Source: Candidatus Izemoplasma sp. (lineage in GTDB: Bacteria > Bacillota_I > Bacilli_A > Izemoplasmatales > Izemoplasmataceae). Taken from it: 64,000 bases of DNA. The DNA is taken from positions 1 through 64,000 of the forward strand of contig JAGYII010000003.1 of the NCBI GenBank assembly GCA_018402725.1, in the 5' to 3' direction. Position numbers and translations under genes: made by a program. Below, in pieces: positions 1-64,000 of the stretch (its first letter is position 1; every line of letters begins with the position of its first letter). The notes under the pieces were generated by a model, which saw only the letters and a list, made by a program, of their open reading frames with translations, was not told the DNA's origin and made no database searches.

Positions 1-570
1 ATTATTCAAGGCGGTCCTCATTTCGATTTAAGAAAAAGGTCCTTAGAAGGACTTTTAGAGATTGGATTTGAAGGCTATGCAATTGGCGGATTATCCGTCG
101 GCGAATCTAGAGAAGACATGTATCATGCCCTTCATCAAATCACCCCAATGATGCCTGAAGATAAACCGCGCTATTTAATGGGGGTCGGGACGCCTGAAGA
201 TTTACTTGAAGGCGTTGAAGCCGGCATAGATATGTTTGATTGCGTCAATCCCACACGAATCGCTAGACACGGTGTAGCGTATACATTAAAGGGTCCGATT
301 ACGATTAAGAATAAGACCTTTGAAAAAGACCTCTCCCCTGTTGATGAGACGTGTTCATGTAAAGTCTGCCAGACCTACACAAGAAGTTACATTCGACATC
401 TTTACAAAGCGGAAGAAACGCTGGGTCCACGACTCATTAGTTATCATAATTTATATTACCTAAAAACCTTAATGGCGAAGATGCGTGAGGCCATTCAAAA
501 CGATCGTTTTTTAGCCTTTAAAAAGGATTTTTTAAAAACCTATCAATCCACCGATTCGAAGCCTTTATAA
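1..570 (+). CDS. tgt: tRNA-guanine transglycosylase, C-terminal part
   Basis: Only the last ~189 residues are present; the gene enters from before base 1. The family exchanges guanine for preQ1 at the wobble base of GUN-anticodon tRNAs in the cytoplasm. The visible frame opens with IIQGG..DLR and YAIGGLSVGE from the TIM barrel, then MFDCVNPTRIARHG, which includes the catalytic-region Asp, and a zinc site made of CSCKVC (visible residues 118-123) plus a later His in SYHNLYYL. The C-terminus looks complete and the stop lies 49 bp before ftsZ. Family identity is clear; whether the missing N-terminus is intact cannot be seen. Confidence 0.95.
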   Translation: MIQGGPHFDLRKRSLEGLLEIGFEGYAIGGLSVGESREDMYHALHQITPMMPEDKPRYLMGVGTPEDLLEGVEAGIDMFDCVNPTRIARHGVAYTLKGPITIKNKTFEKDLSPVDETCSCKVCQTYTRSYIRHLYKAEETLGPRLISYHNLYYLKTLMAKMREAIQNDRFLAFKKDFLKTYQSTDSKPL

Positions 571-595
571 TATGTTAAAATAGTTATGATATACC

Positions 596-613
596 CGGCT
601 TAAGCCGAGGAGG
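596..613 (+). promoter_or_regulatory. Palindrome abutting the ftsZ ribosome binding site
   Basis: The perfect 12-base palindrome CGGCTTAAGCCG (596-607) runs straight into the Shine-Dalgarno GAGGAGG of ftsZ (607-613). It could form a short hairpin partly covering the site, or be a protein operator. A weak -10-like TATGAT lies at 585-590 just upstream. The palindrome is seen directly; any regulatory role is a guess. Confidence 0.3.
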
Positions 614-619
614 AAACGC

Positions 620-1732
620 ATGTTTGATTCCAACGATTCGTTTAATCAAAAACCTAAAATAAAAGTCATAGGTGTCGGCGGTGGTGGTGGGAATGCGATC
701 AACCGCATGATCGAAAATGAAGTTCAAGGCGTTGAATTTGTGGCCATCAATACGGATGCCCAAGTTTTACGTTTATCTAAAGCTGAAACCCGGATGCAAA
801 TTGGGAAACTTTTAACCCGAGGCCTTGGTGCTGGGGCTGATCCTGATATTGGTCGCCGGGCGGCGATTGAATCAGAGGATGACTTGAGAGAACTATTAAG
901 TGAGACCGACATGGTTTTTATCACCGCTGGAATGGGCGGGGGCACCGGTACAGGTGCAGCCCCAGTCATCGCGAAAATTTCGCGTGAAATGGGATGCTTA
1001 ACCGTGGGCATTGTGACTAAACCATTTAAATTCGAAGGTCGTCGCCGAGTGGCCACGGCTTTAGAAGGACTCGATGCCTTAAAACCTTACGTCGATACCC
1101 TAATTATTGTTCCTAATGATCGTCTCTTACACGTTGTTGACCGCACTACATCGATGTTAGAAGCTTTTAGAGAAGCTGATAACGTCTTACGACAAGGGGT
1201 CCAAGGGATTGCTGAAATTATCACAGTTCCCGGTCTAATTAACGTTGACTTTGCAGATGTAAAAACCGTCATGAAAAATAAAGGTACCGCGCTTATGGGA
1301 ATCGGGATTGCCTCAGGTAATGAGCGGGCTGTTGAAGCCGCTAAAAAAGCGATTCACTCCCCATTGCTTGATGCAAACATCAACGGGGCCACCGATGCGA
1401 TTGTCAATGTCGCTTCCGATACGAATATCGCGTTGTGGGAAGTAACTGAAGCCATTGAAGCGATTCAAGCAGCCTCAGATACAGAAATTAATATCATTTA
1501 TGGAACGACCATCAACACAGACTTAAACGATGAAGTCATCGTTACCGTGATTGCTGCCGGCTTTGATGAAAGTCGGAAGATTGAAATGGCCGCGATTGGG
1601 GCGACGGATTATGGGATGTTGGAACCCGAAAGTAACCCCAAAGAAAAAACCAAAGAAAAAGAAGCAATTAAAAAAGATCCCGATAAATCTAAAACAGCCA
1701 TTCCATCTTGGTTGAAGTCTCGTTTTAAATGA
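620..1732 (+). CDS. ftsZ: Cell division GTPase FtsZ
   Basis: Tubulin-like GTPase that polymerises into the cytokinetic ring at mid-cell. 370 residues, a normal length. [10 protein letters not shown] (residues 21-30) and the GTP-binding signature [10 protein letters not shown] (106-115) are intact, and [16 protein letters not shown] belongs to the second domain. After an acidic/lysine-rich linker the protein ends in [10 protein letters not shown], a good match to the conserved C-terminal peptide that docks on SepF or FtsA. GAGGAGG precedes the ATG by six bases. The stop overlaps the yggS start (ATGA). No ftsA is next to it, but sepF lies two genes downstream, so SepF is the likely membrane tether. 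Confidence 0.98.
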
Positions 1733-2367
1733 ACCACGCCTTAATAAAGTGGTTCCAAACTAACCACCCAGAAGTGACCTTAATCATGGCCAGTAAATAT
1801 TTAAATGCTGACCAATTTGGACCTTTTATTGAAGCGGGCATTAAAGATTTTGGAGAAAACCGAGTCGAGAGCTTTCTTGAAAAAAAAGCAAGTATCAAAG
1901 CGCCGGTTCACTGGCATTTTATCGGCACATTGCAGTCTAAAAAAGTAAAAAAAGTGATCAATGAAATCGATGTACTGCACACCTTAGATCGACTCACGCT
2001 CATCGATGAAATTGAAAAACATCGACTTGATAAGTTACCCTGCATGATCCAATGCAATATCTCTAATGAACCTCAAAAACACGGAGTGGATGCGTCCACA
2101 TTACCCGCTTTACTCTCCCGTCTCAAAACTGCCACAAAGATTGAAGTGGTTGGCATTATGGGAATGGCAGAAGAGACCACTGAAAGCGCGACTTTGACGA
2201 CGCAGTTCAATCAAGGTGTCACCTATTTAAAAGCGGTCCAATCAGTCTTTAAAGATGCTCATGCTTTATCCATGGGAATGAGTCAAGATTACGAATGGGC
2301 CCTAAAATCCGGGACAACGCATGTTCGTTTAGGCCGTATTTTACTGGAGGATCCACATGCCATTTAA
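1729..2367 (+). CDS. YggS/YlmE-type pyridoxal phosphate homeostasis protein
   Basis: PLP-binding TIM-barrel protein of the YggS/PROSC family, which buffers free PLP in the cytoplasm and has no established catalytic reaction. 212 residues, a little shorter than usual. The PLP lysine is in [12 protein letters not shown] near residue 23; [30 protein letters not shown] and the C-terminal [21 protein letters not shown] segment are all family hallmarks. It starts inside the ftsZ stop, is translationally coupled to it, and overlaps sepF by 11 bases, so it is part of the division operon, as in other Gram-positives. Confidence 0.93.
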
Positions 2368-2656
2368 GAAAAAGAATGCTATGAAGCGAGCTCAGTTTAT
2401 AAAAGTCGATCAAAACACCGATGTTTATGAGCTTTCAAATCTACTTTTAAAAGGAATCCCCTTGGTTTTAAACTTTGAAAAACAAGAAGTTGAAGCCGCT
2501 AATCAATTCATCGTCTTCTTAAGTGGAGTGACTTATGCCATCGATGGCTTGGTTGAAATGATTCAAGAAAAGATTTATGTTTTTGCCTTAAAAAGTGACT
2601 TAAAAGATAAATCGCTAAGAACCTTCATCGATGAAAACAAGGATAAAGACGCATGA
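2357..2656 (+). CDS. sepF: Short SepF-like division protein
   Basis: SepF links FtsZ to the membrane. The 99 residues carry the SepF core: a segment around KGIPLVLNFEKQEVEAANQF, then the helix and strand FIVFLSGVTYAIDGLVEMIQ, then an Ile/Tyr-rich strand. Typical SepF is about 140-150 residues with an N-terminal membrane-binding helix and a linker; here only about 18 basic residues ([14 protein letters not shown]) precede the core, so membrane targeting is abbreviated. The ATG follows GGAGGA inside the end of yggS, and the gene overlaps yggT by four bases. The assignment rests on fold-level motifs and position. Confidence 0.8.
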   Translation: MPFKKKNAMKRAQFIKVDQNTDVYELSNLLLKGIPLVLNFEKQEVEAANQFIVFLSGVTYAIDGLVEMIQEKIYVFALKSDLKDKSLRTFIDENKDKDA

Positions 2657-2913
2657 CATTGATCTTAAATGCGATGGTTTCCTTGTTAGAAGTTTATTTT
2701 TACCTGATGATTGCGACCATCTTACTTACCTGGTTTCCAGAAGCCACTAAATCAAAATGGTATGAAGTTTTGTATCAAATCACCTCTCCCTATTTAAGAA
2801 TTTTTAGAGGTGTAGTGGTGATTGGACAATTTGATTTTACCCCCATCATTGGATTCTTAGTGTATCAATTTGGGCTCAATGCCTTTGCTCAATTGGTTGC
2901 TTCGATGACTTAG
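2653..2913 (+). CDS. YggT family membrane protein
   Basis: 86-residue integral membrane protein with two hydrophobic segments (about residues 8-28 and 60-80) around the family signature SPYLRIFRGVV...DFTPII. The function is not firmly established; in Gram-positives the family sits next to sepF and is linked to division or cation homeostasis. The start overlaps the sepF stop (ATGA), so it is the last coupled gene of the ftsZ operon. The usual followers ylmH and divIVA are absent; the ileS leader comes next. Confidence 0.85.
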   Translation: MTLILNAMVSLLEVYFYLMIATILLTWFPEATKSKWYEVLYQITSPYLRIFRGVVVIGQFDFTPIIGFLVYQFGLNAFAQLVASMT

Positions 2914-2924
2914 ACACGACGCAT

Positions 2925-3066
2925 TGAACCGTGTGAATTAGAGACCAAACAGTTGGTGAAAAGTTTGGCACACCTCAAGACGTTATCACTGGGTATTCCA
3001 GTTTGACTGAGCGTTAATCAGTCTCACCCTTAAAGGTGGTACGTCCTTTAAAAAGGGCGTTTTTTA
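2925..3066 (+). promoter_or_regulatory. T-box leader of ileS
   Basis: tRNA-sensing leader between yggT and ileS. The conserved T-box AAGGTGGTACG is at 3033-3043. It is followed by an intrinsic terminator with stem CGTCCTTT (3042-3049) and AAAGGGCG (3052-3059) and a T run; the T-box can pair alternatively to form the antiterminator. A candidate specifier codon is ATC at 2985-2987 (Ile), matching the downstream synthetase. Uncharged tRNA-Ile should favour read-through. The upstream stem I region is compact and I did not fold it in detail. Confidence 0.85.
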
Positions 3067-3080
3067 TTGAAAGGAGCCTT

Positions 3081-5778
3081 ATGAAACCCCTCAAAGAAAC
3101 CCTACATATGCCGCAAACAGATTTTCCGATGCGCGGTAACTTAGCCGATAGCGAACCCTCAAGACAAGAGCAGTGGGATCAACAAAATGTGTATCAAAAA
3201 AGACTGGATAAAAATAAAAACCAGCCCTCCTATGTCCTCCATGATGGTCCTCCTTATGCCAACGGAGACATTCATATTGGGCATGCCCTCAATAAGATTT
3301 TAAAAGACATTATTGTCCGTGAAAAAAACATGCGTGGGCTTTATACCCGGTATGTACCAGGGTGGGACACCCATGGACTCCCGATTGAATCAGCCCTAAT
3401 GAAAAGTGGAAAAGTCGACCGTAAAAAAATGTCGACCCCCGCCTTTCGTCAAGCCTGTGAAGCGTATGCATTAAAGCAAGTCGAAAATCAAAAGTCCAGT
3501 TTAAAGACTCGGTGTCCTCGTGAATGGAGACGCCTTATTTGACCTTAGATAAAGCCCTATGAAGCGAGTCAGTTAAGCGTTTTTGCATCGATGGTTGAAA
3601 AAGGACTCATTTTTAAAGGAGTTAAAACCTGTTTCTGGTCCCCATCCAGTGAAACGGCCCCGTGAAGCTGAGATTGAATACCAAGAAAAAAATCCCCTTC
3701 CATCTATGTCGGTTTTAGTGCACTGGATGAGACGATTTTAAAGGTCCCTTTAAGTTGATGATTTGGACCACCACCCCCTGGACGATTCCGGCCAACTTAG
3801 CGGTGGCGGTTGATCCTGAATTTAATTATGTCTTGGTCGATGATGGGGCGGAGAATACATTGTGGCTGAGGGCATGAGAGAGACTTTAGAAGGGGTCTTA
3901 GGACGATCTTTAAGTGTCTTAAAAACCGTCAAAGGCAAGGCTTTAGAAGGCATTACCTATCAACATCCCTTATATGATAAACAAGGATTTGTGGTCATGG
4001 GCCATCACGTCACCTTAGAATCAGGGACAGGGCTGGTCCATATTGCCCCCGGGCACGGCGAAGATGACTTTATCATCGGCCAGCAAAATGGTCTTGAGGT
4101 TTTTTGTCCCGTTGATGAACGTGGTGTCATGACCGAAGAGGCCCTTCAATACCAAGGCCTATTTATTGATGATTGTTCAAAAGCTGTCGCGCAAGATTTA
4201 GAAGCGTCCGGACATCTTTTAAAACTCGTCTTTATTCATCACCCCTATCCCCATGATTGGCGGACCCATCAACCCGTAATTTTTAGAGCGACAGCTCAGT
4301 GGTTTGCGTCCATTGAAAGCTTAAAAAAAGATATGTTAAAAGCCATCCACGATGTCAATTGGGTCCCATCATGGGGCCAAATTCGAATGGAAAACATGGT
4401 CAAAGATCGTGAGTCTTGGTGCATTTCGCGGCAACGCGCATGGGGGGTGCCAATTCCAGTTTTTTATGCCGAAAATGGGGAGGCTTTATTAGACCCCGCT
4501 TTAATTCGGCATGTCGCTCAATTATTTAAAGTCCACGGTTCAAACATTTGGTTTGAATGGGACGCCATTAAACTTTTACCAGAAGGCTTTAGCCATCCAT
4601 CGAGTCCTCAAGGAACCTTTACCAAAGAGACCGACATTTTAGATGTGTGGTTTGATTCAGGCACCTCTCATCAAGGGGGAATGCGTGATTTTGGTTTACC
4701 TTATCCCGCGGATTTATACATCGAAGGGTCAGACCAATACCGAGGCTGGTTTAATTCATCCTTATCGACGGGCATCGCTGATCAAGGGATTGCCCCATAT
4801 AAAACCGTGGTGACCCATGGCTTTGTTTTAGATGGTGATGGAAGAAAGATGTCAAAATCTCAAGGGGGCGGCATTGATCCGATCAAAGTTATGAATCAAC
4901 GTGGGGCAGACATTTTAAGATTATGGGTCGGTAGTGTTGATTACCAAGCCGATGTTAGAATCTCTGAAGAGATGCTCCAACAAGTCACCGAAACCTATCG
5001 CAAAATCCGAAATACCTTCCGGTTTATGCTTGGAGCACTTGGTGACTTTGATCCTGAAAAAGACCGGATTGATGAGGGTCATGACACCATTAATCAATAC
5101 ATTTTAATGCGTTTAAATGTTGTATCTAGTGCGGCTCTTAATCACTATGAGCAGTTTGATTTTGCGAGTGTCATTCGTGATATTAATCAATTTGTAAACC
5201 GTGATTTATCAGCGTTTTATTTAGACTTGGCGAAAGATGTTTTATACATTGAACGTCTTCACTCGAAACATCGACGTCGTTTACAAACCGTCATTTATGA
5301 AGCGTTATCACACCTCGTTCCTTTATTAACCCCTTTAATGCCCCATACGATGGACGAAGTCTATCAAGCATTCCCCGGTATCAAAGAAGAAAATGTTTAC
5401 TTAACTAACTTTAAAACCCCGCATGTCAGTGATGATAAATCCTTGCTTACGTCTTTTGAAACCTTACTCTCGATTCGGGATGATGTCTTAAAAGCATTAG
5501 AAGAATCCCGCAATCAAAAAGTCATCGGCAAAAGCTTAGAAGCAGCGATCACCTTGACCCTTCCTGAAGAGGATATCGTGGCTCTTGGGACACTTCCTCA
5601 TCCTGAAAAGTTCTTTATTGTCTCAAAGGTAGAAGTATCGAAAGGGACGAAGCGCCGGGTCGAAGTTTCCGTTCACCCGGGTGAAAAATGTGAGCGTTGT
5701 TGGCATCACGTTGATACCATCAAAGCCGACGTCTGTCCCCGCTGTGAAGTCGTTTTAGAAGACCTATATGGTGAATAA
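3081..5778 (+). CDS. ileS: Isoleucyl-tRNA synthetase (frame disrupted at about 3500-3870)
   Basis: Charges tRNA-Ile. The ATG at 3081 follows AAGGAG (3071-3076) after the T-box. The HIGH motif HIGH is at residues 65-68, KMSKS occurs later as KMSKSQGG, and the C-terminus has the four-Cys zinc site CERC...CPRC. The whole span is about 900 codons, normal for the family. Between about 3500 and 3870 the family sequence continues but hops between frames several times: pieces readable as [38 protein letters not shown] and [17 protein letters not shown] are all there in different frames. Such multiple small indels in an essential gene look like sequence error. The editing-domain region downstream is intact. 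Confidence 0.93.
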
Positions 5779-6403
5779 AACCCCCCGTCGTGTGAGTCAA
5801 TATTTAATCGGTATTTTCTTAATATCTTTAGGCGTTGTGACTTTACTAAGAACCCAAATTGGTGCGGGGGCTTGGGATACTACCACGGCAAATTTAGCAG
5901 CATTAACCGGATGGTCCTTAGGTGTTTCAAGTTTTATCATCCAATTTACGATCGTTTTAATCATTGTGGCTTACCGCAAAGAATGGAAATATTTTTTAGT
6001 CGCAGTATCCATATTTTTGATTTCCCTCGGGATTGATTTTTGGGATATTTTAATCTACCAAGACTATTATTTTGAACCCTTCTGGTTCAGAATGGCGATG
6101 TTTTTGACCGGAGTCTTTGTCATCACATCGGGATTATCTTTGGTCATTTTAACCCACTACCCCGCCGCCATCTTTGATGAACTGATGTTGATGATTATGA
6201 AGATATTTAATACGGATAAAATCTTTTTTCCCCGGCTTTTTATCGAAATGTTTGCTCTCGTTTTAGCCAGTTTTTTTGGCTTTATGGCCGGAATTGGTTT
6301 TGGCGCTGTGAATATTGGAAGTTTTATGTTGGCCTTATTTTTACCTTTTATATTAGCCCTACAACTTTCATGGATGAGGCCCCTATTTGATGTCAAAGTT
6401 TAA
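5768..6403 (+). CDS. YczE/YitT-like membrane protein, copy 1
   Basis: 211-residue polytopic membrane protein with about five hydrophobic segments. GIFLISLGVVTLLRTQIGAGAWDT matches the YczE-like pattern in which a first helix is followed by a G-x-G-x-W-D-T loop. Family members are of unknown or poorly defined function; some are thought to be transporters. It overlaps the end of ileS by 11 bases and is followed by a paralogue (6390-7013) with which it overlaps by 14 bases, so the two are probably made together and may form a heteromer. Confidence 0.75.
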   Translation: MVNKTPRRVSQYLIGIFLISLGVVTLLRTQIGAGAWDTTTANLAALTGWSLGVSSFIIQFTIVLIIVAYRKEWKYFLVAVSIFLISLGIDFWDILIYQDYYFEPFWFRMAMFLTGVFVITSGLSLVILTHYPAAIFDELMLMIMKIFNTDKIFFPRLFIEMFALVLASFFGFMAGIGFGAVNIGSFMLALFLPFILALQLSWMRPLFDVKV

Positions 6404-7013
6404 AGAAATTGGATTTTACCTTTTAGGGACTATCTTGATAGCGTTTGGAGTGGTGCTGGTGATAAAAAGCCGCATCGGTACAGGGCCATGGGATACTTTG
6501 TTCATCGTGCTGGCGAGACGGATTGGCCCCCTAACGATTGGGGTCAGTGCTATTATCGTCACCGGTTTATTAACAGTTTTGACCGCCTCTTTGAGGAAAA
6601 AACCCAGTCTTGTATTGATGATGGTACCAATTTTTATCGTTGGGACTTTGATTGATTTATTTGACTTGGTGATCTTAAGAGACTTTGCGCCAACAGGTCT
6701 TTTTTCCTTTAGCGTTTATCTATTTGGGTTAGTCATTGTTCCCCTCGGGGGAACGATGTTGGTAATTACCCGTTATCCCGCCGGTGTTTTTGAAGAAGCG
6801 ACGCTTTTAATAAGGGACCTCTTAAAGATTAAAAATATTTTCCCCGCCCGGATGTTGTTAGAGATTTTTCCGGTGATTATTTCATTGTCTTTATCATTTA
6901 TTTGGTTTAATGACAATGGCGCCGTGAGTTTTGGAACGTTAGGTTTTATCTTATTAACCGGACCCTTTTTCCAATTTTACATGAAACGTTTAACGCCACG
7001 TATCCATTTTTAG
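6390..7013 (+). CDS. YczE/YitT-like membrane protein, copy 2
   Basis: 207 residues from the ATG at 6390; a TTG one codon upstream is an alternative start. Same architecture as the preceding gene: an N-terminal helix, then KSRIGTGPWDTLFIVLARRIGPL, and later VITRYPAGVFEEATLL, which corresponds to VILTHYPAAIFDELML of copy 1. The two are therefore diverged tandem duplicates. No soluble domain or catalytic motif is visible. Substrate unknown. Confidence 0.75.
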   Translation: MSKFKEIGFYLLGTILIAFGVVLVIKSRIGTGPWDTLFIVLARRIGPLTIGVSAIIVTGLLTVLTASLRKKPSLVLMMVPIFIVGTLIDLFDLVILRDFAPTGLFSFSVYLFGLVIVPLGGTMLVITRYPAGVFEEATLLIRDLLKIKNIFPARMLLEIFPVIISLSLSFIWFNDNGAVSFGTLGFILLTGPFFQFYMKRLTPRIHF

Positions 7014-7022
7014 GAGGTTTGT

Positions 7023-7676
7023 ATGAATCAACTGATTGATCACACCTATTTAAAACCCGAAGGCACTTTAAAAGAGATTCAGACCTTAATCGATGAAGCC
7101 AAGACGCATCAGTTTAAAAGTGTTTGCATCCAGCCCCATTTTGTCACCTTTGCAAAAGAACAATTATCGGGATCAGCGGTTTTAGTTTGTACGGTGATTG
7201 GGTTTCCACTTGGGATGAACACCGTAGACACCAAAGTTTATGAAACCAAGAAAGCGGTCCAAGAAGGCGCGGATGAAATTGATATGGTTGGAACTTTAAG
7301 ACATATTAAAGAGGCCAATTACACCGCGTATGAAGAAGAAGTTAGGGCAGTGAAAAAAGCCTGTGAAGGCCGGGTCTTAAAAGTGATTTTGGAAACCGGT
7401 GCACTCACCGATGATGAGATTAGAAAAGCGTCCGCTGCGGCCATTAATGGGGGCGCAGATTTTGTTAAAACATCGACCGGATTTGGTCCTGGACAAGCGA
7501 CCGTAGAAGCCCTTAAAATCATGGCTGAGGTGGCCCAAGGTAAAGGGGTTAAAGCCAGTGGTGGTGTCAGAACCTATGAGGACGCATTAAAAATGATTGA
7601 AGCCGGTGCCACCCGCATCGGGACCAGTAATGGCGTGGCCATTGTGACCGGCCAAAAAGCCAAAAACAGTTATTAG
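7023..7676 (+). CDS. deoC: Deoxyribose-phosphate aldolase
   Basis: Cleaves 2-deoxyribose-5-phosphate to glyceraldehyde-3-phosphate and acetaldehyde, the last step of deoxynucleoside breakdown. 217 residues, usual length. It starts DHTYLKPEGT, carries the conserved EIDMVGTL strand, the Schiff-base lysine in FVKTSTGFG and the phosphate-binding VKASGGVRT. The ATG follows TAGGAGG. It lies eight bases before deoD, forming a nucleoside-salvage pair; the pyrimidine nucleoside phosphorylase at 15106 adds to the same pathway. Confidence 0.97.
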   Translation: MNQLIDHTYLKPEGTLKEIQTLIDEAKTHQFKSVCIQPHFVTFAKEQLSGSAVLVCTVIGFPLGMNTVDTKVYETKKAVQEGADEIDMVGTLRHIKEANYTAYEEEVRAVKKACEGRVLKVILETGALTDDEIRKASAAAINGGADFVKTSTGFGPGQATVEALKIMAEVAQGKGVKASGGVRTYEDALKMIEAGATRIGTSNGVAIVTGQKAKNSY

Positions 7677-7684
7677 GAGGAACT

Positions 7685-8395
7685 ATGCCAACCCCACATA
7701 TTGAAGCAGAACATGCCCAAATTGCGCCTGTAGTTTTAATGCCAGGTGACCCATTAAGAGCTCAAGTCATCGCCGAAACCTATTTAGAAAACGTAATTCA
7801 ATTTAATACCGTAAGAAATATGTTTGGCTACACCGGTACTTATAAAGGAAAAGCCATCTCGGTCATGGGATCTGGAATGGGAATGCCAAGTATCGGGATT
7901 TATTCGTATGAACTGTTTAAGTTTTATGATGTTGAAACCATCGTGAGAATCGGATCGTGTGGAGCTTACACCAAGGACCTTGACCTCTATGACGTAATTT
8001 TAGCGACAGGCGCTTACAGTGAATCAAGCTTTGCTGACACTCAAGCCGGCCAGGCTTTAGGTGACATTTTATATCCCAATGCTGAGGTGAATAAAATCTT
8101 AGAAGATGCCGCAAACGATTTAAAGATTCCTTTAAAAAAAGGGATTATCCATTCAAGTGATGTCTTTTACCGTGAGAACTTTAATGATTACGAACGCATT
8201 TTCCAAGAAAAAAACGCCATTGCTGTTGAAATGGAATCCTTTGCACTTTTTCATAATGCCAACGTCTTAGGAAAAAAAGCGGCCTGTTTATTGACCGTCT
8301 CTGATTCATTAGTGACCCACGCGGCGACGACGTCAGAAGAGCGTCAAAATGCGTTTACCCAAATGATGGAGGTGGCGCTATCTCTCGCCGTCTAG
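7685..8395 (+). CDS. deoD: Purine nucleoside phosphorylase, DeoD type
   Basis: Phosphorolyses purine (deoxy)nucleosides to free base and (deoxy)ribose-1-phosphate. 236 residues, typical of the hexameric DeoD class. It begins with the family N-terminus PTPHIEAE, then VVLMPGDPLRA (phosphate site), MGSGMGMPSIGIYSYELF, RIGSCGAY, VEMESFALF (ribose/base contacts) and SDSLVTH with the catalytic Asp. TAGGAGG precedes the ATG. It shares an operon with deoC upstream; the M16 pair follows with almost no gap. Confidence 0.97.
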   Translation: MPTPHIEAEHAQIAPVVLMPGDPLRAQVIAETYLENVIQFNTVRNMFGYTGTYKGKAISVMGSGMGMPSIGIYSYELFKFYDVETIVRIGSCGAYTKDLDLYDVILATGAYSESSFADTQAGQALGDILYPNAEVNKILEDAANDLKIPLKKGIIHSSDVFYRENFNDYERIFQEKNAIAVEMESFALFHNANVLGKKAACLLTVSDSLVTHAATTSEERQNAFTQMMEVALSLAV

Positions 8396-9636
8396 TTGAT
8401 TTTCAAAAAAGAACCATCGATGGAATCGATGTGTTGCATGTCTATACAGAACAGTTTAAAGCCGCGAGTTTAACACTCCGGTTTTTTATGCCGTTAGAAC
8501 GTAAGACCGCCAGTGTGGCCCGGGTCTTATTTCAAATGATGGGCACCAAAACGCTTCAATACCCTTCACGAAAAGAACTTAATGCCGCTCTTGAAGAAGC
8601 CTATGATGCCAGTTTAAATACCTCAGTCAGTCTTTTGTATGATCAAATTGAAATGAAGATTCAAATCCGTTTTGTTGATCCAAGTCTTCTTCAAGATGCG
8701 GCCTATGAAACCCAACTGATTAAGATTTTTAAAGATGTGTTATATCATCCTTATCTCGATGAAACGCTCCTTAACCAAGAAAAAAGTTTTATCTTAGATG
8801 ATATTAAAACGAAAGAATCTCAAAAGTCTCAAATCGCTTCATCGATGTTGACGGATACGCTTTTAGAAGGGCACCCTTACCACATTCCATCGACCGAAGA
8901 AGCGCCCTTGATTAAGGCGGTTCAGTTAAATGAAGTGAAAGCCCTTTTTGAAAAACTTAAAGAGTTACCCTGTCTGATTTTAGCGGCCGGTCCCCTTCCT
9001 TTAATCTCCTTAAAAAGATGGCTTAAAGTTCTTGATTTAACGGGTCATCCTCAGTATCAACCCCACCCCTTATTAAAGACTCCGATTGCGAAAAAAGAGC
9101 CTCTAAATGTGATTGCAAAGATGCACCAGGTCTATCGCTACCACGTCTATGATTCAGGCGTATACCGGGATGATCGTGATTACCCTGCGTTTCAAGTGCT
9201 CCAACACATTTTAGGGGGCGACAGTGATTCGATGTTATTTAAACGAATCAGAGAAACGCACTCGATGGCGTATTCAGTCCAAGCTATTCCATCGATAAAG
9301 TATGGCCTTCTCATCATTCAAGGGTCGATTGACCCTCTAAAAACCGAGCTTTACGACCAAGAAATAGCGTCTATCATCAAGGAATTAAAAGAAACCCATG
9401 TCGATAAAGATACGCTTTTTTACGCCCAACAATCGATTCAAGAATCGATCAAACGTAACTCGGACTCGCTGAGTGTTTTATCACGAAGAGCCTTGATGCA
9501 ATATTATTTCAACGAACCCTTTGAAATAGACGCGTATTTGGCTCAGATAAGGGCCGTGAATGCGGGCGACATAAAACGTTTAGCCGAGAATTTAAAAGAA
9601 GTGTATGCCTTTAAATATGGAGGGTTTGATGCTTGA
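8380..9636 (+). CDS. M16 family peptidase-like protein, YmfF type (no zinc motif)
   Basis: YmfF-like member of the M16 (pitrilysin) family. It has no HxxEH, so it is presumably the non-catalytic partner of the next gene. The first ATG/GTG/TTG in frame is GTG 8431 (401 residues), but codons 8380-8430 read ISRRLVDFQKRTIDGIDVL, which looks like the natural N-terminus. A Shine-Dalgarno GGAGG (8368-8372) sits seven bases before an in-frame ATC at 8380, suggesting an unusual ATC start overlapping deoD. The true start is therefore uncertain. It ends with an eight-base overlap onto the catalytic partner. Confidence 0.8.
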   Translation: MSRRLVDFQKRTIDGIDVLHVYTEQFKAASLTLRFFMPLERKTASVARVLFQMMGTKTLQYPSRKELNAALEEAYDASLNTSVSLLYDQIEMKIQIRFVDPSLLQDAAYETQLIKIFKDVLYHPYLDETLLNQEKSFILDDIKTKESQKSQIASSMLTDTLLEGHPYHIPSTEEAPLIKAVQLNEVKALFEKLKELPCLILAAGPLPLISLKRWLKVLDLTGHPQYQPHPLLKTPIAKKEPLNVIAKMHQVYRYHVYDSGVYRDDRDYPAFQVLQHILGGDSDSMLFKRIRETHSMAYSVQAIPSIKYGLLIIQGSIDPLKTELYDQEIASIIKELKETHVDKDTLFYAQQSIQESIKRNSDSLSVLSRRALMQYYFNEPFEIDAYLAQIRAVNAGDIKRLAENLKEVYAFKYGGFDA

Positions 9637-10912
9637 TTTAGGACTCGAAAAACAAACTTTTAAAATTCAAAACCGGCTTAAGGTGGTCCATTTAAAACGC
9701 CCTGGATTTTTAAAAACCTATGCGGCTTTAATTTTTCCCGTCGGAGGATTACACCGGGCTTATCAAGATTCGTCGATTCACTATTTTCCAGCGGGCGCTG
9801 CCCATTTCTTAGAACACAAATGTTTTGAGCGTGATGGCGAAGAGATGACCGATGTGTTCTCAAGACAAGGTGCCTCGGCCAATGCCTATACCACCTACCA
9901 AAGTACTTCGTATGTTTTTGAAGCGATTGAAAACCTTGAAGCGAATCTACTGACCTTATGTGACATGGCTTTTAACCCTCAGTTCACTGAAGCTGGCATT
10001 GAAAAAGAAAAGGGCATCATCGTCCAAGAATGGTCGATGTACCAAGACAGTCCCTTTTATCGTCAATACCAATTAATGCAGGAAGTGCTTTATCAAGACC
10101 ATCCCTATGCGCTTGATATCTTAGGTCAAAAAGAAAGTATTGAAGCGATGGATTTAAACACGCTCAACGCCATCCATGAGGCCTATTATCAACCAGAGAC
10201 GGCGACTTTAGTGATTGCGGGAGATCTTGACCTAAGCGAAATAATCACGGCGCTTGATAAAAAACTGACCTTTCCAAAACCGACGACTAAAAGACCCGTC
10301 GCTATTGAGGGAGCCTTTATAGACGTAGAAAAGGACTTGGTGATTGAAGATGATGTCCAAGATGAATACATGGTCTTTGGTTACCGGATGCCTTATCAAA
10401 CCGACCTATTTCAAAGATATCACCACTACATGGCCTTAGATATTGCCCTAGATAGTGTCTTTGGTTCGTCGAGTCATTTTTATGAAAAAGCCCTGGATGA
10501 GGGTTTAATCAGTGATAATTTCTTTACTGAAATATCCTTTTATGACAATGTTTATGACGTTACGATGGCCTCTCAAACTAAAGCACCTGAAGCCTTTAAA
10601 AAAGCCATTGACGCCCTTTTATTAGAGCCCGCTAAAGAAGTCATCGATGAGACCTTGTTTCACCGTCTCAAAAAAGCCGGGATCGGTTCGTTTATTTTTT
10701 CTTTAGAAAGTTTAGAAGGGATGGTTCGTTCTTACACCCGTTATCTTCATGACGGGATCAGTGAAGAAGACTTATTAAAGATTCAAAATGACTTAACCTT
10801 TGAAGATGTCTTAAGCGCCTATCAAACCTTTCAAAACGCACGTTCTAAAGTCACGGTATTATTAAAACCATCTAAAGAAACTTTAAATAAACAAAAAAAT
10901 AAGCTATCATAG
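9629..10912 (+). CDS. M16 family zinc protease, YmfH type
   Basis: Metallopeptidase of the pitrilysin clan. The zinc motif HFLEH lies in AAHFLEHKCFERDG, about 50 residues in, and a downstream Glu in EKEKGIIVQEWSM completes the site. Start chosen at ATG 9629 because GGAGGG (9619-9624) sits five bases upstream; an in-frame ATG at 9605 lacks such a site. 427 residues, normal for YmfH. Paired with the motif-less YmfF-type protein, the two likely form a heterodimer that processes peptides in the cytoplasm; the substrate is unknown. Confidence 0.9.
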   Translation: MLDLGLEKQTFKIQNRLKVVHLKRPGFLKTYAALIFPVGGLHRAYQDSSIHYFPAGAAHFLEHKCFERDGEEMTDVFSRQGASANAYTTYQSTSYVFEAIENLEANLLTLCDMAFNPQFTEAGIEKEKGIIVQEWSMYQDSPFYRQYQLMQEVLYQDHPYALDILGQKESIEAMDLNTLNAIHEAYYQPETATLVIAGDLDLSEIITALDKKLTFPKPTTKRPVAIEGAFIDVEKDLVIEDDVQDEYMVFGYRMPYQTDLFQRYHHYMALDIALDSVFGSSSHFYEKALDEGLISDNFFTEISFYDNVYDVTMASQTKAPEAFKKAIDALLLEPAKEVIDETLFHRLKKAGIGSFIFSLESLEGMVRSYTRYLHDGISEEDLLKIQNDLTFEDVLSAYQTFQNARSKVTVLLKPSKETLNKQKNKLS

Positions 10913-10926
10913 CGATGAGGGATTTT

Positions 10927-11802
10927 ATGGACGCTCTAAAACCGTATCAACTCAAAAAAAGCGCCGCGGAAAAATTCGTCTTAATGGGGGGGCCGATTAT
11001 CATTCTCGGCGTCTTGATTATCATCGGGTTAGGCACTCAAAACGCGCTCTTTATATTGGGAATCAGTGTGATAGCAATCGGTGCGATTTTAATCTTAGTC
11101 GGGAGTTTCCGCTATACAAATGTGGTCAAAGGCTTTAAAAAAGATTATCTTCCAACCGTCATTAAAGACTGGATTGATCAGGGGGAGTACCGTCCTGATT
11201 TTGGCTTAGATCAAAGCATTGTCTATGCCTGTGAGTTTTTGCCAGGGGCGGACCGATTTTTCTCAGAAGACTACGTGAGGGGCTACATCGAAGGGGTTCC
11301 TTTCCAGATGTCAGATGTGAAACTCCAAAGAAAACACACCACGCAAACTAAAAACGGAACGCAAACTTATTATGTCGATTATTTTGTCGGTCAATATTAC
11401 GTCCTTGATTTCAATAAAAACTTTGAAGGAGCGGTTCAGGTTTTAGAAAGTCACCGCCCTGAATCCAATCGACCTTTTAAAAAAGTTAAACTTGAATCTG
11501 TGGCGTTCAATAAAACCTTTAAGACCTATGCCACAGGTGAACATACCGCGTTTTACTTACTAACGCCGCAAATGATGGAACGGATGATGGAGCTTGAAAA
11601 AACCCATTCAGGTCAACTCGGGTTTTCCTTCATTGATAATAAAATGTTTATTGCCATACACAATAACCACAGCATCTTAGAAGTCAGAATGTTTCGGAAA
11701 CTCGATGACTCACTGATTGAAAGCTTTAAGAATGATTTCAGATTACTGGATGATTTGGTAAAAGAACTTAAACTGAATAAAAAAATCTATAAGGAGATTT
11801 AA
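10927..11802 (+). CDS. DUF3137-like membrane protein
   Basis: 291 residues from ATG 10927, chosen over ATG 10915 because GAGG (10917-10920) lies six bases upstream. Two adjacent membrane segments (about residues 20-62) precede a large soluble domain with VPFQMSDVKLQRK and the repeated LDFNK...FNKTFKTYATGEHTAFYLLTP pattern typical of DUF3137 (galanin-like) proteins. These are regularly encoded next to LemA, as here (the stop is two bases before lemA). The function of the pair is unknown; a membrane-associated complex is likely. Confidence 0.75.
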   Translation: MDALKPYQLKKSAAEKFVLMGGPIIILGVLIIIGLGTQNALFILGISVIAIGAILILVGSFRYTNVVKGFKKDYLPTVIKDWIDQGEYRPDFGLDQSIVYACEFLPGADRFFSEDYVRGYIEGVPFQMSDVKLQRKHTTQTKNGTQTYYVDYFVGQYYVLDFNKNFEGAVQVLESHRPESNRPFKKVKLESVAFNKTFKTYATGEHTAFYLLTPQMMERMMELEKTHSGQLGFSFIDNKMFIAIHNNHSILEVRMFRKLDDSLIESFKNDFRLLDDLVKELKLNKKIYKEI

Positions 11803-11804
11803 AA

Positions 11805-12371
11805 ATGGATAATCCTATTGTCATTATTGCCCTGGTCTTAGTCGGTCTCATATTAATCGTTGGGTTATGGTACATCGCCACCATGAACACCTTGCGTCAA
11901 CTCGAAGTAAAAGTCGGTGAGGCTGATTCGGGCATTGATGTGGCGTTAACCAAACGCTTTGATGCATTATCAAAATTAGTCAATACCACCAAAGGCTATG
12001 CAAAACATGAAGCCTCGATTTTTGAAAACGTTACGAAGTGGCGGAAAGGCCTCCCTGACTCTTTATCGATGGAACAAAAACAAGAGTTTTTGGGTAAGAT
12101 GAATGAAGTTCAAAGCGGAATTAACGTTGCGGTTGAAAATTATCCGGATTTAAAAGCCGATAAAGTCTTTATCAATCTTCAAAACTCCATCAATGAAGTA
12201 GAAGCGCACCTTCAAGCGGCACGTCGTTTATACAATAGTAATGTCTCAACGCTTAATCAAAAAATTGTCACCTTCCCCATTAGCTTTGTTGCTGGGAACA
12301 TAAATATGGCGAAAAAAGCGTTCTTTGAAGCCGATGTTGCGAAGCGTCAAGATGTCGATGTCGCTTTTTAA
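11805..12371 (+). CDS. LemA family protein
   Basis: 188 residues with a single N-terminal membrane anchor (about residues 4-26) followed by a long helical domain. The family signature runs through NTLRQLEVKVGEADSGIDVALTKRFDALSKLV and the C-terminal LYNSNVSTLNQKIVTFP. LemA proteins expose the helical bundle on one face of the membrane; their role is undefined. Transcriptionally joined to the DUF3137 gene before it and ended by the terminator at 12408-12439. Confidence 0.92.
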   Translation: MDNPIVIIALVLVGLILIVGLWYIATMNTLRQLEVKVGEADSGIDVALTKRFDALSKLVNTTKGYAKHEASIFENVTKWRKGLPDSLSMEQKQEFLGKMNEVQSGINVAVENYPDLKADKVFINLQNSINEVEAHLQAARRLYNSNVSTLNQKIVTFPISFVAGNINMAKKAFFEADVAKRQDVDVAF

Positions 12372-12407
12372 AAACTTTATATAACACGCCCTTTTTAAAG
12401 CAAGAAC

Positions 12408-12439
12408 CCTCGTTTTTCTCAAAAAACGAGGTTTTTTTT
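12408..12439 (+). terminator. Intrinsic terminator after lemA
   Basis: Stem CCTCGTTTTT (12408-12417) pairs with AAAAAACGAGG (12421-12431) over a three-base loop and runs into eight T residues. It closes the deoC-lemA transcription unit. Confidence 0.9.
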
Positions 12440-12552
12440 ATTTAGATGAGGCATTTCAGGTCAAATCGTCCGAAAATAGCCTCAAATATTGAAAAACCAC
12501 GATGTGACAAAAAGACTAAGGTGGTCTAGACTGAAGAAAAAAGGAGGCTTTT

Positions 12553-12915
12553 ATGGTTAATCACATCACGCTTGTCGGCCGGGTGGTCTTTGAACCCGAG
12601 CTTCGAACTATCGAATCAGGAGAATCAGTTTCCACCTTAACCTTAGCGTTAAAAAGACCGTTTAAAAACAATGACACCCACACCTATGAATCCGATTTTA
12701 TCCGGGTGACTTTGTGGCGGGGCATCGCGGAGAATGCGGTGCAGTATTGCAAGAAAGGATCAATCATCGGAATCAGAGGCCGGGTGGCCCAAAAAACGTT
12801 TCATTATGAAGATGAAAAAACGTTCTCATATCCTGAAGTCGTCGCAGAAAGACTCAGTTTTATTCACCTTGGTCCGAAAGACAAAGATCAACAAGATGAC
12901 CTTATCAGCGATTAG
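12553..12915 (+). CDS. Single-stranded DNA-binding protein
   Basis: 120-residue OB-fold protein. It opens VNHITLVGRVVFEPELR, then STLTLALKRPF, FIRVTLWRGIAENAVQYCKKG and IGIRGRVAQKTF, the ordered strands of bacterial SSB. The C-terminal tail is short and acidic (DQQDDLISD) but lacks the usual DDDIPF-type tip, so it may not recruit the standard SSB partners. It stands alone between a terminator and the thyA promoter, not between rpsF and rpsR, and may be a second SSB of the genome. AAAGGAGG precedes the ATG. Confidence 0.88.
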   Translation: MVNHITLVGRVVFEPELRTIESGESVSTLTLALKRPFKNNDTHTYESDFIRVTLWRGIAENAVQYCKKGSIIGIRGRVAQKTFHYEDEKTFSYPEVVAERLSFIHLGPKDKDQQDDLISD

Positions 12916-12920
12916 ATTTA

Positions 12921-12929
12921 TGCTATAAT
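12921..12929 (+). promoter_or_regulatory. Extended -10 promoter of thyA
   Basis: TGCTATAAT is a full extended -10 (TGn-TATAAT). No good -35 is visible. Initiation about seven bases downstream (near 12936) would exclude the ATG at 12932 and leave an 11-base leader before the ATG at 12947, with GAGG as ribosome site. This decides the thyA start. Confidence 0.7.
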
Positions 12930-12946
12930 ACATGCGAGGTTATCGC

Positions 12947-13825
12947 ATGGAACAATATCATCAATTTTTAAAAACTATTTTAAAAGAAGGCGCTCCAAAA
13001 ACCGACCGTACAGGGACTGGAACACGGTCGATTTTTGGCTATCAAATGCGCTTTGACTTGAATCAAGGGTTCCCCTTACTAACGACTAAAAAAGTCCATT
13101 TTAAAAGTGTTATTTTAGAGTTGTTGTGGTTTATTAAAGGGTCAACCAATATTCGTCCACTAGTCATTGATGGAGTCCGGATATGGAACGAGTGGCCGTA
13201 TGCTAAATTTAAAAACCATCAGGATTATCAAGGCGAATCCATGGATGAATTTATTGAAAAAATAAAAGCCGATGAAGTCTTTGCTTCTTTACACGGTGAA
13301 CTAGGTCCGGTTTATGGAAAGCAATGGCGTGGTTTTGAAGGTAAAGAAAAAGTCGTAGATCAACTCCAACAAGTCATTGAGGATATAAAAAACAAACCGG
13401 ATTCAAGACGGTTGATTGTTAACGCCTGGAATCCTCCTTTGGTTGATCAGATGGCGCTTCCCCCGTGTCATATGATGTTTCAGTTTTACGTGGCCGATGG
13501 GGCTCTTAGTTTACAAATGTATCAACGCAGTGCCGATGCCTTTTTAGGGATTCCTTTTAACATCGCCTCTTACAGTGCATTATTGATGATGGTGGCGCAG
13601 ATTACGGGTTTAAAAGTTAAAGATTTCATCTTAACCGTCGGCGATGGTCATATTTATAACGATCACTTCGAAGCCGTAGATACCCTCCTGACTCGAGAAG
13701 AAAGACCCCTTCCAAGTCTTCACTTAAATCCAAGCATTCGATCCATTGATGATTTTACATTTGACGATTTTACCCTTGAAAACTATAATCCCCATCCGAC
13801 CATTAAAGCTAAAGTGAGTGTCTAA
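12947..13825 (+). CDS. thyA: Thymidylate synthase ThyA
   Basis: Converts dUMP to dTMP with methylene-tetrahydrofolate. 292 residues from ATG 12947; the upstream ATG 12932 would precede the probable transcript start. [18 protein letters not shown], the catalytic cysteine in [12 protein letters not shown], the [18 protein letters not shown] block and GDGHIYNDH are all intact. It carries an insertion around [16 protein letters not shown], as in the longer ThyA form. The stop overlaps the folA start by one base, the classic thyA-folA pair that regenerates the dihydrofolate made here. Confidence 0.97.
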
Positions 13826-14295
13826 TGATTAGCCTCATTGTTGCTTATGATCAAAACCAAGTCATTGGTTTAAATGGGAAAATGCCTTGGCACTTCAAAG
13901 CGGATCTAGCTTATTTCCGTCAAATCACTGAGCACCACACGGTTTTCATGGGCCGAAAAACATATGAAAGTATTTTGTCTTACAATCAAACACCCTTAAA
14001 AAACCGCCCGCATGTGGTCGCTTCAAGTGGACTTAAAGATGACCGAGTGACGGTGGTTTCAGATGTCGATGCCTGGCTCAAGGTCCCTCGTCAAGAAGAA
14101 GTCTTTGTAATTGGTGGAGCTGAGATTTATCGCCAAAGTTTGCCGTATGCTGATCGCTTATACATTACTCATATTGAAAAAGCCTTTGAAGGGGATACCT
14201 TTTTTCCACATTGGAATAAAGAAGACTATACCCTCATTTCAAGTACCCAAGAAGGTCCATTGACGTTTGCTGTTTATGAGAGGAACCCCCAATGA
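13825..14295 (+). CDS. folA: Dihydrofolate reductase
   Basis: Reduces dihydrofolate to tetrahydrofolate with NADPH. 156 residues. SLIVAYDQNQVIGLNGKMPWHFKADLAYF contains the substrate-binding Trp and the catalytic acid (Asp in FKADLAYF). TVFMGRKTYESI and FVIGGAEIY form the NADPH site. It starts on the last base of the thyA stop and overlaps plsC by four bases. Confidence 0.97.
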   Translation: MISLIVAYDQNQVIGLNGKMPWHFKADLAYFRQITEHHTVFMGRKTYESILSYNQTPLKNRPHVVASSGLKDDRVTVVSDVDAWLKVPRQEEVFVIGGAEIYRQSLPYADRLYITHIEKAFEGDTFFPHWNKEDYTLISSTQEGPLTFAVYERNPQ

Positions 14296-15104
14296 CACTA
14301 TTATTTATGAGCTTCTGGATCTTTGAAATGGCCGCGCTATTTTATCTTTACAGTTCTCTTCATTGGAGTCTCATCATCGTCTTGACGGTGATTAATATTC
14401 CATTATCTTTTGCTTTTAATATCTTTTTCTTTGGGGTTATTATCCATCTATATGGAAAGTCTTTTAAAGAAGCAGATTGGCACAATTTAAAAGCCCAAAA
14501 AGCGGTGGTCACTTACATGAAAACCATTGTTTTTCTATTGCGCTATAAACTTTACTTTTCAGGACTTGAAAACATCCCTCAAGATCGTGCTTTCATCATT
14601 GTCGGAAATCATCAAACCAACTATGACACTATCATTCATAAAATGAAACTTCCCTTAAAAACTATTTTTATCGCTAAATATGCGATTTTCTCATGGCCCG
14701 TAATTGGTCCTATCGGTACCGCTGCAGGGAACATTCCTATGTTCCGGGAAAATGATCGTGAAGCTATTAAAGCCTTAAAAAAGGGAATTCAAGCGTATCA
14801 AGAAGGCGTAAATGTCGGAATTTATCCCGAGGGTACTCGCTCTAGAGGCAATCATTTGCTTGAGTTTAAAGCAGGGGCTTTTAATTTAGCGATGAAACCG
14901 AAAGCGCCGATTCTCTTAGTGACCGTTCATAACACTATTAAGACCTGGAAGGGATGGCCCTTCAAAAGACCTCATGTTTCAATTCACTATCACCCGATCA
15001 TTGAACCTTCATTTTATGAGGGCATGAGCACCCACGAACTGAGCGATTATGCTAAAAGCGAAATCTCAAAACAACTTGAGACGTTTAAAAGTCGGGTGAA
15101 GTAA
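14292..15104 (+). CDS. plsC: 1-acylglycerol-3-phosphate acyltransferase (PlsC-like)
   Basis: Adds the second acyl chain to lysophosphatidic acid at the membrane. 270 residues: an N-terminal hydrophobic stretch (about residues 4-55), then the acyltransferase motifs NHQTNYD (H-x4-D), a loop around PMFRENDREA, and YPEGTRSRG. The shortened ATGA overlap with folA and a one-base gap to the nucleoside phosphorylase place it mid-operon, although its pathway is unrelated. Family-level assignment is secure; the exact acyl donor is not known. Confidence 0.9.
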   Translation: MTLLFMSFWIFEMAALFYLYSSLHWSLIIVLTVINIPLSFAFNIFFFGVIIHLYGKSFKEADWHNLKAQKAVVTYMKTIVFLLRYKLYFSGLENIPQDRAFIIVGNHQTNYDTIIHKMKLPLKTIFIAKYAIFSWPVIGPIGTAAGNIPMFRENDREAIKALKKGIQAYQEGVNVGIYPEGTRSRGNHLLEFKAGAFNLAMKPKAPILLVTVHNTIKTWKGWPFKRPHVSIHYHPIIEPSFYEGMSTHELSDYAKSEISKQLETFKSRVK

Positions 15105-15105
15105 A

Positions 15106-16396
15106 ATGCGTTTTATTGAATTAATTGAAAAAAAACGAGACGGTCACCGTCTCAATCAAGCAGAGATTACCTTTTTTATCGAAGGCACCACGAAAGGAAC
15201 TATTCCTGAATATCAGCTATCCGCCTTATTGATGGCCATTTATTTTCAAGGAATGGATGAAGAAGAATCTTTTCATTTGACTAAAGCCATCCTAGAAAGT
15301 GGTTCTGTGATTGACTTATCTGCCATCGATGGGATCAAGGTCGATAAGCATTCAACTGGAGGAGTTGGGGATAAGACCACCCTAGCACTCGCTCCCCTTG
15401 TTGCTTCGATGGGCGCTAAAATGGCTAAATTATCAGGCCGGGGTTTAGGTCATACCGGTGGAACTCTAGACAAGCTAGAAAGTATTCCTGGTTTTAATAT
15501 TGCTTTATCTGAAACCGCCTTTAATCAACAAGTGAATACGTTAGGCGTTGCGTTAGCCGGTCAAACCAGTGACATCGCTCCTGCGGATAAACTTCTATAT
15601 GCCTTAAGAGACGTGACAGGAACAGTCCCGAGTATTCCCTTAATTGCAAGTTCAATCATGTCAAAAAAATTGGCTTCTGGAGCCGATGTTATTGTTTTAG
15701 ATGTGAAAGTGGGAGATGGGGCGTTCATGAAAGACATCGAAGAAGCCAGAAAGCTCTCCCATTTAATGATTCGAATTGGCGAACAATACGGGAAAAAGGT
15801 CAGTGCCTTTTTAACGAATATGTCAGAGCCTTTAGGGTTTGCGATTGGAAACCGTCTCGAAGTCATTGAAGCGATTCAGACATTGAAAAATCAGGGCCCT
15901 GAAGATTTTACGAATCTCGTGATTGAACTGGCGGCTGTCTTGACCGTGAAAGCAGGTTTATTTAAAGACGTGAATGCGGCTAAAAAAGAAGCCCTAAATC
16001 ACTTAAAAAATGGATTAGCCTATCAAAAATTTGAAGCTTTCGTGGCGGCACAAGAGGGCGACTTAAACGCTTTTGATGCCCTCGAAGTGGGCGCCTCGAC
16101 CGCTATTTATGCGGACCAAGATGGTGTTGTTTCTCAGATGGCTACCCTTGAACTCGGCCTTAGAAGCGATGCATCTAGGCGCAGGTCGACAAACCAAAGA
16201 AGACCCGATTGATCTACGTCGGTTTGTGATACCGCTAAAGTCGAGATATGATTAAAAAGGGGGACTTAATGGTGATTTGGCATATCACCAAGGCACCCTT
16301 TAGGAATCTACGATCCAAAGCGAATCAAATCGCATATCCACCTGTGAATCATGCGGTTCAAAACTGGCCCTCATCTTAGAACGTTTTAATATTTAA
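15106..16396 (+). CDS. Pyrimidine-nucleoside phosphorylase (C-terminus frame-shifted)
   Basis: Phosphorolyses thymidine/uridine to base and (deoxy)ribose-1-phosphate. The intact part (15106 to about 16160) has KVDKHSTGGVGDKTTL, MAKLSGRGLGHTGGTLDKLES (the signature), SSIMSKKLASGADVIVLDVKVGDGAF and QTSDIAPADK. From about 16160 the frame breaks, but the rest is readable in other frames: MHLGAGRQTKEDPIDL, then VIWHITKAP, and a final ILERFNI ending at TAA 16394-16396. The restored length would be about 430 residues, normal for the family. Together with deoC and deoD it completes deoxynucleoside catabolism. The break belongs to an indel-rich stretch continuing through thiT. Confidence 0.9.
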
Positions 16397-16433
16397 ATCC
16401 GCCTAAAATAAGGATATATTATGGGTGCCGATT

Positions 16434-16556
16434 AAATCAGGGGAGCTTAGAGAACTAGGCTGAGAGTATGCTTGATACTAGCATAGACCTAACCTGATCT
16501 GATAATGCTAGCGTAGGATGAATCTTAAATTAAATCCTTGCGCATGCAAGGATTTT
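16434..16556 (+). promoter_or_regulatory. TPP riboswitch with terminator
   Basis: The THI-box is clear: GGGGAGC near 16440, CTGAGAG at 16460-16466, and ACCTGATCTGATAATGCTAG followed by CGTAGG at about 16492-16517. A terminator follows, with stem AAATCCTTGC (16532-16541), loop GCAT, and GCAAGGATTT plus T run (16546-16557). A -10-like TATATT at 16415-16420 could drive it. Thiamine pyrophosphate should stop transcription before thiT. Confidence 0.95.
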
Positions 16557-16573
16557 TATTTAAGGAGGATTTA

Positions 16574-17122
16574 ATGAGTCAACGTTCACAAATTAATAAA
16601 ATAGCCTTTATCAGCATCATGATTGCCTTTGCGGCGGTGATTGAAGTGGCGATGATGTTTATCCCAAGTCTTCCCTGCTGCGGAAGTATCTCTTATCTTT
16701 ATCCTCTTATTTATCATTGCTTATAAAGAAGGTCCTCTCATTAGAACTTTGAAGTTTTATCTTTGGGCTGTCAACTCATGCTCAGTGGCTTAACTTCTTA
16801 TTGGGTCTGGCAAAGTTTCTTTTAGATTATTTATTTGGCCTTGGCTCCAGTAGGTTTATCAGGCTATGTGTTCCTTAATTAACAAAGAAAGCTGCCCTTT
16901 ATTCATTGGGGGAATCTTTAATGGTTTCTTAAGGTTTCATGCATTATCTCAGCGGGGTAATACTCTTTTTGGAGAGTTTGCCCTGAAGGGACCCCAGCGT
17001 TGTATTCACTTTTTATTTATATGGGTCGCAGCATGCTACCCAGTTTTATTATTAGCAGTGGTTGTCTCTTTAGTTTCAACGAATTCAAATGCTTTAAAAG
17101 CAGGTTCATCTCAATCGGCTGA
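16574..17122 (+). pseudogene. thiT: Thiamine transporter S component ThiT, multiply frame-shifted
   Basis: ATG 16574 follows AAGGAGG directly after the TPP riboswitch. The first 36 residues (MSQRSQINKIAFISIMIAFA..MMFIPSLP) are a first membrane helix. After that the family pieces GGSISLSSL, IAYKEGPL, LLDYLFGLAPVGLSGYVF, IGGIFNGFLRF, ISVVV-like VVVSLVS and a final CFKSRFISIG ending at TGA 17120-17122 appear in different frames. The length fits an ECF-type thiamine S component (about 180 residues). At least half a dozen indels are needed to restore it. Probably sequence error; otherwise a recent pseudogene. Confidence 0.8.
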
Positions 17123-17240
17123 ACTCGTGTAAGAGAGTTTCTTTTTTATTTGACAACCCTGATCAATTGATGTGTATATTTACCCTATATTGATAGAAAT
17201 ATATAATGATTATAATGTCTAACCCACGAGGAGATAGTGA

Positions 17241-17470
17241 CATGCCTGAGAATCCCAAGTTAAAAATACCATTAAATATTTAAGTTAAACACGATATGTC
17301 TCAACAAGACCTGCTTTAAAAGTGGGGGTCCGTCGAGAAACCATCGGTAGTCTTGAAAAGGGAAGTACAATCCATCCTGTTATTGGTTGTTGATATTGCG
17401 AATGTATTTCAAGTCATTGCTGCATCTTTTCCCGTGCTTATTCTTGGTAGAACTGAAAAAAGAGGATAAA
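17241..17470 (+). pseudogene. XRE-family transcriptional regulator, frame-shifted
   Basis: GAGGAG precedes ATG 17241. No single frame is open, but consecutive pieces read VKHDMSQQDL, KVGVRRETIGSLEKGK, and VVDIANVFQV, which is the order of a short YozG-like helix-turn-helix repressor (about 70 residues: MSQEELA..VGVSRQTISxIENGKYNPS..). It precedes a small membrane protein, a common pairing in low-GC Gram-positives. The indels match the quality of the surrounding stretch. Function as a regulator of its neighbour is inference. Confidence 0.65.
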
Positions 17471-17518
17471 TAAACGTCGGTCATGTTAATCTGTGCCTTA
17501 AAGAAAGGGGACGTCCTT

Positions 17519-17881
17519 ATGAAACCCAAATTTAACTAGCATTGTTTTGTTGTCATTATTGTTCTCTTCCTGCTTTTAATCTTTGTGGATGAAAGCTTTC
17601 AAGGCTCCATTGGCTTATCCTTTGCCTATTTATTATATTTAGGCTATGTCAAGGTCCCCATGGATGAGTTATTTCATAAGCGGGTCCAACAATCCGCAAG
17701 TTTGACTTTATTGGTCGTCTTATTAACGATGACCGGTTATTTAATAAGCTTAATATTTGTGGAGGCCACCACCGATGTGATATTTGGCGGTTTTTGGGTG
17801 GTTTTCACGCTGATTCATGTTGTATTTAATCTACTCCTTTCCATTTTCTTAATCCTGGATGCTAGAGCGACCCACTCATAA
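17519..17881 (+). CDS. Small membrane protein next to XRE gene, in-frame stop at codon 7
   Basis: From ATG 17519 (after AAAGGGGACG) the frame meets TAG at 17537-17539 and then stays open to 17881; a GTG at 17585 is the first later start. Reading through the TAG gives about 120 residues with four hydrophobic helices (FVVIIVLFLLLIFVD, IGLSFAYLLYLGYV, LTLLVVLLTMTGYLISLIFV, FTLIHVVFNLLLSIFLIL). It resembles the four-helix partners of YozG-like regulators. The TAG sits at the edge of the indel-rich zone and may be an error. Confidence 0.55.
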
Positions 17882-17901
17882 AACTTTAAAAGGAGAACCT
17901 C

Positions 17902-18939
17902 ATGAAAGAATATACCTTATCGCCCATTGACAAAAGTATCATCCCATCGATTATCCAAGTCGCTAGAAATGCTTTTGGAGCAGGCGTTGAACTGTTTATA
18001 CCCAAAAAGAAAATTTGGGGATTTTATGCGCATCATGGGGATGAAATTGGTGGGGCTGTCTTTATCAAAAAAACCTCCATTAATGAAGGATTTGTAGATT
18101 GGATCTTTGTGGATCCCAGCGCTCAGGGTCATCGTTTAGGGGCTCGCCTTATGGACTTAAGCACGCAAACGCTTCAAGATGAAGGGTGCGCAGTTCAGTT
18201 TGCCTTGGTCAATGATTTTAATACGGCTTCTTGGAATATGTTTGCTAAACGCGGTTTCAAGGAACTTTCTGTCATGAAATCCATCTTTGGGTACAAACTT
18301 GGAAGTTTGCCCACTCGTTTAATGTATAGTTTAATTACCGGTTATAGCTTGTGGGTAAAAGACGATACACAGTCAAATAAACCGATACACCCTAACCGGT
18401 TTCCATTGCTTAAAACGCTCCTTTATTCCTTGTTTGTGGGGATGGCCTTATCGTTATTTTCATTGCGTGGCATGGAATACTTCTATGTTGCTACTAGTAT
18501 GGTCGTTATCGCTACTTTTTTAAGAATCATCGTCAGTTATCCGATCGCACGAAGCTACGGGAAAGTGCGGTTTGATGCCGCTCAAGGGGGAACTGTTTTA
18601 GCCACTCTCATTGCTTTTTTAGGAACTTGGTGGCCGACTTTCGGGTCGTTTATGCCGGCAGAAGATCTATGGATTGAAAAAGACTTTAGAAAAGTAAATG
18701 CCTGGGCTAAAGTGGCGAGTTTGTTATCGCTTGTTGGATTATATATCGCCAGTGCCCTCTTATTACCTGAATTGTTTGACGCTGCGCTTCAGTTTTATCT
18801 AGGCTTTGTGATTGCCGTTCAGCTCTTACCCGTCTTTCCGCTTGATGGGATGGACGGTGCCTCTATTTACAAATACAATAAATTACTATACCTTGCGACC
18901 CTCACGGTCAGTGCCCTAGCTCTCATCGTATTTATTTAA
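17902..18939 (+). CDS. GNAT acetyltransferase fused to an M50-like membrane domain
   Basis: 345 residues. Residues 1-140 form a GNAT fold: VDWIFVDPSAQGHRLGARLMD is the acetyl-CoA loop and SWNMFAKRGFKELS the last motif. Residues about 165-345 hold five or six membrane helices. The order VSYPIARSYGKVRFDAA..., a long TM block, then LLPVFPLDGMDGASIY resembles membrane-embedded site-2 (M50) proteases, where LDG supplies a metal ligand. The HExxH expected just before ARSYG is absent (IIVSYP), so protease activity is unlikely. The acetyl acceptor is unknown. AAAGGAG precedes the ATG; a strong terminator follows. GNAT call firm, membrane-domain kinship tentative. Confidence 0.7.
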   Translation: MKEYTLSPIDKSIIPSIIQVARNAFGAGVELFIPKKKIWGFYAHHGDEIGGAVFIKKTSINEGFVDWIFVDPSAQGHRLGARLMDLSTQTLQDEGCAVQFALVNDFNTASWNMFAKRGFKELSVMKSIFGYKLGSLPTRLMYSLITGYSLWVKDDTQSNKPIHPNRFPLLKTLLYSLFVGMALSLFSLRGMEYFYVATSMVVIATFLRIIVSYPIARSYGKVRFDAAQGGTVLATLIAFLGTWWPTFGSFMPAEDLWIEKDFRKVNAWAKVASLLSLVGLYIASALLLPELFDAALQFYLGFVIAVQLLPVFPLDGMDGASIYKYNKLLYLATLTVSALALIVFI

Positions 18940-18950
18940 TGATTTTGATA

Positions 18951-18980
18951 AGAAACTCTCGGAAGAGAGTTTCTTTTTTT
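18951..18980 (+). terminator. Intrinsic terminator after the GNAT fusion gene
   Basis: Stem AGAAACTCTC (18951-18960), loop GGAA, GAGAGTTTCT (18965-18974) followed by a run of T. A similar but damaged hairpin follows thiT near 17122-17147. Confidence 0.9.
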
Positions 18981-18994
18981 ACCTCGTTTTAACG

Positions 18995-19000
18995 TATAAT
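18995..19000 (+). promoter_or_regulatory. -10 element before glgA
   Basis: TATAAT 18 bases before the GTG start of glgA. No convincing -35 is visible because the preceding terminator occupies the region. GAGGTG serves as the ribosome site. Confidence 0.45.
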
Positions 19001-19017
19001 ATAGAAGAGGTGATACG

Positions 19018-20436
19018 GTGAAAATTACATTTGTAGGATCAGAAGCAACGCCTTTTGCAAAAACCGGTGGACTCGCGGATGTTTTAGGTAGTTTACCTTT
19101 ATATCTGGCCGAAAGAGGTCACCAGATTTCTTTGATTTTACCGAAGCATCAAAGCATTATAAAGCGCTTTAATGATCAATGTGAACCGGTGATAACCCTG
19201 CATATTGAAGGGCCCCAACATGAAAGTTATGCGGGTATCCAACTGATGAAGCATCAAGGCATCGATGTTTACTTTGTTGATAATGAGTACTACTTTGGAT
19301 TAAGACCTCAATTATACGGGGATTATGATGATGGCGAACGGTATGGCTTTTTCGCCCACGCCGTTTTAAAAACGATTGAAAAAGTATTACCTAAAACGGA
19401 GATTCTTCATCTTAATGATTGGCAGACAGGCCTGATTCCCTACCTTTTAAAATATGACGCTAAATACCAATCTTTAAATCACATTAAATCCGTATTTACG
19501 ATTCATAACATTGCTTATCAAGGACGTTTTTCTAAAGAATTAATGCCGTTTTTAAACACCGATTATTCCAATGTTTTAGAATTTGATGATGTGATCAACT
19601 TTCTAAAAACCGGTATCATGACGGCCGATCACGTCACGACCGTATCTCCGACTTATAAGGACCAACTTCAGCACGCATACTTTGCGTACGGAATGCAAGG
19701 CCTCTTAAAACTAAGAGAGCAAAGCTTCTCAGGCATTATTAATGGCATTGATTTTAATGAGTTTAATCCAAGTAAAGACAACGCCTTAAAAAAATCATAT
19801 ACGGCTAAAACTGTAACTGCTGGTAAAAAAGCCAATAAAAAAGACTTGATGGAAACCTTTGGCTTGAAAAATCCCAATTTACCTTTATTTGGAATGGTCT
19901 CAAGAATCACCGAAGCCAAAGGATTTGATTTGGTGGCAGACATTATTCCTACCCTGGTTGAGAAAGGTATCATGAACTTTGTCTTATTAGGGAGTGGCGA
20001 TCCTTATTTTGAACAAACCTTCCAATATTTCAAAGATCAGTATCCGGATCATTTTGGGGTTTATTTTGGCTATAGCGATGGGATGGCCCGTCAGATTTAT
20101 GCCGGAGCTGATTACTTCTTAATGCCATCACGCTTTGAACCCTGTGGGCTTGCCCAAATGATATCGATGCGCTATGGTACCCTTCCTGTGGTTCATAAAA
20201 CCGGGGGTCTTAAAGACACGGTCGAACCTTTCAATGAATATACCTTAGAAGGCACCGGCTTTGGCTTTGATACCTATCAAGCCGATGATTTAAAACAAGC
20301 CGTTTTATCCGCCATCAATGTTTTTGGGAATCAAGAAACCTATAAACTCCTTCAACAACGCGCTATGCAAGAAGATTTTTCTTGGGAATCCAGTGCGCAC
20401 CTTTATGAACAGCTCTACCAATCCTTAAGGGGGTAA
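19018..20436 (+). CDS. glgA: Glycogen synthase (ADP-glucose type)
   Basis: GT5 enzyme that extends alpha-1,4-glucan from ADP-glucose. 472 residues, GTG start after GAGGTG. The N-terminal ATPFAKTGGLADVLGSLP carries the KTGGL nucleotide-binding signature; LHLNDWQTGLIPYLLK, FTIHNIAYQGRF, GIINGIDFNEFNP and SRFEPCGLAQMISMRYG are in family order, with the C-terminal TGGLKDTVEPF. Three bases separate it from glgC, which makes the substrate. No branching enzyme or phosphorylase lies nearby. Confidence 0.96.
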   Translation: MKITFVGSEATPFAKTGGLADVLGSLPLYLAERGHQISLILPKHQSIIKRFNDQCEPVITLHIEGPQHESYAGIQLMKHQGIDVYFVDNEYYFGLRPQLYGDYDDGERYGFFAHAVLKTIEKVLPKTEILHLNDWQTGLIPYLLKYDAKYQSLNHIKSVFTIHNIAYQGRFSKELMPFLNTDYSNVLEFDDVINFLKTGIMTADHVTTVSPTYKDQLQHAYFAYGMQGLLKLREQSFSGIINGIDFNEFNPSKDNALKKSYTAKTVTAGKKANKKDLMETFGLKNPNLPLFGMVSRITEAKGFDLVADIIPTLVEKGIMNFVLLGSGDPYFEQTFQYFKDQYPDHFGVYFGYSDGMARQIYAGADYFLMPSRFEPCGLAQMISMRYGTLPVVHKTGGLKDTVEPFNEYTLEGTGFGFDTYQADDLKQAVLSAINVFGNQETYKLLQQRAMQEDFSWESSAHLYEQLYQSLRG

Positions 20437-20439
20437 CAC

Positions 20440-21663
20440 ATGAAAGTCCAAGCGTTTATCTTAGCCGGTGGACGTGGATCACGCCTTGACATTTTATCTG
20501 AAAAGCGAGTCAAACCGGCCGTCCCATTTGCAGGAAAGTATCGCATTATTGACTTCACCTTAAGTAACTGTGCCAACTCAGGGATTTATGATATTGGGAT
20601 ACTCACCCAGTATTTGCCCTTTTCATTGAATGAGCATATTGGTTCAGGAAAACCTTGGGATATGGACCGGAGAGATACCCAGCTTTCTTTAATGCAACCG
20701 CATAAGAATTGGTATAAAGGAACGGCGGATGCTTTGAAACAAAACATCGAATCCTTGCACCGTTCTAAGGCGGATTTAGTCTTGATTTTATCAGGCGATC
20801 ATATTTATAAAATGGATTATCGTCTCATGATTGATCACCACATAAAACTAAAGGCAGACGTTACCTTAGCAGTTCAACCTGTCCCAAAAGAAGATATTTC
20901 TCGGTTTGGGATATTAGAAACAGACGCCCATTCTAAAATTACGGCCTTTTTAGAAAAGCCAGAAAAAGCCGACAGTAATCTAGCTTCCATGGGCATTTAT
21001 GTTTTTAATAAAGCCGTCCTAATTGAAGCCCTTGAAACGTTTGAAGAAGAAGACTTAGACTTTGGAAAACATATAATTCCTGCGTATGTTGCTTCTAAAA
21101 CATGTGTGGCATACACGTTTAATGACTACTGGAAAGACGTAGGAACCTATGATGCTTACTTAGAAGCTAACTTAGAACTCACTGAAACCGTCGATAAGAT
21201 TCCCTTAGATATGTACGATCAAAACTGGAAGATATACACCCGCTCAGAAGAGATGCCCGCGGTTAAAGTGGGATCAAAAGCCGTCATTCGTCAAGCCTTG
21301 ATTTCGAACGGTTCAATCATTGCGGGTCATGTTGAAAGAAGTGTGATTTCACCAGGGGTGATCATTCATCCGACTGCCATTGTTCGTCACAGTGTGATTT
21401 TAAATGACACCGTGATCGAAGCCGGCGCGGTGATTGATCATGCGATTATTGATAAAAATGTCAGGGTTGAAAAAAACGCCGTGGTCGGACAAGGTCCCCA
21501 TGATATCCCTAATATAGACAAACCCGATTTATTATTCAGTGGTTTAAATGTTTTAGGAAAAGGCGTCATCGTCAAAGCCGATAGTATCATTGAAAGAAAT
21601 TGCCGAATTTACCCGAATCAAATTGTTAAAGGAACCATAAAAGCGGGAAGCACAATGAAATAA
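20440..21663 (+). CDS. glgC: Glucose-1-phosphate adenylyltransferase
   Basis: Makes ADP-glucose from ATP and alpha-glucose-1-phosphate. 407 residues: FILAGGRGSRLDILSEKR with the catalytic nucleotidyltransferase motif, KPAVPFAGKYRIIDFTLSNC, WYKGTADALKQN, ILSGDHIYKMDY, and a C-terminal left-handed helix of hexapeptides from about residue 290 (ISPGVIIHPTAIVRHS). It conserves the GTADA and SGDHIY residues, so it is the catalytic GlgC type. It supplies glgA immediately upstream; both end at the bidirectional terminator 21662-21687. Confidence 0.95.
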   Translation: MKVQAFILAGGRGSRLDILSEKRVKPAVPFAGKYRIIDFTLSNCANSGIYDIGILTQYLPFSLNEHIGSGKPWDMDRRDTQLSLMQPHKNWYKGTADALKQNIESLHRSKADLVLILSGDHIYKMDYRLMIDHHIKLKADVTLAVQPVPKEDISRFGILETDAHSKITAFLEKPEKADSNLASMGIYVFNKAVLIEALETFEEEDLDFGKHIIPAYVASKTCVAYTFNDYWKDVGTYDAYLEANLELTETVDKIPLDMYDQNWKIYTRSEEMPAVKVGSKAVIRQALISNGSIIAGHVERSVISPGVIIHPTAIVRHSVILNDTVIEAGAVIDHAIIDKNVRVEKNAVVGQGPHDIPNIDKPDLLFSGLNVLGKGVIVKADSIIERNCRIYPNQIVKGTIKAGSTMK

Positions 21664-21687
21664 AAAAAGCGCATCAGCGCTTTTTTT
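21662..21687. terminator. Bidirectional terminator between glgC and recU
   Basis: AAAAAAAGCGC (21662-21672), loop ATCA, GCGCTTTTTTT (21677-21687). A and T tracts flank the stem symmetrically, so it can stop transcription from both converging genes; it overlaps the last codons of both. Confidence 0.9.
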
Positions 21688-22264
21688 GTTGGGCAATGTA
21701 CGATTTTAAAGGAGTTAAGTAATCATAGGTTGGGTTTAATCCCATTTCTATCTTGAGTCCATCTTCACGCAATTCAGCAATGGCAATCGATTTGCGGCCC
21801 TTGATCGAACGTTCCACGTATTTTGATAACGCTAGAAAGGGTAATATATAATGCTCATCCAAACGAACAAACGCAATGATTAAAAAGGCTAACCCTCCGT
21901 GGGTATGAACGGCTTTGAGATGATTAATTTGGTGAGGATGAATATTAGTGAGGGGAAAAGAGGTTAAAGACTGGGTTTCTTTGACATCAAAATCAATATA
22001 AAGCCCTTGATAAAGTCCATTATAATCGGTGGTTGAGGGTGTTTTATAATACGCTTCAGAAATCTTAGCAGCAGAACGTTTAGGGTAATCAACTTTGACC
22101 ACTTGAACCGGTGTTGGTTTTTTATGAATCACGGCTTGATTCGATTCAAGATAATATTGGTTCGCTAAATTTACCCACTTTTCAGTGGTTTCTCCGCGAT
22201 TTTTAACCGATATCTCTGGTTTTTGATAGGTCTTAAAAGACGTGGGATATTTAACGTTTTTCAT
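21674..22264 (-). CDS. recU: Holliday junction resolvase RecU
   Basis: Resolves four-way DNA junctions in recombination. 196 residues from ATG 22264. After KNVKYPTS come NRGETTEKWVNLANQYYLE, IHKKPTPVQVVKVDYPKR, AAKISEAYYKTPSTTDYNGLYQG (catalytic Asp and the stalk), IDFDVKETQS (catalytic E-x-K), FPLTNIHPHQINHL and a GGLAFLIIAF strand, an almost complete RecU signature. An upstream in-frame start (22303) is rejected because the promoter lies between. It is encoded alone; in many Bacillota it neighbours a penicillin-binding protein gene, absent here. Confidence 0.95.
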   Translation of the reverse strand: MKNVKYPTSFKTYQKPEISVKNRGETTEKWVNLANQYYLESNQAVIHKKPTPVQVVKVDYPKRSAAKISEAYYKTPSTTDYNGLYQGLYIDFDVKETQSLTSFPLTNIHPHQINHLKAVHTHGGLAFLIIAFVRLDEHYILPFLALSKYVERSIKGRKSIAIAELREDGLKIEMGLNPTYDYLTPLKSYIAQQKKR

Positions 22265-22270
22265 GCGCTT

Positions 22271-22279
22271 ATTATAGCA
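22271..22279 (-). promoter_or_regulatory. Extended -10 of recU, predicts a leaderless mRNA
   Basis: On the minus strand TGCTATAAT is followed by exactly six bases (AAGCGC) and then the recU ATG. With the usual spacing the transcript would begin at the A of ATG. No Shine-Dalgarno fits in between. Confidence 0.6.
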
Positions 22280-22355
22280 TGAAAGAAGAATCAAAAGCGC
22301 CAATCTAAAGATGGGAAATTTTCCCTGAGATTTTACCGTTACCAGCCTAGGATTG

Positions 22356-22364
22356 TGCTATAAT
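22356..22364 (+). promoter_or_regulatory. Extended -10 of rnjA
   Basis: TGCTATAAT, identical to the thyA and recU elements. The leader would be about 20 bases and includes AGGAGG (22378-22383) seven bases before the TTG start. Confidence 0.65.
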
Positions 22365-22390
22365 ATAAGTGTTTTACAGGAGGCATTATT

Positions 22391-24085
22391 TTGAGTCAAG
22401 TACGTTTTTTCGCACTCGGTGGACTCGGTGAAGACGGCAAAAATATGTACGTCTTTGATGTCGATGGTCGCCTATTTGTTTTTGATGCAGGATTAAAATA
22501 TCCTACACAAGACCTCTTAGGAGTCGACGCTATCTTACCGAATTACCAATATTTAATCGACCATCAATCACAGATTGAAGGCTTTTTTTTGTCGCATGGT
22601 CACGAAGATCATATCGGCGCTCTACCAAAAATATTAAGAGAAATTAATGTTCCCATTTACGGTTCCTTTTTTACTTTAGAACTCCTTAAAGATACTTTAA
22701 AACAACATCAATTTGACGAGAAGAAACTTGTTTTTCATACGGTCAATAAAGATTCGGTTTTATCCTTTAAAACGGCCAAGGTTCGTTTTTATCAGACCAC
22801 CCATTCGATTCCCGGATCACTTGGGATGGCGGTAGATACGGCCGATGGAATGTTTGTTTATAGCCCCGATTATACTTTTGATCAAAACGTAGACCCTATT
22901 TATCAAACAAGTTTTGATAGAATCCAAGCCTTGACTCAAAAAAAGGTTGTGGCTCTTTTTTCAGAAAGTTTAGGCGCTCACTTAAGACATTTAGAAGCCA
23001 CGGATACAGAGCTTGAGTTAGAAATTTCACAAGCCTTTATTAACCGTAAAAAACGGATTATCGTATCCGCCTTTTCAACCGATATTTACCGGATTCAACG
23101 GGTAATAAATATTGCCTTAAAATATCAACGTAAGATTGCCATCATCGGTCGGAAAGCCCAACGTATGATTGATATTGCGATCAATACAGGATTGCTTAAA
23201 ATTCCAAAAGAACAATTTGAAGCCTTGAAATTCATCGAAGGTAGCAAAGTGCCTGAAAAGCCAGAAAACTTGATGGTTCTTGTCGCTGGTGATCGCCATG
23301 AACCCTTCCATATGGTTCAGCGGATGGTTTTAAAACAAGACCGGCTGATTCATTTAGACAGTGAAGATACCGTTTTAATGATGACGCCTCCCGTTCCAGG
23401 GACTGAAAAAATCGCCTCACGAACTCTCGATATTTTATACCGTCATAACATCAATATTCATAAGATTGATAAAGCCATGCTCCCCCCCGCTCACGCTTCA
23501 AGTTCTGATGTGAAGCTGTTGAGTAACATTTTAAAACCGACGTACTTTGTTCCGGTTATTGGGGAACATCGTCATTTCTTCCATATGCGCCAAATTGCTC
23601 ATCAACTTGGGTACGAGGACGATCATATTTTCACTTTAGAAAATGGTCACGTCTTGAAATTCATCGACGGCGTCGTCACCGGTGAGACCGATACGGTATC
23701 GACGGGTGAGATTTTAGTGGATGGTAGTTTAGAAGAAAGTATTCATGACGTGGTGTTAAAAGACCGTGAAATTTTATCTCAAGATGGCGTAATCATCGTC
23801 TCAGCCGCGATTCATGTTCGATCTAAAAAAGTGATTGGGCTTCCTGAGATTTCATCCCGTGGATTTATTTATGTGAAAGAAAACGAAACCTTATTAACTG
23901 AACTTCAAGAAATGTATAAAGCGAGTATCGAAAAAGGACTTCAAGCGAAACAGTTTGAGTTTAGAACCTTAAGAGATAATGCTAAAGATGTTATTTCCAA
24001 ATACGTCTTTGACAAAACCTTAAGACGTCCGATCATCATACCCGCCATTGTTACGGTCGAAGATGATAAATATACCCACGCTTGA
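22391..24085 (+). CDS. rnjA: Ribonuclease J
   Basis: Metallo-beta-lactamase RNase with endonuclease and 5'-to-3' exonuclease activity in mRNA turnover. TTG start at 22391 decided by AGGAGG and the following SQVRFFALGGLGEDGKNMYV. 564 residues. The zinc motif HGHEDH is at residues 69-74; TTHSIPGSLGMAV, SESLGAHL, ASGH-like PPAHASSSDVK and a C-terminal beta-CASP/extension with GLPEISSRGFIY follow. Whether it corresponds to J1 or J2 cannot be decided without the rest of the genome. The NUDIX gene starts 23 bases before its end. Confidence 0.95.
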   Translation: MSQVRFFALGGLGEDGKNMYVFDVDGRLFVFDAGLKYPTQDLLGVDAILPNYQYLIDHQSQIEGFFLSHGHEDHIGALPKILREINVPIYGSFFTLELLKDTLKQHQFDEKKLVFHTVNKDSVLSFKTAKVRFYQTTHSIPGSLGMAVDTADGMFVYSPDYTFDQNVDPIYQTSFDRIQALTQKKVVALFSESLGAHLRHLEATDTELELEISQAFINRKKRIIVSAFSTDIYRIQRVINIALKYQRKIAIIGRKAQRMIDIAINTGLLKIPKEQFEALKFIEGSKVPEKPENLMVLVAGDRHEPFHMVQRMVLKQDRLIHLDSEDTVLMMTPPVPGTEKIASRTLDILYRHNINIHKIDKAMLPPAHASSSDVKLLSNILKPTYFVPVIGEHRHFFHMRQIAHQLGYEDDHIFTLENGHVLKFIDGVVTGETDTVSTGEILVDGSLEESIHDVVLKDREILSQDGVIIVSAAIHVRSKKVIGLPEISSRGFIYVKENETLLTELQEMYKASIEKGLQAKQFEFRTLRDNAKDVISKYVFDKTLRRPIIIPAIVTVEDDKYTHA

Positions 24086-24566
24086 GTTTTATGCCCCTGA
24101 CTATGATGCTTTAAAAGAAGTTCCGCTCCACCAAGGGGCACGATTCGTTGGGTTAAAAGAAGGCCAAACTGCCCTTCTTTTTTATGACCTTATGAATCAT
24201 TATGTGTTCCCAGGTGGCGGCATTGAAGCCGGTGAATCAGCGTTAGACGCTGTCATTCGAGAAGTACTTGAAGAAACGGGATACCATATCGATGCCGTCA
24301 AACCAGTGGTGATCATCAAGGAGCACTTTGCCGATTCCATCTGGCATCACACGTTTTTTACAGGGACATATGGCCAAAAAGTGCAGACACCTAGGTGGAC
24401 TAAAGAAGAACAAAAATACAACATTCAACTTGGCTTTTATTCATTTTACGATGCACTTGATTTACTCAGTACTCACCAAGGGGATGACCCTTATTCTGAA
24501 ACGATTATGAACCGTGAGTTTTTAGGACTCAGTGAAACCATAAATTATTTAAACATCCCACTATAA
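24063..24566 (+). CDS. NUDIX hydrolase
   Basis: 167 residues from ATG 24063, inside the end of rnjA. The Nudix box GGGIEAGESALDAVIREV followed by LEETGY fits G-x5-E-x7-R-E-U-x-E-E-x-G-U exactly (about residues 50-73). The target nucleotide derivative is unknown. No clear Shine-Dalgarno is visible, consistent with coupling to rnjA. A TTG upstream (24048) is less likely. Confidence 0.88.
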   Translation: MINIPTLEFYAPDYDALKEVPLHQGARFVGLKEGQTALLFYDLMNHYVFPGGGIEAGESALDAVIREVLEETGYHIDAVKPVVIIKEHFADSIWHHTFFTGTYGQKVQTPRWTKEEQKYNIQLGFYSFYDALDLLSTHQGDDPYSETIMNREFLGLSETINYLNIPL

Positions 24567-24597
24567 ACCTTGTATAAGGACTTTAAAGGAGATCTCC

Positions 24598-25887
24598 ATG
24601 GCAACCCTAGAAAAATTAGAGCATTCCTATGTAAAACTCACGATTGAAGTGAGTGCGGACCAATTCGAACACGGTTTAGAACACGCCTTTAAACATGTTC
24701 AACCCGACGTTGAAGTGAAAGGATTCCGAAAAGGGAAAGTCCCACGTTCGATGTATGAAAAAAAATATGGGGTTGAAAGCTTATACGATGAAGCCATCAA
24801 TCATATTATTTCAGATACGTATTTTGACGCGATTCAAGAGCTGGATGTTTACGCCGTAGCTCAACCCAAAATTGATTTGGATATCCAAACGATTGCCCAA
24901 GGTAAACCCTTTACTTATACCGCCACGGTAGCGGTTAAACCAGACGTGAAACTTGGCGCTTATAAAAAACTTGAGATGAAAAAGATTTCAGATAAAGTCA
25001 CCGATAAGGACGTCTTAGCAGAAATTGACCAGCTCAGAGAACAAAATGCTGAACTTCAACTCATTGAAAAAAGAGCCCTCAAAAACGGTGATACCGCCAT
25101 TTTTGACTTTGAAGGTAAACTCGAGGGTCAACCCTTTGATGGTGGAACTGCGAAGAATTATGAACTTAAAATTGGATCTAAACAATTTATCCCTGGATTT
25201 GAAGATCAGATGATTGGTTTAAAATCGGGCCAAACCAAAGATTTAAATGTGACCTTTCCCAAAGATTATCAAGCGGCTGATTTGGCCGGTAAAGACGTTG
25301 TTTTCACAGTCACTTTACATGAAATTAAAGAATTTGTATTGCCCGCACTTGATGATGTTTGGGTGAAGAGTCTTAAAAAAGAAGCCATTGAAACAGTGGA
25401 TGCTTTAAAGGCATCGGTGAAAGAAGAGCTCGCTTCTAAAAAAGAAAAAGAGGTTCGAAACGCGAAGATTGATTTTGTGGTTTCAACCGCCTCAGAAAAT
25501 GCAAAAATCGATATTCCCCAAGATATGATTGTCGCTGAGAAAAACCGGATGTTAGATAACACCAAACAACAAGCCTCACAATATGGCATTAGTTTTGAAC
25601 AATATTTACAGTTTTCAAATACGACCTTAGAACAGTTTGAAGCGAATTTATTAAAAGACGCTGAAAAATCAATTCGATACAACCTCGTTTTAGAGGCCAT
25701 CGCTAAAGCTGAGAAAATTGTCGTCCCTAAAGAAAAGCTGGATGAAAAAATCGAAGAGCTTGCAAAACAATATAAGTTATCGATTGAACAAATTGCCAGT
25801 CAGATTTCTGAAGATGTGATTAAACAAGATATCGCGATGAATATGGCCGTTGATTTGATGGTTGAGTCTTTAGTCTTTAAATCATGA
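24598..25887 (+). CDS. tig: Trigger factor
   Basis: Ribosome-bound chaperone with peptidyl-prolyl isomerase activity. 429 residues. The ribosome-docking signature GFRKGKVPRSMYEKKYG is at residues 41-57, the FKBP-like domain spans about 145-235 (NGDTAIFDFEGKLEGQPFDGG, FIPGFEDQMIGLKSGQ) and a long helical substrate-cradling domain follows. AAAGGAGAT precedes the ATG. Four-base overlap with the HAD gene downstream. Confidence 0.97.
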   Translation: MATLEKLEHSYVKLTIEVSADQFEHGLEHAFKHVQPDVEVKGFRKGKVPRSMYEKKYGVESLYDEAINHIISDTYFDAIQELDVYAVAQPKIDLDIQTIAQGKPFTYTATVAVKPDVKLGAYKKLEMKKISDKVTDKDVLAEIDQLREQNAELQLIEKRALKNGDTAIFDFEGKLEGQPFDGGTAKNYELKIGSKQFIPGFEDQMIGLKSGQTKDLNVTFPKDYQAADLAGKDVVFTVTLHEIKEFVLPALDDVWVKSLKKEAIETVDALKASVKEELASKKEKEVRNAKIDFVVSTASENAKIDIPQDMIVAEKNRMLDNTKQQASQYGISFEQYLQFSNTTLEQFEANLLKDAEKSIRYNLVLEAIAKAEKIVVPKEKLDEKIEELAKQYKLSIEQIASQISEDVIKQDIAMNMAVDLMVESLVFKS

Positions 25888-26693
25888 AACCCCGTTTCTT
25901 TGTCTTTGATTTAGATGGTACTCTCCTTAATCGCTCAAAAGAAATTACCCCCCCGCTAATCGCTAAACTTACACAACTAAGAAAAGCAGGTCACCAAATC
26001 ATGATCGCAACGGGCCGTGCCCGGGAAATCACTATGCCTTACTTAGATTTATTAAAAATTGACAATGATGTGATATTTAATAATGGGGCTCAAATCATCA
26101 ATGTGAGTAATGAAGAAGTTCTCTTTGATATTGGAATTTCAAGTGCTGACCAGGCTACGGTCATTAATTACTATCACCGTCATGCCATTCCTTACTCGGT
26201 TTCAACCAGTGAGGGTCTTTGGACATCGGTGGGCTATGATTTAGGGTATTATCAAATCTTTAAAGACCAGTTCCCTGACTACCCTTTAAATAACCATATG
26301 GGTGTGACCTTAGAACGTCTTGAAGGATTGACCATTTATAAAATATTGGCTAAATACGACTCTGAATCTCAGCTTCGCTATCACCAAGCTAACTTGGAAA
26401 AGATGGTGGAAGCCACCGTGACTCAAAGCATGGAAGGTTTCTTAAGTGTTTTACCTAGTGGCATCACGAAAGGGACCACTTTACTTCGTTATCTAAAAGA
26501 AAAGTCCATTGCACTTGACCAAGTGATTGTTTTTGGCGATAATGATAACGACATTGAAATGTTGTCGCTAGTGCCTCATTCATACGCCATGCTTAATGGC
26601 TCTGAAGGAGCTAAAAAAGCCGCAAGTTACATTACAAAAACCGACCATAATCAATATGGTGTGCTAACCACACTAGAAAATATGAATCTTTAA
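25884..26693 (+). CDS. Cof-type HAD-IIB phosphatase
   Basis: 269 residues. Motif I FVFDLDGTLLNRSKEI holds the nucleophile Asp, motif II is in MIATGRAREITMP, motif III lysine in SGITKGTTLLRYL, and motif IV GDNDNDIEML. The large cap is typical of Cof/YidA-like enzymes that remove phosphate from sugar phosphates or flavin/pyridoxal phosphates; the substrate cannot be told. Translation is coupled to tig (ATGA). It could also serve as a sucrose-phosphate phosphatase-like enzyme, but nothing ties it to the sugar locus. Confidence 0.88.
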   Translation: MKPRFFVFDLDGTLLNRSKEITPPLIAKLTQLRKAGHQIMIATGRAREITMPYLDLLKIDNDVIFNNGAQIINVSNEEVLFDIGISSADQATVINYYHRHAIPYSVSTSEGLWTSVGYDLGYYQIFKDQFPDYPLNNHMGVTLERLEGLTIYKILAKYDSESQLRYHQANLEKMVEATVTQSMEGFLSVLPSGITKGTTLLRYLKEKSIALDQVIVFGDNDNDIEMLSLVPHSYAMLNGSEGAKKAASYITKTDHNQYGVLTTLENMNL

Positions 26694-26708
26694 ATAAGAG
26701 GAGAGTTT

Positions 26709-26975
26709 ATGGCCAAAAAAACCGTGGTGATTGTTGATCCCGCTGGTATGCACGCAAGACCTGCATCAAAAGTAGCTCATTTAGCAGCAAACTTTGATGA
26801 AGAGATTCACTTAACTTATAAAGAAAGAACCATCGATGCAAAAAGCATCATGGGCCTGATGAGTTTAGGCGTTCCTAAAGATGCTGAACTCACCATTTCA
26901 TCTGAAGGTGAAAATGCTGAAGAAACCATTGAAGCCATCATCGGTGAGATGCGTAAACTTGGATTGGTCGCTTAG
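26709..26975 (+). CDS. ptsH: Phosphocarrier protein HPr
   Basis: Transfers phosphate from enzyme I to PTS sugar permeases and, in Gram-positives, signals to CcpA when phosphorylated on serine. 88 residues. The active His is in PAGMHARPA (about residue 15) and the regulatory Ser in AKSIMGLMSLGV (about 46), both conserved, so HPr kinase/CcpA control is possible here. ptsI does not follow; the gene ends at a UUCG-loop terminator. Confidence 0.97.
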   Translation: MAKKTVVIVDPAGMHARPASKVAHLAANFDEEIHLTYKERTIDAKSIMGLMSLGVPKDAELTISSEGENAEETIEAIIGEMRKLGLVA

Positions 26976-26999
26976 AAAGACACTTCGGTGTCTTTTTTT
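26976..26999 (+). terminator. Terminator after ptsH
   Basis: AAAGACAC (26976-26983), TTCG tetraloop, GTGTCTTT (26988-26995), then T run. Ends the tig-ptsH unit. Confidence 0.92.
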
Positions 27000-27015
27000 A
27001 TACATTGCTTATAAA

Positions 27016-27044
27016 TTGTCAAAGCCGAAGCGATAAGGTATAGT
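27016..27044 (+). promoter_or_regulatory. Sigma-A type promoter of lon
   Basis: TTGTCA (27016-27021), 17-base spacer, TATAGT (27039-27044). A further TATAAT at 27045-27050 is a second -10 possibility without a spaced -35. No CIRCE or CtsR repeat is apparent. Confidence 0.6.
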
Positions 27045-27071
27045 TATAATATCTAACATTTGAGGTGTCAC

Positions 27072-29399
27072 ATGTTCAATAAAACCACACAAACAACTGC
27101 TCAACTTCCTAGCATCGCCATCCGTGGATTGGCGCCTTTTCCTCATACTGATGTCAGAACCGAAGTGGGAAGAAGTGTCTCTAAACAAGCCCTATTAGAT
27201 GCTGAAAGAAACCATGATAATCATGTCTTGTTACTGATTCAAGAAAATGCCACCGTTGAAGAACCTGAAAAGGAAGATTTATTAACGGTCGGAGTGGTCG
27301 CAAAAATTGGAATAAAAATCAAACTTCCTAATGGAAACTTCAAAGTCAAGTTTGATCCTTTAGTGCGGGCCAGAGTTATTGCTTATGATCAAATGGAACC
27401 CTTTATTTTAACGACCTTTGAAACCATGCCAACCATTCAAAATGATGTTGATGAAGAGATTGCTTTAGTTAGAATGATTGTTAAAACAGTGATGGATAAT
27501 TCCAATGCTGTTTTAAATAATCCAAAGCAAACCGTTGAAATGATTCAGTCAGGCGTTTCCTCAGATAAACTAGTTGATGTCATTGCCAGTAATTTAAAAG
27601 TCCCAGAAAAAAATAAATACAAATACATTGAAGCCGCAGCGCTTGATCAGCGCCTTAACTATTTGATTCAAGATCTTGAAAAAGAGCGTCATATGAATGA
27701 AATAGAAGATAAGATTAACCGCACCGTCAAAAAGAATATCGATGAAAATCAACGGGAATATTACCTCCGTGAAAAACTCAGAGCGATTCAAGAAGAGCTC
27801 GGGGACAAAGCCAAAAAAGAATCTGAAATTGAAGATTTAAGAGAAAAAATACTCGCTAAAAAGATGCCCGCCCATATTGAAGAAAAGGCTTTATACGAGC
27901 TTTCTCGATATGAAACATTACCCTCATCAAGTGGCGAGAGTGGGGTCATTAAAACCTACTTAGATTTCTTAGTTGATCTGCCTTGGATTGAACATTCAAA
28001 AGATGAAGAAGATATTAATGTGGCAGAAAAAGCCCTCGATGAAACGCATTTTGGACTTGAAAAAGTGAAAGAGCGTATCACGGAATATTTAGCTGTAAAA
28101 CTACTTACTGGAAAAAACCCTCAAACGATTTTATGTTTAGTAGGGCCTCCTGGGGTTGGAAAAACCTCACTAGCTCAGTCGATTGCGAAAGCGTTAGGCC
28201 GTGAATTTGTTAAACAATCCTTCGGGGGCGTTAAAGATGAAGCTGAAATTAGAGGCCATCGCCGGACCTACTTAGGCGCTTTGCCAGGCCGTATTTTGTT
28301 AGGGATGAAAAAGGCTAAAGTCAATAACCCTGTTTATTTACTCGATGAAGTTGATAAATTAGGGTCTGATTACAAGGGCGATCCTAGTTCAGCGTTACTT
28401 GAAGTATTAGACCCTGAACAAAACCATAGTTTCTCTGATCACTATTTAGAAGATACTTATGACTTATCGCAAGTTTTATTTATCGCTACCGCTAACTATT
28501 TAGGGAATATTCCAGATCCTTTAAGAGACCGGATGGAAATCATTGAATTATCTAGCTACACTGAAATTGAGAAATTCAATATCGCTAAAGAACATTTAAT
28601 TCCCAAACAAATGGAACTGCATGGCCTCGTTCCAGGCAGACTTTTCATTGATGATGATGCGGTCATGCAAATGATCCGGATGCATACCCGGGAAGCAGGA
28701 GTCCGTAACTTAGATCGTCTTTTCGGAACGATTGTTAGAAAAGCAATTAAAACCATTCTTGGTGATAAAAAAGAATCTGTTTCTGTTACGACTGACAACT
28801 TAAATATTTTCTTAGGAAAATCTAAATTCCACGACAACAAGGCAGATAAAGAAGATCAAATTGGCGTCGCCACTGGACTTGCTTATACCCAGTTTGGCGG
28901 AGACACCTTACCTGTTGAGGTCGCCTTTTTTGAGGGAAATGGTCAATTATCTCTCACCGGACAACTCGGTGATGTGATGAAAGAATCCGCTCAAGCTGCA
29001 CTTTCATATGTTCGCTCTCATGCTGCACAATATAACATTGATGAAAAGATATTTGAAAAATCCAACGTCCATATTCACGTCCCTGAAGGAGCCGTTCCTA
29101 AAGATGGCCCAAGTGCGGGCGTCACCATCACCACGGCTTTAATTAGTGCGCTCTCTAACCGCGCGGTTGACCACACGGTGGGAATGACCGGAGAAGTGAC
29201 ATTAAGAGGACGTGTCTTAGCCATTGGTGGCTTAAAAGAAAAAGCCATCGCCGCGCACCGAAGTGGCCTTAAAAAGATTCTGATTCCTAAAGAAAACGAG
29301 CGGGATATCGATGATATTCCCGAAGAAGTTAGAAATCAACTCGAAATCGTTGCGGTCGAAACGATGGATGAGATAATCACCACCATCTTAAAATCTTAA
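27072..29399 (+). CDS. lon: ATP-dependent protease Lon
   Basis: Homo-oligomeric AAA+ serine protease that degrades misfolded and regulatory proteins. 775 residues from ATG 27072, with GAGGTG five bases upstream (the TTG at 27060 is less likely). The N-terminal substrate domain starts LPSIAIRGLAPFPHTDV; a coiled coil lies around residues 185-245. Walker A is GPPGVGKTSLAQS, Walker B VYLLDEVDKL, and the C-terminal protease has the catalytic Ser in PKDGPSAGVTI and Lys in GGLKEKAIAAHRSG. Normal full length. Confidence 0.98.
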   Translation: MFNKTTQTTAQLPSIAIRGLAPFPHTDVRTEVGRSVSKQALLDAERNHDNHVLLLIQENATVEEPEKEDLLTVGVVAKIGIKIKLPNGNFKVKFDPLVRARVIAYDQMEPFILTTFETMPTIQNDVDEEIALVRMIVKTVMDNSNAVLNNPKQTVEMIQSGVSSDKLVDVIASNLKVPEKNKYKYIEAAALDQRLNYLIQDLEKERHMNEIEDKINRTVKKNIDENQREYYLREKLRAIQEELGDKAKKESEIEDLREKILAKKMPAHIEEKALYELSRYETLPSSSGESGVIKTYLDFLVDLPWIEHSKDEEDINVAEKALDETHFGLEKVKERITEYLAVKLLTGKNPQTILCLVGPPGVGKTSLAQSIAKALGREFVKQSFGGVKDEAEIRGHRRTYLGALPGRILLGMKKAKVNNPVYLLDEVDKLGSDYKGDPSSALLEVLDPEQNHSFSDHYLEDTYDLSQVLFIATANYLGNIPDPLRDRMEIIELSSYTEIEKFNIAKEHLIPKQMELHGLVPGRLFIDDDAVMQMIRMHTREAGVRNLDRLFGTIVRKAIKTILGDKKESVSVTTDNLNIFLGKSKFHDNKADKEDQIGVATGLAYTQFGGDTLPVEVAFFEGNGQLSLTGQLGDVMKESAQAALSYVRSHAAQYNIDEKIFEKSNVHIHVPEGAVPKDGPSAGVTITTALISALSNRAVDHTVGMTGEVTLRGRVLAIGGLKEKAIAAHRSGLKKILIPKENERDIDDIPEEVRNQLEIVAVETMDEIITTILKS

Positions 29400-29423
29400 A
29401 AGAGGCCTCCTAGGCCTCTTTTT
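29399..29423 (+). terminator. Terminator after lon
   Basis: AAAGAGGCC (29399-29407), loop TCCTA, GGCCTCTTT (29413-29421) and T residues. It begins on the last base of the lon stop codon. Confidence 0.85.
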
Positions 29424-29434
29424 AAAGGGTGTTA

Positions 29435-30007
29435 ATGAACTCACTTGTAGATAAACCTATCATGGCGGTAAAACCGTCTCAGTATCCAGAAAAAACCAAT
29501 CCAGAATGGGCTTTTTTTGGTCGCTCTAATGTAGGTAAATCAAGTTTGCTAAATGCTTTAATGAACCGTAAAAATCTCGCTTACACTTCAAGTACCCCAG
29601 GTAAGACTTTGACGGTTAATTTTTATCCCTTAGAAGAAGAAGTCACCTTGGTAGATCTTCCTGGATATGGTTATGCAAAAGGTCAAAAAGGGAACGACTT
29701 TTCACCTTTGTTTGATGCTTATATCGCATCATCCCGAATTGATCACGCCATTGTTTTAATAGATAGTCGCCAACCCGTTCAGGCTTTAGATCAGAAAATG
29801 ATTCAAACCTTGCACCATTATCAAATCCCTTATTTTATTGTTGCTACTAAGGCTGATAAACTCAATCAGTCAGAAAAACACCATGCAAAAAAAGCCTTTA
29901 CTGAAACATGGGCGCTAGATGAGAATTCTTTGTTTTTTGTCTCAAGTTTAAAAAAGACGCATATTAACACGCTTCAAAACGCCTTGATGAATACCTTAAA
30001 TCCTTGA
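29435..30007 (+). CDS. engB: Ribosome biogenesis GTPase YsxC/EngB
   Basis: Essential GTPase in 50S subunit assembly. 190 residues from ATG 29435 (AAAGGG at 29424-29429; a GTG at 29429 is an alternative). G1 GRSNVGKSSLLNAL, G2 around TSSTPGKT, G3 VDLPGYGYA, G4 ATKADKL, G5 FFVSSLKKT. It sits directly downstream of lon, the arrangement seen in Bacillus. The lon terminator and the valS promoter flank it. Confidence 0.95.
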   Translation: MNSLVDKPIMAVKPSQYPEKTNPEWAFFGRSNVGKSSLLNALMNRKNLAYTSSTPGKTLTVNFYPLEEEVTLVDLPGYGYAKGQKGNDFSPLFDAYIASSRIDHAIVLIDSRQPVQALDQKMIQTLHHYQIPYFIVATKADKLNQSEKHHAKKAFTETWALDENSLFFVSSLKKTHINTLQNALMNTLNP

Positions 30008-30032
30008 AACATGGCTGTTTTCATGGTATATT
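30004..30032 (+). promoter_or_regulatory. Promoter of the valS operon
   Basis: TTGAAA (30004-30009), exactly 17 bases, TATATT (30027-30032) preceded by TGG. It overlaps the engB stop and lies just upstream of the T-box leader. Confidence 0.75.
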
Positions 30033-30039
30033 AATGTAA

Positions 30040-30240
30040 ATCAATAAAGAGAAGAGTACTTATGATTTTGTGTCACAGCGAGCGCTTAACTGGTGAAAAT
30101 GCGCACCAAAACATAACGAAAGTCCCCTCTTTGATGCGAAAGCCGTATTTGCGCGTTAAGCATGTCAAGTGCTCTTTTTAAGAGAATTAAGGTGGTACCG
30201 CGATGACTCGTCCTTATCGATAACGATAAGGATTTTTTTT
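30040..30240 (+). promoter_or_regulatory. T-box leader of valS
   Basis: A canonical T-box, AATTAAGGTGGTACCGCG, at 30185-30202. The terminator stem TCCTTATCG (30211-30219), loop ATAA, CGATAAGGA (30224-30232) and eight T follow. Stem I elements include AGCGAGCGC and GGTGAAAATGC. A GTC in CGAAAGTCCCC (about 30121) is a possible Val specifier, but I am not sure of it. Uncharged tRNA-Val should allow read-through into valS-folC-mutY. Confidence 0.9.
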
Positions 30241-30252
30241 ATGGAGGAAATC

Positions 30253-32832
30253 ATGATTGATAAAAAGTATGATCATCAAATAGTGGAAGAAGGCCGCTAC
30301 CAAACCTGGCTTGATAAAGGTTATTTTAATGCGGGTGATTCAACAAAAGAAGCCTTTTGTATCGTAATACCTCCCCCGAATGTAACTGGAAAACTCCATC
30401 TAGGACACGCTTGGGATAACACGATTCAAGATATCATTATTCGGCAAAAAAGAATGCAAGGCTTTGATGCTTTGTATTTGCCTGGAATGGACCACGCTGG
30501 GATTGCAACTCAAGCAAAGATTGATGAAAAACTTAAAAGCGAAGGTGTTAACCGCTATGAACTCGGAAGAGAAGGCTTCTTAAAAGAAGCCTGGAACTGG
30601 AAAGAAACCTACGCAAAAACCATCCGTTCTCAGTGGGAAGCTTTAGGACTAAGTGTTGATTATTCAAAAGAACGCTTTACCTTAGATGATGGGTTGTCCA
30701 AAGCCGTTGAAATTGTTTTTATAAAGCTTTATGAAAAAGGTTTAATTTACCGTAAAGAGCGGATTATTAACTGGGATGTCCAGGCTAAAACCGCACTTTC
30801 TAATATTGAAGTTGAACGGAAAGATATTGAAGGGGCTCTTTACACGTTGCGTTACCTTAGCGAAGACGGCCTCGATGAAATCAAAGTCGCTACGACCCGG
30901 CCTGAAACCATGTTTGCGGATACAGCGATTATGCTTCACCCGATGGATAAAAAACGGGCACATCTCATTGGAAAAAAAGTATTTATTCCCGGAACAAAGG
31001 TGGCGATTCCAGTCATCGCCGATGACTATGTCGACCAAGAATTTGGAACTGGTGCTGTGAAAGTGACCCCTGCCCATGATCCAAACGACTTTGAAGTCGG
31101 TTTAAGACACCATCTACCAACGCCATCTTGTATGGAAGAAGATGGCACCATGAATGCAATGGCATTTGAATATCAAGGGATGGAACGTTTTAGCTGCCGA
31201 AAAAAACTCGTTAAAGACCTTCAAGAAAAAGGGCTTTTAACGAATATTGAACCCATCATCCATAACGTGGGTCACTCAGAAAGAACTGGCGTGGTAGTTG
31301 AACCACGATTGTCTTTACAATGGTTTGTGAAAATGGAAGAACTGGCCCAACAATCTTTAGAAAAATCAACCGCCGAGTTCATCCCAAGTCGCTTTGAGAA
31401 AATATTTAAACACTGGATGGAATCGATTGAAGATTGGTGTATCTCCCGTCAACTTTGGTGGGGACACCGGATTCCAGCCTATTATAAAGGTGAAGACGTT
31501 TACGTCGGAACCAATCCACCCAGCGGGTATATTCAAGATGAAGATGTTCTTGATACCTGGTTTTCGTCGGCACTATGGCCTTTTAGTACATTAGGTTGGC
31601 CGGATGAAACTTCAGACCTTAAACGCTATTATCCAAATGATGTAATGGTGACGGGTTATGACATCATCTTCTTTTGGGTGTCACGGATGATTTTTCAGGC
31701 TCTTGAGTTTACTAATCAAACCCCTTTCAAACACGTACTCATTCATGGGTTGATTCGGGATGCAAAGGGTCAAAAAATGTCTAAATCTCTTGGAAATGGC
31801 ATTGATCCAATGGATATAAAAAAAGAGTTTGGGATGGATACTCTTCGGTATTTCCTCACCACCAACTCAGCCCCCGGTCAAGACTTAAGATTTGAATTTG
31901 AAAAAGTAGAATCATCATGGAATTACATCAATAAAATTTGGAACATCGCTCGTTATGTGATGATGCAAGTTGAAGGCAAGACAATAAATGCGCCAGCCAA
32001 AGTCCTAAAAGCCCTCCCTAATCAAGCCATCATGGCAGAGCTGAATGAACTTATAGAATCGGTTAATCACCTCTATGAACGTTATGAACTTTCAGAAGCA
32101 GCACGTCTTATTTATCAGTTCACTTGGGATAGCTTTGCGTCTTGGTATATTGAGTTTAGTAAACCTTTGATTCAACAAGGGGATGAGGCGATCATTACGG
32201 AGACTGAAAATGTGATGGTCTACGTTTTAACTCAAATCTTAAAATTATTACATCCCTTCATGCCATTCGTGACGGAATATTTATACCAAGCACTGCCTTT
32301 AAAAGATGCGGAATCAATCATGATTGCGAGTTGGCCCTCGATCTCCACTCATCAAATACCTCAAGACATGCTCCATACTTACAACGATTTAAAATCCCTT
32401 ATTTCGCATATTCGTCAATTAAGAAATACCTATCAAGTACCTCCCAAAAAACCAATCATTATTCGGATCGACACAGAGAATCCAGCACCCTTTATAGCCC
32501 ATCAAAAATTGATTGAAAGCTTTATTAATCCAGAAGCATTCCTAATTAATCAAACCGCTCAAGGCGCTGAGGAATTGACCGAAGTATTCAGTCGGTTTAC
32601 CGTCCATGTCCCGCTAGGTGATTTAGTTGATGTAGAAGCTGAAATTAAAAAACAAGAAGTCCAACTTGAGGCCGCTCTTCAAGAGATTAAGCGGACTGAA
32701 GCGATGCTATCTAATCCCCAGTTTATTGAGAAAGCACCAGAAGCTAAAGTGAATGAAGAAAAGGCTAAAAAAGAACAATATGAAAGGCAATACGAGGCGA
32801 TAAAGGCTCATATTGAAACGCTCAAAAAATAA
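30253..32832 (+). CDS. valS: Valyl-tRNA synthetase
   Basis: Charges tRNA-Val. 859 residues from ATG 30253, which follows GGAGG (30243-30247). HLGH at residues 49-52, the CISRQLWWGHRIPAYY segment, editing-domain VATTRPETMFADTA, KMSKS in KMSKSLGNGIDPMDI, and a C-terminal coiled coil of about 65 residues (VDVEAEIKKQE to HIETLKK), a hallmark of ValRS. The last base of its TAA is the first of folC ATG. Confidence 0.98.
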   Translation: MIDKKYDHQIVEEGRYQTWLDKGYFNAGDSTKEAFCIVIPPPNVTGKLHLGHAWDNTIQDIIIRQKRMQGFDALYLPGMDHAGIATQAKIDEKLKSEGVNRYELGREGFLKEAWNWKETYAKTIRSQWEALGLSVDYSKERFTLDDGLSKAVEIVFIKLYEKGLIYRKERIINWDVQAKTALSNIEVERKDIEGALYTLRYLSEDGLDEIKVATTRPETMFADTAIMLHPMDKKRAHLIGKKVFIPGTKVAIPVIADDYVDQEFGTGAVKVTPAHDPNDFEVGLRHHLPTPSCMEEDGTMNAMAFEYQGMERFSCRKKLVKDLQEKGLLTNIEPIIHNVGHSERTGVVVEPRLSLQWFVKMEELAQQSLEKSTAEFIPSRFEKIFKHWMESIEDWCISRQLWWGHRIPAYYKGEDVYVGTNPPSGYIQDEDVLDTWFSSALWPFSTLGWPDETSDLKRYYPNDVMVTGYDIIFFWVSRMIFQALEFTNQTPFKHVLIHGLIRDAKGQKMSKSLGNGIDPMDIKKEFGMDTLRYFLTTNSAPGQDLRFEFEKVESSWNYINKIWNIARYVMMQVEGKTINAPAKVLKALPNQAIMAELNELIESVNHLYERYELSEAARLIYQFTWDSFASWYIEFSKPLIQQGDEAIITETENVMVYVLTQILKLLHPFMPFVTEYLYQALPLKDAESIMIASWPSISTHQIPQDMLHTYNDLKSLISHIRQLRNTYQVPPKKPIIIRIDTENPAPFIAHQKLIESFINPEAFLINQTAQGAEELTEVFSRFTVHVPLGDLVDVEAEIKKQEVQLEAALQEIKRTEAMLSNPQFIEKAPEAKVNEEKAKKEQYERQYEAIKAHIETLKK

Positions 32833-34058
32833 TGTTTAAGACTTTAAAAGAGGCTCAATCATGGATTGAAGCTATCCAAAAGTTTGGTTCTAAATATGAT
32901 TTATCACGGATGGAAAAAGCCATTGAGTTATTAGGCCATCCTGAAAAATCCTACCCCACCATCCATATAGGGGGGACCAATGGTAAGGGTTCAACATTAT
33001 CTTATTTAAGCCACATTCTAGATGCCGCAGGGTATAAGGTTGGGTCTTTTATTAGTCCCTATGTAATCAAAATAAATGAGCGTTTTCAGATTAATCAAGT
33101 CATGATCTCCGATGATGATTTATTGAAATACACGAATCAAATGTATGATTTTTATCATGAGTTTGATTCTATAACTCATGATCATCTAACTTTTTTTGAG
33201 CTGATGACCCTGATTGGATTCTTGTATTTCCGGGATCAAAAAGTGGATATTGCCGTGATTGAAGTAGGCTTAGGGGGCCGATTGGATGCAACAAATGTGA
33301 TTCACCCCCTGGTAAGTGTGATTACATCGATTGGCTATGATCACATGCATATTTTAGGAAATACTTTAGAGCTCATTTCTTTAGAAAAACTAGGTATCGT
33401 AAAGCCAGGAACTCCACTCATATCTGGGGTATTAAATCCTGAGCTTGTGCCTTTGTTTAAAGCTAAAGCTGAGGAAAATAAAGCAGAAATCAGTTTTATT
33501 TCACCTTTAAAATTTACTCCAACAAGACCCCAAGGGTTTGAATTCTTAGAGGATACTTTTTATATTTCGATGCTGGGATCCCATCAAATTCAAAATGCTA
33601 AATGTGCTATTTTAGCGGCCCAAAAAATCAATGATTTAGGCTTTCCAATCTCGAATGCAGCTTTAAAAGAGGGATTATTAAATACCCGCTGGCCCGGTCG
33701 CTTTGAGATGATTGATCGTTTTATTCTTGAAGGGGCCCATAATATTAATGGGATGCAAGCGGCCATCAGTACTATTGAAGATTACCTTTTAGAAGAAGAA
33801 CTCACGGTGGTTTTTGGGGTGATGGCAGATAAAGAAACCGAAGCCATGCAAAATTTGATAGAACCTTATGCCAAAAGAATCGTCTTTACCGAAGTGAATA
33901 TTCCCCGGGCACTTTCTCGTGATGTATTGTATGAACGTTCTACTCATCCCAACAAATCAAAATGTGAGATAAATTCTATTATTAACGAAACTTCAGGAAC
34001 CACCCTCGTTATTGGCTCACTTTATCTAGTGAGCGCCATTAGAAATCAATTAATTTAA
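32832..34058 (+). CDS. folC: Folylpolyglutamate / dihydrofolate synthase
   Basis: Adds glutamate to folates (and possibly makes dihydrofolate). 408 residues. P-loop IHIGGTNGKGSTLSYLS, YVIKINERFQIN, VEVGLGGRLDATN (in IEVGLGGRLDATNV), ILEGAHNINGMQAA and the C-terminal VFGVMADKE are family hallmarks in order. It is coupled to valS as in Bacillus. Without folP/folE data it cannot be said whether the dihydrofolate synthase role is used. Confidence 0.95.
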   Translation: MFKTLKEAQSWIEAIQKFGSKYDLSRMEKAIELLGHPEKSYPTIHIGGTNGKGSTLSYLSHILDAAGYKVGSFISPYVIKINERFQINQVMISDDDLLKYTNQMYDFYHEFDSITHDHLTFFELMTLIGFLYFRDQKVDIAVIEVGLGGRLDATNVIHPLVSVITSIGYDHMHILGNTLELISLEKLGIVKPGTPLISGVLNPELVPLFKAKAEENKAEISFISPLKFTPTRPQGFEFLEDTFYISMLGSHQIQNAKCAILAAQKINDLGFPISNAALKEGLLNTRWPGRFEMIDRFILEGAHNINGMQAAISTIEDYLLEEELTVVFGVMADKETEAMQNLIEPYAKRIVFTEVNIPRALSRDVLYERSTHPNKSKCEINSIINETSGTTLVIGSLYLVSAIRNQLI

Positions 34059-34067
34059 AAGGAAGTC

Positions 34068-35084
34068 ATGAATAAAGCCCAAGAAATTTCGCAAAAACTC
34101 ATGGAGTGGTATGGTGAAAACAAACGGATTTTGCCCTTTCGGGACATTGATAATCCTTATTTTACTTGGGTCAGTGAAATCATGTTGCAACAAACCCAAG
34201 TGGATACCGCAATTCCATACTTTAACCGTTTTATAAAGAGATTTGAGACCCCATGTGATTTAGCGAACGCATCGTCAGATGAAGTCTTAAAATACTGGGA
34301 AGGGCTTGGCTATTACCGACGGGCGCATCACTTACACGAAACTGCCAAAATAATTTGTGAAGATCATAAAGGCGTGTTTCCAAGTGATCTAGCCACAATT
34401 GAATCATTCAAAGGAATTGGCCGTTATATCGCTCGTGCCATTCATTCCATCGCATTTAATCAACCAAGCCCCGCTGTCGATGGTAATGTCATCAGGGTGA
34501 TGAGTCGGCTATTAGCGTACGATAAAGATCTGACCAAACCCGCAAATCAAAAGGAAATCGAACAAGCTGTTGAAGAAATGATTCACCACCAAACCCCCCG
34601 AGATTTCACACAAGCCCTAATGGAAATTGGGGCCATGGTGTGTCAAAAACAACCTAAATGTGAAATATGTCCACTTAAAGAGGATTGCAAAGCATATCAA
34701 AGCAACACTCAAAGTTCGTATCCTAACCTTCCCAAGAAGACAAAAATCACCAATCATAACTTTCACGTATTTGTGGTTGGAAATCATCAGAAAGCATTTT
34801 TAATCAAAAGACCCCCAAATGGTTTGCTTGCGAACCTTTATACCTTCCCTCAATATGAAATGCCCCTTGAAGACGCTCTTTTATTGTTTGAAAAAACGTA
34901 TGATGTAAAGGTAGCTTCTCATCAAGCTCTGTTTGAACTAAATCATGTCTTCTCCCATCAAACGTGGCATTTAACCGTGCATCAACTCACCCTTAATAAA
35001 GCTAAATCCTTGGCCTTAGAATCTTTAAGCGATTTTCCATATGCGATTGCGAAAGCGCATCTTAACATTATTGACAGACTTTAA
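34068..35084 (+). CDS. mutY: A/G-specific adenine glycosylase MutY
   Basis: Removes A opposite 8-oxoG. 338 residues. Helix-hairpin-helix with catalytic Glu in VSEIMLQQTQV (about residue 38), FKGIGRYIARAI and catalytic Asp in AVDGNVIRVMSR. The FeS cluster loop reads CQKQPKCEICPLKEDC, that is C-x5-C-x2-C-x5-C, one residue shorter than the usual C-x6 first spacing. The C-terminal NUDIX-like domain that reads 8-oxoG spans about 225-338. It is preceded by AAAGGAAG and shares the valS operon. Confidence 0.94.
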   Translation: MNKAQEISQKLMEWYGENKRILPFRDIDNPYFTWVSEIMLQQTQVDTAIPYFNRFIKRFETPCDLANASSDEVLKYWEGLGYYRRAHHLHETAKIICEDHKGVFPSDLATIESFKGIGRYIARAIHSIAFNQPSPAVDGNVIRVMSRLLAYDKDLTKPANQKEIEQAVEEMIHHQTPRDFTQALMEIGAMVCQKQPKCEICPLKEDCKAYQSNTQSSYPNLPKKTKITNHNFHVFVVGNHQKAFLIKRPPNGLLANLYTFPQYEMPLEDALLLFEKTYDVKVASHQALFELNHVFSHQTWHLTVHQLTLNKAKSLALESLSDFPYAIAKAHLNIIDRL

Positions 35085-35131
35085 AAGTAAAAAGGCTCCT
35101 TTGCTAGAATGATTAATGTGAAGGAGGGTTT

Positions 35132-35809
35132 ATGCCATCAATTAAAGAAACCCCTCTCCAGGACCGGCCGCGTGAGCGGTTTGTGAAGTGGGGTAAAGAA
35201 AGCCTGTCGACCGAAGAACTTATTGCCATCTTAATTCAAAGCGGAAACTATGAGGAATCAGTCTTAGAAGTAGCGGCCCGGATTCATCGCAAGTTTAAAT
35301 CCATTCGTTCGATGCGGATGGCAAGCCTGTATGACATCATGCAAGTCCAAGGCATGGGACCCGTTAAAGCCATGCAGTTATTAGCTGCTTTAGAGTTAGG
35401 TAAGCGTCTTACTTCAGAAGCTTTTGAGGAGCGCCCGTTTTTAGGATCCCCTCAAAAAGTCTATGGATATTTAAAAGATGACTTAGAGATGCTTGATCAA
35501 GAACATTTTGTGGTCTTATACCTAGATACGAAGGGTCACTTGATTCAAAAAATGCAATTATTTAAAGGCTCATTGAATGCATCACTGATTCATCAACGGG
35601 AGATTTTCAAACACGCCGTCAAGTTAAGCGCGGCATCATTCATTATGGTACATAATCATCCCACGGGAGATTCTAGCCCTTCTACCCAAGATTTAAGGGT
35701 CACTAAAATCATTGTAAAAGCCTCTGAATTAATGGATATTCAAGTCATGGATCATGTCATCATTGGTAAAAATCAATTCTATTCATTTAAAGAACATGGG
35801 AATCTTTAA
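35132..35809 (+). CDS. radC: RadC/JAB domain protein
   Basis: 225 residues: an N-terminal helix-hairpin-helix part (EELIAILIQSG, IMQVQGMGPVKAMQLLAALE) and a C-terminal JAB1/MPN metal site HNHPTGDSSPSTQD. Despite the name, a repair role is not established and the family is often found in mobile elements; here it is in the core region, before rplU. AAGGAGG precedes the ATG. The standard DNA-repair label should be treated with care. Confidence 0.93.
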   Translation: MPSIKETPLQDRPRERFVKWGKESLSTEELIAILIQSGNYEESVLEVAARIHRKFKSIRSMRMASLYDIMQVQGMGPVKAMQLLAALELGKRLTSEAFEERPFLGSPQKVYGYLKDDLEMLDQEHFVVLYLDTKGHLIQKMQLFKGSLNASLIHQREIFKHAVKLSAASFIMVHNHPTGDSSPSTQDLRVTKIIVKASELMDIQVMDHVIIGKNQFYSFKEHGNL

Positions 35810-35815
35810 TAATGA

Positions 35816-35844
35816 TTGACAAAGAAGTTGCTTTTTGGTATATT
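35816..35844 (+). promoter_or_regulatory. Promoter of the rplU-rpmA unit
   Basis: TTGACA (35816-35821), 17-base spacer, TATATT (35839-35844) preceded by TTTGG: one of the strongest promoters in the window, as expected for ribosomal proteins. Confidence 0.85.
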
Positions 35845-35847
35845 TGC

Positions 35848-35930
35848 AAGGTAACGCACACCGCACAGAAAAGGTCTTAAACACGAATTGTGTACCTCGA
35901 TGGCGAGTCTTAAAAAATGAGGAGGTGCAG
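35848..35930 (+). ncRNA. L21 leader (rplU leader) RNA element
   Basis: The leader contains AACGCACACCGCACAGA, then TTGTGTACCTCGATGGCGAG and ends in AGGAGGTGCAG before the ATG. The arrangement CACCGCACAG ... TGTGTACCTCG GCGAG matches the L21 leader of low-GC Gram-positives, thought to bind L21 for autogenous control. The match is by recognition, not by folding. Confidence 0.7.
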
Positions 35931-35931
35931 T

Positions 35932-36240
35932 ATGAAAGCTGTTATTGAAGCGGGTGGCAAACAAGTCACTGTGGGTAAAGGCGATATCGTCTACACAGAG
36001 CTCGTTGGAGCCAACGAAGGCGATACGGTGACATTTGATAAAGTACTCATGATTACAGGAGCAAAAGTTTCTGTGGGTGAGCCTTATGTCAAAGGAGCCA
36101 GTGTCTCAGCTAAAGTTCTTAAAAACGGTAAGCAAAAGAAGATTTTGGTCTTCAAGTATAAACCGAAAAAGAACTACAAGCGGATGCAAGGTCATCGTCA
36201 ACCTTATACAAAATTAGAAATTCTTGATATTAAACTATAA
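35932..36240 (+). CDS. rplU: 50S ribosomal protein L21
   Basis: 102 residues from ATG 35932 (AGGAGG upstream; the earlier ATG 35917 lies within the leader). [70 protein letters not shown] are the whole L21 pattern. The next gene is rpmA after only 19 bases: the prp (ysxB) gene that usually sits between them in Bacillota is missing. Confidence 0.98.
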
Positions 36241-36259
36241 TAGGTGAGGAGGTTATTCC

Positions 36260-36544
36260 ATGTTATTTAACATTCAGTTACACCCTTTTGAAGCGTCAAA
36301 AAAAGGAACAGGATCCACGAAAAATGGTCGTGATTCAAATGCTCAGCGTTTAGGAATGAAACTATCGGATGGCCAATTCGCTAAAGCGGGTGCCATCATT
36401 TACCGTCAACGTGGAACCAAGGTTTGGCCTGGAACTAACGTTGGACTTGGCAGTGATGATACGCTTTTTTCTAAAGTCAACGGCATCGTTCGTTATGAAC
36501 GAATCGGTAAAGACCGTAAAAAAGCGTCTGTTTATCCAGAATAA
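36260..36544 (+). CDS. rpmA: 50S ribosomal protein L27
   Basis: 94 residues. From residue 13 on, [20 protein letters not shown] and [19 protein letters not shown] are typical. The N-terminus, [12 protein letters not shown] before SKKG, resembles the cleaved leader found in Bacillota (LNLQFFA before SKKG) but is longer and altered by extra residues (HP and E). Cleavage by Prp normally exposes the SKKG end at the peptidyl-transferase centre. Prp is not encoded next to it, so processing may differ or be lost. GAGGAGG precedes the ATG. Confidence 0.96.
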
Positions 36545-36548
36545 AATC

Positions 36549-36579
36549 AGGCAAACCAAGATGGTTTGCCTATTTTTTT
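36549..36579 (+). terminator. Terminator after rpmA
   Basis: AGGCAAACC (36549-36557), loop AAGAT, GGTTTGCCT (36563-36571), then A and seven T. Confidence 0.9.
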
Positions 36580-36621
36580 GCAAGAACGTATAATAGAATT
36601 AAGCATTTTAAAGAGGCATAA

Positions 36622-37600
36622 ATGTTTCGTAAAGCCCAAATTAAAGACTTAGATAAGCTCGTTTACATTGCAGAATCGACCATTCAAGTCATGCAAGATC
36701 ATCAGCTTTATCAATGGGGTCCTGATTATCCAAAGCGGCCACATTTTTTACGTGATATTGAAGCGGGATTTGGGTATGTCTTAGAAGAAAATACTGAAGT
36801 CGTAGGTTACTTGGCTTTAACTGAGGATGAGCCCACCTATACCGTCATTGACTGGAAACATGACGCTGGTCTAGTGGTACACCGCCTAATGGTTGACCCT
36901 GCCATCAGACTTAAAGGCATCGGCCAGGCATTAATGCATCATGCCATTTTGGAAGCCAAAAGCCGTGGATTTGAAGCGGTGTGGGTCGATACGCATCCAG
37001 GAAACCTACCGATGCAGCGCTTATTAAGACGGATGCAGTTTAAAGAACGTGGCTTTATCGATGCCATTTACCGGATTGCTTATGAGCGTTCAACGTTATT
37101 AAATCCTCCCCAAAAGATCTTGATCTTCGGAAATTCAGGGGTGGGTAAGACGACCTTGACGAGAAAATTAAGTGAGAAACTCAATATTCCTTATTTACAC
37201 ATCGATAGTATTTATTGGCAAAAAAATTGGCAAAGTACCCCGCAAGATATTTTTTACACCAAGTTAAAAGCCTTTATTGATTCGCACACGAACTTTGTTA
37301 TGGACGGGAACTACTTAAATTCTAAAATATTAGATTTAAGACTCGAGCACGCTGATACTCTTATCTATTTAGACTATCCCACTCAAATGGCGCTGAACGG
37401 CATCAAACAACGTGAGAAAGTCTATGCGGGTCGGTGGCGTACGGATATGGCTGAAGGCTGTATTGAAAAGATAGACCAAGAGTTTTTAAGTTATGTCTTT
37501 AACTTTAATAAAACCCGTAAACCCAATGATCTTATCCATTCTTCAAAAGCATGAACCAACCAAAAATACTTTATCTTAAAAGCCGACAGTTTAAATCAGT
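36622..37600 (+). CDS. GNAT acetyltransferase fused to a P-loop kinase-like domain
   Basis: Residues 1-150 form a GNAT domain ([45 protein letters not shown]). Residues about 168-310 are a P-loop NTPase of the FlaR/topology-modulation type: [22 protein letters not shown] (Walker A), [14 protein letters not shown], and a later [13 protein letters not shown] with [11 protein letters not shown]. The clean frame ends at 37554, but related sequence ([18 protein letters not shown]) continues to about 37600 in another frame, so a few indels begin near 37525. The two-domain combination probably works on a small substrate; neither activity can be named. Confidence 0.75.
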
Positions 37601-37624
37601 TTATTGATTCCTTTAGAGACCTTT

Positions 37625-38892
37625 ATGTTTGTTGGATTTAGTAAACATCAAGCAGTAGAAAGCGGTAAAGGCGGAGATGGAACCGTTGCTTTTCGACGTG
37701 AAGGTTTGTTCCTAAAGGCGGCTCCCGATGGCGGCGACGGGGGAAGAGGAGGTTTCATGTCATTCTGAGGGATTTAGACTTTCCACTTTATTAGACCTCC
37801 GTTATAAAAGCATTTTAAAGGCCTCTCCAGGGAAATGGTCTCAGTAAAAAACGCCACGGTAAAACCGGTGAAGATGCCATCATCTTAGTCCCTCTAGGAA
37901 CCCAAGTTTTTGATCCACAAGGCCTTCTAGTGTGCGATATTAAAGAACATAAAGAACAATTCATTTTAATTGAAGGCGGCCGGAGGAGGCCGAGGCAATG
38001 TGAAGTTTATTAGTGCTCGTAATAACGCCCCTAAAATTGCTGAAAAGGCGAACCTGAAAAATTGTTGATTTCACTTCGAGTTAAAACTCCTTGCTGATGT
38101 GTCTAATTGGTTTACCCAGTGTGGGTAAGAGTACACTGATTAGTGTCATCGGGGTGCCGTTAAACCCAAAATTGCAGATTACCCTTTTTGTAACGCTTGT
38201 CCCTAATTTAGGGGTGGTAAGTGTACCTGAATGGACATTCGTTTGTCGTAGCTGATATGCCTGGACTAATTGAGGGCGTGGGCTTTAGGCCAAGGTCTTG
38301 GCCATCAGTTCTTAAGACATATCGAGCGGACCTGGGTTTTAGTGGCCACGTGGTCGACATGGCGCCTGTAGATGAAAGATCCTTACTGCTCATCAAACCA
38401 TCTATAAAGAACTCAAAGCTTACAATGAAGACTCGCAAATCGTCCGATGGTCATCATGCTGCAAACAAAATGGATATTGAAGGCCTAAAGAGAGACTTAA
38501 CGCATTTAAAAGAAAGTTAAAGACATCCCTATTATTCCAATTAGTGCATATCAAAAAACCAATTTAGACGAGCTTTTGTATGCGATATAGTCTCTTTGAT
38601 TGAGCATCCGATTGTTGAAAATACCTGATGATTTTAAACATTATAAGTTTGATCCTAAAAAGAAGTTATCCCATTTGAGATTCGGGCTTAGGGGATGATG
38701 GGGTATATGAAGTCGTGATGTGAGGAGAGCTTCAACGCATCTTCCAAATGACGGGTTAAACACGATCAAGCCGTCAAACGCTTTGCCCGTCAACTCCGCT
38801 TTTTAGGCGTTGATGAGGCGCTTCGTGAAAAAGGCGTTAAACACGGCGAAACCGTGCGGATATGTGGTTCTGACTTCGAGTTTGTGGATTAA
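37625..38892 (+). pseudogene. obgE: Obg GTPase, multiply frame-shifted
   Basis: Obg controls ribosome assembly and stress; it is generally essential. ATG 37625, stop TAA 38890-38892, about the family length (about 423 codons). Readable pieces in order: the glycine-rich N-domain ([65 protein letters not shown]), G1 GLPSVGKSTLISV, G3 VADMPGLIEG, DPKKKL-like region and the C-terminal OCT domain ([26 protein letters not shown]). Dozens of single-base indels break them. The gene belongs here (rplU-rpmA-obg), so I judge this sequence error. Confidence 0.85.
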
Positions 38893-38921
38893 TAGTTTGA
38901 TTACGAACGATAGGAGACATT

Positions 38922-39474
38922 ATGTTTAATTATCTTAAAGGTACGATTAAGTTTATTGATGCTAAAGGCATTACATTAGACGTTAATGATGTGGGTTACC
39001 AGGTGGTTGCTCCCAATCCCCAAGGCATTTAAGATTGACGAGAAGATTCAATTTATACCTATTACTATGTTAGGGAAGATTTAGCCTTGATTTATGGGTT
39101 CAAATCGTCTGAACAAAAACACTCTTTGAAGACCTTATTAGTAAAAGGGATCGGTCCTAAAAGTGCTTTAGCTGTCTTAGCCAGTGCCGAAGTCAAAGAC
39201 ATCGTGAGAGCAATTGAAACGGCGGATACCAAATACTTAAAACCGGTTTCAGGAATTGGTCCTAAAGCGGCTCAACAGATTATCTTAGATTTAAAAGGTA
39301 AACTGACATATGATGGATCTAAATCAAATCTTCCTCACGTTTAGAAGAGGTTGAAAGTGCCTTATCATCGCTTGGTTATAAACTCAGAGAAATTCAAAAA
39401 CTCACTGGAAGATTTAGATACTTCATTAGATACGGCGACACCTCGTTAGACTGGCTTGAGAAAAATTTGCAAAA
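38922..39474 (+). pseudogene. ruvA: Holliday junction helicase subunit RuvA, frame-shifted
   Basis: RuvA binds four-way junctions and recruits RuvB. ATG 38922 after TAGGAGA. Frame 1 runs MFNYLKGTIKFIDAKGITLDVNDVGYQVVAPNPQ, then shifts; YTYYYVREDLALIYGF, the HhH repeats LLVKGIGPKSALAVLAS and LKPVSGIGPKAAQQIILDLKGKL (clean at 39087-39344), and the C-terminal ALSSLGYKLREIQK follow. About four indels are needed for a full ~190-residue protein. ruvB does not follow; a terminator and convergent asparaginase do. Confidence 0.88.
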
Positions 39475-39478
39475 TAAA

Positions 39479-39506
39479 AAAGGACATATATTGTCCTTTC
39501 TTTTTT
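39479..39506. terminator. Terminator between ruvA and asparaginase
   Basis: AAAGGACA (39479-39486), loop TATAT, TGTCCTTT (39492-39499) with T run on the right and A run on the left, usable from both directions. Confidence 0.85.
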
Positions 39507-40470
39507 ATGTTAATTGTGTTCTAATTTGATCTTCGTTAAATGATTTTAGCAACCATGAGGTATGCGCTTTTAATCCAGTTAAATCGTTCACAATATCGCT
39601 CCTTTAGATACCAAATCTTTACCACTGTCATAACTATAGGTTCCAAAGACCTGGCCACTCTGGGACGTAAGTGGAGCAAATTAAGACTGGAATATTTAGC
39701 TGAATAACACTCTCTAAAGACTTAACCAAATTCGGTGGGACATTACCCCGGCCCATCGCTTCAATGATGAGACCATCGATTTTTGCGAAGCATAAGTAAT
39801 CAATGATTCCAGCGTCCATCCCAGTATAGGTTTTAATGATGGGGACATGACTAGCGATTTCGTTATTGAAGTGATAGCGAGGCTTGGACATCGAACGATA
39901 ATAAATAACATCACTCGCATCAATGACGCCAAGGGGACCAAATGAGAGCGATTGAAACGTATTCACATTAAGGGTATGGGTCTTCGTAACTTCTGAAGCC
40001 GCGTGAATTTCGTAATTCATCAATGTGACTAAAACCCCTTTATTTTTTGATGCTTCATCAAGCGCCACATAGATTGGAAGAGACCAGATTTGTGAATCCA
40101 TCATAACCCAGCTCACTGGCGTTCCCTTCATTGCTCCAGTCACCACAACCGGTTTATCAGACGTGTGAACCATATCTAAATAAAAAGAGGTTTCATGTAT
40201 CGGTTCCGTGCGTGATGACAATCCCCGCAATCTCTGAATCATCCAAAAAAGAGGATTCCATAACCTTTTTAGTTTTCGTATGCTTCTCAGGGGTCATCGA
40301 GGGAGAAGGAATCATCGAATGATGAAGGGTCACTAAATTATCAAATCCTAAGATTCGTATTTAAGGCCTCAAATCTCCGAAGGGTCTTGCATTGGAAATG
40401 CCCCTTTATTCGGATCGAGGGTTTTCATGGTGATCGTCCCCCCGGTAAAAATAATCGCAACTTTTTTCAT
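39505..40470 (-). pseudogene. Asparaginase, type I-like, frame-shifted
   Basis: Hydrolyses asparagine to aspartate. ATG at 40470 (minus) begins KKVAIIFTGGTITMKT, the catalytic TGGTI motif. The second catalytic segment and helix are readable as ETSFYLDMVHTSDKPVVVTGAM. The clean open segment 39634-40242 contains NKGVLVTLMNYEIHAASEVTKTHT, TFQSLSFGPLGVID and GLIIEAMGRGNVPPNL. The C-terminus (SGQVFGTYSYDSG, GLKAHTSWLLKSFN) lies in other frames down to TAA at 39505. Several indels, concentrated at both ends, as in the neighbouring genes. Confidence 0.85.
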
Positions 40471-40898
40471 TTTATTCCTCAAGATGAAATTCTGTAATAA
40501 GTTCCTAGATTCAATAATTAGGATTTCAATTTTTTAAGATATCCACGACCCTTGGTTTGCAATAAGTGGTTTATACATTTACACACTAATCAAGCTAAAA
40601 GCCTTCGGTATTACGTATTGCTATGTTAACATAATATATATTATAGAAAGTAAAACGTGTAAAGCGAAATTCCTCTATTGGAGATGAGGAATGTGCCTTT
40701 TAAAGGTGATGACTATATTTAATCAAGGTTTTTAAGAGTGACGACAGCATTTAACATATTCATAAGTATCAAGGTGACTATGTTTATTTCCTAGGGTCTT
40801 CTCTTACTCAAGGGGTCGCCTTAAAAATGTAAAATTTCTATTTTTTTGATGGACTTTACAATGAATGTGGTTGAAACATTCAAATGCCTTAGAATCGA
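40471..40898. other. 428 bases without a recognised gene
   Basis: AT-rich. It holds a 12-base palindrome TATGTTAACATA (about 40622-40633), TATAAT on the minus strand nearby that could serve the asparaginase gene, and a short open run that reads KYQGDYVYFLGSSLTQGVALKM on the plus strand before a stop near 40833, which might be a remnant. I see no supported gene; the quality of the adjacent sequence is poor. Confidence 0.5.
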
Positions 40899-41684
40899 TT
40901 ATTTGCGGGATTTGAATTCTAAGAACGGATCTACCTTGAGTCGCCACTCTGAAATTTTGTGTTCGGCATCTTTCATTGCATCATCATATAAAAGACTAGG
41001 GTGATGAGCATCGGCACTTAAAATGATTTTGACATCATAATTTCTGATGATGTCCCAAAACTCTTTTCGGGGATAAGGGTATCTTTTACCTTGAGAGGTT
41101 TGTTTGATGCCTCTTCTTATTCCGTTTGCGTTAAACTCTAAAGGGATTCCCGTGTCTTTGGCTGCTTTAGCAATGATGTGGGCCGCTTCAACCGCGGCGT
41201 CATCAAATGAATCATATCCACACATATAAATATCAGGATGGGCAAATAAACTAAAGTGACCTGAGTACAAGGCTTTTTTAACGTCCTGGGCATAGGTCTC
41301 AATATGTTCGGGAGCGAATAACGCAAAGGTGCTGATGTAGCGTCCGTTTTGAACGATATAATGTTGTCCTAATATGAGGTAATCAACTTCATTTAAGAAG
41401 TTTTGATAATAGCTTTCTTCAGGCTCGAGGTATTCACACTCTAAACCAAGGTGAACTTTAATCTTATCTTGATAGGCTAAAGCCGTCTCACGGACATCTT
41501 TATAATACTTTTCAAGGTCACGAAAATGCATCCGCATCGGATCAAGATTGAGTAATGAGGGAACATGGTCACTCATTCCAAGTTCAGTAAAACCTTGTTT
41601 AATGGCTTCTTTAACATAATCTTCCGTGGTTCCTTGAGCATGATTACATAGTTCATGGTGCGTATGATAATTGGCTTTGACCAT
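40899..41684 (-). CDS. PHP-family histidinol-phosphatase-like phosphatase
   Basis: 261 residues from ATG 41684 with GAGGT upstream. The PHP metal ligands appear as YHTHHELCNHAQG, MSDHVP, LGLECEYL, FAHPDIYM and SADAHHPS. The sequence follows the histidinol-phosphate phosphatase (HisK) pattern, including the DYVKEAIKQGF and GQHYI segments. No other histidine biosynthesis gene is visible, so another phosphoester could be the true substrate. Transcribed from its own extended -10 promoter. Confidence 0.85.
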   Translation of the reverse strand: MVKANYHTHHELCNHAQGTTEDYVKEAIKQGFTELGMSDHVPSLLNLDPMRMHFRDLEKYYKDVRETALAYQDKIKVHLGLECEYLEPEESYYQNFLNEVDYLILGQHYIVQNGRYISTFALFAPEHIETYAQDVKKALYSGHFSLFAHPDIYMCGYDSFDDAAVEAAHIIAKAAKDTGIPLEFNANGIRRGIKQTSQGKRYPYPRKEFWDIIRNYDVKIILSADAHHPSLLYDDAMKDAEHKISEWRLKVDPFLEFKSRK

Positions 41685-41702
41685 CAAATATACCTCATAA
41701 AT

Positions 41703-41711
41703 ATTATAGCA
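41703..41711 (-). promoter_or_regulatory. Extended -10 of the PHP phosphatase gene
   Basis: On the minus strand TGCTATAAT, the same nine bases as before thyA, recU and rnjA. The leader of about 12 bases contains GAGGT. Confidence 0.6.
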
Positions 41712-41733
41712 TTTCTTAGGCTATTTTAGACGT

Positions 41734-41776
41734 AAAAAAAAGGGCGCTCAGCGGGATGGCTGAGGGCCCTTTTTAA
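41734..41776 (-). terminator. Terminator of the sugar operon
   Basis: On the minus strand AAAGGGCCCTCAGC, a short loop CATCC, and CGCTGAGCGCCCTTT followed by a T run. It ends the transcript of the binding-protein gene. Confidence 0.88.
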
Positions 41777-41780
41777 TGAA

Positions 41781-43025
41781 TTATTGGAGTGTACGAATGA
41801 GATCGGCTAGACGTTGTACGAATTGTTCTTTAGTAATGTTTCCTTGTGCATACTGGAAGTAGATTGGTCCAGCTTCGCCCATACCGAATCCAGAAGGCAT
41901 GTCATTTTGGAACCACGCCCATGATTTACCGGCTTGAGCCCAAACGTTCGCAGCCGCTGATAATGGTGCGGTAACGGGTAAAGTGACACTACGGAAGGCC
42001 GGCACCATGTTGGCTTTTTCAACCATATAGCTATGTCCCTCTTGAGTAAGAGCTAGATCATTTAAGAATTGGTTAGCCGCATCAGTATTGTTACCATCAC
42101 GGTTAATAACGTAGTATGAAGGAGCGCCAACGAAGATGGCATCCACGGTACCACTTACACTTGCATGAGGGGCGTAACCCACAGGGAAGTCAATGGCAGG
42201 TGCGCCAAGTAAGTTTGGATCAATCCAGTTTCCTTGATGAATGAAAGCTACTTTTTGATCTTTGAAAGCTCCTACTTGTGAATCGTAAGTACCTTCTAAG
42301 AGAATGGTTTGATCCGCATATTGAAAGAGTAATTCAACCCAGTCAGCAAGTTGTCCTAAGCGATCCATATTAGGTTGACCTGCTAATAAGTCTTCAATCA
42401 CGGAACGATCATCATAATCAAGACCCGCTGATAAGTAGCCATTGAAGTTATGAAGTCCTGTGACCCATTCCATCCCAGCGCCTGCAGCCATTCCGACAAC
42501 GCCCGTAAGGCCAAGTTCAGCTTTCATGCTGTCTAGTTTTTCAAAGGCAGCACGGTATCCGGCTAAACTGTTTAAACTAGCAGGATTAATGCCAGCAGCA
42601 TCTAAGATGTCTTTGTTATAACCCATACCCCATGCTTCAATGTTGACAGGGAAGCCATAAACCACACCATCGACGGTTAAACCAAGATCGGTATCATCCA
42701 TCCATGCTTGATTTTCAAAGGGTAAAATTTTATCTTTGAAATCATTGAACCCGCCTAGACCTTCAATAACGAAGATGTCAGGTTGGTCCGTACCTTGGAA
42801 CTCAGTTAAGATACGATCGCCGTAAGCACAGGCATCACCACCACATGAACGAACGGTCACGGTAATTCCGTTTTCTTCGCCCCAGGCGTCAGCGTACTCA
42901 CGTAAGATTGCATCAATTTCCACTTTGTTTTGGAAAATGATTAATTCAGTATCCCCTGATCCGCCACACGCTGCTAAGGTAACAACGGTGAACAAAGCAA
43001 GTAATAAAAGTAAAACTTTTTTCAT
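41781..43025 (-). CDS. Sugar ABC transporter substrate-binding lipoprotein
   Basis: Extracellular solute-binding protein family 1. 414 residues. The signal peptide KKVLLLLLALFTVVTLAAC ends in a lipobox with Cys20, so it is anchored on the outer face of the membrane. The mature part has the family 1 pattern, with a possible disulphide (CGGDAC). Pocket residues are not identifiable by eye. It has its own promoter but belongs to the same locus as the two permeases at 46056-47962. The binding of a di- or oligosaccharide is inferred from the GH65 and fructokinase genes. Confidence 0.88.
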   Translation of the reverse strand: MKKVLLLLLALFTVVTLAACGGSGDTELIIFQNKVEIDAILREYADAWGEENGITVTVRSCGGDACAYGDRILTEFQGTDQPDIFVIEGLGGFNDFKDKILPFENQAWMDDTDLGLTVDGVVYGFPVNIEAWGMGYNKDILDAAGINPASLNSLAGYRAAFEKLDSMKAELGLTGVVGMAAGAGMEWVTGLHNFNGYLSAGLDYDDRSVIEDLLAGQPNMDRLGQLADWVELLFQYADQTILLEGTYDSQVGAFKDQKVAFIHQGNWIDPNLLGAPAIDFPVGYAPHASVSGTVDAIFVGAPSYYVINRDGNNTDAANQFLNDLALTQEGHSYMVEKANMVPAFRSVTLPVTAPLSAAANVWAQAGKSWAWFQNDMPSGFGMGEAGPIYFQYAQGNITKEQFVQRLADLIRTLQ

Positions 43026-43064
43026 GGTATCCTCCTATTTTTGGTGCATCATTCTGATGCTTTA

Positions 43065-43092
43065 ATTTTAACATCATGAAAACGTTTTTACA
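43065..43092 (-). promoter_or_regulatory. Promoter of the binding-protein gene with an embedded operator
   Basis: On the minus strand -35 TTGTAA, 17-base spacer, -10 TAAAAT. TAAAAACGTTTTCA (43077-43090) overlaps the -35 and spacer and fits the LacI/CcpA operator form TGWNANCGNTNWCA with one mismatch. A catabolite-repression or LacI site is likely; which protein binds is unknown. Confidence 0.65.
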
Positions 43093-43141
43093 AGTCTTTT
43101 TATCTCTTTATTTAGCCATCTTATAAAAATAGGGTCTTCAA

Positions 43142-43157
43142 TTGGAAAGCTTTCCAA
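43142..43157. promoter_or_regulatory. Perfect palindromic operator candidate
   Basis: TTGGAAAGCTTTCCAA is a perfect 16-base palindrome between the GH65 and binding-protein genes. Near copies stand at the fructokinase promoter and the lacI promoter (50378, 51451), which makes it the probable binding site of the local LacI-family regulator. Confidence 0.7.
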
Positions 43158-43173
43158 GTAAGGCTTATCAATA

Positions 43174-45408
43174 TCACGTATTTAAGCCATTTATTGGGAT
43201 TTCAATGGGTTTTGAAGAAAGCGTATAAAGTTGATTATAAATCTTCATTTCGACCGGATCTGAGGCATAAACTGATAACGTATGATCTTTAATCATGACT
43301 GTTACCGTCTTCGTTTCATGAACTTTAAACTGACCTTTAAATGCTGGCCAGTCCGTGGGCCAATGAGGATTTAGTTGAATAATTGGTTCGACTTTTAAGC
43401 CTAAGAACCCAAACCATAAGCCTAAATGAACGCCCCCAAGATTGGCAAGATGTAAACCATGGAGTGTATTCAGATGGGTATTGTCAAGATCAATTCTAAG
43501 GGTCTCTTGATACATGGTTTTGGCTTCTTCTAACCGATTTAAGCGGGCCGCCATCCCTGCATGTATACACATCGATAACGATGAATCATGGGTGGTGCGT
43601 TTTAAATAATAATCATAACTATTTCCCATCGTCTTCCATGGGCGGTTTTGCAAGATGAAATGTGCAAGCACGGTATCGGCTTGCTTTAAGACTTGGTGGC
43701 GATAAATTGTTAAGGGGTGAAAGTGAAGTAATAACGGTACTTTATCTTTTGGGGTGTTTTTAAAATCCCAAGGCTTCCGTTGTAAAAAGCCATCATCTTG
43801 AACATCGATATCAAGTGTCTGATCATGTAGTAAGACCAAAGTGTCTTTGATCCGCTTAAATAAACCGAGTTCTTCTTCGGATTGATAATAGGAATCTCCT
43901 AAAAGGGATAAGTCAGCTGGATTCTCATTAAAATAATCGAGCATAAAACCCATTTGATGGACAATCATTTGATTGGTATAAAAATTATTATTAACGACGG
44001 CCGAATATTCATCAGGGCCGGTCACATTATTTAAATGGCACTGCGTTCCATCATCATAAATCATCTCGGTAAAGAAGCGGGCCGTCTCAATTAAGATTGG
44101 GAGTCCAGTACGTCTCATCCATGCTTGATTTTGGTGCAGCGTGTAAATCTGAATAATGATATGAACAATGGCGCTATTAATATGAAATTGAGCCGATCCA
44201 GCAGCATAGTAGGCTGAATTTTCTTTTCCGGTGATCGTGCGCCATGCAAACTTCGCCCCTCTTTTAGCACCTAAAATTTGGGCTTCTTTTTTGGCAGCGT
44301 CAAGTTGATGGAAACGATATTGAATTAAATCATAGGCTTTTTGAGGTTCGTGAAGCATGAAATAAGGGACCATGTACATTTCAGTATCCCAAAAGGTGTG
44401 ACCATGATAGCCTTTTCCGGTTAAGCCTTTGGCCGCAATTGAAACAGAATCATCATAACCCCCAGCGGTGGCTAGTTGAAATAAGTTGTAGTGGATGGCT
44501 TCATCATTAGATGAATGATTGGTTTCTATGGTCATTTCAGCATCTTTAAGCCAGCTTTGTAAGCGTACTTGATGAGCGTTGAAAGAAAGATCCCAGCCGG
44601 GTATCTCGGTGATTACAGGCCGGATTTTTTCTTCTAACTCAGGGTGGGTTTTAGCCACTTTATAATGGGCAGACTTTAAGAGTTTAAACGGCTGTTCAGG
44701 ACTCAAATAAAAAGTGTCTTCATAACTGAGCCGGGTCGAACAAGGAACGTTTGATAAAACCGGTTCGTGCTTGATAACGGCTGCTAAGTATTGTTCGGTG
44801 TGATGCGTTTTAAAAAGGGCTAAGCCGCCTTGTTGTAAGGGCTCAAGCCGGATAATTTCTAAAGGCTGATTGTTATCATCAATCCGGGGATCACCGGATT
44901 GGATGGATGTCGTCTTTGTCTCAAGCGTACTTCGAATCGAAATAGGTCCTTCATAGGTTTCACTAGAAAGGGTCCATTCATTAAGGAATAGGCCTGGTTC
45001 TGCGGCAGAAACAAAACGGCGGGTAAAGATATGAAAAAGCCCCAATGTGGGGTGTTGATACGTGGTTTTTCTTTCTACGATTCCCGTCTTTAAATCAAAT
45101 GACCTTTGATTTTTTAAGACCTTGGCAGTTTGATAATGAACCGGCAAACCTTCAATAAAAAATTCAATGGTTTGGGCATCAGGAACTGACACCATGAATT
45201 CATTTCTTGAAGGGAATCCGTAGGCTTTTTCACCGTAATGAATGAGCTCTGTATCAAAAAAACCATTGATAAAAGTCCCTCTTAAAGGTTCGATATCGCC
45301 GGCTTCTTCGATGTTATGACGAACCCCTAAAGACCGATTTTGAACGGCATAAACCGAAGCAAGGTATAAATCCTCAGAGGTGAGTTTATCGGTGTGTTGT
45401 AATCGCAC
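43174..45408 (-). CDS. Glycoside hydrolase family 65 phosphorylase
   Basis: Inverting phosphorylase that splits an alpha-glucoside with phosphate to give beta-glucose-1-phosphate. 744 residues, standard for kojibiose/maltose/trehalose/nigerose phosphorylases. YHGHTFWDTEMYMVPYF, the catalytic acid in VTGPDEYSAVVNNNFYTN (about residue 466), the phosphate-site KQADTVLAHF and the SLSMCIHAGMAARL segment are present. The linkage specificity cannot be read by eye. PgmB is encoded immediately upstream, completing the route to glucose-6-phosphate. The gap of 9 bases indicates one operon. Confidence 0.93.
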   Translation of the reverse strand: MRLQHTDKLTSEDLYLASVYAVQNRSLGVRHNIEEAGDIEPLRGTFINGFFDTELIHYGEKAYGFPSRNEFMVSVPDAQTIEFFIEGLPVHYQTAKVLKNQRSFDLKTGIVERKTTYQHPTLGLFHIFTRRFVSAAEPGLFLNEWTLSSETYEGPISIRSTLETKTTSIQSGDPRIDDNNQPLEIIRLEPLQQGGLALFKTHHTEQYLAAVIKHEPVLSNVPCSTRLSYEDTFYLSPEQPFKLLKSAHYKVAKTHPELEEKIRPVITEIPGWDLSFNAHQVRLQSWLKDAEMTIETNHSSNDEAIHYNLFQLATAGGYDDSVSIAAKGLTGKGYHGHTFWDTEMYMVPYFMLHEPQKAYDLIQYRFHQLDAAKKEAQILGAKRGAKFAWRTITGKENSAYYAAGSAQFHINSAIVHIIIQIYTLHQNQAWMRRTGLPILIETARFFTEMIYDDGTQCHLNNVTGPDEYSAVVNNNFYTNQMIVHQMGFMLDYFNENPADLSLLGDSYYQSEEELGLFKRIKDTLVLLHDQTLDIDVQDDGFLQRKPWDFKNTPKDKVPLLLHFHPLTIYRHQVLKQADTVLAHFILQNRPWKTMGNSYDYYLKRTTHDSSLSMCIHAGMAARLNRLEEAKTMYQETLRIDLDNTHLNTLHGLHLANLGGVHLGLWFGFLGLKVEPIIQLNPHWPTDWPAFKGQFKVHETKTVTVMIKDHTLSVYASDPVEMKIYNQLYTLSSKPIEIPINGLNT

Positions 45409-45417
45409 AATGGACTC

Positions 45418-46056
45418 CTAGTCAAATAGATAATAAGGGATGTCAGCTAATGTTTTAAAAACGACATCCGCCTTTAAAGTCTTTGGATCTCCAATCCCAA
45501 TGGCTTTCATTTTAGCGGCTTTAATCGCCGCAATGCCTGCCGGAGCATCTTCAACCCCGAGCGCCTGTTCAGGGCTTACATGAAGAGCTTCCAGTCCTTC
45601 TATGAAAAGGCCTGGATCCGGTTTTGAAGGATGGAGGGCCGGATTAGAGACGTGTGAGAAATAATGGGTAATTCCTAATTTTTCAATTAACATGGGAGCG
45701 TTTAAAGACGCACTTGCAAGCCCTAATAAAAGGCCTTTGTGCTTTAAGGTTTCAAAGAGTTCAAGCACCCCAGGATAAAGGTCCGCTTCAGTCATCGTCT
45801 TTATTTTTTCTAAGTAGACTTCATTTTTTTTAGCGGCGAGTGATTCAAGTTGAGAGGTTTTAAATGAGGTTTTTGGAAGATAAACGTCTGTGATTTTTTT
45901 AATCGAATCAAACCGTGAAATTCCGCGAAGCTCTGGTTCAAAGGACGCCTTTAGTTCAATGCCCACTGAAGCCACCGTCTCTTTCCATGCGGCAAAATGA
46001 TACGTCGAGGTATCGGTTAAGACCCCATCTAAGTCAAAAATGACGGCTTTAATCAT
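45418..46056 (-). CDS. pgmB: Beta-phosphoglucomutase
   Basis: Converts beta-glucose-1-phosphate to glucose-6-phosphate. 212 residues. The nucleophile and acid are in FDLDGVLTDTSTYHF, the phosphate-binding ASASLNAP and KPDPGLFIEGLEAL (Lys), and GVEDAPAGIAAIKAAKM holds the Mg2+ Asp. R in RGISRFDS is the substrate-binding residue. Position between the GH65 phosphorylase and a permease gene fits the expected phosphorolytic pathway. The ATG overlaps the permease stop by one base. Confidence 0.93.
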   Translation of the reverse strand: MIKAVIFDLDGVLTDTSTYHFAAWKETVASVGIELKASFEPELRGISRFDSIKKITDVYLPKTSFKTSQLESLAAKKNEVYLEKIKTMTEADLYPGVLELFETLKHKGLLLGLASASLNAPMLIEKLGITHYFSHVSNPALHPSKPDPGLFIEGLEALHVSPEQALGVEDAPAGIAAIKAAKMKAIGIGDPKTLKADVVFKTLADIPYYLFD

Positions 46057-46997
46057 TATTTAATGGCTCCAGAAGTCATGCCTTTGATGATGTGTTTTTG
46101 GGCAAACAAGAATAACACCACGACCGGGAAGGCAGCCATTAAGACGGACGTTAAAATCAAGTCCCACTGTCTAACATAGGCCCCCGCTAAGCTGGCGACC
46201 GCTAAGGGCAGGGTCTGGGTCGAACCTCCCACCCCAATGATGAGGATGGGCAAGAGATAATCATTCCATATCCACATCCCATTTAAGACGAGTAAGGTCA
46301 CAAAGATGGGTTTTAAGATAGGGAGGACAATCCTAAAGAATAGTTGCGGTTTATTACAGCCGTCAATAATCGCGGCTTCTTCAATTTCAAGGGGGATCGA
46401 TTTAATAAAACCATGGAGTAAGAAAACACTTAAAGGGGCGCCAAAACCAATGTAGGCTAAGATCACTCCGTGATGCGTATCTCTAATGCCAATCCCAGTC
46501 CACATCGTAATCAGCTCTAAAAAACGAACCAAAGGAAGCATCACGACCTGGAAAGGAATAACCAGCCCAGAGACAAATAATAAAAAGATGGCCGTAGAGA
46601 TTTTTGTTTTAGTCCTGACCAGGACCCAGGCCGCCATCCCACTCGTCACTCCAATTAAAACCAAGGAGAATGAGGTGATGATGACGGAGTTAAAAAATGA
46701 TTGTAAATAGCGAATTTGGGAGGCTTGTAAAATGGTTTGAATATTGGTCCAAAGCATCCCAAAGGATTCCGGTAAACTCGTCGGCGTCCTGACGATCTCA
46801 GCAATCGGTTTAGCGGCATTAATAGTAACGATGTAAAACGGATATAAGAACAAAAGCATCAGTAAGAAGACAAAAACTTCAATGATATGAATGGGGCGAA
46901 GTTTAAAGGTCTTCACCGAGTGCCCAAAATCTTTCATCCATTTTTTGGGTTGCCATTTGAAGGTTTTTAGCTTGTGTAGCCATTTAGCATCCATCAT
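46056..46997 (-). CDS. ABC sugar permease, MalG type
   Basis: 313 residues with six membrane segments after a basic N-terminal region. The cytoplasmic EAA loop reads EEAAIIDGCNKPQLFFRIVLPILKP, which contacts the ATPase. It pairs with the MalF-type permease upstream. No ATP-binding subunit is encoded in this locus; a shared MsmX/MsmK-like ATPase elsewhere would be needed. Ends with WNDYLLPILI and QKHIIKGMTSGAIK, typical of MalG. Confidence 0.93.
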   Translation of the reverse strand: MMDAKWLHKLKTFKWQPKKWMKDFGHSVKTFKLRPIHIIEVFVFLLMLLFLYPFYIVTINAAKPIAEIVRTPTSLPESFGMLWTNIQTILQASQIRYLQSFFNSVIITSFSLVLIGVTSGMAAWVLVRTKTKISTAIFLLFVSGLVIPFQVVMLPLVRFLELITMWTGIGIRDTHHGVILAYIGFGAPLSVFLLHGFIKSIPLEIEEAAIIDGCNKPQLFFRIVLPILKPIFVTLLVLNGMWIWNDYLLPILIIGVGGSTQTLPLAVASLAGAYVRQWDLILTSVLMAAFPVVVLFLFAQKHIIKGMTSGAIK

Positions 46998-47962
46998 TAG
47001 AGTTCCACCTCCCGTTTCTTATTGACGTAAACTTGGGTGATTGAAATCAGTAATAAGACCGCAAAGAAAACAATCGCTTTCGCCTGTCCAACTCCCATGT
47101 TAAAACGGGTAAAGGCTTCGCGGTAAATATCCACCGCCATTAAACTCGTGCCTGAGACTGTTGGAATCGTAGTGATGTTGAGTAAGTTACGGATGTATAA
47201 GGGCAAATCTGTGGCTGGTCCTGAGTTGGTTAAACTTTGAACCGTATCAAATTGCTTAAAGGAGGTCACTAAGGTTAAGAACAAGGCGACCGTAAAAGCT
47301 TGAGCCACAAGGGGTAAGACAATCGCCCGCATTCTTTGAACGGCGTTTGCCCCATCAATTTTTGAAGCTTCAATCAAATCTTCAGGGATGTTTTGTAACG
47401 CGGCGATGTAAATCATCATGATATACCCGGCATACTGCCACGTCACGACCGCAATTAAAGCGAACATCGCATCATTAGGGCTACTTGATAGCGGGGAACG
47501 CTCTAAAAGTTGAAGGCCGACTTGTCCAGCAATAATGTTGTTAAAGATGAATTGCCAAATAAATCCAAGAACCAATCCCCCAATTAAATTGGGGATAAAG
47601 AAGGCCGCGCGGTAAACATTTTTAAGTTTAAACTTCTGAGTCACCAGTAAAGAAAGTCCAAAGGCCACACCGTTAATGACTAAAATATTTAAGACTGAGT
47701 AAATCACGGTCCGGCTGAATGAATAGATAAAACGATAATCGGTAAAAATCGTCCGGTAGTTTTCAAAGCCAATCAGAATTTGACGGCCCGTGTTAAGTCC
47801 GGTCCAATCCGTCATTGAAAAATAGACGCCCATGAAAAACGGGACCCACACCATAATCGCGAAGGCACCAAGTGCTGGGGCTAAAAAGAGCCAAAACCAA
47901 AGGCGTTCAGACGCTTTTTTACCGAGTTTTTTCTTGGGGTTAAGTTTGATTGCTTGTGCCAT
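46997..47962 (-). CDS. ABC sugar permease, MalF type
   Basis: 321 residues from ATG 47962; AGGAGG lies five bases upstream (the ATG three bases earlier is too close to it). Six membrane helices, EAA loop EASKIDGANAVQRMRAIVLPL. KKKLGKKASERLWFWLFLAPALGAF begins the first helix. It overlaps the end of the GT4 gene by about 26 bases, showing tight coupling to that enzyme, and is followed by the MalG-type subunit. Confidence 0.93.
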   Translation of the reverse strand: MAQAIKLNPKKKLGKKASERLWFWLFLAPALGAFAIMVWVPFFMGVYFSMTDWTGLNTGRQILIGFENYRTIFTDYRFIYSFSRTVIYSVLNILVINGVAFGLSLLVTQKFKLKNVYRAAFFIPNLIGGLVLGFIWQFIFNNIIAGQVGLQLLERSPLSSSPNDAMFALIAVVTWQYAGYIMMIYIAALQNIPEDLIEASKIDGANAVQRMRAIVLPLVAQAFTVALFLTLVTSFKQFDTVQSLTNSGPATDLPLYIRNLLNITTIPTVSGTSLMAVDIYREAFTRFNMGVGQAKAIVFFAVLLLISITQVYVNKKREVEL

Positions 47963-49424
47963 CATGACCTCCTAAGTAATGAGTGTTAAGGACATTCATT
48001 GCGTCACACTGGGCGGGAACATCTTTTGGCCAGGTGATCTTTTTAGGTTTATAGTTGAGGCGTATGCCGTCCATACTTTCTAAGTATTTTTTAGCGGTGG
48101 CTTTCCAGGTGTAGGATGTCTCGACTCTTTTTAAGCCTTGAGCTTGGTAGGTGGAATGATGATCGATGATTTCATGAAGACCTCTGGCAATATCAAAATG
48201 ATCGTTCACATCTAACAAGACGCCAAAGGATTCATTCCCTGATTTTAAGACATCTGCAGGCCCCCCATACTTCGTCACTGCAGCGGGTAATCCTGCACAC
48301 ATGGCTTCGATGGGAGCAAGACCAAAGGGCTCGTAGGTGGAGGTTAAACAAAAGACGCTTTGCTGTTTAGCAAAATAACGATAGCTCGCGGCTAAGGCGC
48401 CTTGAGACATGATGTTAATAAAACTAACCATCCCTTTTAATTGATGAGTATTAATCACGTCCATCAATTGATCCATTAAGACTTTCTCTTCGTTTTTTAA
48501 AGCATCATAGGTAGAAAAAGCATCTTCAACCCCTCTTAAACTAATTGCGATGTTTGCTTTAGCCTGCAAGGATTTATCCTTGGCATAGGCTTCAAGAAGT
48601 CCTAAGTGATTTTTCTTTTGATCTAAACGAGAGGCTAAGACAATATAGGGTAGATTGAGTCGTGACGTTTCAATATCACGGTGTAAAGCGTTTTTGATTT
48701 GAGTGTAGGTTTGTTCTTCTTCGGCGTTTAGCGCGTTCATCCCAAAGACTCTTTCGTTCACTCCAGGGGCCGCTACCACAAAAGCATCAGGTTTTTCTTT
48801 TGAAATATCTTGATACGCAAAGTGGTTATATTGTTCATCTTTTTCTTGAGCGGTGGACGTAAATATTAAGCTCGCATTTTGAATGGCAATCCGTTCAGCC
48901 ATAAGGCGGTCGGCAAAAAAGTAGCGGGCTTGCATTTGAACGGCATTATCTTTACTGACTTTTAATTTATCCATTTTCTGGGCGCCTAAGGAATGACCCG
49001 TAAATGAATAGGGCACGTTTAACCGTGAGGCAAGCAAGGCACCCGCATAGCCGCCATCGCCATAATGGGTGGTAATGAAGTCGATGCTACGTCCCTCTTC
49101 TTGGTAAAAGGCGATGATGTGATCAACCCATTCACTTAAAAAGGGCCAAAGTTTTTCTTTATCAATAAACTGATCAGGACCTGCATGAATCCTCACAATC
49201 CGGGCATTTGGATAATCCTTATAGTGATCAATCAACGTTTCAAATCCTGAAAGTTCATGATCATTAAAGCGCCGCGTCACGATATCTACGGTATGACCCA
49301 GTTCAGACATCGCAAGGGCGATTTCTTTCACATATACGAGTTGGCCCCCAAAATCAGGGTGTTCGGTCCAGTAACGGTCTTGAGGATCAAAGTTGCCTTG
49401 GGGATTTAGAAATAAGATATGCAC
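47940..49424 (-). CDS. Sucrose-phosphate-synthase-like GT4 glycosyltransferase
   Basis: 494 residues from a GTG start that shares a base with the fructokinase stop. The beginning MHILFLNPQGNFDP, YWTEHPDFGGQLVYVKE, DIVTRRFND, TTHYGDGGYAGALL and TGHSLGAQKM match bacterial sucrose-phosphate synthase closely, and ASRLDQKKNHLGLLEAY, SLRGVEDAF, TSTYEPFGLAPIEAMCAGLP and TKYGGPADVL complete the GT-B nucleotide-sugar site. It has only the glycosyltransferase part; no phosphatase domain or adjacent sucrose-phosphatase. In this catabolic operon it could work as a sucrose synthase in the cleaving direction, or make a glucosyl-fructose. Its direction is unknown. Confidence 0.85.
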   Translation of the reverse strand: MHILFLNPQGNFDPQDRYWTEHPDFGGQLVYVKEIALAMSELGHTVDIVTRRFNDHELSGFETLIDHYKDYPNARIVRIHAGPDQFIDKEKLWPFLSEWVDHIIAFYQEEGRSIDFITTHYGDGGYAGALLASRLNVPYSFTGHSLGAQKMDKLKVSKDNAVQMQARYFFADRLMAERIAIQNASLIFTSTAQEKDEQYNHFAYQDISKEKPDAFVVAAPGVNERVFGMNALNAEEEQTYTQIKNALHRDIETSRLNLPYIVLASRLDQKKNHLGLLEAYAKDKSLQAKANIAISLRGVEDAFSTYDALKNEEKVLMDQLMDVINTHQLKGMVSFINIMSQGALAASYRYFAKQQSVFCLTSTYEPFGLAPIEAMCAGLPAAVTKYGGPADVLKSGNESFGVLLDVNDHFDIARGLHEIIDHHSTYQAQGLKRVETSYTWKATAKKYLESMDGIRLNYKPKKITWPKDVPAQCDAMNVLNTHYLGGHDGTSNQT

Positions 49425-50353
49425 TATAAGACTCCTTTAGTGAGCTCTTGGTAGTGAGGAAGGGGAGCTAAGGCTCCAATGACATTAAGGACCAACGCAC
49501 TCACAACTTGGGCGTCATCCCATGCTTTTTCAGTCGAGTTCCCATGAAGTAAGCTGGTATAAAATCCGCTATAAAAAGCATCGCCTGCTCCTGTGGTATC
49601 AACGACCTCTTTTGTTTTAGAGGGGACAAGGGTTCGGTGTTTATTTTCACTGATATAAATACCATCTTTTCCAAGACTTAAGATAATCACTGGAATGCCG
49701 TAAGCTTCAAATCGGTCCATGATCGCTTCTTTACTTAAGTCGCCCCATAAACGCTTGGCATCATCAAGCGAAGGTTTAATGAAATCAAGACGTCTAAATA
49801 AAGACTCTAAAGCCTCTAAAGAAATCATCTCCTGATGATCAAGCGCCTCATGAATATTAGGATCAAAGCCAATCACTGCGCCAGATTTTTCTGCCTCATC
49901 TAGACATTTTAAAAGGGTATCTAAGGCGGGCTTACGGGTTAAAGGCCAATAGGAAAAATGGAAAATGCGGGTTTGACGGACCGCCTTCAACAAGGCTTCA
50001 TTAAAAGGAATGTGATAATCAGCCCCTCGTAAAAAGGAAGGGTCTGGGGTGGCTTTAGATTGAGTTAAAGATACGATCGATGTCGGGGAATCGACGACGT
50101 TAATTAAATGAGTCGATAAACCATAGTCGTTAAACCGATTGAGGATTAAATCGCCCTCTTGATCAGCGCCGACTGCGCCTACAAATAAAACACGCGATCC
50201 AAGTTGATGCATATTAATCGCGATGTTAGATGGAGAACCCCCTACTAAGGAATGCTCGTGATGGGCGTCATCAGTAATCCGGTCAATAAGCACTTCCCCA
50301 AAGGTGATGATATCAACGGGATAATGGTTCGTCTTAAGCAACTTCTCTTTCAT
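49424..50353 (-). CDS. PfkB-family fructokinase-like sugar kinase
   Basis: 309 residues from ATG 50353 (AAAGGGG upstream; an earlier in-frame ATG at 50392 lies inside the operator). ITFGEVLIDRI, LVGGSPSNIAINMHQLG and FVGAVGADQEGD form the N-terminal sugar site; the signature DTTGAGDAFYSGFY with the catalytic Asp ends it. FLRGADYHI supports the fructokinase subgroup. In this locus it would turn fructose, released by a sucrose-type reaction, into fructose-6-phosphate. Its stop is coupled to the GT4 start. Confidence 0.88.
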   Translation of the reverse strand: MKEKLLKTNHYPVDIITFGEVLIDRITDDAHHEHSLVGGSPSNIAINMHQLGSRVLFVGAVGADQEGDLILNRFNDYGLSTHLINVVDSPTSIVSLTQSKATPDPSFLRGADYHIPFNEALLKAVRQTRIFHFSYWPLTRKPALDTLLKCLDEAEKSGAVIGFDPNIHEALDHQEMISLEALESLFRRLDFIKPSLDDAKRLWGDLSKEAIMDRFEAYGIPVIILSLGKDGIYISENKHRTLVPSKTKEVVDTTGAGDAFYSGFYTSLLHGNSTEKAWDDAQVVSALVLNVIGALAPLPHYQELTKGVL

Positions 50354-50377
50354 CAGGCACCCCTTTAGTTGTAAAAG

Positions 50378-50427
50378 TGGAAAGCTTTTCATAACTTCAT
50401 TATAGTAACCGCTTACATGAAAGTCAA
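50378..50427 (-). promoter_or_regulatory. Strong promoter and LacI-type operator before the fructokinase gene
   Basis: On the minus strand TTGACT (50427-50422), 17-base spacer, TATAAT (50404-50399), then, right downstream at 50391-50378, TGAAAAGCTTTCCA, a near copy of the palindrome at 43142. A repressor bound there would block initiation. Confidence 0.8.
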
Positions 50428-50432
50428 GGCTT

Positions 50433-51413
50433 TTAAGCGCTAAAGCCTTTACGCAATGTCACTGGTAAGATAATATCTTCAACGGAATCTCCCTCGATCA
50501 TCGCAATCATGTTGGCAGCGATATGAAAACCAATGGCTTCAATCGGCTGCTGAATCGCGGTGAGGCCTCCTAAATTAAAGAACGGACCTTCAATCCCATC
50601 AAAACTAATAATCTTGACGTCATCGGGTATTTTTTTACCCATTTCTTGATAAAGCTGAATCAGGGTATATCCCAGTTCATCCGAAATCGCAAAGATGCCA
50701 TCATAATCAAGATGTCGATAGACGATTTCACGAATAAAGTTTTTAGGGATAAATAAATCCCCTTGGGGATATTCAATGACCTTGTAGTCTTTAAATCCAA
50801 TTTGGTCTAAGTAATCGACAAATCCTAAGCGGCGCTTAGAGACCTCGGTGGTGATTCTAGAGAGTTCGCCCTGGGCATCATCCCCAATGAATAAGAGCTT
50901 TTTAGCGCCTGAAGCAATCAGTGTTTTTGCGGCTATTTGACCGCCTTTATAGTTATCCGTGGTCACGTAGGGAATCCCTTTAAAACGGCGATCAAAGGAG
51001 ATAACTGGGTAGTTTTTAGGAATCAATTTTTCAACATCGTTACTGGTTAAAAAGACGATGCCATCGACCCGTTGGTTTTTTAACATCCCAATCAGTTCAA
51101 TTTCTTTTTGTGCATCTGACCCGGAGTTGCAGACCATTAGTTTATAATTAAGTTGTGACAAGGCATTTTCAAGATGATAAATAAGCGAAGCAAAAAAAAT
51201 GTGATGGGAATAAGGCACCACAAATCCAATGATTCCACTTCTTTGTTTAGTCATGCTGCGGGCGATTTCATTGGGGGTATACCCTAGTTCATTAATCACA
51301 GCTTGAATCTTTAAGCGTGTGGATTCTTTGACCCGGGGTTGATTATTTAAAACCCGAGAAACCGTCGCAATGCCAACGCCTGCTTTTTTTGCTACATCTT
51401 TAATCGTTGCCAT
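50433..51413 (-). CDS. LacI-family transcriptional regulator
   Basis: 326 residues. N-terminal HTH TIKDVAKKAGVGIATVSRVLNN with hinge RSMTKQRSGIIGFVVPYSHH, then the periplasmic-binding-like effector domain (MVCNSGSDAQKE, RVDGIVFLTSN, IISFDGIEG). It is the first gene of the sugar locus and is predicted to bind the TGGAAAGCTTTCCA-like sites, one of which overlaps its own -35. The inducer is unknown. Confidence 0.93.
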   Translation of the reverse strand: MATIKDVAKKAGVGIATVSRVLNNQPRVKESTRLKIQAVINELGYTPNEIARSMTKQRSGIIGFVVPYSHHIFFASLIYHLENALSQLNYKLMVCNSGSDAQKEIELIGMLKNQRVDGIVFLTSNDVEKLIPKNYPVISFDRRFKGIPYVTTDNYKGGQIAAKTLIASGAKKLLFIGDDAQGELSRITTEVSKRRLGFVDYLDQIGFKDYKVIEYPQGDLFIPKNFIREIVYRHLDYDGIFAISDELGYTLIQLYQEMGKKIPDDVKIISFDGIEGPFFNLGGLTAIQQPIEAIGFHIAANMIAMIEGDSVEDIILPVTLRKGFSA

Positions 51414-51428
51414 TTTTCACCTGTTTAT

Positions 51429-51464
51429 ATTATACTAAATATCGCTAAAATGTAAACCTTTCCA
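51429..51464 (-). promoter_or_regulatory. Promoter of lacI with overlapping operator
   Basis: On the minus strand -35 TTTACA (51456-51451), 16-base spacer, -10 TATAAT (51434-51429). TGTAAACCTTTCCA (51451-51464) overlaps the -35 and matches the other operators at 12 of 14 bases, so autoregulation is likely. Confidence 0.65.
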
Positions 51465-51487
51465 TTTGTTAAGAAGGAGTTAAATCT

Positions 51488-52379
51488 ATGAAGAAATGGT
51501 TTAAAATTACGGGTTGGTTTTTCATGAGTTTATTGGTCTTATTAGGAGGTCTTCATCTGACTTCTAAAATCATGATTCAACAACTCACGGAAGCGGCTCA
51601 AGGGACTCCTTTATTTGAATCAGTTGAATACGTTCAAGTCGATAATCATAATCTCGCTTATAGGGTCTATAATCCCGGTCAAGAAAAAACCGTGGTGATG
51701 ATTCACGGCTTCATGGGGAGCAGTTATGAATTTAATGACTTCTTCTTAACTATGGGCGCTGACAGTGATTTTACTTTCATTGCCTTTGACACCATGGGAT
51801 TTGGGCTTTCTGATAAGCCTTTAGACTTTGAATACACTTCTCAAAATCATGCGGTCACTTTAATGCAAGCGATTGATAATCTTGGGATTGAAACCTTTTC
51901 CTTAATGGGTCATTCAATGGGGGGTGGCATTGCCATCCGGATGAGTCTGCTTGATCAAAGTCGGATTGAAAATTTAGTTTTAATTGCGGCGACAGGACCC
52001 ACCCTTATGGAAGGAGGTAATGGAGCCCCGGCTTTATGGTTTTTTGATGTCCTCTTTAAAAACTATTTTGCGCAGCGTCTTGGCATTAATTCCGCCACGG
52101 TCGGAAAAACCTTTCACGAGAGACATTTGCACCCTTTATCGCTCAAAATGCAGCGATTCCAAGTACCGTCTTACAAAATTCACTTTAGACCAAGATATCG
52201 TGTCCTATTTTGACGATCTCAAAGGATTAACTGTTAGAACCTTCTTATTTACGGTGCAGAAGACAGCTGGACGTCTCCATCCTTATTACTCACCTATGTC
52301 CAAGAAATGCCTCGTTCATCAGGGTATCAACTCGCAAACAGTGGGACACTTACCTTATTTAGAACAACCTGAGAACTAA
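51488..52379 (+). CDS. Membrane-anchored alpha/beta hydrolase, C-terminus frame-shifted
   Basis: The intact N-terminal ~215 residues have one membrane helix (residues 8-27) followed by an alpha/beta hydrolase fold: MIHGFMGSSYEF (oxyanion), FDTMGFGLSDKP, and the nucleophile elbow MGHSMGGGIA. From about 52140 the frame shifts; the remainder, including LDQDIVSYFDDLKGLTV and a closing GHLPYLEQPEN with the likely catalytic His, is readable in another frame, ending at 52379. Substrate unknown. Divergent from lacI, with AAGGAG before the ATG. Confidence 0.8.
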
Positions 52380-52420
52380 TTTCCCATTGAAAACTTTTAA
52401 ATAACTAATGAAAGTGTTTC

Positions 52421-52454
52421 AAAGCCCTTTGTTAAGCGTTCAAAGGGCTTTTTT
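52421..52454 (+). terminator. Terminator after the alpha/beta hydrolase gene
   Basis: AAAGCCCTTTG (52421-52431), loop TTAAGCGTT, CAAAGGGCTTT (52441-52451), T run. Confidence 0.9.
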
Positions 52455-52468
52455 ATGGCTTACATAAC

Positions 52469-52497
52469 TTTACAAAAAGCTGTATGACACCTATAAT
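52469..52497 (+). promoter_or_regulatory. Promoter of the FMN-binding lipoprotein gene
   Basis: TTTACA (52469-52474), 17-base spacer, TATAAT (52492-52497). AAAGGA (52516-52521) precedes ATG 52529. Confidence 0.75.
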
Positions 52498-52528
52498 ATA
52501 CATGTAATGAAGTCTAAAAGGAAAACAA

Positions 52529-53046
52529 ATGAAAAAGCAATACTTTTATTTGCGCTCTTCTTGTTTTTACGCTCGCTGCATGTGGAGCTGAACAAGGTGA
52601 GTATATCTCAGGGATTTATCATGGGTATTCAGTAGGAAACCAACCATCCATCGCGATCGTTAGCGTTGATGAAAACGGAATGATTATCAATGTCCTCATT
52701 GATTCAGTCTATTTGAAATCAGAAGCTGATGGCGGCGTCTTCTGGACATCAAGAGGAAAACGAAGCTGAAGGCATTGCCAATACAAAACGCGCCTATGAC
52801 AATGGATGTGGATATTAATATGCACCCTGCAACCCCGTCGTAAACTGCGAAGTCGCTGGTGAACTCATGTGGTGGCAACAAGTCGACCTCATCGCTGAAG
52901 CGGTGAATAGCTAATCAAGGGACTTCCAAGTTGACCTAGATGCCAACAAACACGGGCGATGACGCCATGTCAGGCGTCACCATTACAGTGGATTAATGCA
53001 CCTTGCTGCAGTTCAAGCAGCCTCAACAAAGCAACACACACTATTA
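52529..53046 (+). pseudogene. FMN-binding-domain lipoprotein, frame-shifted
   Basis: After minor frame repair the product starts with a signal peptide and a lipobox (LFLTLAACG), then GEYISGIYHGYSVGNQP, SIAIVSVDENGMIINVLIDSVYLKSEADGG, NTKRA.., ELMWWQQVDLIAEAV and GDDAMSGVTITV. The TxKRA...Q(V)D and D-x-SG-x-T patterns are those of FMN_bind proteins, where the Thr can carry covalent FMN attached by ApbE. Extracytoplasmic electron transfer is then possible. Several indels break it; end estimated from the terminator at 53049. Confidence 0.65.
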
Positions 53047-53048
53047 AA

Positions 53049-53079
53049 ACACCCTCTCAAACCTGAGAGGGTGTTTTTA
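53049..53079. terminator. Terminator between FMN-binding gene and glpP
   Basis: ACACCCTCTC (53049-53058), loop AAACCT, GAGAGGGTGT (53065-53074), T run to the right. It faces the plus-strand gene. Confidence 0.88.
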
Positions 53080-53616
53080 TATTCCATAATCCTTTATTGG
53101 AGGTGGTGACCGCCATCGCCCCAACTTGATAGGCAGCGGTCCACTTCTTCGGGGGGTGCTAATCAATCCCCCCAAGATGACGGGGATAGAGATATGATTT
53201 TTAACTAAGTGGACCATTTTAGGAATTGCGGGTAAGATCTCAATGGCATCGGGGTGTTGATGTGTCATCATTTCTAAACTTTGTTCTAGACTTAAAGTGT
53301 CTTTTAAGAAAAACCGCATAATGGCATACGTTCCGCGCTTTTGACACATTTCAATAACTTTAGGTTTGGTCGTGATGATGCCGTCTACATTGAAATGCTG
53401 TATCAAATAGATGGCCCCGTATTCATCATTACTCAAGCCTTTAATTAATTCAAGATGAACAAAGACTTTCTTAGCGGCATCACGCATTTCTTGAATGAGT
53501 CCTTCAAGCTGAGCGAGTTGGAAGTTCATTAAAATGCCGACTTCATGATCTGTTTTCAAAAAAGTACGTAATGTTTGGTGGGAACTAATCGCCGGAATGA
53601 TAAAAGATTTAATCAT
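53077..53616 (-). CDS. glpP: GlpP-like antiterminator, last ~25 residues frame-shifted
   Basis: GlpP binds glycerol-3-phosphate and permits read-through of glp operon leaders. IIPAISSHQTLRTFL, VGILMNFQLAQLEGLIQEM, VFVHLELIKGLSNDEYGAIYL, VDGIITTKPKVIEMCQK, and HPDAIEILPAIP fit the family. The end should read GGLI(x)..EEV..A.Q(x)GAMAVTTSN..LWN; here it breaks near 53150 (GGLISTPRRS), with the rest in another frame. No glpF/glpK/glpD is in the window. Confidence 0.85.
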   Translation of the reverse strand: MIKSFIIPAISSHQTLRTFLKTDHEVGILMNFQLAQLEGLIQEMRDAAKKVFVHLELIKGLSNDEYGAIYLIQHFNVDGIITTKPKVIEMCQKRGTYAIMRFFLKDTLSLEQSLEMMTHQHPDAIEILPAIPKMVHLVKNHISIPVILGGLISTPRRSGPLPIKLGRWRSPPPIKDYGI

Positions 53617-53676
53617 ATGAACCTCTTCTTCATCGTACTTGATTCAGCCTTTTTTTGCAATTTTAATATCCATCTC

Positions 53677-53736
53677 TTGACATGTTTTAAGGGGTGGTGT
53701 ATAAAGGTATTAGCACAAACGCTTGTTGAGTGCTAA
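53677..53736 (+). promoter_or_regulatory. groESL promoter with CIRCE element
   Basis: TTGACA (53677-53682), 17-base spacer, TATAAA (53700-53705). The inverted repeat at 53710-53736 is TTAGCACAA, nine bases, GAGTGCTAA: the right arm is perfect CIRCE and the left differs in its last two bases. HrcA is expected to repress; hrcA is not in the window. Confidence 0.93.
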
Positions 53737-53760
53737 AATGTTATTTCAGGAGGAAATGAT

Positions 53761-55666
<1,906 letters not shown>

Positions 55667-55670
55667 AAGT

Positions 55671-55704
55671 AAAACTCTCTAACATCAGTTAGAGAGTTTT
55701 TTTT
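55671..55704. terminator. Bidirectional terminator between groL and ABC genes
   Basis: AAAACTCTCTAAC (55671-55683), loop ATCA, GTTAGAGAGTTTT (55688-55700), with T tract to the right. Confidence 0.9.
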
Positions 55705-58132
55705 AGATATCATATTGGGCATTAATCATCGCAGGCGTTTTATTTAAGAGTAAGGCGGTCGGGAGGAGTCCCGCAAATACATTGATGAGATAAATAAAGA
55801 GGATGCCAAAGCCAATCGTTAGCGGCGTAATCTGAATGACATTGATTAAGGTAATGGCGGCATTTTGAACTTCATTGAGGGCATACGTCATAAACCCAAA
55901 GCCAATTAAAGACGTAAATGAGGTTAAAATGACACTTTCAATCATAAAGAGCTTTTGGATGTCCCATTTTGAAATCCCTAAGGACCGGTAAACCCCGATG
56001 TCATAAATTCTTGAAATCATCGAAGAGCGAATGATGAAATAAAAGCTAAGACCAGAAGCCACAAGGGCAATCAAGGTAAAGATGAGTAACCCTGAATAGG
56101 CGATCAGGTTCTCACTTCTTACTTCTTTGATGGTTTGATCAATCACATCAACGCCACTCAGGCCTCGTGTTGATAAGGCATCGGTGGTGGACTCAGCATC
56201 CAACCCATACAAGAATATTTGTTGTTCACCAGGCAGTTGGTGATATAGATGACGGGCTAAAGCAAGGTCACTCATTAGATAGCGGTTTTGAAGAAAGACA
56301 TTATCACTTTGATAAAGGCCCACCACTTGATAGGTTAAATCTTGAAGCGTGACTTGTAAGGTATTTAAAGGTCCCTCACCTAAGAGAACATAATCACTTT
56401 CTGAGATGATGAGTTCTTGGTCTGATAGGGGGGCTCTTCCTTGAGTAATTTCTAGGTCTGACTGATGACCTTCAAACGGCGAAATGAGCGCAGGAATGTT
56501 ATTAGAAGCGAGATACAACTGAAGGCCTAAGGCTTTATTCGCATATAGGCCATTGGCCACCCCATCACTTATGCCGACGATTTTTAAAGGCCCAGCGGTG
56601 GGGTGATCAATGCTCATTCTTAAAAAGAGCTCGAGCCGGTTAATTTCTAAGGCTAACAGTCTATTTTGAAGCATTAAGTCTTCAGCTACAAAACGGTCGA
56701 TGATAATCTCTTGAGGGTTTTCTGGAAGGCGACCATGAATTAAGGTGCCTTCAAATAAATCAAGGTCAAACCAGGGAGCGGAGAAAAAGACCGTGCTTTG
56801 ATTTTGGTAAATCGGAATTAATAAGAGTTCACTGTCTAACGATTCAGTCAAGGAGATTCCATCAATCTCTGGAATGGTGTAGAGGGATTTAAACGTATCA
56901 TAGGTGGTAAATTGGCGACGTTCAACGAAGACCGTTTCGGCGGGTTGGACCAAGGCATCTTCAGGTTTAACAATCAAGATGGACCCTAAAAAGGCAGTGG
57001 CTAAAGCCACGACCGCGCCCGATAATGCAAAACCGAGATATAAGAGACGTCCGGCTTTAGAAATTGAACGCAGTTTTTGAAAGGTCATCCTTAGGGATTC
57101 TTTCAAACTTAAGACGTGTTGTCTTTTTTTCTTTTCTATCGGATTAATTAAAGACTTGACATCAAAGTTTTCGGTATCTTTTTCGACTGATTGAATCGCA
57201 TCTTTAGCATGGGCATCTTTAAAAGTAAGATCGGACGTATCATCAACGATGACCACTTTTTGATGGGACTTTGAAGGCAACTTCACATAAATGGTATTGT
57301 TTTTTACAACGACCGATAGATCTAAGGGGGAAGTTAAGGAATCATCAAAATACAGTTGATAGTTGGTGAGGGTATCGGTGAAACGCTTGGATGATTTCAA
57401 ATCTTTCAAATAGATCTCATCGTCTAAGCTGAGATTAAATGAAGCCACCGGGGTATTGGGTTCATCACTCATGATTTTACCGTCTTGCATTTTAATGACG
57501 CGGTTACCGAACTGATAGGCTAAGTGTTGCTCGTGGGTAACCATAATAACGAGTTTATGATTGGCAATACTCCGAATCATCTGCATGATGGACAAGGTAT
57601 TTCTAGAATCTAAGTTACCCGTGGGTTCATCGGCGATAATGATGTCAGGATTTTTGGCCAACGCCCGGGCAATCGCCACACGTTGTTGTTGGCCCCCTGA
57701 AAGTTGTGAGGCTTTTCGGTTTTTATAGTTTTCCATTTTCACGGCTTTTAAGAGCTCCGTGATGCGTTCATTTAAAGCATCAGGATGTTGAATCCCAATC
57801 ATCTTTAAGGTTAAAGCGATATTTTCATAGACGGTTTCGTTGGGTAATAAATAATAGTTTTGGAATATCGTTCCGATTTTAAAATTACGGAGTTGGTCCC
57901 ACGTTTTGGATTGATAGCGCTTAAGGGTTTGATCTTCAAATTCAAGTTGTCCCGAGTCTACTTTATCAAGCCCACCAATGACGTTGAGTAAAGTGGTCTT
58001 CCCTGAGCCGGATGGCCCTAATAAAACCACTAATCCAGGGGCCTCAAACGCTAAGTTGATATCGTTTAATACATGGACTTCGGAGGCTTTGCGCTTATTG
58101 AAGGTTTTGTCTAAGCGATGTAATTTAATCAT
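55703..58132 (-). CDS. ABC transporter, fused ATPase-FtsX permease (second of pair)
   Basis: 809 residues: the first ~225 form a LolD/MacB-type ATPase with Walker [10 protein letters not shown], signature [15 protein letters not shown], Walker [14 protein letters not shown] and a switch His in MVTHEQH. A cytoplasmic linker ([16 protein letters not shown]) precedes one membrane helix (about 375-395), a large extracytoplasmic domain (400-690) and three C-terminal helices of FtsX type. It looks like a MacB/LolCDE-like half transporter, probably for peptides or lipoproteins. One base separates it from the other member, so they likely form a heterodimer. Confidence 0.88.
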
Positions 58133-58133
58133 G

Positions 58134-60374
58134 TTATTCCCCCCTCATAGCGGTTTGGACTGTTTGGGTAAAGATCTTTTTATTAAACCTCAACCCTAAG
58201 AAAACCATCATAATCAACAGTAATGATAACGCAACGATGTAATTGAATACGGTGTAAAAACGCAAGTAGTTAGGCCAGCCAAAATCAAAGATGGCATTGC
58301 CTAATAAAGCGCCATAAACTCCGATAAAGGCCACCGTCATCATCATCATGAGCTCTAAGATGGTAATGGTGTTTAAATCTCGCTTAGACGCCCCAATTGA
58401 ACGCATGATGACATAGTCTTTTTGGCGACTCTTCATCACATTTTTTAACGCTAAATACGACACGAGATACATCACGAATAAAATGAAGATGGTACTAAAG
58501 ATTTGAAAGATATTAGCAATCACCCCAAAAATAGCTTCAAAAGGTTCTTGGTACCCTGCGGGATAAATCGAAAAGTATCTTTCAGGTAAAGAATCTTGGA
58601 CCCTTTGAGCCGCAAAGGCATCTTCCACGATCAAGGTCATTTGATAGGTTTGATTATCTAAAAAGCCGGCCCAAGCACTTGGATGCGCAATAATAAGGGA
58701 GTTTGATCCATATTTAGCATCAATGATTTGGTTGGATAAAGCGCCGCTAAACGTAAAGGGAATTTGACGAGGTTGATCGTTAAACGGATTTTGGACGGAC
58801 ATCTCAAACTCAAGTTCAATGAATTCATCTAAGGAAAGCTCAGGAAAAAACCGAGGCAAGATGGTGGCTTCTGCTTCCACTCCATTAATAAAGATATCAT
58901 CCACGTCTAAGGTATCATCTAGAAATAAGTTAAAGTCGGTGTCTAAGGTAAATAGGGCCGTGCCCTCAAATTCAAGACGAACTCGGTGATATTTAGCTAA
59001 GGCTTGGTTGATCAAAAGTGAGTTAGCGAGTAATGAATCATCCACATACACCATTTCAGGCCAACTCGATGTTCCAAGTGAATGAAGCCCGACCACCGTA
59101 TAAAGAGTGGACTCATTGGGAAGCGAGCTAAACCGGAAGCTTTCAATCGAGACATAGGCACTGATGACTTGACCCAATTGATACGTAGTCCCAAAGGAAA
59201 ATAGACCCCCTTGATTATCCGGCATCACAATTTCACTGGCATTCACCGGTAATCTCCCCTGGCTAAGGGTGTTTTCACTCAATGAAGAGGCGGGCATAAA
59301 ATGATAAGGGGTTGAAAATTCGGCATTGATGGGATCTTCAACTTGTAAATACAAATCAAGAACCGGATCAAATTGAACCACCGATTTAACGGCGTCAATT
59401 TGATTAAAGGTCGCAAGATCATTCGCATCAAGAGGAATCCCGTCAACATGCGTCACGACTAAGCGATGTTCAGAACGTGAACTAAATACGGGATGAAAAC
59501 TAAATCCCGGGGTGTTTGATTGATCGACATACGATCCGTATGAAAGCATAAACACACCAACAATAAAAACACTGATGAGTCCCATCAGTAACGTCCTTTT
59601 TGGCATTGAAAAAAGGTTTCTAAGGGCGACGGTCCATAATGATAAAGCTGATGTCTTTTCCGTTTTACTCGGTAAAGATTCTTGAACAGGGGCTGTTTTT
59701 TTGAGGATTTTATCCTCTTGAATTTTTCCATCAAAGATTCGTATTTTACGGGTGGCAATGTCAGCGACTTCTTCGGCGTTATGGGTCACTAAGATGACAA
59801 GTTTATCTTGAGCGACGGTCTTTAAGAGGGCTAAGATTTTACGAGCAGTGTCTTGGTCGAGGTTTCCGGTGGGCTCATCAGCCACAATGATAGGAGCATC
59901 TTTAGCAAGGGCTCGTGCGATGGCCACTCTTTGTTTTTGACCCCCGGATAGTTTCGAGGTTTTTTGTTTGGCTTGCGGGGATAGACCTACGGCTTCAATC
60001 AGTTCTAGCGCTCTTGTTTTGCGGGCTTTTTTAGGATAACTCGATAACTTCAAAGCTAGTAAAACATTATCATAAACCGTATAGGCATCAATGATATTGA
60101 AGCGTTGGAAAATAAAACCGATATACTTCTTTCGGTAGTTTTCCCAATCTTCTGTATCATAATAAGACGTTTCTTCATCTTTGATCCAAAGTTCACCGTC
60201 TTCAAAGGAATCAAGTCCACTGATGACGTTTAGTAAGGTGGATTTACCACTCCCAGATTCACCCGTGATGACCACGAATTCACCCACTTCAAAGCTGAGA
60301 TTGATACTATCTAAAGCTTTGACGACTTGGTCATTGGATGTGTAGTATTTAGATAAACGTTCAAGTTTAAGCAT
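58134..60374 (-). CDS. ABC transporter, fused ATPase-FtsX permease (first of pair)
   Basis: 746 residues from ATG 60374 (AAGAGAG upstream). Walker [34 protein letters not shown], and H in VTHNAEEVAD. Then a helix at about 260-285 (LLMGLISVFIVGVFML), a large extracytoplasmic region, and three C-terminal helices with ASKRDLNTITILEL. It is the same layout as its partner but diverged. Export of a peptide or antimicrobial, or detoxification, would fit; the substrate is not determined. A promoter inside a palindrome drives both. Confidence 0.88.
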   Translation of the reverse strand: MLKLERLSKYYTSNDQVVKALDSINLSFEVGEFVVITGESGSGKSTLLNVISGLDSFEDGELWIKDEETSYYDTEDWENYRKKYIGFIFQRFNIIDAYTVYDNVLLALKLSSYPKKARKTRALELIEAVGLSPQAKQKTSKLSGGQKQRVAIARALAKDAPIIVADEPTGNLDQDTARKILALLKTVAQDKLVILVTHNAEEVADIATRKIRIFDGKIQEDKILKKTAPVQESLPSKTEKTSALSLWTVALRNLFSMPKRTLLMGLISVFIVGVFMLSYGSYVDQSNTPGFSFHPVFSSRSEHRLVVTHVDGIPLDANDLATFNQIDAVKSVVQFDPVLDLYLQVEDPINAEFSTPYHFMPASSLSENTLSQGRLPVNASEIVMPDNQGGLFSFGTTYQLGQVISAYVSIESFRFSSLPNESTLYTVVGLHSLGTSSWPEMVYVDDSLLANSLLINQALAKYHRVRLEFEGTALFTLDTDFNLFLDDTLDVDDIFINGVEAEATILPRFFPELSLDEFIELEFEMSVQNPFNDQPRQIPFTFSGALSNQIIDAKYGSNSLIIAHPSAWAGFLDNQTYQMTLIVEDAFAAQRVQDSLPERYFSIYPAGYQEPFEAIFGVIANIFQIFSTIFILFVMYLVSYLALKNVMKSRQKDYVIMRSIGASKRDLNTITILELMMMMTVAFIGVYGALLGNAIFDFGWPNYLRFYTVFNYIVALSLLLIMMVFLGLRFNKKIFTQTVQTAMRGE

Positions 60375-60401
60375 AAGCACTCTCTTTTGCTGATGTGTCA
60401 T

Positions 60402-60437
60402 TAGTGTAATTTTACACTATCATGAATCAAATATCAA
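60402..60437 (-). promoter_or_regulatory. Promoter and perfect palindromic operator of the ABC pair
   Basis: On the minus strand TTGATA (60437-60432), 17-base spacer, TAAAAT (60414-60409). The -10 is inside the perfect inverted repeat TAGTGTAA-AA-TTACACTA (60419-60402). A repressor bound there would block RNA polymerase. The regulator is not evident here; GntR/YtrA-type proteins use TGTA...TACA-like sites. Confidence 0.8.
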
Positions 60438-60463
60438 AAAAAGTCTATGTTTAACATAGACTT
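60436..60463 (-). terminator. Terminator of the PerR-headed operon
   Basis: On the minus strand AAGTCTATG, loop TTAAA, CATAGACTT followed by T. It begins at the end of the 60462 gene and touches the -35 of the ABC promoter. Confidence 0.85.
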
Positions 60464-61181
60464 AACGAACAAATAACTGATGCTCGGGGAGGGTGACTTC
60501 GCTGAGGTATTCTGGATAGGCTTGATAAAGGATAACCTTCATGAAATTCGATCGTTCAGTAAAGGCTTTATTCAGAGATTTTGCGGGAGCTTTATCACGA
60601 CTTAAGCCATCGGCTAAAACCACTAATTGATGATAGCCCGATGGGTTTTCCAAAAGCCGCTCTTGGGCTTTGATTGGTAAAGCGCTAAAGGCTTCTTGTT
60701 CGGCTTTAATCAACGAAGTAACTTCTTCTTTTTGCAACCATGCCATTAGAAATAAAATGACTTGATTGAGATAGGTACTATACGTATCGACTTCTAAAAA
60801 GGCTTTAAAATCAGACTTAATTTTATCAACGGTTAAAGCCGCGCTTTCAAAATCACCGGTAAATAAATACCCCATCGCTAGACGTTGATGTTTGGTGATG
60901 GTCCACACGGGATTAAAACGGTTTCCTTTTTCAACAAGGGCCTGATAGGCTTTTAGATACTCCGGTGCATTTAAGCGAATCATTAAAAGAACTTCGTAGT
61001 TTTGAATGAAGCGCATCGTATTCCGCTTGGTTTGAGAATAAGTGAGGAGCCCAAAAAGGGCTAAAATGAGTCCAATAAAGGTCCATCCTGTATCGTTAAA
61101 TCTCAAATAGGTTGCTAAACCAAACGCCACTACGATGGAAAAAAGGATAAAGATGGTATTCGCTTTAAAATCTAAAATCAT
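60462..61181 (-). CDS. Unrecognised protein, two membrane helices and a helical domain
   Basis: 239 residues, function not recognised. Two N-terminal hydrophobic segments (about residues 8-24 and 31-48) are separated by RFNDTGW, followed by a soluble, mostly helical region with repeated aromatic-rich helices (YLKAYQALVEKGNR, LAMGYLFTGDFESAAL) that looks like TPR-type pairs. AGGAGC before the ATG; nine bases from the gene before it. Last gene of the PerR operon, ending in a terminator. Confidence 0.65.
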   Translation of the reverse strand: MILDFKANTIFILFSIVVAFGLATYLRFNDTGWTFIGLILALFGLLTYSQTKRNTMRFIQNYEVLLMIRLNAPEYLKAYQALVEKGNRFNPVWTITKHQRLAMGYLFTGDFESAALTVDKIKSDFKAFLEVDTYSTYLNQVILFLMAWLQKEEVTSLIKAEQEAFSALPIKAQERLLENPSGYHQLVVLADGLSRDKAPAKSLNKAFTERSNFMKVILYQAYPEYLSEVTLPEHQLFVR

Positions 61182-61190
61182 TATAAGCTC

Positions 61191-62687
61191 CTAACTTAAA
61201 TACCGTTTGGGATGCGATAGGTGGGGATCATAACTAATGTCTTCAAGTCCTATTTTATAATACATATGTAAATAATAAACATCCACTAAATGAGAGTAGA
61301 CAACCGCTTTTTGGGAGGAACTTTGCTTCGGTTTAAGTTGCCACTCGACCTGAGCCATTTGGTTGATTTCATAACCTTCTGAAGAAATAACTACGGGGCT
61401 TTCAACATCATCCACAAAGGCCTGAATGAGTTCTGTGGAAGCGGGGATATCAATCATATCGACCATTAATTGCAAGGTTTTACTTTCATCGTGGTTGAAT
61501 TTCCCATGAAAGACCATGGCCAGTTGTTCGGTATCATGCATCTCAAAGGGAAAATCATAAGAACGCTGGATGAATGCTTCTTTCATCGCTTCAGACTCAA
61601 ATTCAATTAAGGTCATGTACGGTTGATATAAGGCGACCCCATGCGTATAGGACAAATCATAAAACTCTTCTTCATCCAGTTCATAAAATTCTTCAGGATC
61701 TAAATTAAAGACTACTTTCACATAGCGCATGATGTCTTCAATGTTTAATTGAGTTCGCCGATCAATCAAATCATAATCATGCAGTGTTAGTTTTTCTGTG
61801 TCTTTTTGATTGAAGTCAATTAAATGGGAAATTTCTAACGTAAACCGAGCATTTCTTAATAATAATTGATGAGCACTTGGCACCCCTAAAGAAGTCAATG
61901 CGTTACAGTCGGCGCCTAAGGCTACAAGGTATTCGACGTAGCGGGCCTCTTTGGCATGTCGCAAGGCTAAATGAAGGAGGGAAAAACCAAATTCATCTTG
62001 GTCATTCACCGAAATCCCTCGCTTTAAAATAAAATCAATGGTTCTTTTAAAATCGGTGTACCGATTAAACTTCATAATCCGAATGAACGCATCAGATTCT
62101 GCTAAGAAGGCTAAGTCTTCGGCATCTTCAATGACATTTAGATAATGAGGAAAATAAGCGACAATGTCATAAATCAAATGTTCATTGAGTAAATATGGAG
62201 TATAAGTGGGGTCATTTTTTAAGAAATAAAACATCGATTCATGATCTAAACTCATCCGGATCAGTTCAAGTTCAGCATCGACAGACACTGGGAAATTTAA
62301 AATCAGTCGCTTAAAGAAATCAAGGCTATCATATTGAATCACGTAATCATATAAGCTCAGTAAGTCATCGTCATCAAAAGACCATTGAGCAAGGGCTAAA
62401 TGAAGGAAATCTTCTTGCTCAAAAACGGCGCAGACCGATAAAAGTGACAAATTAAACGGCGTATAAAAATGACTGTAATCCTCATGGTCTAAAAGATAAT
62501 TAAAAATGGAGGTTGCTTCATAAGCAATGACCACTTCAATCACATCAAAAAGCTCATCAATCGGATTTTCATCCGCTTTATAATGAGCTAAAAAAGCCGT
62601 TAAGTCATCCTCGCGGATGGCACTTACCCAAGCTAAAAAATAGGCTAAATCATCCGATTTAATAAAACTTTTATACGCTTCTAACAC
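61191..62687 (-). CDS. Unrecognised acidic protein with ankyrin-like repeats
   Basis: 498 residues from a GTG start with AAAGGAG six bases upstream. No signal peptide or membrane helix. The composition is strongly acidic and rich in Phe and Tyr. Residues about 215-285 (GISVNDQDEFGFSLLHLALRHA, YVEYLVALGADCNALTS) match ankyrin repeats; the N-terminal half contains more degenerate helix pairs. The C-terminal part (320-498) has no recognisable domain. It is likely a protein-protein scaffold. It lies between two membrane proteins in the operon. Confidence 0.65.
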   Translation of the reverse strand: MLEAYKSFIKSDDLAYFLAWVSAIREDDLTAFLAHYKADENPIDELFDVIEVVIAYEATSIFNYLLDHEDYSHFYTPFNLSLLSVCAVFEQEDFLHLALAQWSFDDDDLLSLYDYVIQYDSLDFFKRLILNFPVSVDAELELIRMSLDHESMFYFLKNDPTYTPYLLNEHLIYDIVAYFPHYLNVIEDAEDLAFLAESDAFIRIMKFNRYTDFKRTIDFILKRGISVNDQDEFGFSLLHLALRHAKEARYVEYLVALGADCNALTSLGVPSAHQLLLRNARFTLEISHLIDFNQKDTEKLTLHDYDLIDRRTQLNIEDIMRYVKVVFNLDPEEFYELDEEEFYDLSYTHGVALYQPYMTLIEFESEAMKEAFIQRSYDFPFEMHDTEQLAMVFHGKFNHDESKTLQLMVDMIDIPASTELIQAFVDDVESPVVISSEGYEINQMAQVEWQLKPKQSSSQKAVVYSHLVDVYYLHMYYKIGLEDISYDPHLSHPKRYLS

Positions 62688-63059
62688 CTAAGACTCCTTT
62701 AAATCTAAAAACTTTAAGATACCTAAGGTGAACATTCTTAAGAACTTCTCCACCATAATTAAGGCCCCATAAAAAAAGAGTAAAATAAAAGATAATAATT
62801 TACCCACCCATCCAAATAGACTAAATCCTTTGGGTTGCCAGACGTTTTGTGTCACTTCTTTTAAGGCTTTTGGATAAACAACCCATGATCTTAATAAAAG
62901 GTTTGTAAAGATGCTCACTCCCAAGGCGATCATCGATAGTAAAAAGAAAAAGACCGCAAACGGCCAAATCATCATTTTTAATAGGACCTCATTAAACCGG
63001 TAACCTTTAAAATCGATCAGGGTGTAATAAGGCCACGTCTTCATCATTTTCCGGGTCAT
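62688..63059 (-). CDS. Unrecognised small membrane protein
   Basis: 123 residues from ATG 63059, which shares its first base with the PerR TGA stop (TGATG), indicating translational coupling; an earlier in-frame ATG (63074) would overlap perR more. Two hydrophobic regions (about 28-55 and 80-105) with a positively charged start. No domain recognised. It directly precedes the ankyrin-like gene. Confidence 0.6.
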   Translation of the reverse strand: MTRKMMKTWPYYTLIDFKGYRFNEVLLKMMIWPFAVFFFLLSMIALGVSIFTNLLLRSWVVYPKALKEVTQNVWQPKGFSLFGWVGKLLSFILLFFYGALIMVEKFLRMFTLGILKFLDLKES

Positions 63060-63460
63060 CACGGATTTAGACAACGCTCACAAGTCCCCGTAAATAAGAC
63101 CGATCGATCCACGATTTTGAACGATTGAAATCCACGCGGGACATGCGACTCTTCTGGAAGTTCAGCGTCATAGACTTGATGACATACCAAACACTGAAAA
63201 TGAGCATGGGGATGACCGGCTAAATCGTACCGGTTTTCTTGATCTTTCAACATCACCACTCTGGCAATTTGTTTTTCCGTAAACAAATGCAGTGTATTGT
63301 AAACGGTGGTTTTTGATAGGGTAGGAATTTGGTTCACCAGGTGACGATATATCTCTTCAACATTGGGATGAGAGTTCGATTCTTTTAAACAATCGTAAAT
63401 CATCATCCGGGTTAAAGAGGGTTTAATTCCATGCTGGGTAAGAATACTTGCACTTGACAT
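63059..63460 (-). CDS. perR: Fur-family peroxide regulator PerR
   Basis: 133 residues. Winged helix with PTLSKTTVYNTLHLF; the metal-sensing residues appear as H31, D79 (in NRYDLAGHPHAHFQC) and the His cluster H83/H85/H87, and the structural zinc uses CLVC and CERC. This is the PerR pattern rather than Fur. A perfect box lies upstream of its own start (63486-63500), so it is probably autoregulated and derepressed by peroxide. It leads an operon of three unknown proteins. Confidence 0.9.
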   Translation of the reverse strand: MSSASILTQHGIKPSLTRMMIYDCLKESNSHPNVEEIYRHLVNQIPTLSKTTVYNTLHLFTEKQIARVVMLKDQENRYDLAGHPHAHFQCLVCHQVYDAELPEESHVPRGFQSFKIVDRSVLFTGTCERCLNP

Positions 63461-63476
63461 AGAGCCTCACACATTC

Positions 63477-63500
63477 ATTATAAACTTGTAATCATTACAA
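63477..63500 (-). promoter_or_regulatory. PerR box and -10 of perR
   Basis: TTGTAATCATTACAA (63486-63500) is a perfect 7-1-7 palindrome, close to TTATAATnATTATAA. On the minus strand it lies upstream of TATAAT (63482-63477), where the -35 would be. Confidence 0.85.
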
Positions 63501-63551
63501 TATTTTACCACAGTTTAAAGGGACCTGTCATGATATTCATGCCTCATCGTG

Positions 63552-63557
63552 TATAAT
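63552..63557 (+). promoter_or_regulatory. -10 of the small GNAT gene
   Basis: TATAAT 16 bases before ATG 63574. Divergent from perR; no clear -35. Confidence 0.5.
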
Positions 63558-63573
63558 ATATTTAGGTGATAAA

Positions 63574-63849
63574 ATGATTTTTATACGTGAAGAGGGCCGC
63601 ATTTACCATGGAGACCCTCAAAAGCCCGATGCTTTTATCAAATATATTATGGCGCAAGACGGCGTTATCAAAGCCACGTCTACGGTCGTTGATGAAGCCT
63701 TAAGGGGCCAGGGAATTGCCAAGTTATTATTGGATGAACTGGCGGCTTTAGCACGAGAAAAACACTGGACCATCATTCCGGTGTGTTCTTATGTCGTCAC
63801 CGCTTTTAAACGATTTAAAGAGTATGAGGATGTGATCTTTAATGCCTGA
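63574..63849 (+). CDS. Small GNAT-family N-acetyltransferase
   Basis: 91 residues of the short YidJ/Gcn5-related type: STVVDEALRGQGIAKLLLDELAALARE is the acetyl-CoA site and SYVVTAFKRFKEYEDVIF the C-terminal signature. No substrate can be named. Overlaps the next gene by 8 bases. Confidence 0.85.
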   Translation: MIFIREEGRIYHGDPQKPDAFIKYIMAQDGVIKATSTVVDEALRGQGIAKLLLDELAALAREKHWTIIPVCSYVVTAFKRFKEYEDVIFNA

Positions 63850-64000
63850 AACGTTTGCCTCTCGTTTAGTTAAAGCGAGAAAAGACCGGCGTGTTAATTT
63901 AACTGAACTCGCTGATAAAATCGGCATGGCCTACACCGAACTTCAAGCGATTGAAGCTGGGAAGAAAAAACCCACCGATGATCAAGTTAACGCGATTGCT
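63842..64000 (+). CDS. XRE-family regulator, N-terminal part
   Basis: 53 residues visible from ATG 63842; runs off the end of the window. FASRLVKARKDRRVNLTELADKIGMAY is a Cro/CI helix-turn-helix, followed by TELQAIEAGKKKPTDDQV. It overlaps the GNAT gene and presumably shares its transcript. Confidence 0.85.
   Translation, partial: MPETFASRLVKARKDRRVNLTELADKIGMAYTELQAIEAGKKKPTDDQVNAIA

Follow-up and report, generated by a model that had tools for sequence, protein, structure and literature searches.

The window analyzed here, a stretch of 64,000 nucleotides from Candidatus Izemoplasma sp., a wall-less bacterium, contains an eight-gene locus at 41781-51413 that lies on the minus strand throughout (Table 1). 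All eight genes of the single LacI-headed locus originally predicted, encoding in addition to the regulator a PfkB kinase, a GT4 glycosyltransferase, two permeases, PgmB, a GH65 protein and a lipoprotein, were found. The genes from PfkB through PgmB touch or overlap, with an internal ATG as a possible start for PfkB, and 9 bases separate PgmB from GH65. PgmB passes the curated cut-off of its family model (206.5 bits versus 189.4). Cys-20 of the binding protein (SBP) is conserved in all 15 homologues aligned, and a fold search with this protein returned only the general sugar-binding fold of carbohydrate-binding proteins from ABC importers, with the top rows tied. No gene for an ABC ATPase occurs within the locus.

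Table 1. Features of the sugar locus and of the glg genes in the window
Feature	Coordinates	Strand	Remarks
LacI-family regulator	50433-51413	-	First operon gene; Pfam PF00356 + PF00532
Promoter-like TTGACT-17-TATAAT	50399-50427	-	Between LacI and PfkB; overlaps operator-like palindrome 50404-50417
PfkB-family kinase, probable fructokinase	49424-50392	-	PF00294; closest solved chain 3hj6
GT4, sucrose(-phosphate) synthase type	47940-49424	-	PF00534 + PF00862; closest solved chain 2r60
ABC permease PermF, MalF/UgpA-like	46997-47965	-	PF00528 (BPD_transp_1)
ABC permease PermG, MalG/UgpE-like	46056-46997	-	PF00528 (BPD_transp_1)
Beta-phosphoglucomutase PgmB	45418-46056	-	TIGR01990
GH65 inverting alpha-glucoside phosphorylase	43174-45408	-	PF03636 + PF03632; acceptor loop partly trehalose-phosphorylase-like
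Sugar-binding lipoprotein SBP of ABC importer	41781-43025	-	PF13416/PF01547; lipobox LAAC
Terminator-like hairpin	41747-41764	-	Behind SBP
glgA	19018-20436	+	Name read from sequence
glgC	20440-21663	+	Genome's strong PF00483 hit, 217.6 bits; name read from sequence

A further promoter-like site (51456-51429) lies ahead of LacI, with promoter-like matches in the region at chance level (24 found versus 23.7 expected) and terminator-like sites at 15 found versus 9.5 expected. Palindromes at 43142-43157 and 50404-50417 were considered as LacI operators and set aside, as one or two are expected by chance at the mismatches allowed (1.31 in the window for the operator-like palindrome at 50404-50417). 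A PHP gene at 40899-41687, considered as a sugar phosphatase belonging to the operon, was likewise rejected, because it sits behind the terminator-like hairpin and, among the loci examined, adjoins the operon solely in the genus of the window. In L195, a relative of 46% identity and an SBP fragment are separated by about 11 kb.

A search for the eight-gene set in other genomes, as originally suggested, found the identical order in eight (L031, L032, L106, L113, L117, L118, L121 and L192). The LacI genes of the equivalent operon in relatives are 47-60% identical to that of the window, and counterparts of the permeases in relatives from the order are about 54-67% (PermF) and 59-73% (PermG, with one short piece at 83%) identical. 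The GT4 is present in 20 of 61 related genomes, all 20 of which also carry a GH65 of the window type, and in none of the 36 genomes that lack such a GH65 (Fisher p = 9e-12 by genome and 7e-7 by genus, both ignoring kinship). Because gene order recurs and GT4 and GH65 co-occur, the locus is not a chance association. One locus, L188, speaks against the reading developed below, as it has the same importer together with a sole GH65 of another type. In the literature searched, no description was found of a gene set with LacI, PfkB, GT4, importer, PgmB and GH65.

The closest solved relative of the GT4 is chain 2r60, the sucrose-phosphate synthase of Halothermothrix orenii (476 bits over 2-453), which is regarded as a synthetic enzyme; the best NCBIfam name of the GT4 is TIGR02472 (sucrose-phosphate synthase domain), at 284.4 bits and under the cut-off of 576. 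Alignment with TeSPS and HoSPS places the catalytic His and the E-x7-E motif at H144, E365 and E373, and K89, R173, R266 and K270 correspond to the residues that hold the phosphate of sucrose-6-phosphate in TeSPS. At 494 residues the protein consists of the GT-B core, lacking both the N-terminal domains and the acceptor site of a sucrose synthase (EC 2.4.1.13), two of which have Q at the R173 position and V or I at that of K270; its catalytic residues and its basic residues for binding the phosphate of fructose-6-phosphate are those of a sucrose-phosphate synthase (EC 2.4.1.14). Of 88 aligned homologues, 87 retain this phosphate clamp, and the exception (L123) also lacks the catalytic residues; the GT4 may therefore act on sucrose-6-phosphate or run forward. 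With such a clamp, free sucrose may not be a substrate; the activity proposed here is cleavage of sucrose or sucrose-6-phosphate with a nucleoside diphosphate.

The closest solved chain to PfkB, 3hj6 from H. orenii, is named a fructokinase (180.6 bits), as is its best NCBIfam name, PRK09434 (112.8 bits, below the equivalog cut-off of 450). In 61 of 95 loci a PfkB or PRK-fold kinase lies directly beside the GT4, on the same strand and less than 250 bases away; no firm name was obtained for the PRK-fold kinase (c20). PfkB and GT4 adjoin each other across phyla, and fusions occur with either one first: PfkB-GT4 in L035, GT4-PfkB in L064 and L066. A GalT/HIT-like gene stands directly behind the GT4 in 6 of the 95 loci; that of L103 is closest among solved chains to 1z84, the structure of At5g18200, at 190 bits, against 107 for the next best distinct protein, 6k5z, which is named GalT. 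At5g18200 is described as an ADP-glucose phosphorylase (PMC6329318). GH32 genes are found close to the pair in L035 and L037. Two Cof-type HAD phosphatases, the second named through its likeness to the first, follow the pair in Halanaerobacter (L050), and an alpha-glucan phosphorylase follows it in Halanaerobium; these could mark synthetic settings. Also behind the GT4 are VIT-family genes in L099 and L100 and an SDR in L081, and the frames examined there in L082 and L046 matched nothing.

In one single-contig genome (G024), PfkB-GT4 is missing from the operon, and a gene for an amylosucrase lies immediately upstream; its product matches 4flq at 513 bits, and its catalytic residues line up. 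Among 61 genomes G024 is the only one with an amylosucrase match at E <= 1e-50, so that this replacement is a single case. In G014 the GT4 is absent and PfkB is kept, with a different GH13 upstream that ends at the contig edge. Together, the pairing, the fusions in both orders, the GH32 and ADP-glucose-phosphorylase-like neighbors and the amylosucrase found where the pair is absent support the original suggestion that sucrose is a substrate of the locus on which GT4 and kinase act. For a relative, Xianfuyuplasma coldseepsis zrk13, growth with sucrose and with trehalose as substrates has been reported (PMC8397711).

The GH65 protein has GPDEY at residue 464, LKQAD at 574 and THDSSLS at 606; in GH65 phosphorylases generally, GPDE[YF] provides the catalytic acid and HxSSLS the phosphate site. 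Its specificity was judged from published motifs rather than against characterized trehalose phosphorylase sequences, these being TRIGPP for trehalose phosphorylases (CsKP positions 64/392/394/402/416/585) and EEAPxx for kojibiose phosphorylases (PMC8537180). By anchoring, the window protein reads F-R-I-A-A-P, half of TRIGPP, with departures at F64, A402 and A416; positions 64 and 585 hinge on gap placement. Of the 23 GH65 rows from the order, all 23 have R392 and I394, 20 have P416, 6 have T64 and 2 have G402; the complete motif is found in one (L106). The three departures, together with the long branch on which the window protein sits, mean that its specificity may have moved. EEAP is missing from the window GH65 and its orthologues.

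The observations concern which genes are present, how they are conserved, co-occur and are fused, a single replacement, and the residues of the active sites; from these we infer the substrates, direction, nucleotide and flux of a pathway as follows. The locus may be a catabolic operon for non-reducing, energy-rich disaccharides, in which GH65 and PgmB serve a trehalose-type sugar and GT4 and PfkB serve sucrose in parallel, a reading to which we give a probability of roughly 0.45. SBP and the two permeases would import the disaccharides, using an ATPase encoded elsewhere; these sugars would most probably stem from the release of compatible solutes in saline or sediment habitats. GH65 would phosphorolyze the trehalose-type alpha-glucoside to beta-glucose-1-phosphate and an acceptor sugar, with PgmB converting the former to glucose-6-phosphate. 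In parallel, the GT4 would run backwards, forming ADP-glucose and fructose from sucrose and a nucleoside diphosphate, most likely ADP, and PfkB would trap the fructose as fructose-6-phosphate. The glgA-glgC pair of the window is a possible sink for the ADP-glucose, which would enter glycogen via glgA; in other bacteria with the PfkB-GT4 module, an ADP-glucose-phosphorylase-like enzyme would convert it to glucose-1-phosphate. The disaccharides would be split without wasting bond energy. Strong GalU matches occur in 2 of the 20 GT4 genomes, and GalU absence was discarded as a marker of the GT4, being general in these genomes (Fisher p = 1.0). If this reading is true, many bacterial genes read as sucrose-phosphate synthase would belong to energy-saving sucrose breakdown in fermenters, small-genome relatives of mollicutes among them, and the scavenging of compatible solutes would be tied to ADP-glucose and glycogen.

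The parallel use of two sugars must be weighed against three other readings. Sucrose might be phosphorylated first, with PfkB as a sucrose 6F-kinase and the GT4 splitting sucrose-6F-phosphate with a nucleoside diphosphate to NDP-glucose and fructose-6-phosphate, so that no free fructose would arise. The phosphate clamp and the fusions in both orders are in keeping with this idea, and sucrose-6F-phosphate phosphorylases are described as clustering with kinase genes, which suggests a natural intermediate (PMC7178133, PMC6521584). However, no PfkB-family sucrose kinase was found in the literature searched, the sucrose kinase named in PMC6521584 being the bifunctional alpha-galactosidase/sucrose kinase AgaSK, and both the G014 PfkB, beside a GH13 and without a GT4, and the GH32 genes with PfkB in L035 and L037 suit a fructokinase; we consider it unlikely. 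Just as doubtful is its extension, in which a GT4 working in reverse with ADP on sucrose-6F-phosphate would give fructose-6-phosphate and ADP-glucose and, with the ADP-glucose-phosphorylase-like enzyme, would constitute a nucleotide-recycling, multi-enzyme phosphorolysis of sucrose, so far undescribed, which would be common among Izemoplasmatales, Firmicutes and Chloroflexota but is now annotated as sucrose synthesis.

A serial route, as originally proposed, would have GH65 trim an imported alpha-glucosyl-sucrose, the GT4 split the remaining sucrose with a nucleoside diphosphate and PfkB receive the fructose. Cyanobacteria are reported to make alpha-1,2-glucosylsucroses, more so under salt and heat stress (PMC9909042), and the SBP fold matches are headed, in a tie with others, by RafE, a binding protein for oligosaccharides that contain sucrose. 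In L040 and L109, where PfkB-GT4 sits with a GalT-like gene and an ABC importer, the GH65s are of the kojibiose phosphorylase type (EEAPW), so that the glucosyl-sucrose idea may hold there. In the window, however, kojibiosyl-fructose, attractive as a substrate from PMC9909042, was rejected because the GH65 motif is not of the kojibiose type, and the trehalose-type R392 and I394 positions without EEAP in the window protein and its orthologues, most of which also have P416, make the serial route quite improbable; from the motifs, the parallel scheme appears to fit better. Least likely is that PfkB and GT4 use fructose and NDP-glucose to make sucrose-6-phosphate for use as a compatible solute, together with a HAD phosphatase encoded elsewhere. 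The likeness to the H. orenii enzyme, the clamp, the L050 phosphatases and matches to PF05116 (S6PP) are compatible with it; such matches above the loose Pfam threshold (20.3 bits) occur in 60 of the 61 relatives, one of them being the window frame 25884-26693. Against it, the pair shares a LacI operon with importer, GH65 and PgmB, elsewhere amylosucrase, GH32 or an ADP-glucose-phosphorylase-like gene adjoins or replaces it, and the PF05116 matches never exceed 54.9 bits in the 61 genomes, a value without a true-SPP score for scale. These matches are mostly short stretches, and the operon itself contains no sucrose-phosphate phosphatase.

Several known systems share parts of this arrangement. 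Sucrose synthases (AtSus1, 3s27; NeSus, 4rbn) have in common with the window GT4 a GT-B core and reversible NDP-dependent sucrose chemistry, and differ from it in their N-terminal domains and at the R173 and K270 positions. The spsA-sppA-frkA-amsA operon of Synechococcus PCC 7002 links an SPS-type gene, a fructokinase and an amylosucrase to glycogen; unlike the locus it includes a phosphatase and is discussed as autotroph sucrose turnover, and it is described without an importer, GH65 or PgmB (PMC11046441). The Escherichia coli ycj cluster (YcjN-O-P, YcjT, YcjU, YcjW; NC_000913) likewise combines a binding protein, two permeases, GH65 (YcjT, a kojibiose phosphorylase), beta-PGM (YcjU) and a repressor, in contrast without GT4 or fructokinase and with the GH65 signature E392-A394-P402. 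The sucrose-phosphate synthase (2r60/2r66/2r68) and fructokinase (3hj6) of H. orenii are the closest solved relatives of the GT4 and PfkB, with active-site residues in common; this synthase, whose nearest kin in the compared set are the Halanaerobiales PfkB-GT4-alpha-glucan phosphorylase loci, is treated in the literature as synthetic, unlike the role proposed for the window GT4. In Thermotoga maritima, treT is reported to be trehalose-induced and co-regulated with a trehalose ABC importer (PMC3750489), and TreT enzymes are described as GT4 members (PMC11046441). The treEFG/treTR system (PMC3750489) thus resembles the locus in placing a retaining GT4 for disaccharide use under common regulation with an ABC importer, whereas the window GT4 is a member of the sucrose(-phosphate) synthase branch with a PfkB kinase as its partner, the two being fused elsewhere.

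The eight genes named in the original prediction (a LacI regulator, PfkB, GT4, the permeases PermF and PermG, PgmB, GH65 and an SBP) were all confirmed at the positions proposed, and together they probably form a conserved catabolic operon that handles two substrates side by side, sucrose and a sugar of the trehalose type. In profile comparison, PgmB scores above its own curated cut-off, and PfkB and GT4 each fall below the cut-off of their best-named family. PfkB matches the solved chain 3hj6, a named fructokinase, at 181 bits, and residues 2-453 of GT4 match the sucrose-phosphate synthase of H. orenii (2r60) with a score of 476 bits, whereas AtSus1 scores 105 bits; by sequence GT4 is a putative enzyme of the sucrose-phosphate synthase type. 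The GH65 is distant from solved chains (209 bits to 6w0p, 201 bits to kojibiose phosphorylase 3wiq). Two genes close to the operon in the window contain stops, and the asparaginase gene looks decayed or misassembled.

Locations of the operon, its neighbors and related features in the window and in compared loci
Feature	Location	Strand	Remark
Eight-gene operon	window 41781-51413	-	
HisJ-like PHP phosphatase	window 40899-41687	-	adjoins the operon within the genus (window, L031, L032, L123)
Asparaginase	window 39565-40470	-	stops in two patches
Asparaginase, sister genome G002	L181:7672-8649		intact, 325 aa
Alpha/beta hydrolase	window 51488-52351	+	adjoins the operon; in-frame TGA at 52211 and TAG at 52235; open frames of ~310 aa in relatives
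Operon of sister genome G002	L123:8949-10463; L181		shrunk to distant GT4, PgmB, GH65, PHP
Second GH65 type, loop motif I-G-P-H	L031:17545-19791; L032:13753; L038:6122; L114:12598; L188:8107-10461		in or beside the operon
Small PRK/uridine-kinase-fold protein, Anaerolineae	L057:9333-9983; L048:5458-6105; L044:769-1401		beside a PfkB-less GT4

When the eight-gene set was sought in other genomes, as the original prediction had proposed, identical order was found in loci L031, L032, L106, L113, L117, L118, L121 and L192; other genomes carry variants without an adjacent PgmB or with a second, different GH65. The assembly holding the window is 1.02 Mb and 85.5% complete. Among 61 relatives, the GT4 (at least 51% identity) occurs in 20, one of them cut short, and a GH65 matching that of the window at more than 413 bits occurs in 25. 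All 20 GT4 genomes have this GH65, and none of the 36 genomes without it has the GT4. Five genomes (G002, G014, G024, G021 and G034) have the GH65 without such a GT4; in G021 and G034 the contigs are cut, and the remodelled operon of G002 encodes a GT4 that is 30% identical and lacks the catalytic residues in the alignment. Of 90 genomes from the order, 30 carry an orthologue of the SBP.

The two remaining genomes suggest replacement of all or part of the PfkB-GT4 pair. G024 retains the LacI-PermF-PermG-PgmB-GH65-SBP operon without PfkB-GT4, and a GH13_4 amylosucrase/sucrose hydrolase, the sole match at E <= 1e-50 among the 61 genomes, precedes LacI by ~115 bases and is encoded on the same strand. 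In G014 the GT4 is absent and PfkB is kept, with an upstream oligo-1,6-glucosidase/sucrose-isomerase-like GH13 cut by the contig end. An excerpt of PMC8397711 describes growth of X. coldseepsis zrk13 on sucrose and on trehalose, with GH65 up-regulated in rich medium. In locus L188 the importer is the same, the only GH65 is of another type and GT4 is lacking; therefore sucrose need not be the importer's only cargo.

The specificity of the GH65 was typed at six motif positions taken from an excerpt of PMC8537180, using 23 rows from the order. R392 and I394 are present in all 23, P416 in 20, T64 in six and G402 in two; the whole trehalose phosphorylase motif TRIGPP appears in L106 alone. The window enzyme reads F-R-I-A-A-P, where positions 64 and 585 hinge on gap placement and become E and H in plain MAFFT columns. 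The tree places the 23 rows in a single clade (SH-aLRT 100) adjoining clostridial, actinobacterial and Niveispirillum sequences. Other GH65 types also stand beside GT4, of the kojibiose type in L040 and L109 and of the QGQ type in L057 and L108. The I-G-P-H loop has no counterpart among the motifs given in the PMC8537180 excerpt.

Pairing of the kinase with GT4 extends across several phyla. Under a strict rule the two are directly adjacent in 61 of 95 loci. The set includes some places twice, and the other 34 loci include several cases of overlap, wider spacing, fusion or a contig end. PfkB-GT4 is fused in Anaerovirgula (L035) and, in the opposite order, in the two scanned Anaerolineales loci L064 and L066; L068 is similar in length. 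A GH32 enzyme is additionally present in L035 and L037. The PRK/uridine-kinase-fold protein of Anaerolineae is possibly another sugar kinase.

In six loci GT4 is followed by a GalT/HIT-like gene. The best solved match of the L103 protein is 1z84 (190 bits), which we take to be At5g18200, and the next different protein is 6k5z, a named GalT (107 bits). Arabidopsis At5g18200 is termed an ADP-glucose phosphorylase in an excerpt of PMC6329318. Such an enzyme would fit a step that removes ADP-glucose once sucrose has been cleaved. No GalT-like gene of this kind was found in the window's genome, and 4 of the 61 relatives gave merely weak partial matches. Strong GalU matches occur in eight of the 61 genomes (five over the cut-off, three split or below it), show no association with GT4 and include just two of the 20 GT4 genomes; glgA and glgC both lie within the window, and ADP would therefore be the likelier nucleotide for GT4.

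Several observations weigh against the reading of the GT4 as a sucrose-cleaving enzyme. The phosphate clamp for sucrose-6-phosphate (S6P), given as R105, R178, R249 and R253 in an excerpt of PMC7264703, has counterparts K89, R173, R266 and K270 in the window GT4; 87 of 88 aligned homologues keep it whole, and two sucrose synthases carry other residues at two of its positions. One of three explanations should hold: the substrate of the GT4 is sucrose in phosphorylated form, free sucrose can be accommodated at the site, or the enzyme runs forward somewhere. Behind PfkB-GT4, Halanaerobacter (L050) has Cof-type phosphatases and Halanaerobium (L042, L043, L052 and others) an alpha-glucan phosphorylase, with a type I pullulanase opposite, a setting that may connect sucrose with glycogen. 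The reaction may run in different directions in different clades.

Among known systems, the route proposed for this operon would resemble catabolism by a TreT-type GT4 and the chemistry of sucrose synthase. The window GT4 falls outside the sucrose synthase family.

Follow-up and report, generated by a model that had tools for sequence, protein, structure and literature searches.

An SPS-like glycosyltransferase paired with a PfkB kinase in a sugar-import regulon of Candidatus Izemoplasma: a possible route of sucrose cleavage

Background

The sucrose-phosphate synthase (SPS) of Halothermothrix orenii has served as a structural model of the plant enzyme. Its structures (2r60, 2r66 and 2r68) are also the closest comparison for a GT4-family glycosyltransferase that we describe here from a 64,000-nucleotide stretch of a Candidatus Izemoplasma genome (contig JAGYII010000003.1, hereafter the window): the two proteins are 50% identical and the contacts to the phosphate of fructose-6-phosphate (F6P) are all kept. 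The H. orenii enzyme has been described as an SPS, for which an osmotic role was suggested (PMC2626281). An H. orenii fructokinase homologue (3hj6) is the best PDB match of the kinase encoded next to our GT4 gene, and related Halanaerobiales carry the same PfkB-GT4 gene pair. The Halanaerobiales pairs, however, lie by an alpha-glucan phosphorylase and their kinases have the fructokinase arginine; in the window the pair is part of a LacI-regulated ABC-import/GH65 operon, and the kinase has a histidine in place of that arginine.

Other described systems resemble the locus in part. Sucrose synthases (AtSUS1, 3s27; N. europaea, 4rbn) have the GT4 GT-B fold and UDP/glucose-site residues in common with the window enzyme, and their reversible cleavage of sucrose feeding a fructokinase is akin to what we propose below for the window pair, but identity is only 22-23%, the N-terminal domains of sucrose synthase are missing and the acceptor-phosphate position holds Arg rather than Gln. 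Two-domain SPS-SPP enzymes, and SPS proteins with a partner SPP (the T. elongatus SPS; a plasmid-borne Acidithiobacillus protein, L125), share the GT4 domain and the basic residues for the phosphate of sucrose-6-phosphate (S6P); in those systems a HAD phosphatase works with the synthase, either as a domain or as a separate partner, while the window GT4 has none and a PfkB kinase stands in that place. The LacI-regulated csc/scr sucrose operons contain a LacI regulator, a transporter and a PfkB kinase, as does the window, which in contrast lacks ScrB and ScrP and has GT4, GH65 and an ABC importer instead. In a survey of LacI regulons, scrP, scrB and scrK are the only enzymes listed for sucrose catabolism (PMC4052901), and our literature search found no description of SPS-kinase fusions, sucrose kinases or this operon arrangement.

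Results and discussion

Gene cluster and GT4 protein

The cluster, its operator, the regulon free of sucrose phosphatase, the F6P site, the adjacency and fusions of the kinase and its Arg-to-His change are all read from sequence. Nine genes follow one another on the same strand:

50433..51413, minus strand: LacI-family regulator, presumed binder of three operators (profiles; position kept in relatives)
49424..50392, minus strand: PfkB-family sugar kinase (profile and Pfam matches, residue alignment)
47940..49424, minus strand: GT4 enzyme of the H. orenii SPS type, without phosphatase domain (phmmer, NCBIfam, Pfam; AlphaFold2 model)
46997..47965, minus strand: ABC sugar importer permease, MalF type (profiles; relatives' loci)
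46056..46997, minus strand: ABC sugar importer permease, MalG type (profiles; relatives' loci)
45418..46056, minus strand: beta-phosphoglucomutase (TIGR01990, 206 bits, over the cut-off of 189)
43174..45408, minus strand: GH65 phosphorylase with catalytic GPDEY and phosphate-site residues (profiles, alignment)
41781..43025, minus strand: sugar-binding lipoprotein (SBP) of the importer (profiles)
40899..41687, minus strand: PHP-family phosphatase-like gene, placed here within the genus only (profiles)

The order LacI-PfkB-GT4-MalF-MalG-(beta-phosphoglucomutase)-GH65-SBP recurs, with minor rearrangements, in 18 genomes of the same taxonomic order (full order was read wherever the relatives' contigs were long enough), and their GT4 homologues are about 50-65% identical to that of the window. 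The PHP-family gene at the cluster end, possibly a sugar phosphatase, is confined to the window's genus. Every complete cluster of the order contains a GH65 gene and some contain two, the second a distant one (L025:16910-19156, L026:959-3229, L033:12597-14858). The GPDEY, KQAD and THDSSLS motifs of the window's GH65 align with those of kojibiose and maltose phosphorylases, and a beta-phosphoglucomutase adjoins it; its PDB relatives gave no assignment of specificity. The genome is 85% complete and contains frameshifts. At 51488-52379 an alpha/beta-hydrolase gene appears to be broken up over two overlapping frames, through either a frameshift or an error of assembly, and similar damage surrounds L141:4141-5800.

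The GT4 frame encodes 494 amino acids from a GTG start and overlaps the kinase frame by 1 nt and that of the MalF-like permease by 26 nt. This layout, the motifs NPQGNFDP, GGQLVYVKE and GHSLGAQKM, and the lack of a phosphatase domain, all part of the original prediction for the gene, proved real: Pfam finds GT4/GT-B domains only and no HAD/S6PP domain. The motifs, read there as those of bacterial SPS, instead mark an H. orenii-type clade rather than SPS at large, since sucrose synthase and SPS-SPP proteins differ from that clade at N14, Q16 and N18. In phmmer searches of the PDB the nearest solved protein is 2r60 (E 9e-142), followed by sucrose synthases (E 3e-29 and 8e-28), and T. elongatus SPS matches at E 1e-21. 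An AlphaFold2 model, built on an alignment of window and locus sequences alone, reached a pLDDT of 91.9, and Foldseek again placed 2r60 first and sucrose synthases second. The NCBIfam model of the SPS glycosyltransferase domain (TIGR02472) scores 284 bits, below its cut-off of 576.

Acceptor site

A study of T. elongatus SPS assigns the binding of the S6P phosphate to Arg105 and Arg178 (PMC7264703), and we transferred the residue roles given there by alignment. In the H. orenii enzyme the two arginines correspond to Lys96 and Arg180, which, together with Ser152 and Lys157, are invariant in 101 of 101 members of the clade, the window included; Arg270, Lys275, Glu369 and Glu377 of the NDP-glucose site are invariant as well. 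Every testable F6P contact is thus kept in the window enzyme. At the position of Arg180, Gln is found in sucrose synthases but Arg in SPS-SPP proteins and in an MshA-like protein. The natural acceptor of MshA is a phosphorylated inositol. Because the Lys96/Arg180 phosphate site is invariant and sucrose synthases have Gln in it, the GT4 enzyme probably handles a phosphorylated fructosyl group. This is our main evidence that the GT4 is not simply a sucrose synthase; the earlier proposal of such an enzyme, or of one with a different acceptor, is not supported.

Kinase partner

A PfkB gene adjoins GT4 in 66 of the 94 loci scanned and is fused to it in seven more, and a uridine-kinase/PRK-type kinase adjoins GT4 in a further six, so that 79 of 94 loci have a kinase next to or joined with GT4 (the locus set does not contain the H. 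orenii genome, and the neighbours of the crystallised SPS are accordingly not among them). The P-loop kinase (cluster c17; L069:769-1401, L098:6542-7183 and others) occurs where PfkB is missing and looks like a non-orthologous replacement. Altogether 14 natural fusions were recovered, 13 in the order GT4-PfkB, one of these cut by a contig end, and one, from Anaerovirgula multivorans, in the order PfkB-GT4. The existence of fusions in both domain orders argues for a direct coupling of the two proteins in metabolism. The fusions include L071:9041-11500, L101:196-2625 and L104:9998-12511 besides 11 other loci, and their hosts are Clostridia, Chloroflexi, Rubrobacteraceae and Elusimicrobia. Relatives of 810-840 amino acids had been candidates for SPS-SPP fusions; Pfam shows a PfkB domain instead.

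The window kinase has the catalytic GAGD and the PfkB fold. In active plant fructokinases seven fructose-site residues are always conserved, one of which is Arg192 of tomato FRK (PMC5864856), and Arg stands at this position in 3hj6, 5ey7, 4du5, 1tyy and 2qhp, the fructokinases of H. orenii and V. cholerae included. The window kinase has His there, as do all aligned PfkB proteins of the order and those of Caloramator, Anaerovirgula, L078 and L086, whereas Ser or Asp is the usual residue in Chloroflexi and Actinobacteria. Where the neighbour is an alpha-glucan phosphorylase, in Halanaerobiales and some Clostridiales, the arginine is kept in 15 of 15 scored loci. Since the exchange follows phylogeny, it may not imply a new substrate; still, it weakens the label "fructokinase" in import operons, as a lead and not as proof. 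The coupling to this kinase, the fusions in either order and the exchanged residue go beyond the original prediction and are the most informative features of the locus. In Halanaerobiales, the neighbours of the SPS-PfkB pair include an alpha-glucan phosphorylase and a type I pullulanase (L044:5554-7455, L046:8138-9757), suggesting a glycogen/S6P link in halophiles.

The acceptor site and the kinase site bear on another interpretation, namely that GT4 works as a functional sucrose synthase (sucrose + UDP or ADP giving NDP-glucose + fructose) and PfkB, as an ordinary fructokinase, takes the second step. Such an order of reactions would explain a kinase beside or fused to GT4, the catabolic context and the rank of sucrose synthase as second-best structural match; bacterial sucrose synthases, moreover, work best with ADP and do not have the plant QN motif (PMC10465243), which is absent from the window GT4 and its clade too. 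It explains everything but these two sites, i.e., an Arg180 invariant in all 101 sequences where sucrose synthase has Gln, and a kinase without the fructose-site Arg. With the N-terminal domains of sucrose synthase missing from a protein of 494 amino acids and the sucrose-synthase model (TIGR02470) scoring 142.6 bits where its cut-off is 810, we regard it as unlikely.

Operator and search for a sucrose phosphatase

Three sites in the window fit the operator consensus TGRAAASSTTTYCA, whose centre is GC, CC or GG:

51451..51464, minus strand: operator TGGAAAGGTTTACA, upstream of lacI
50378..50391, minus strand: operator TGAAAAGCTTTCCA, upstream of pfkB-GT4
43143..43156, no strand assigned: perfect palindromic operator TGGAAAGCTTTCCA, upstream of the SBP gene

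These are three copies of TGGAAASSTTTMCA at no more than one mismatch, against a mean of 0.22 in shuffled sequence, where no shuffle reached three. The relatives' loci (281 kb) contain 20 sites versus 0.1 expected from mononucleotide shuffles, 19 of them directly upstream of the pfkB, lacI, first permease or GH65 gene of the cluster. Across the genome just one further exact site was found; it lies within a broken ORF, close to a different sugar ABC locus (C38:68391), and was left uncounted. As operators precede the cluster genes and exact sites are otherwise nearly absent from the genome, pfkB-GT4, the importer and GH65 appear to form a single sugar regulon of their own, in which no sucrose phosphatase is included. 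We infer that the neighbouring LacI binds the three predicted operators. The first ATG of the PfkB frame is probably not the true start, because an operator occupies 50378-50391.

No sucrose phosphatase was found in the operon or in the operator-defined regulon, in line with the original prediction that none adjoins GT4; that prediction had also weighed conserved F6P contacts occurring together with a phosphatase gene elsewhere in the regulon, and we find the former, among the contacts that are testable, without the latter. The SPP model TIGR01485 exceeded its cut-off in none of the 19 GT4-bearing genomes, a result that means little by itself since the S. elongatus control fell below the cut-off too. 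Cof-type HADs are present in every genome searched. Among the candidates set aside, PF05116 matches in the window's own genome are short Cof-type matches that also occur in 11 of 14 control genomes, and the HAD protein of the operon is the beta-phosphoglucomutase (TIGR01990 over cut-off). Halanaerobacter (L056) is the only case in 94 loci with Cof-type HADs, two of them, directly after GT4.

The missing phosphatase bears on the conventional direction, in which NDP-glucose and F6P would give S6P and a moonlighting PHP-family or Cof-type HAD phosphatase would release sucrose as a reserve or compatible solute. The intact F6P site of GT4 would suit it, as would the Halanaerobium pair beside alpha-glucan phosphorylase and pullulanase, the description of the H. 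orenii enzyme as an SPS with a possible osmotic role (PMC2626281) and the two Cof-type HADs next door in Halanaerobacter. In the window's clade, however, GT4 is co-regulated with an importer and phosphorylases, the regulon has no sucrose phosphatase and the PHP gene is confined to the genus. Forward synthesis with another phosphatase suits the halophilic relatives better than the window's clade, for which we consider it improbable; a compatible-solute role, already judged odd next to an importer, is unlikely as the sole function in an import regulon without SPP.

Candidate sugar

In the GT4 tree, 19 window-type sequences group with Anaerovirgula L071, Bacillota L078 and Clostridium L086 (99% SH-aLRT), all three of which have GT4 in LacI/ABC-import contexts. 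The importer operons of L071 and L086 carry a GH32 of the ScrB-type cluster, and ScrB-family GH32 enzymes in the importer operons of the nearest outgroups point to sucrose as the sugar. Caloramator has orthologues of the window's SBP (53-56% identity) and permeases beside LacI-PfkB-GT4, with no GH65 near them in the region read; importer and pair occurring there without a nearby GH65, the importer appears to travel with the PfkB-GT4 pair. Together with the order-wide cluster and the common operator, this bears out the earlier suggestion that GT4 acts with sugar import. No GH32 was found in the window's genome (85% complete), and gtfA (sucrose phosphorylase) was over cut-off in none of 19 genomes; within that completeness, PfkB-GT4 is the only candidate sucrose-cleaving system seen in the window's genome.

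What GH65 does in such a pathway is a guess: it might trim extra glucosyl units, e.g., from glucosylsucroses, which occur as solutes in cyanobacteria (PMC9909042). The same observations, a GH65 (sometimes two) in every complete cluster of the order, the natural occurrence of glucosylsucroses and the altered sugar site of the kinase, would also fit a true substrate that is a related alpha-glucosyl fructoside or trisaccharide (glucosylsucrose or turanose-like), with GT4 and PfkB acting on a fructosyl-phosphate other than S6P. Yet the GT4 pocket matches that of the S6P-binding H. orenii enzyme and GH32 replaces GH65 in sister operons, which makes this quite unlikely in our view.

Proposed route

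We postulate, tentatively and at slightly less than an even chance, that GT4 and PfkB form a sucrose-cleaving pair working in the catabolic direction via a phosphorylated intermediate. We prefer an order in which the kinase acts first, PfkB making S6P and GT4 cleaving it with an NDP, since this would explain the phosphate site and the coupling to a kinase as well as the lack of a phosphatase and the presence of an importer. The fully specified version, with ADP as the nucleotide and ADP-glucose and F6P as the products, is rather doubtful as it stands. Which sugar is used, in which direction, in what order of reactions and with which nucleotide are deductions from gene content and residues. Sucrose, or glucosylated sucrose trimmed by GH65, would come in via the ABC importer; PfkB would convert sucrose and ATP to S6P and ADP, placing the 6-phosphate on the fructosyl part, most likely of sucrose itself; and GT4, running in reverse, would turn S6P and NDP into NDP-glucose and F6P. 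The beta-glucose-1-phosphate from GH65 would pass to beta-phosphoglucomutase.

Several points count against this. SPS usually runs towards S6P, and we know of no PfkB that phosphorylates a disaccharide. Our literature search brought up no measured activity for any importer-linked member of the clade. Phosphatase activity on S6P might conceivably come from Cof-type HADs, from the downstream PHP-family protein (in this genus only) or from the HADs of L056, and would also tell against catabolism.

Were the proposed route true, part of the H. orenii-type "SPS" clade would be catabolic, and bacteria would possess an additional intracellular route for splitting sucrose beside hydrolysis and phosphorolysis, with the bond energy kept in an NDP-sugar. 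If the clade is coupled to a kinase in place of a phosphatase and serves sucrose breakdown in import operons, many bacterial genomes carry the annotation "sucrose-phosphate synthase" for an enzyme whose metabolic direction it gets wrong. The natural PfkB-GT4 fusions would be ready-made bifunctional catalysts, of possible use in NDP-glucose regeneration.

Nucleotide

The window also encodes two proteins of ADP-glucose metabolism:

19018..20436, plus strand: GlgA glycogen synthase, ADP-glucose type (nucleotide context)
20440..21663, plus strand: GlgC (only intact NTP_transferase-family protein in each of four genus genomes)

No GalU was found in the four genus genomes. Since GlgC occurs there without GalU, and the QN motif is absent from GT4 as it is from bacterial sucrose synthases, ADP is the better guess for the NDP in the window's genus. 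ADP-glucose formed by GT4 could go to GlgA, or back via GlgC as glucose-1-phosphate and ATP; with GlgC the net reaction would be sucrose + PPi giving glucose-1-phosphate + F6P at no ATP cost. That GlgC is the only PF00483 nucleotidyltransferase found in the genus, with neither GalU nor a GlmU of this family, would be unusual for a bacterium. Eukaryote-type UGPase (PF01704) had no match anywhere, controls included, and is uninformative.

Elsewhere in the clade UDP may be used: a GalT-like uridylyltransferase adjoins GT4 in Caloramator, Anaerovirgula and Thermohalobacter. Such GalT-like genes (DUF4921/DUF4931-like, below the galT cut-off) were seen next to GT4 at L063:4757-5686, L075:11458-12381 and L059:11503-12528, and their products might act on UDP-glucose made or used at the GT4 locus.
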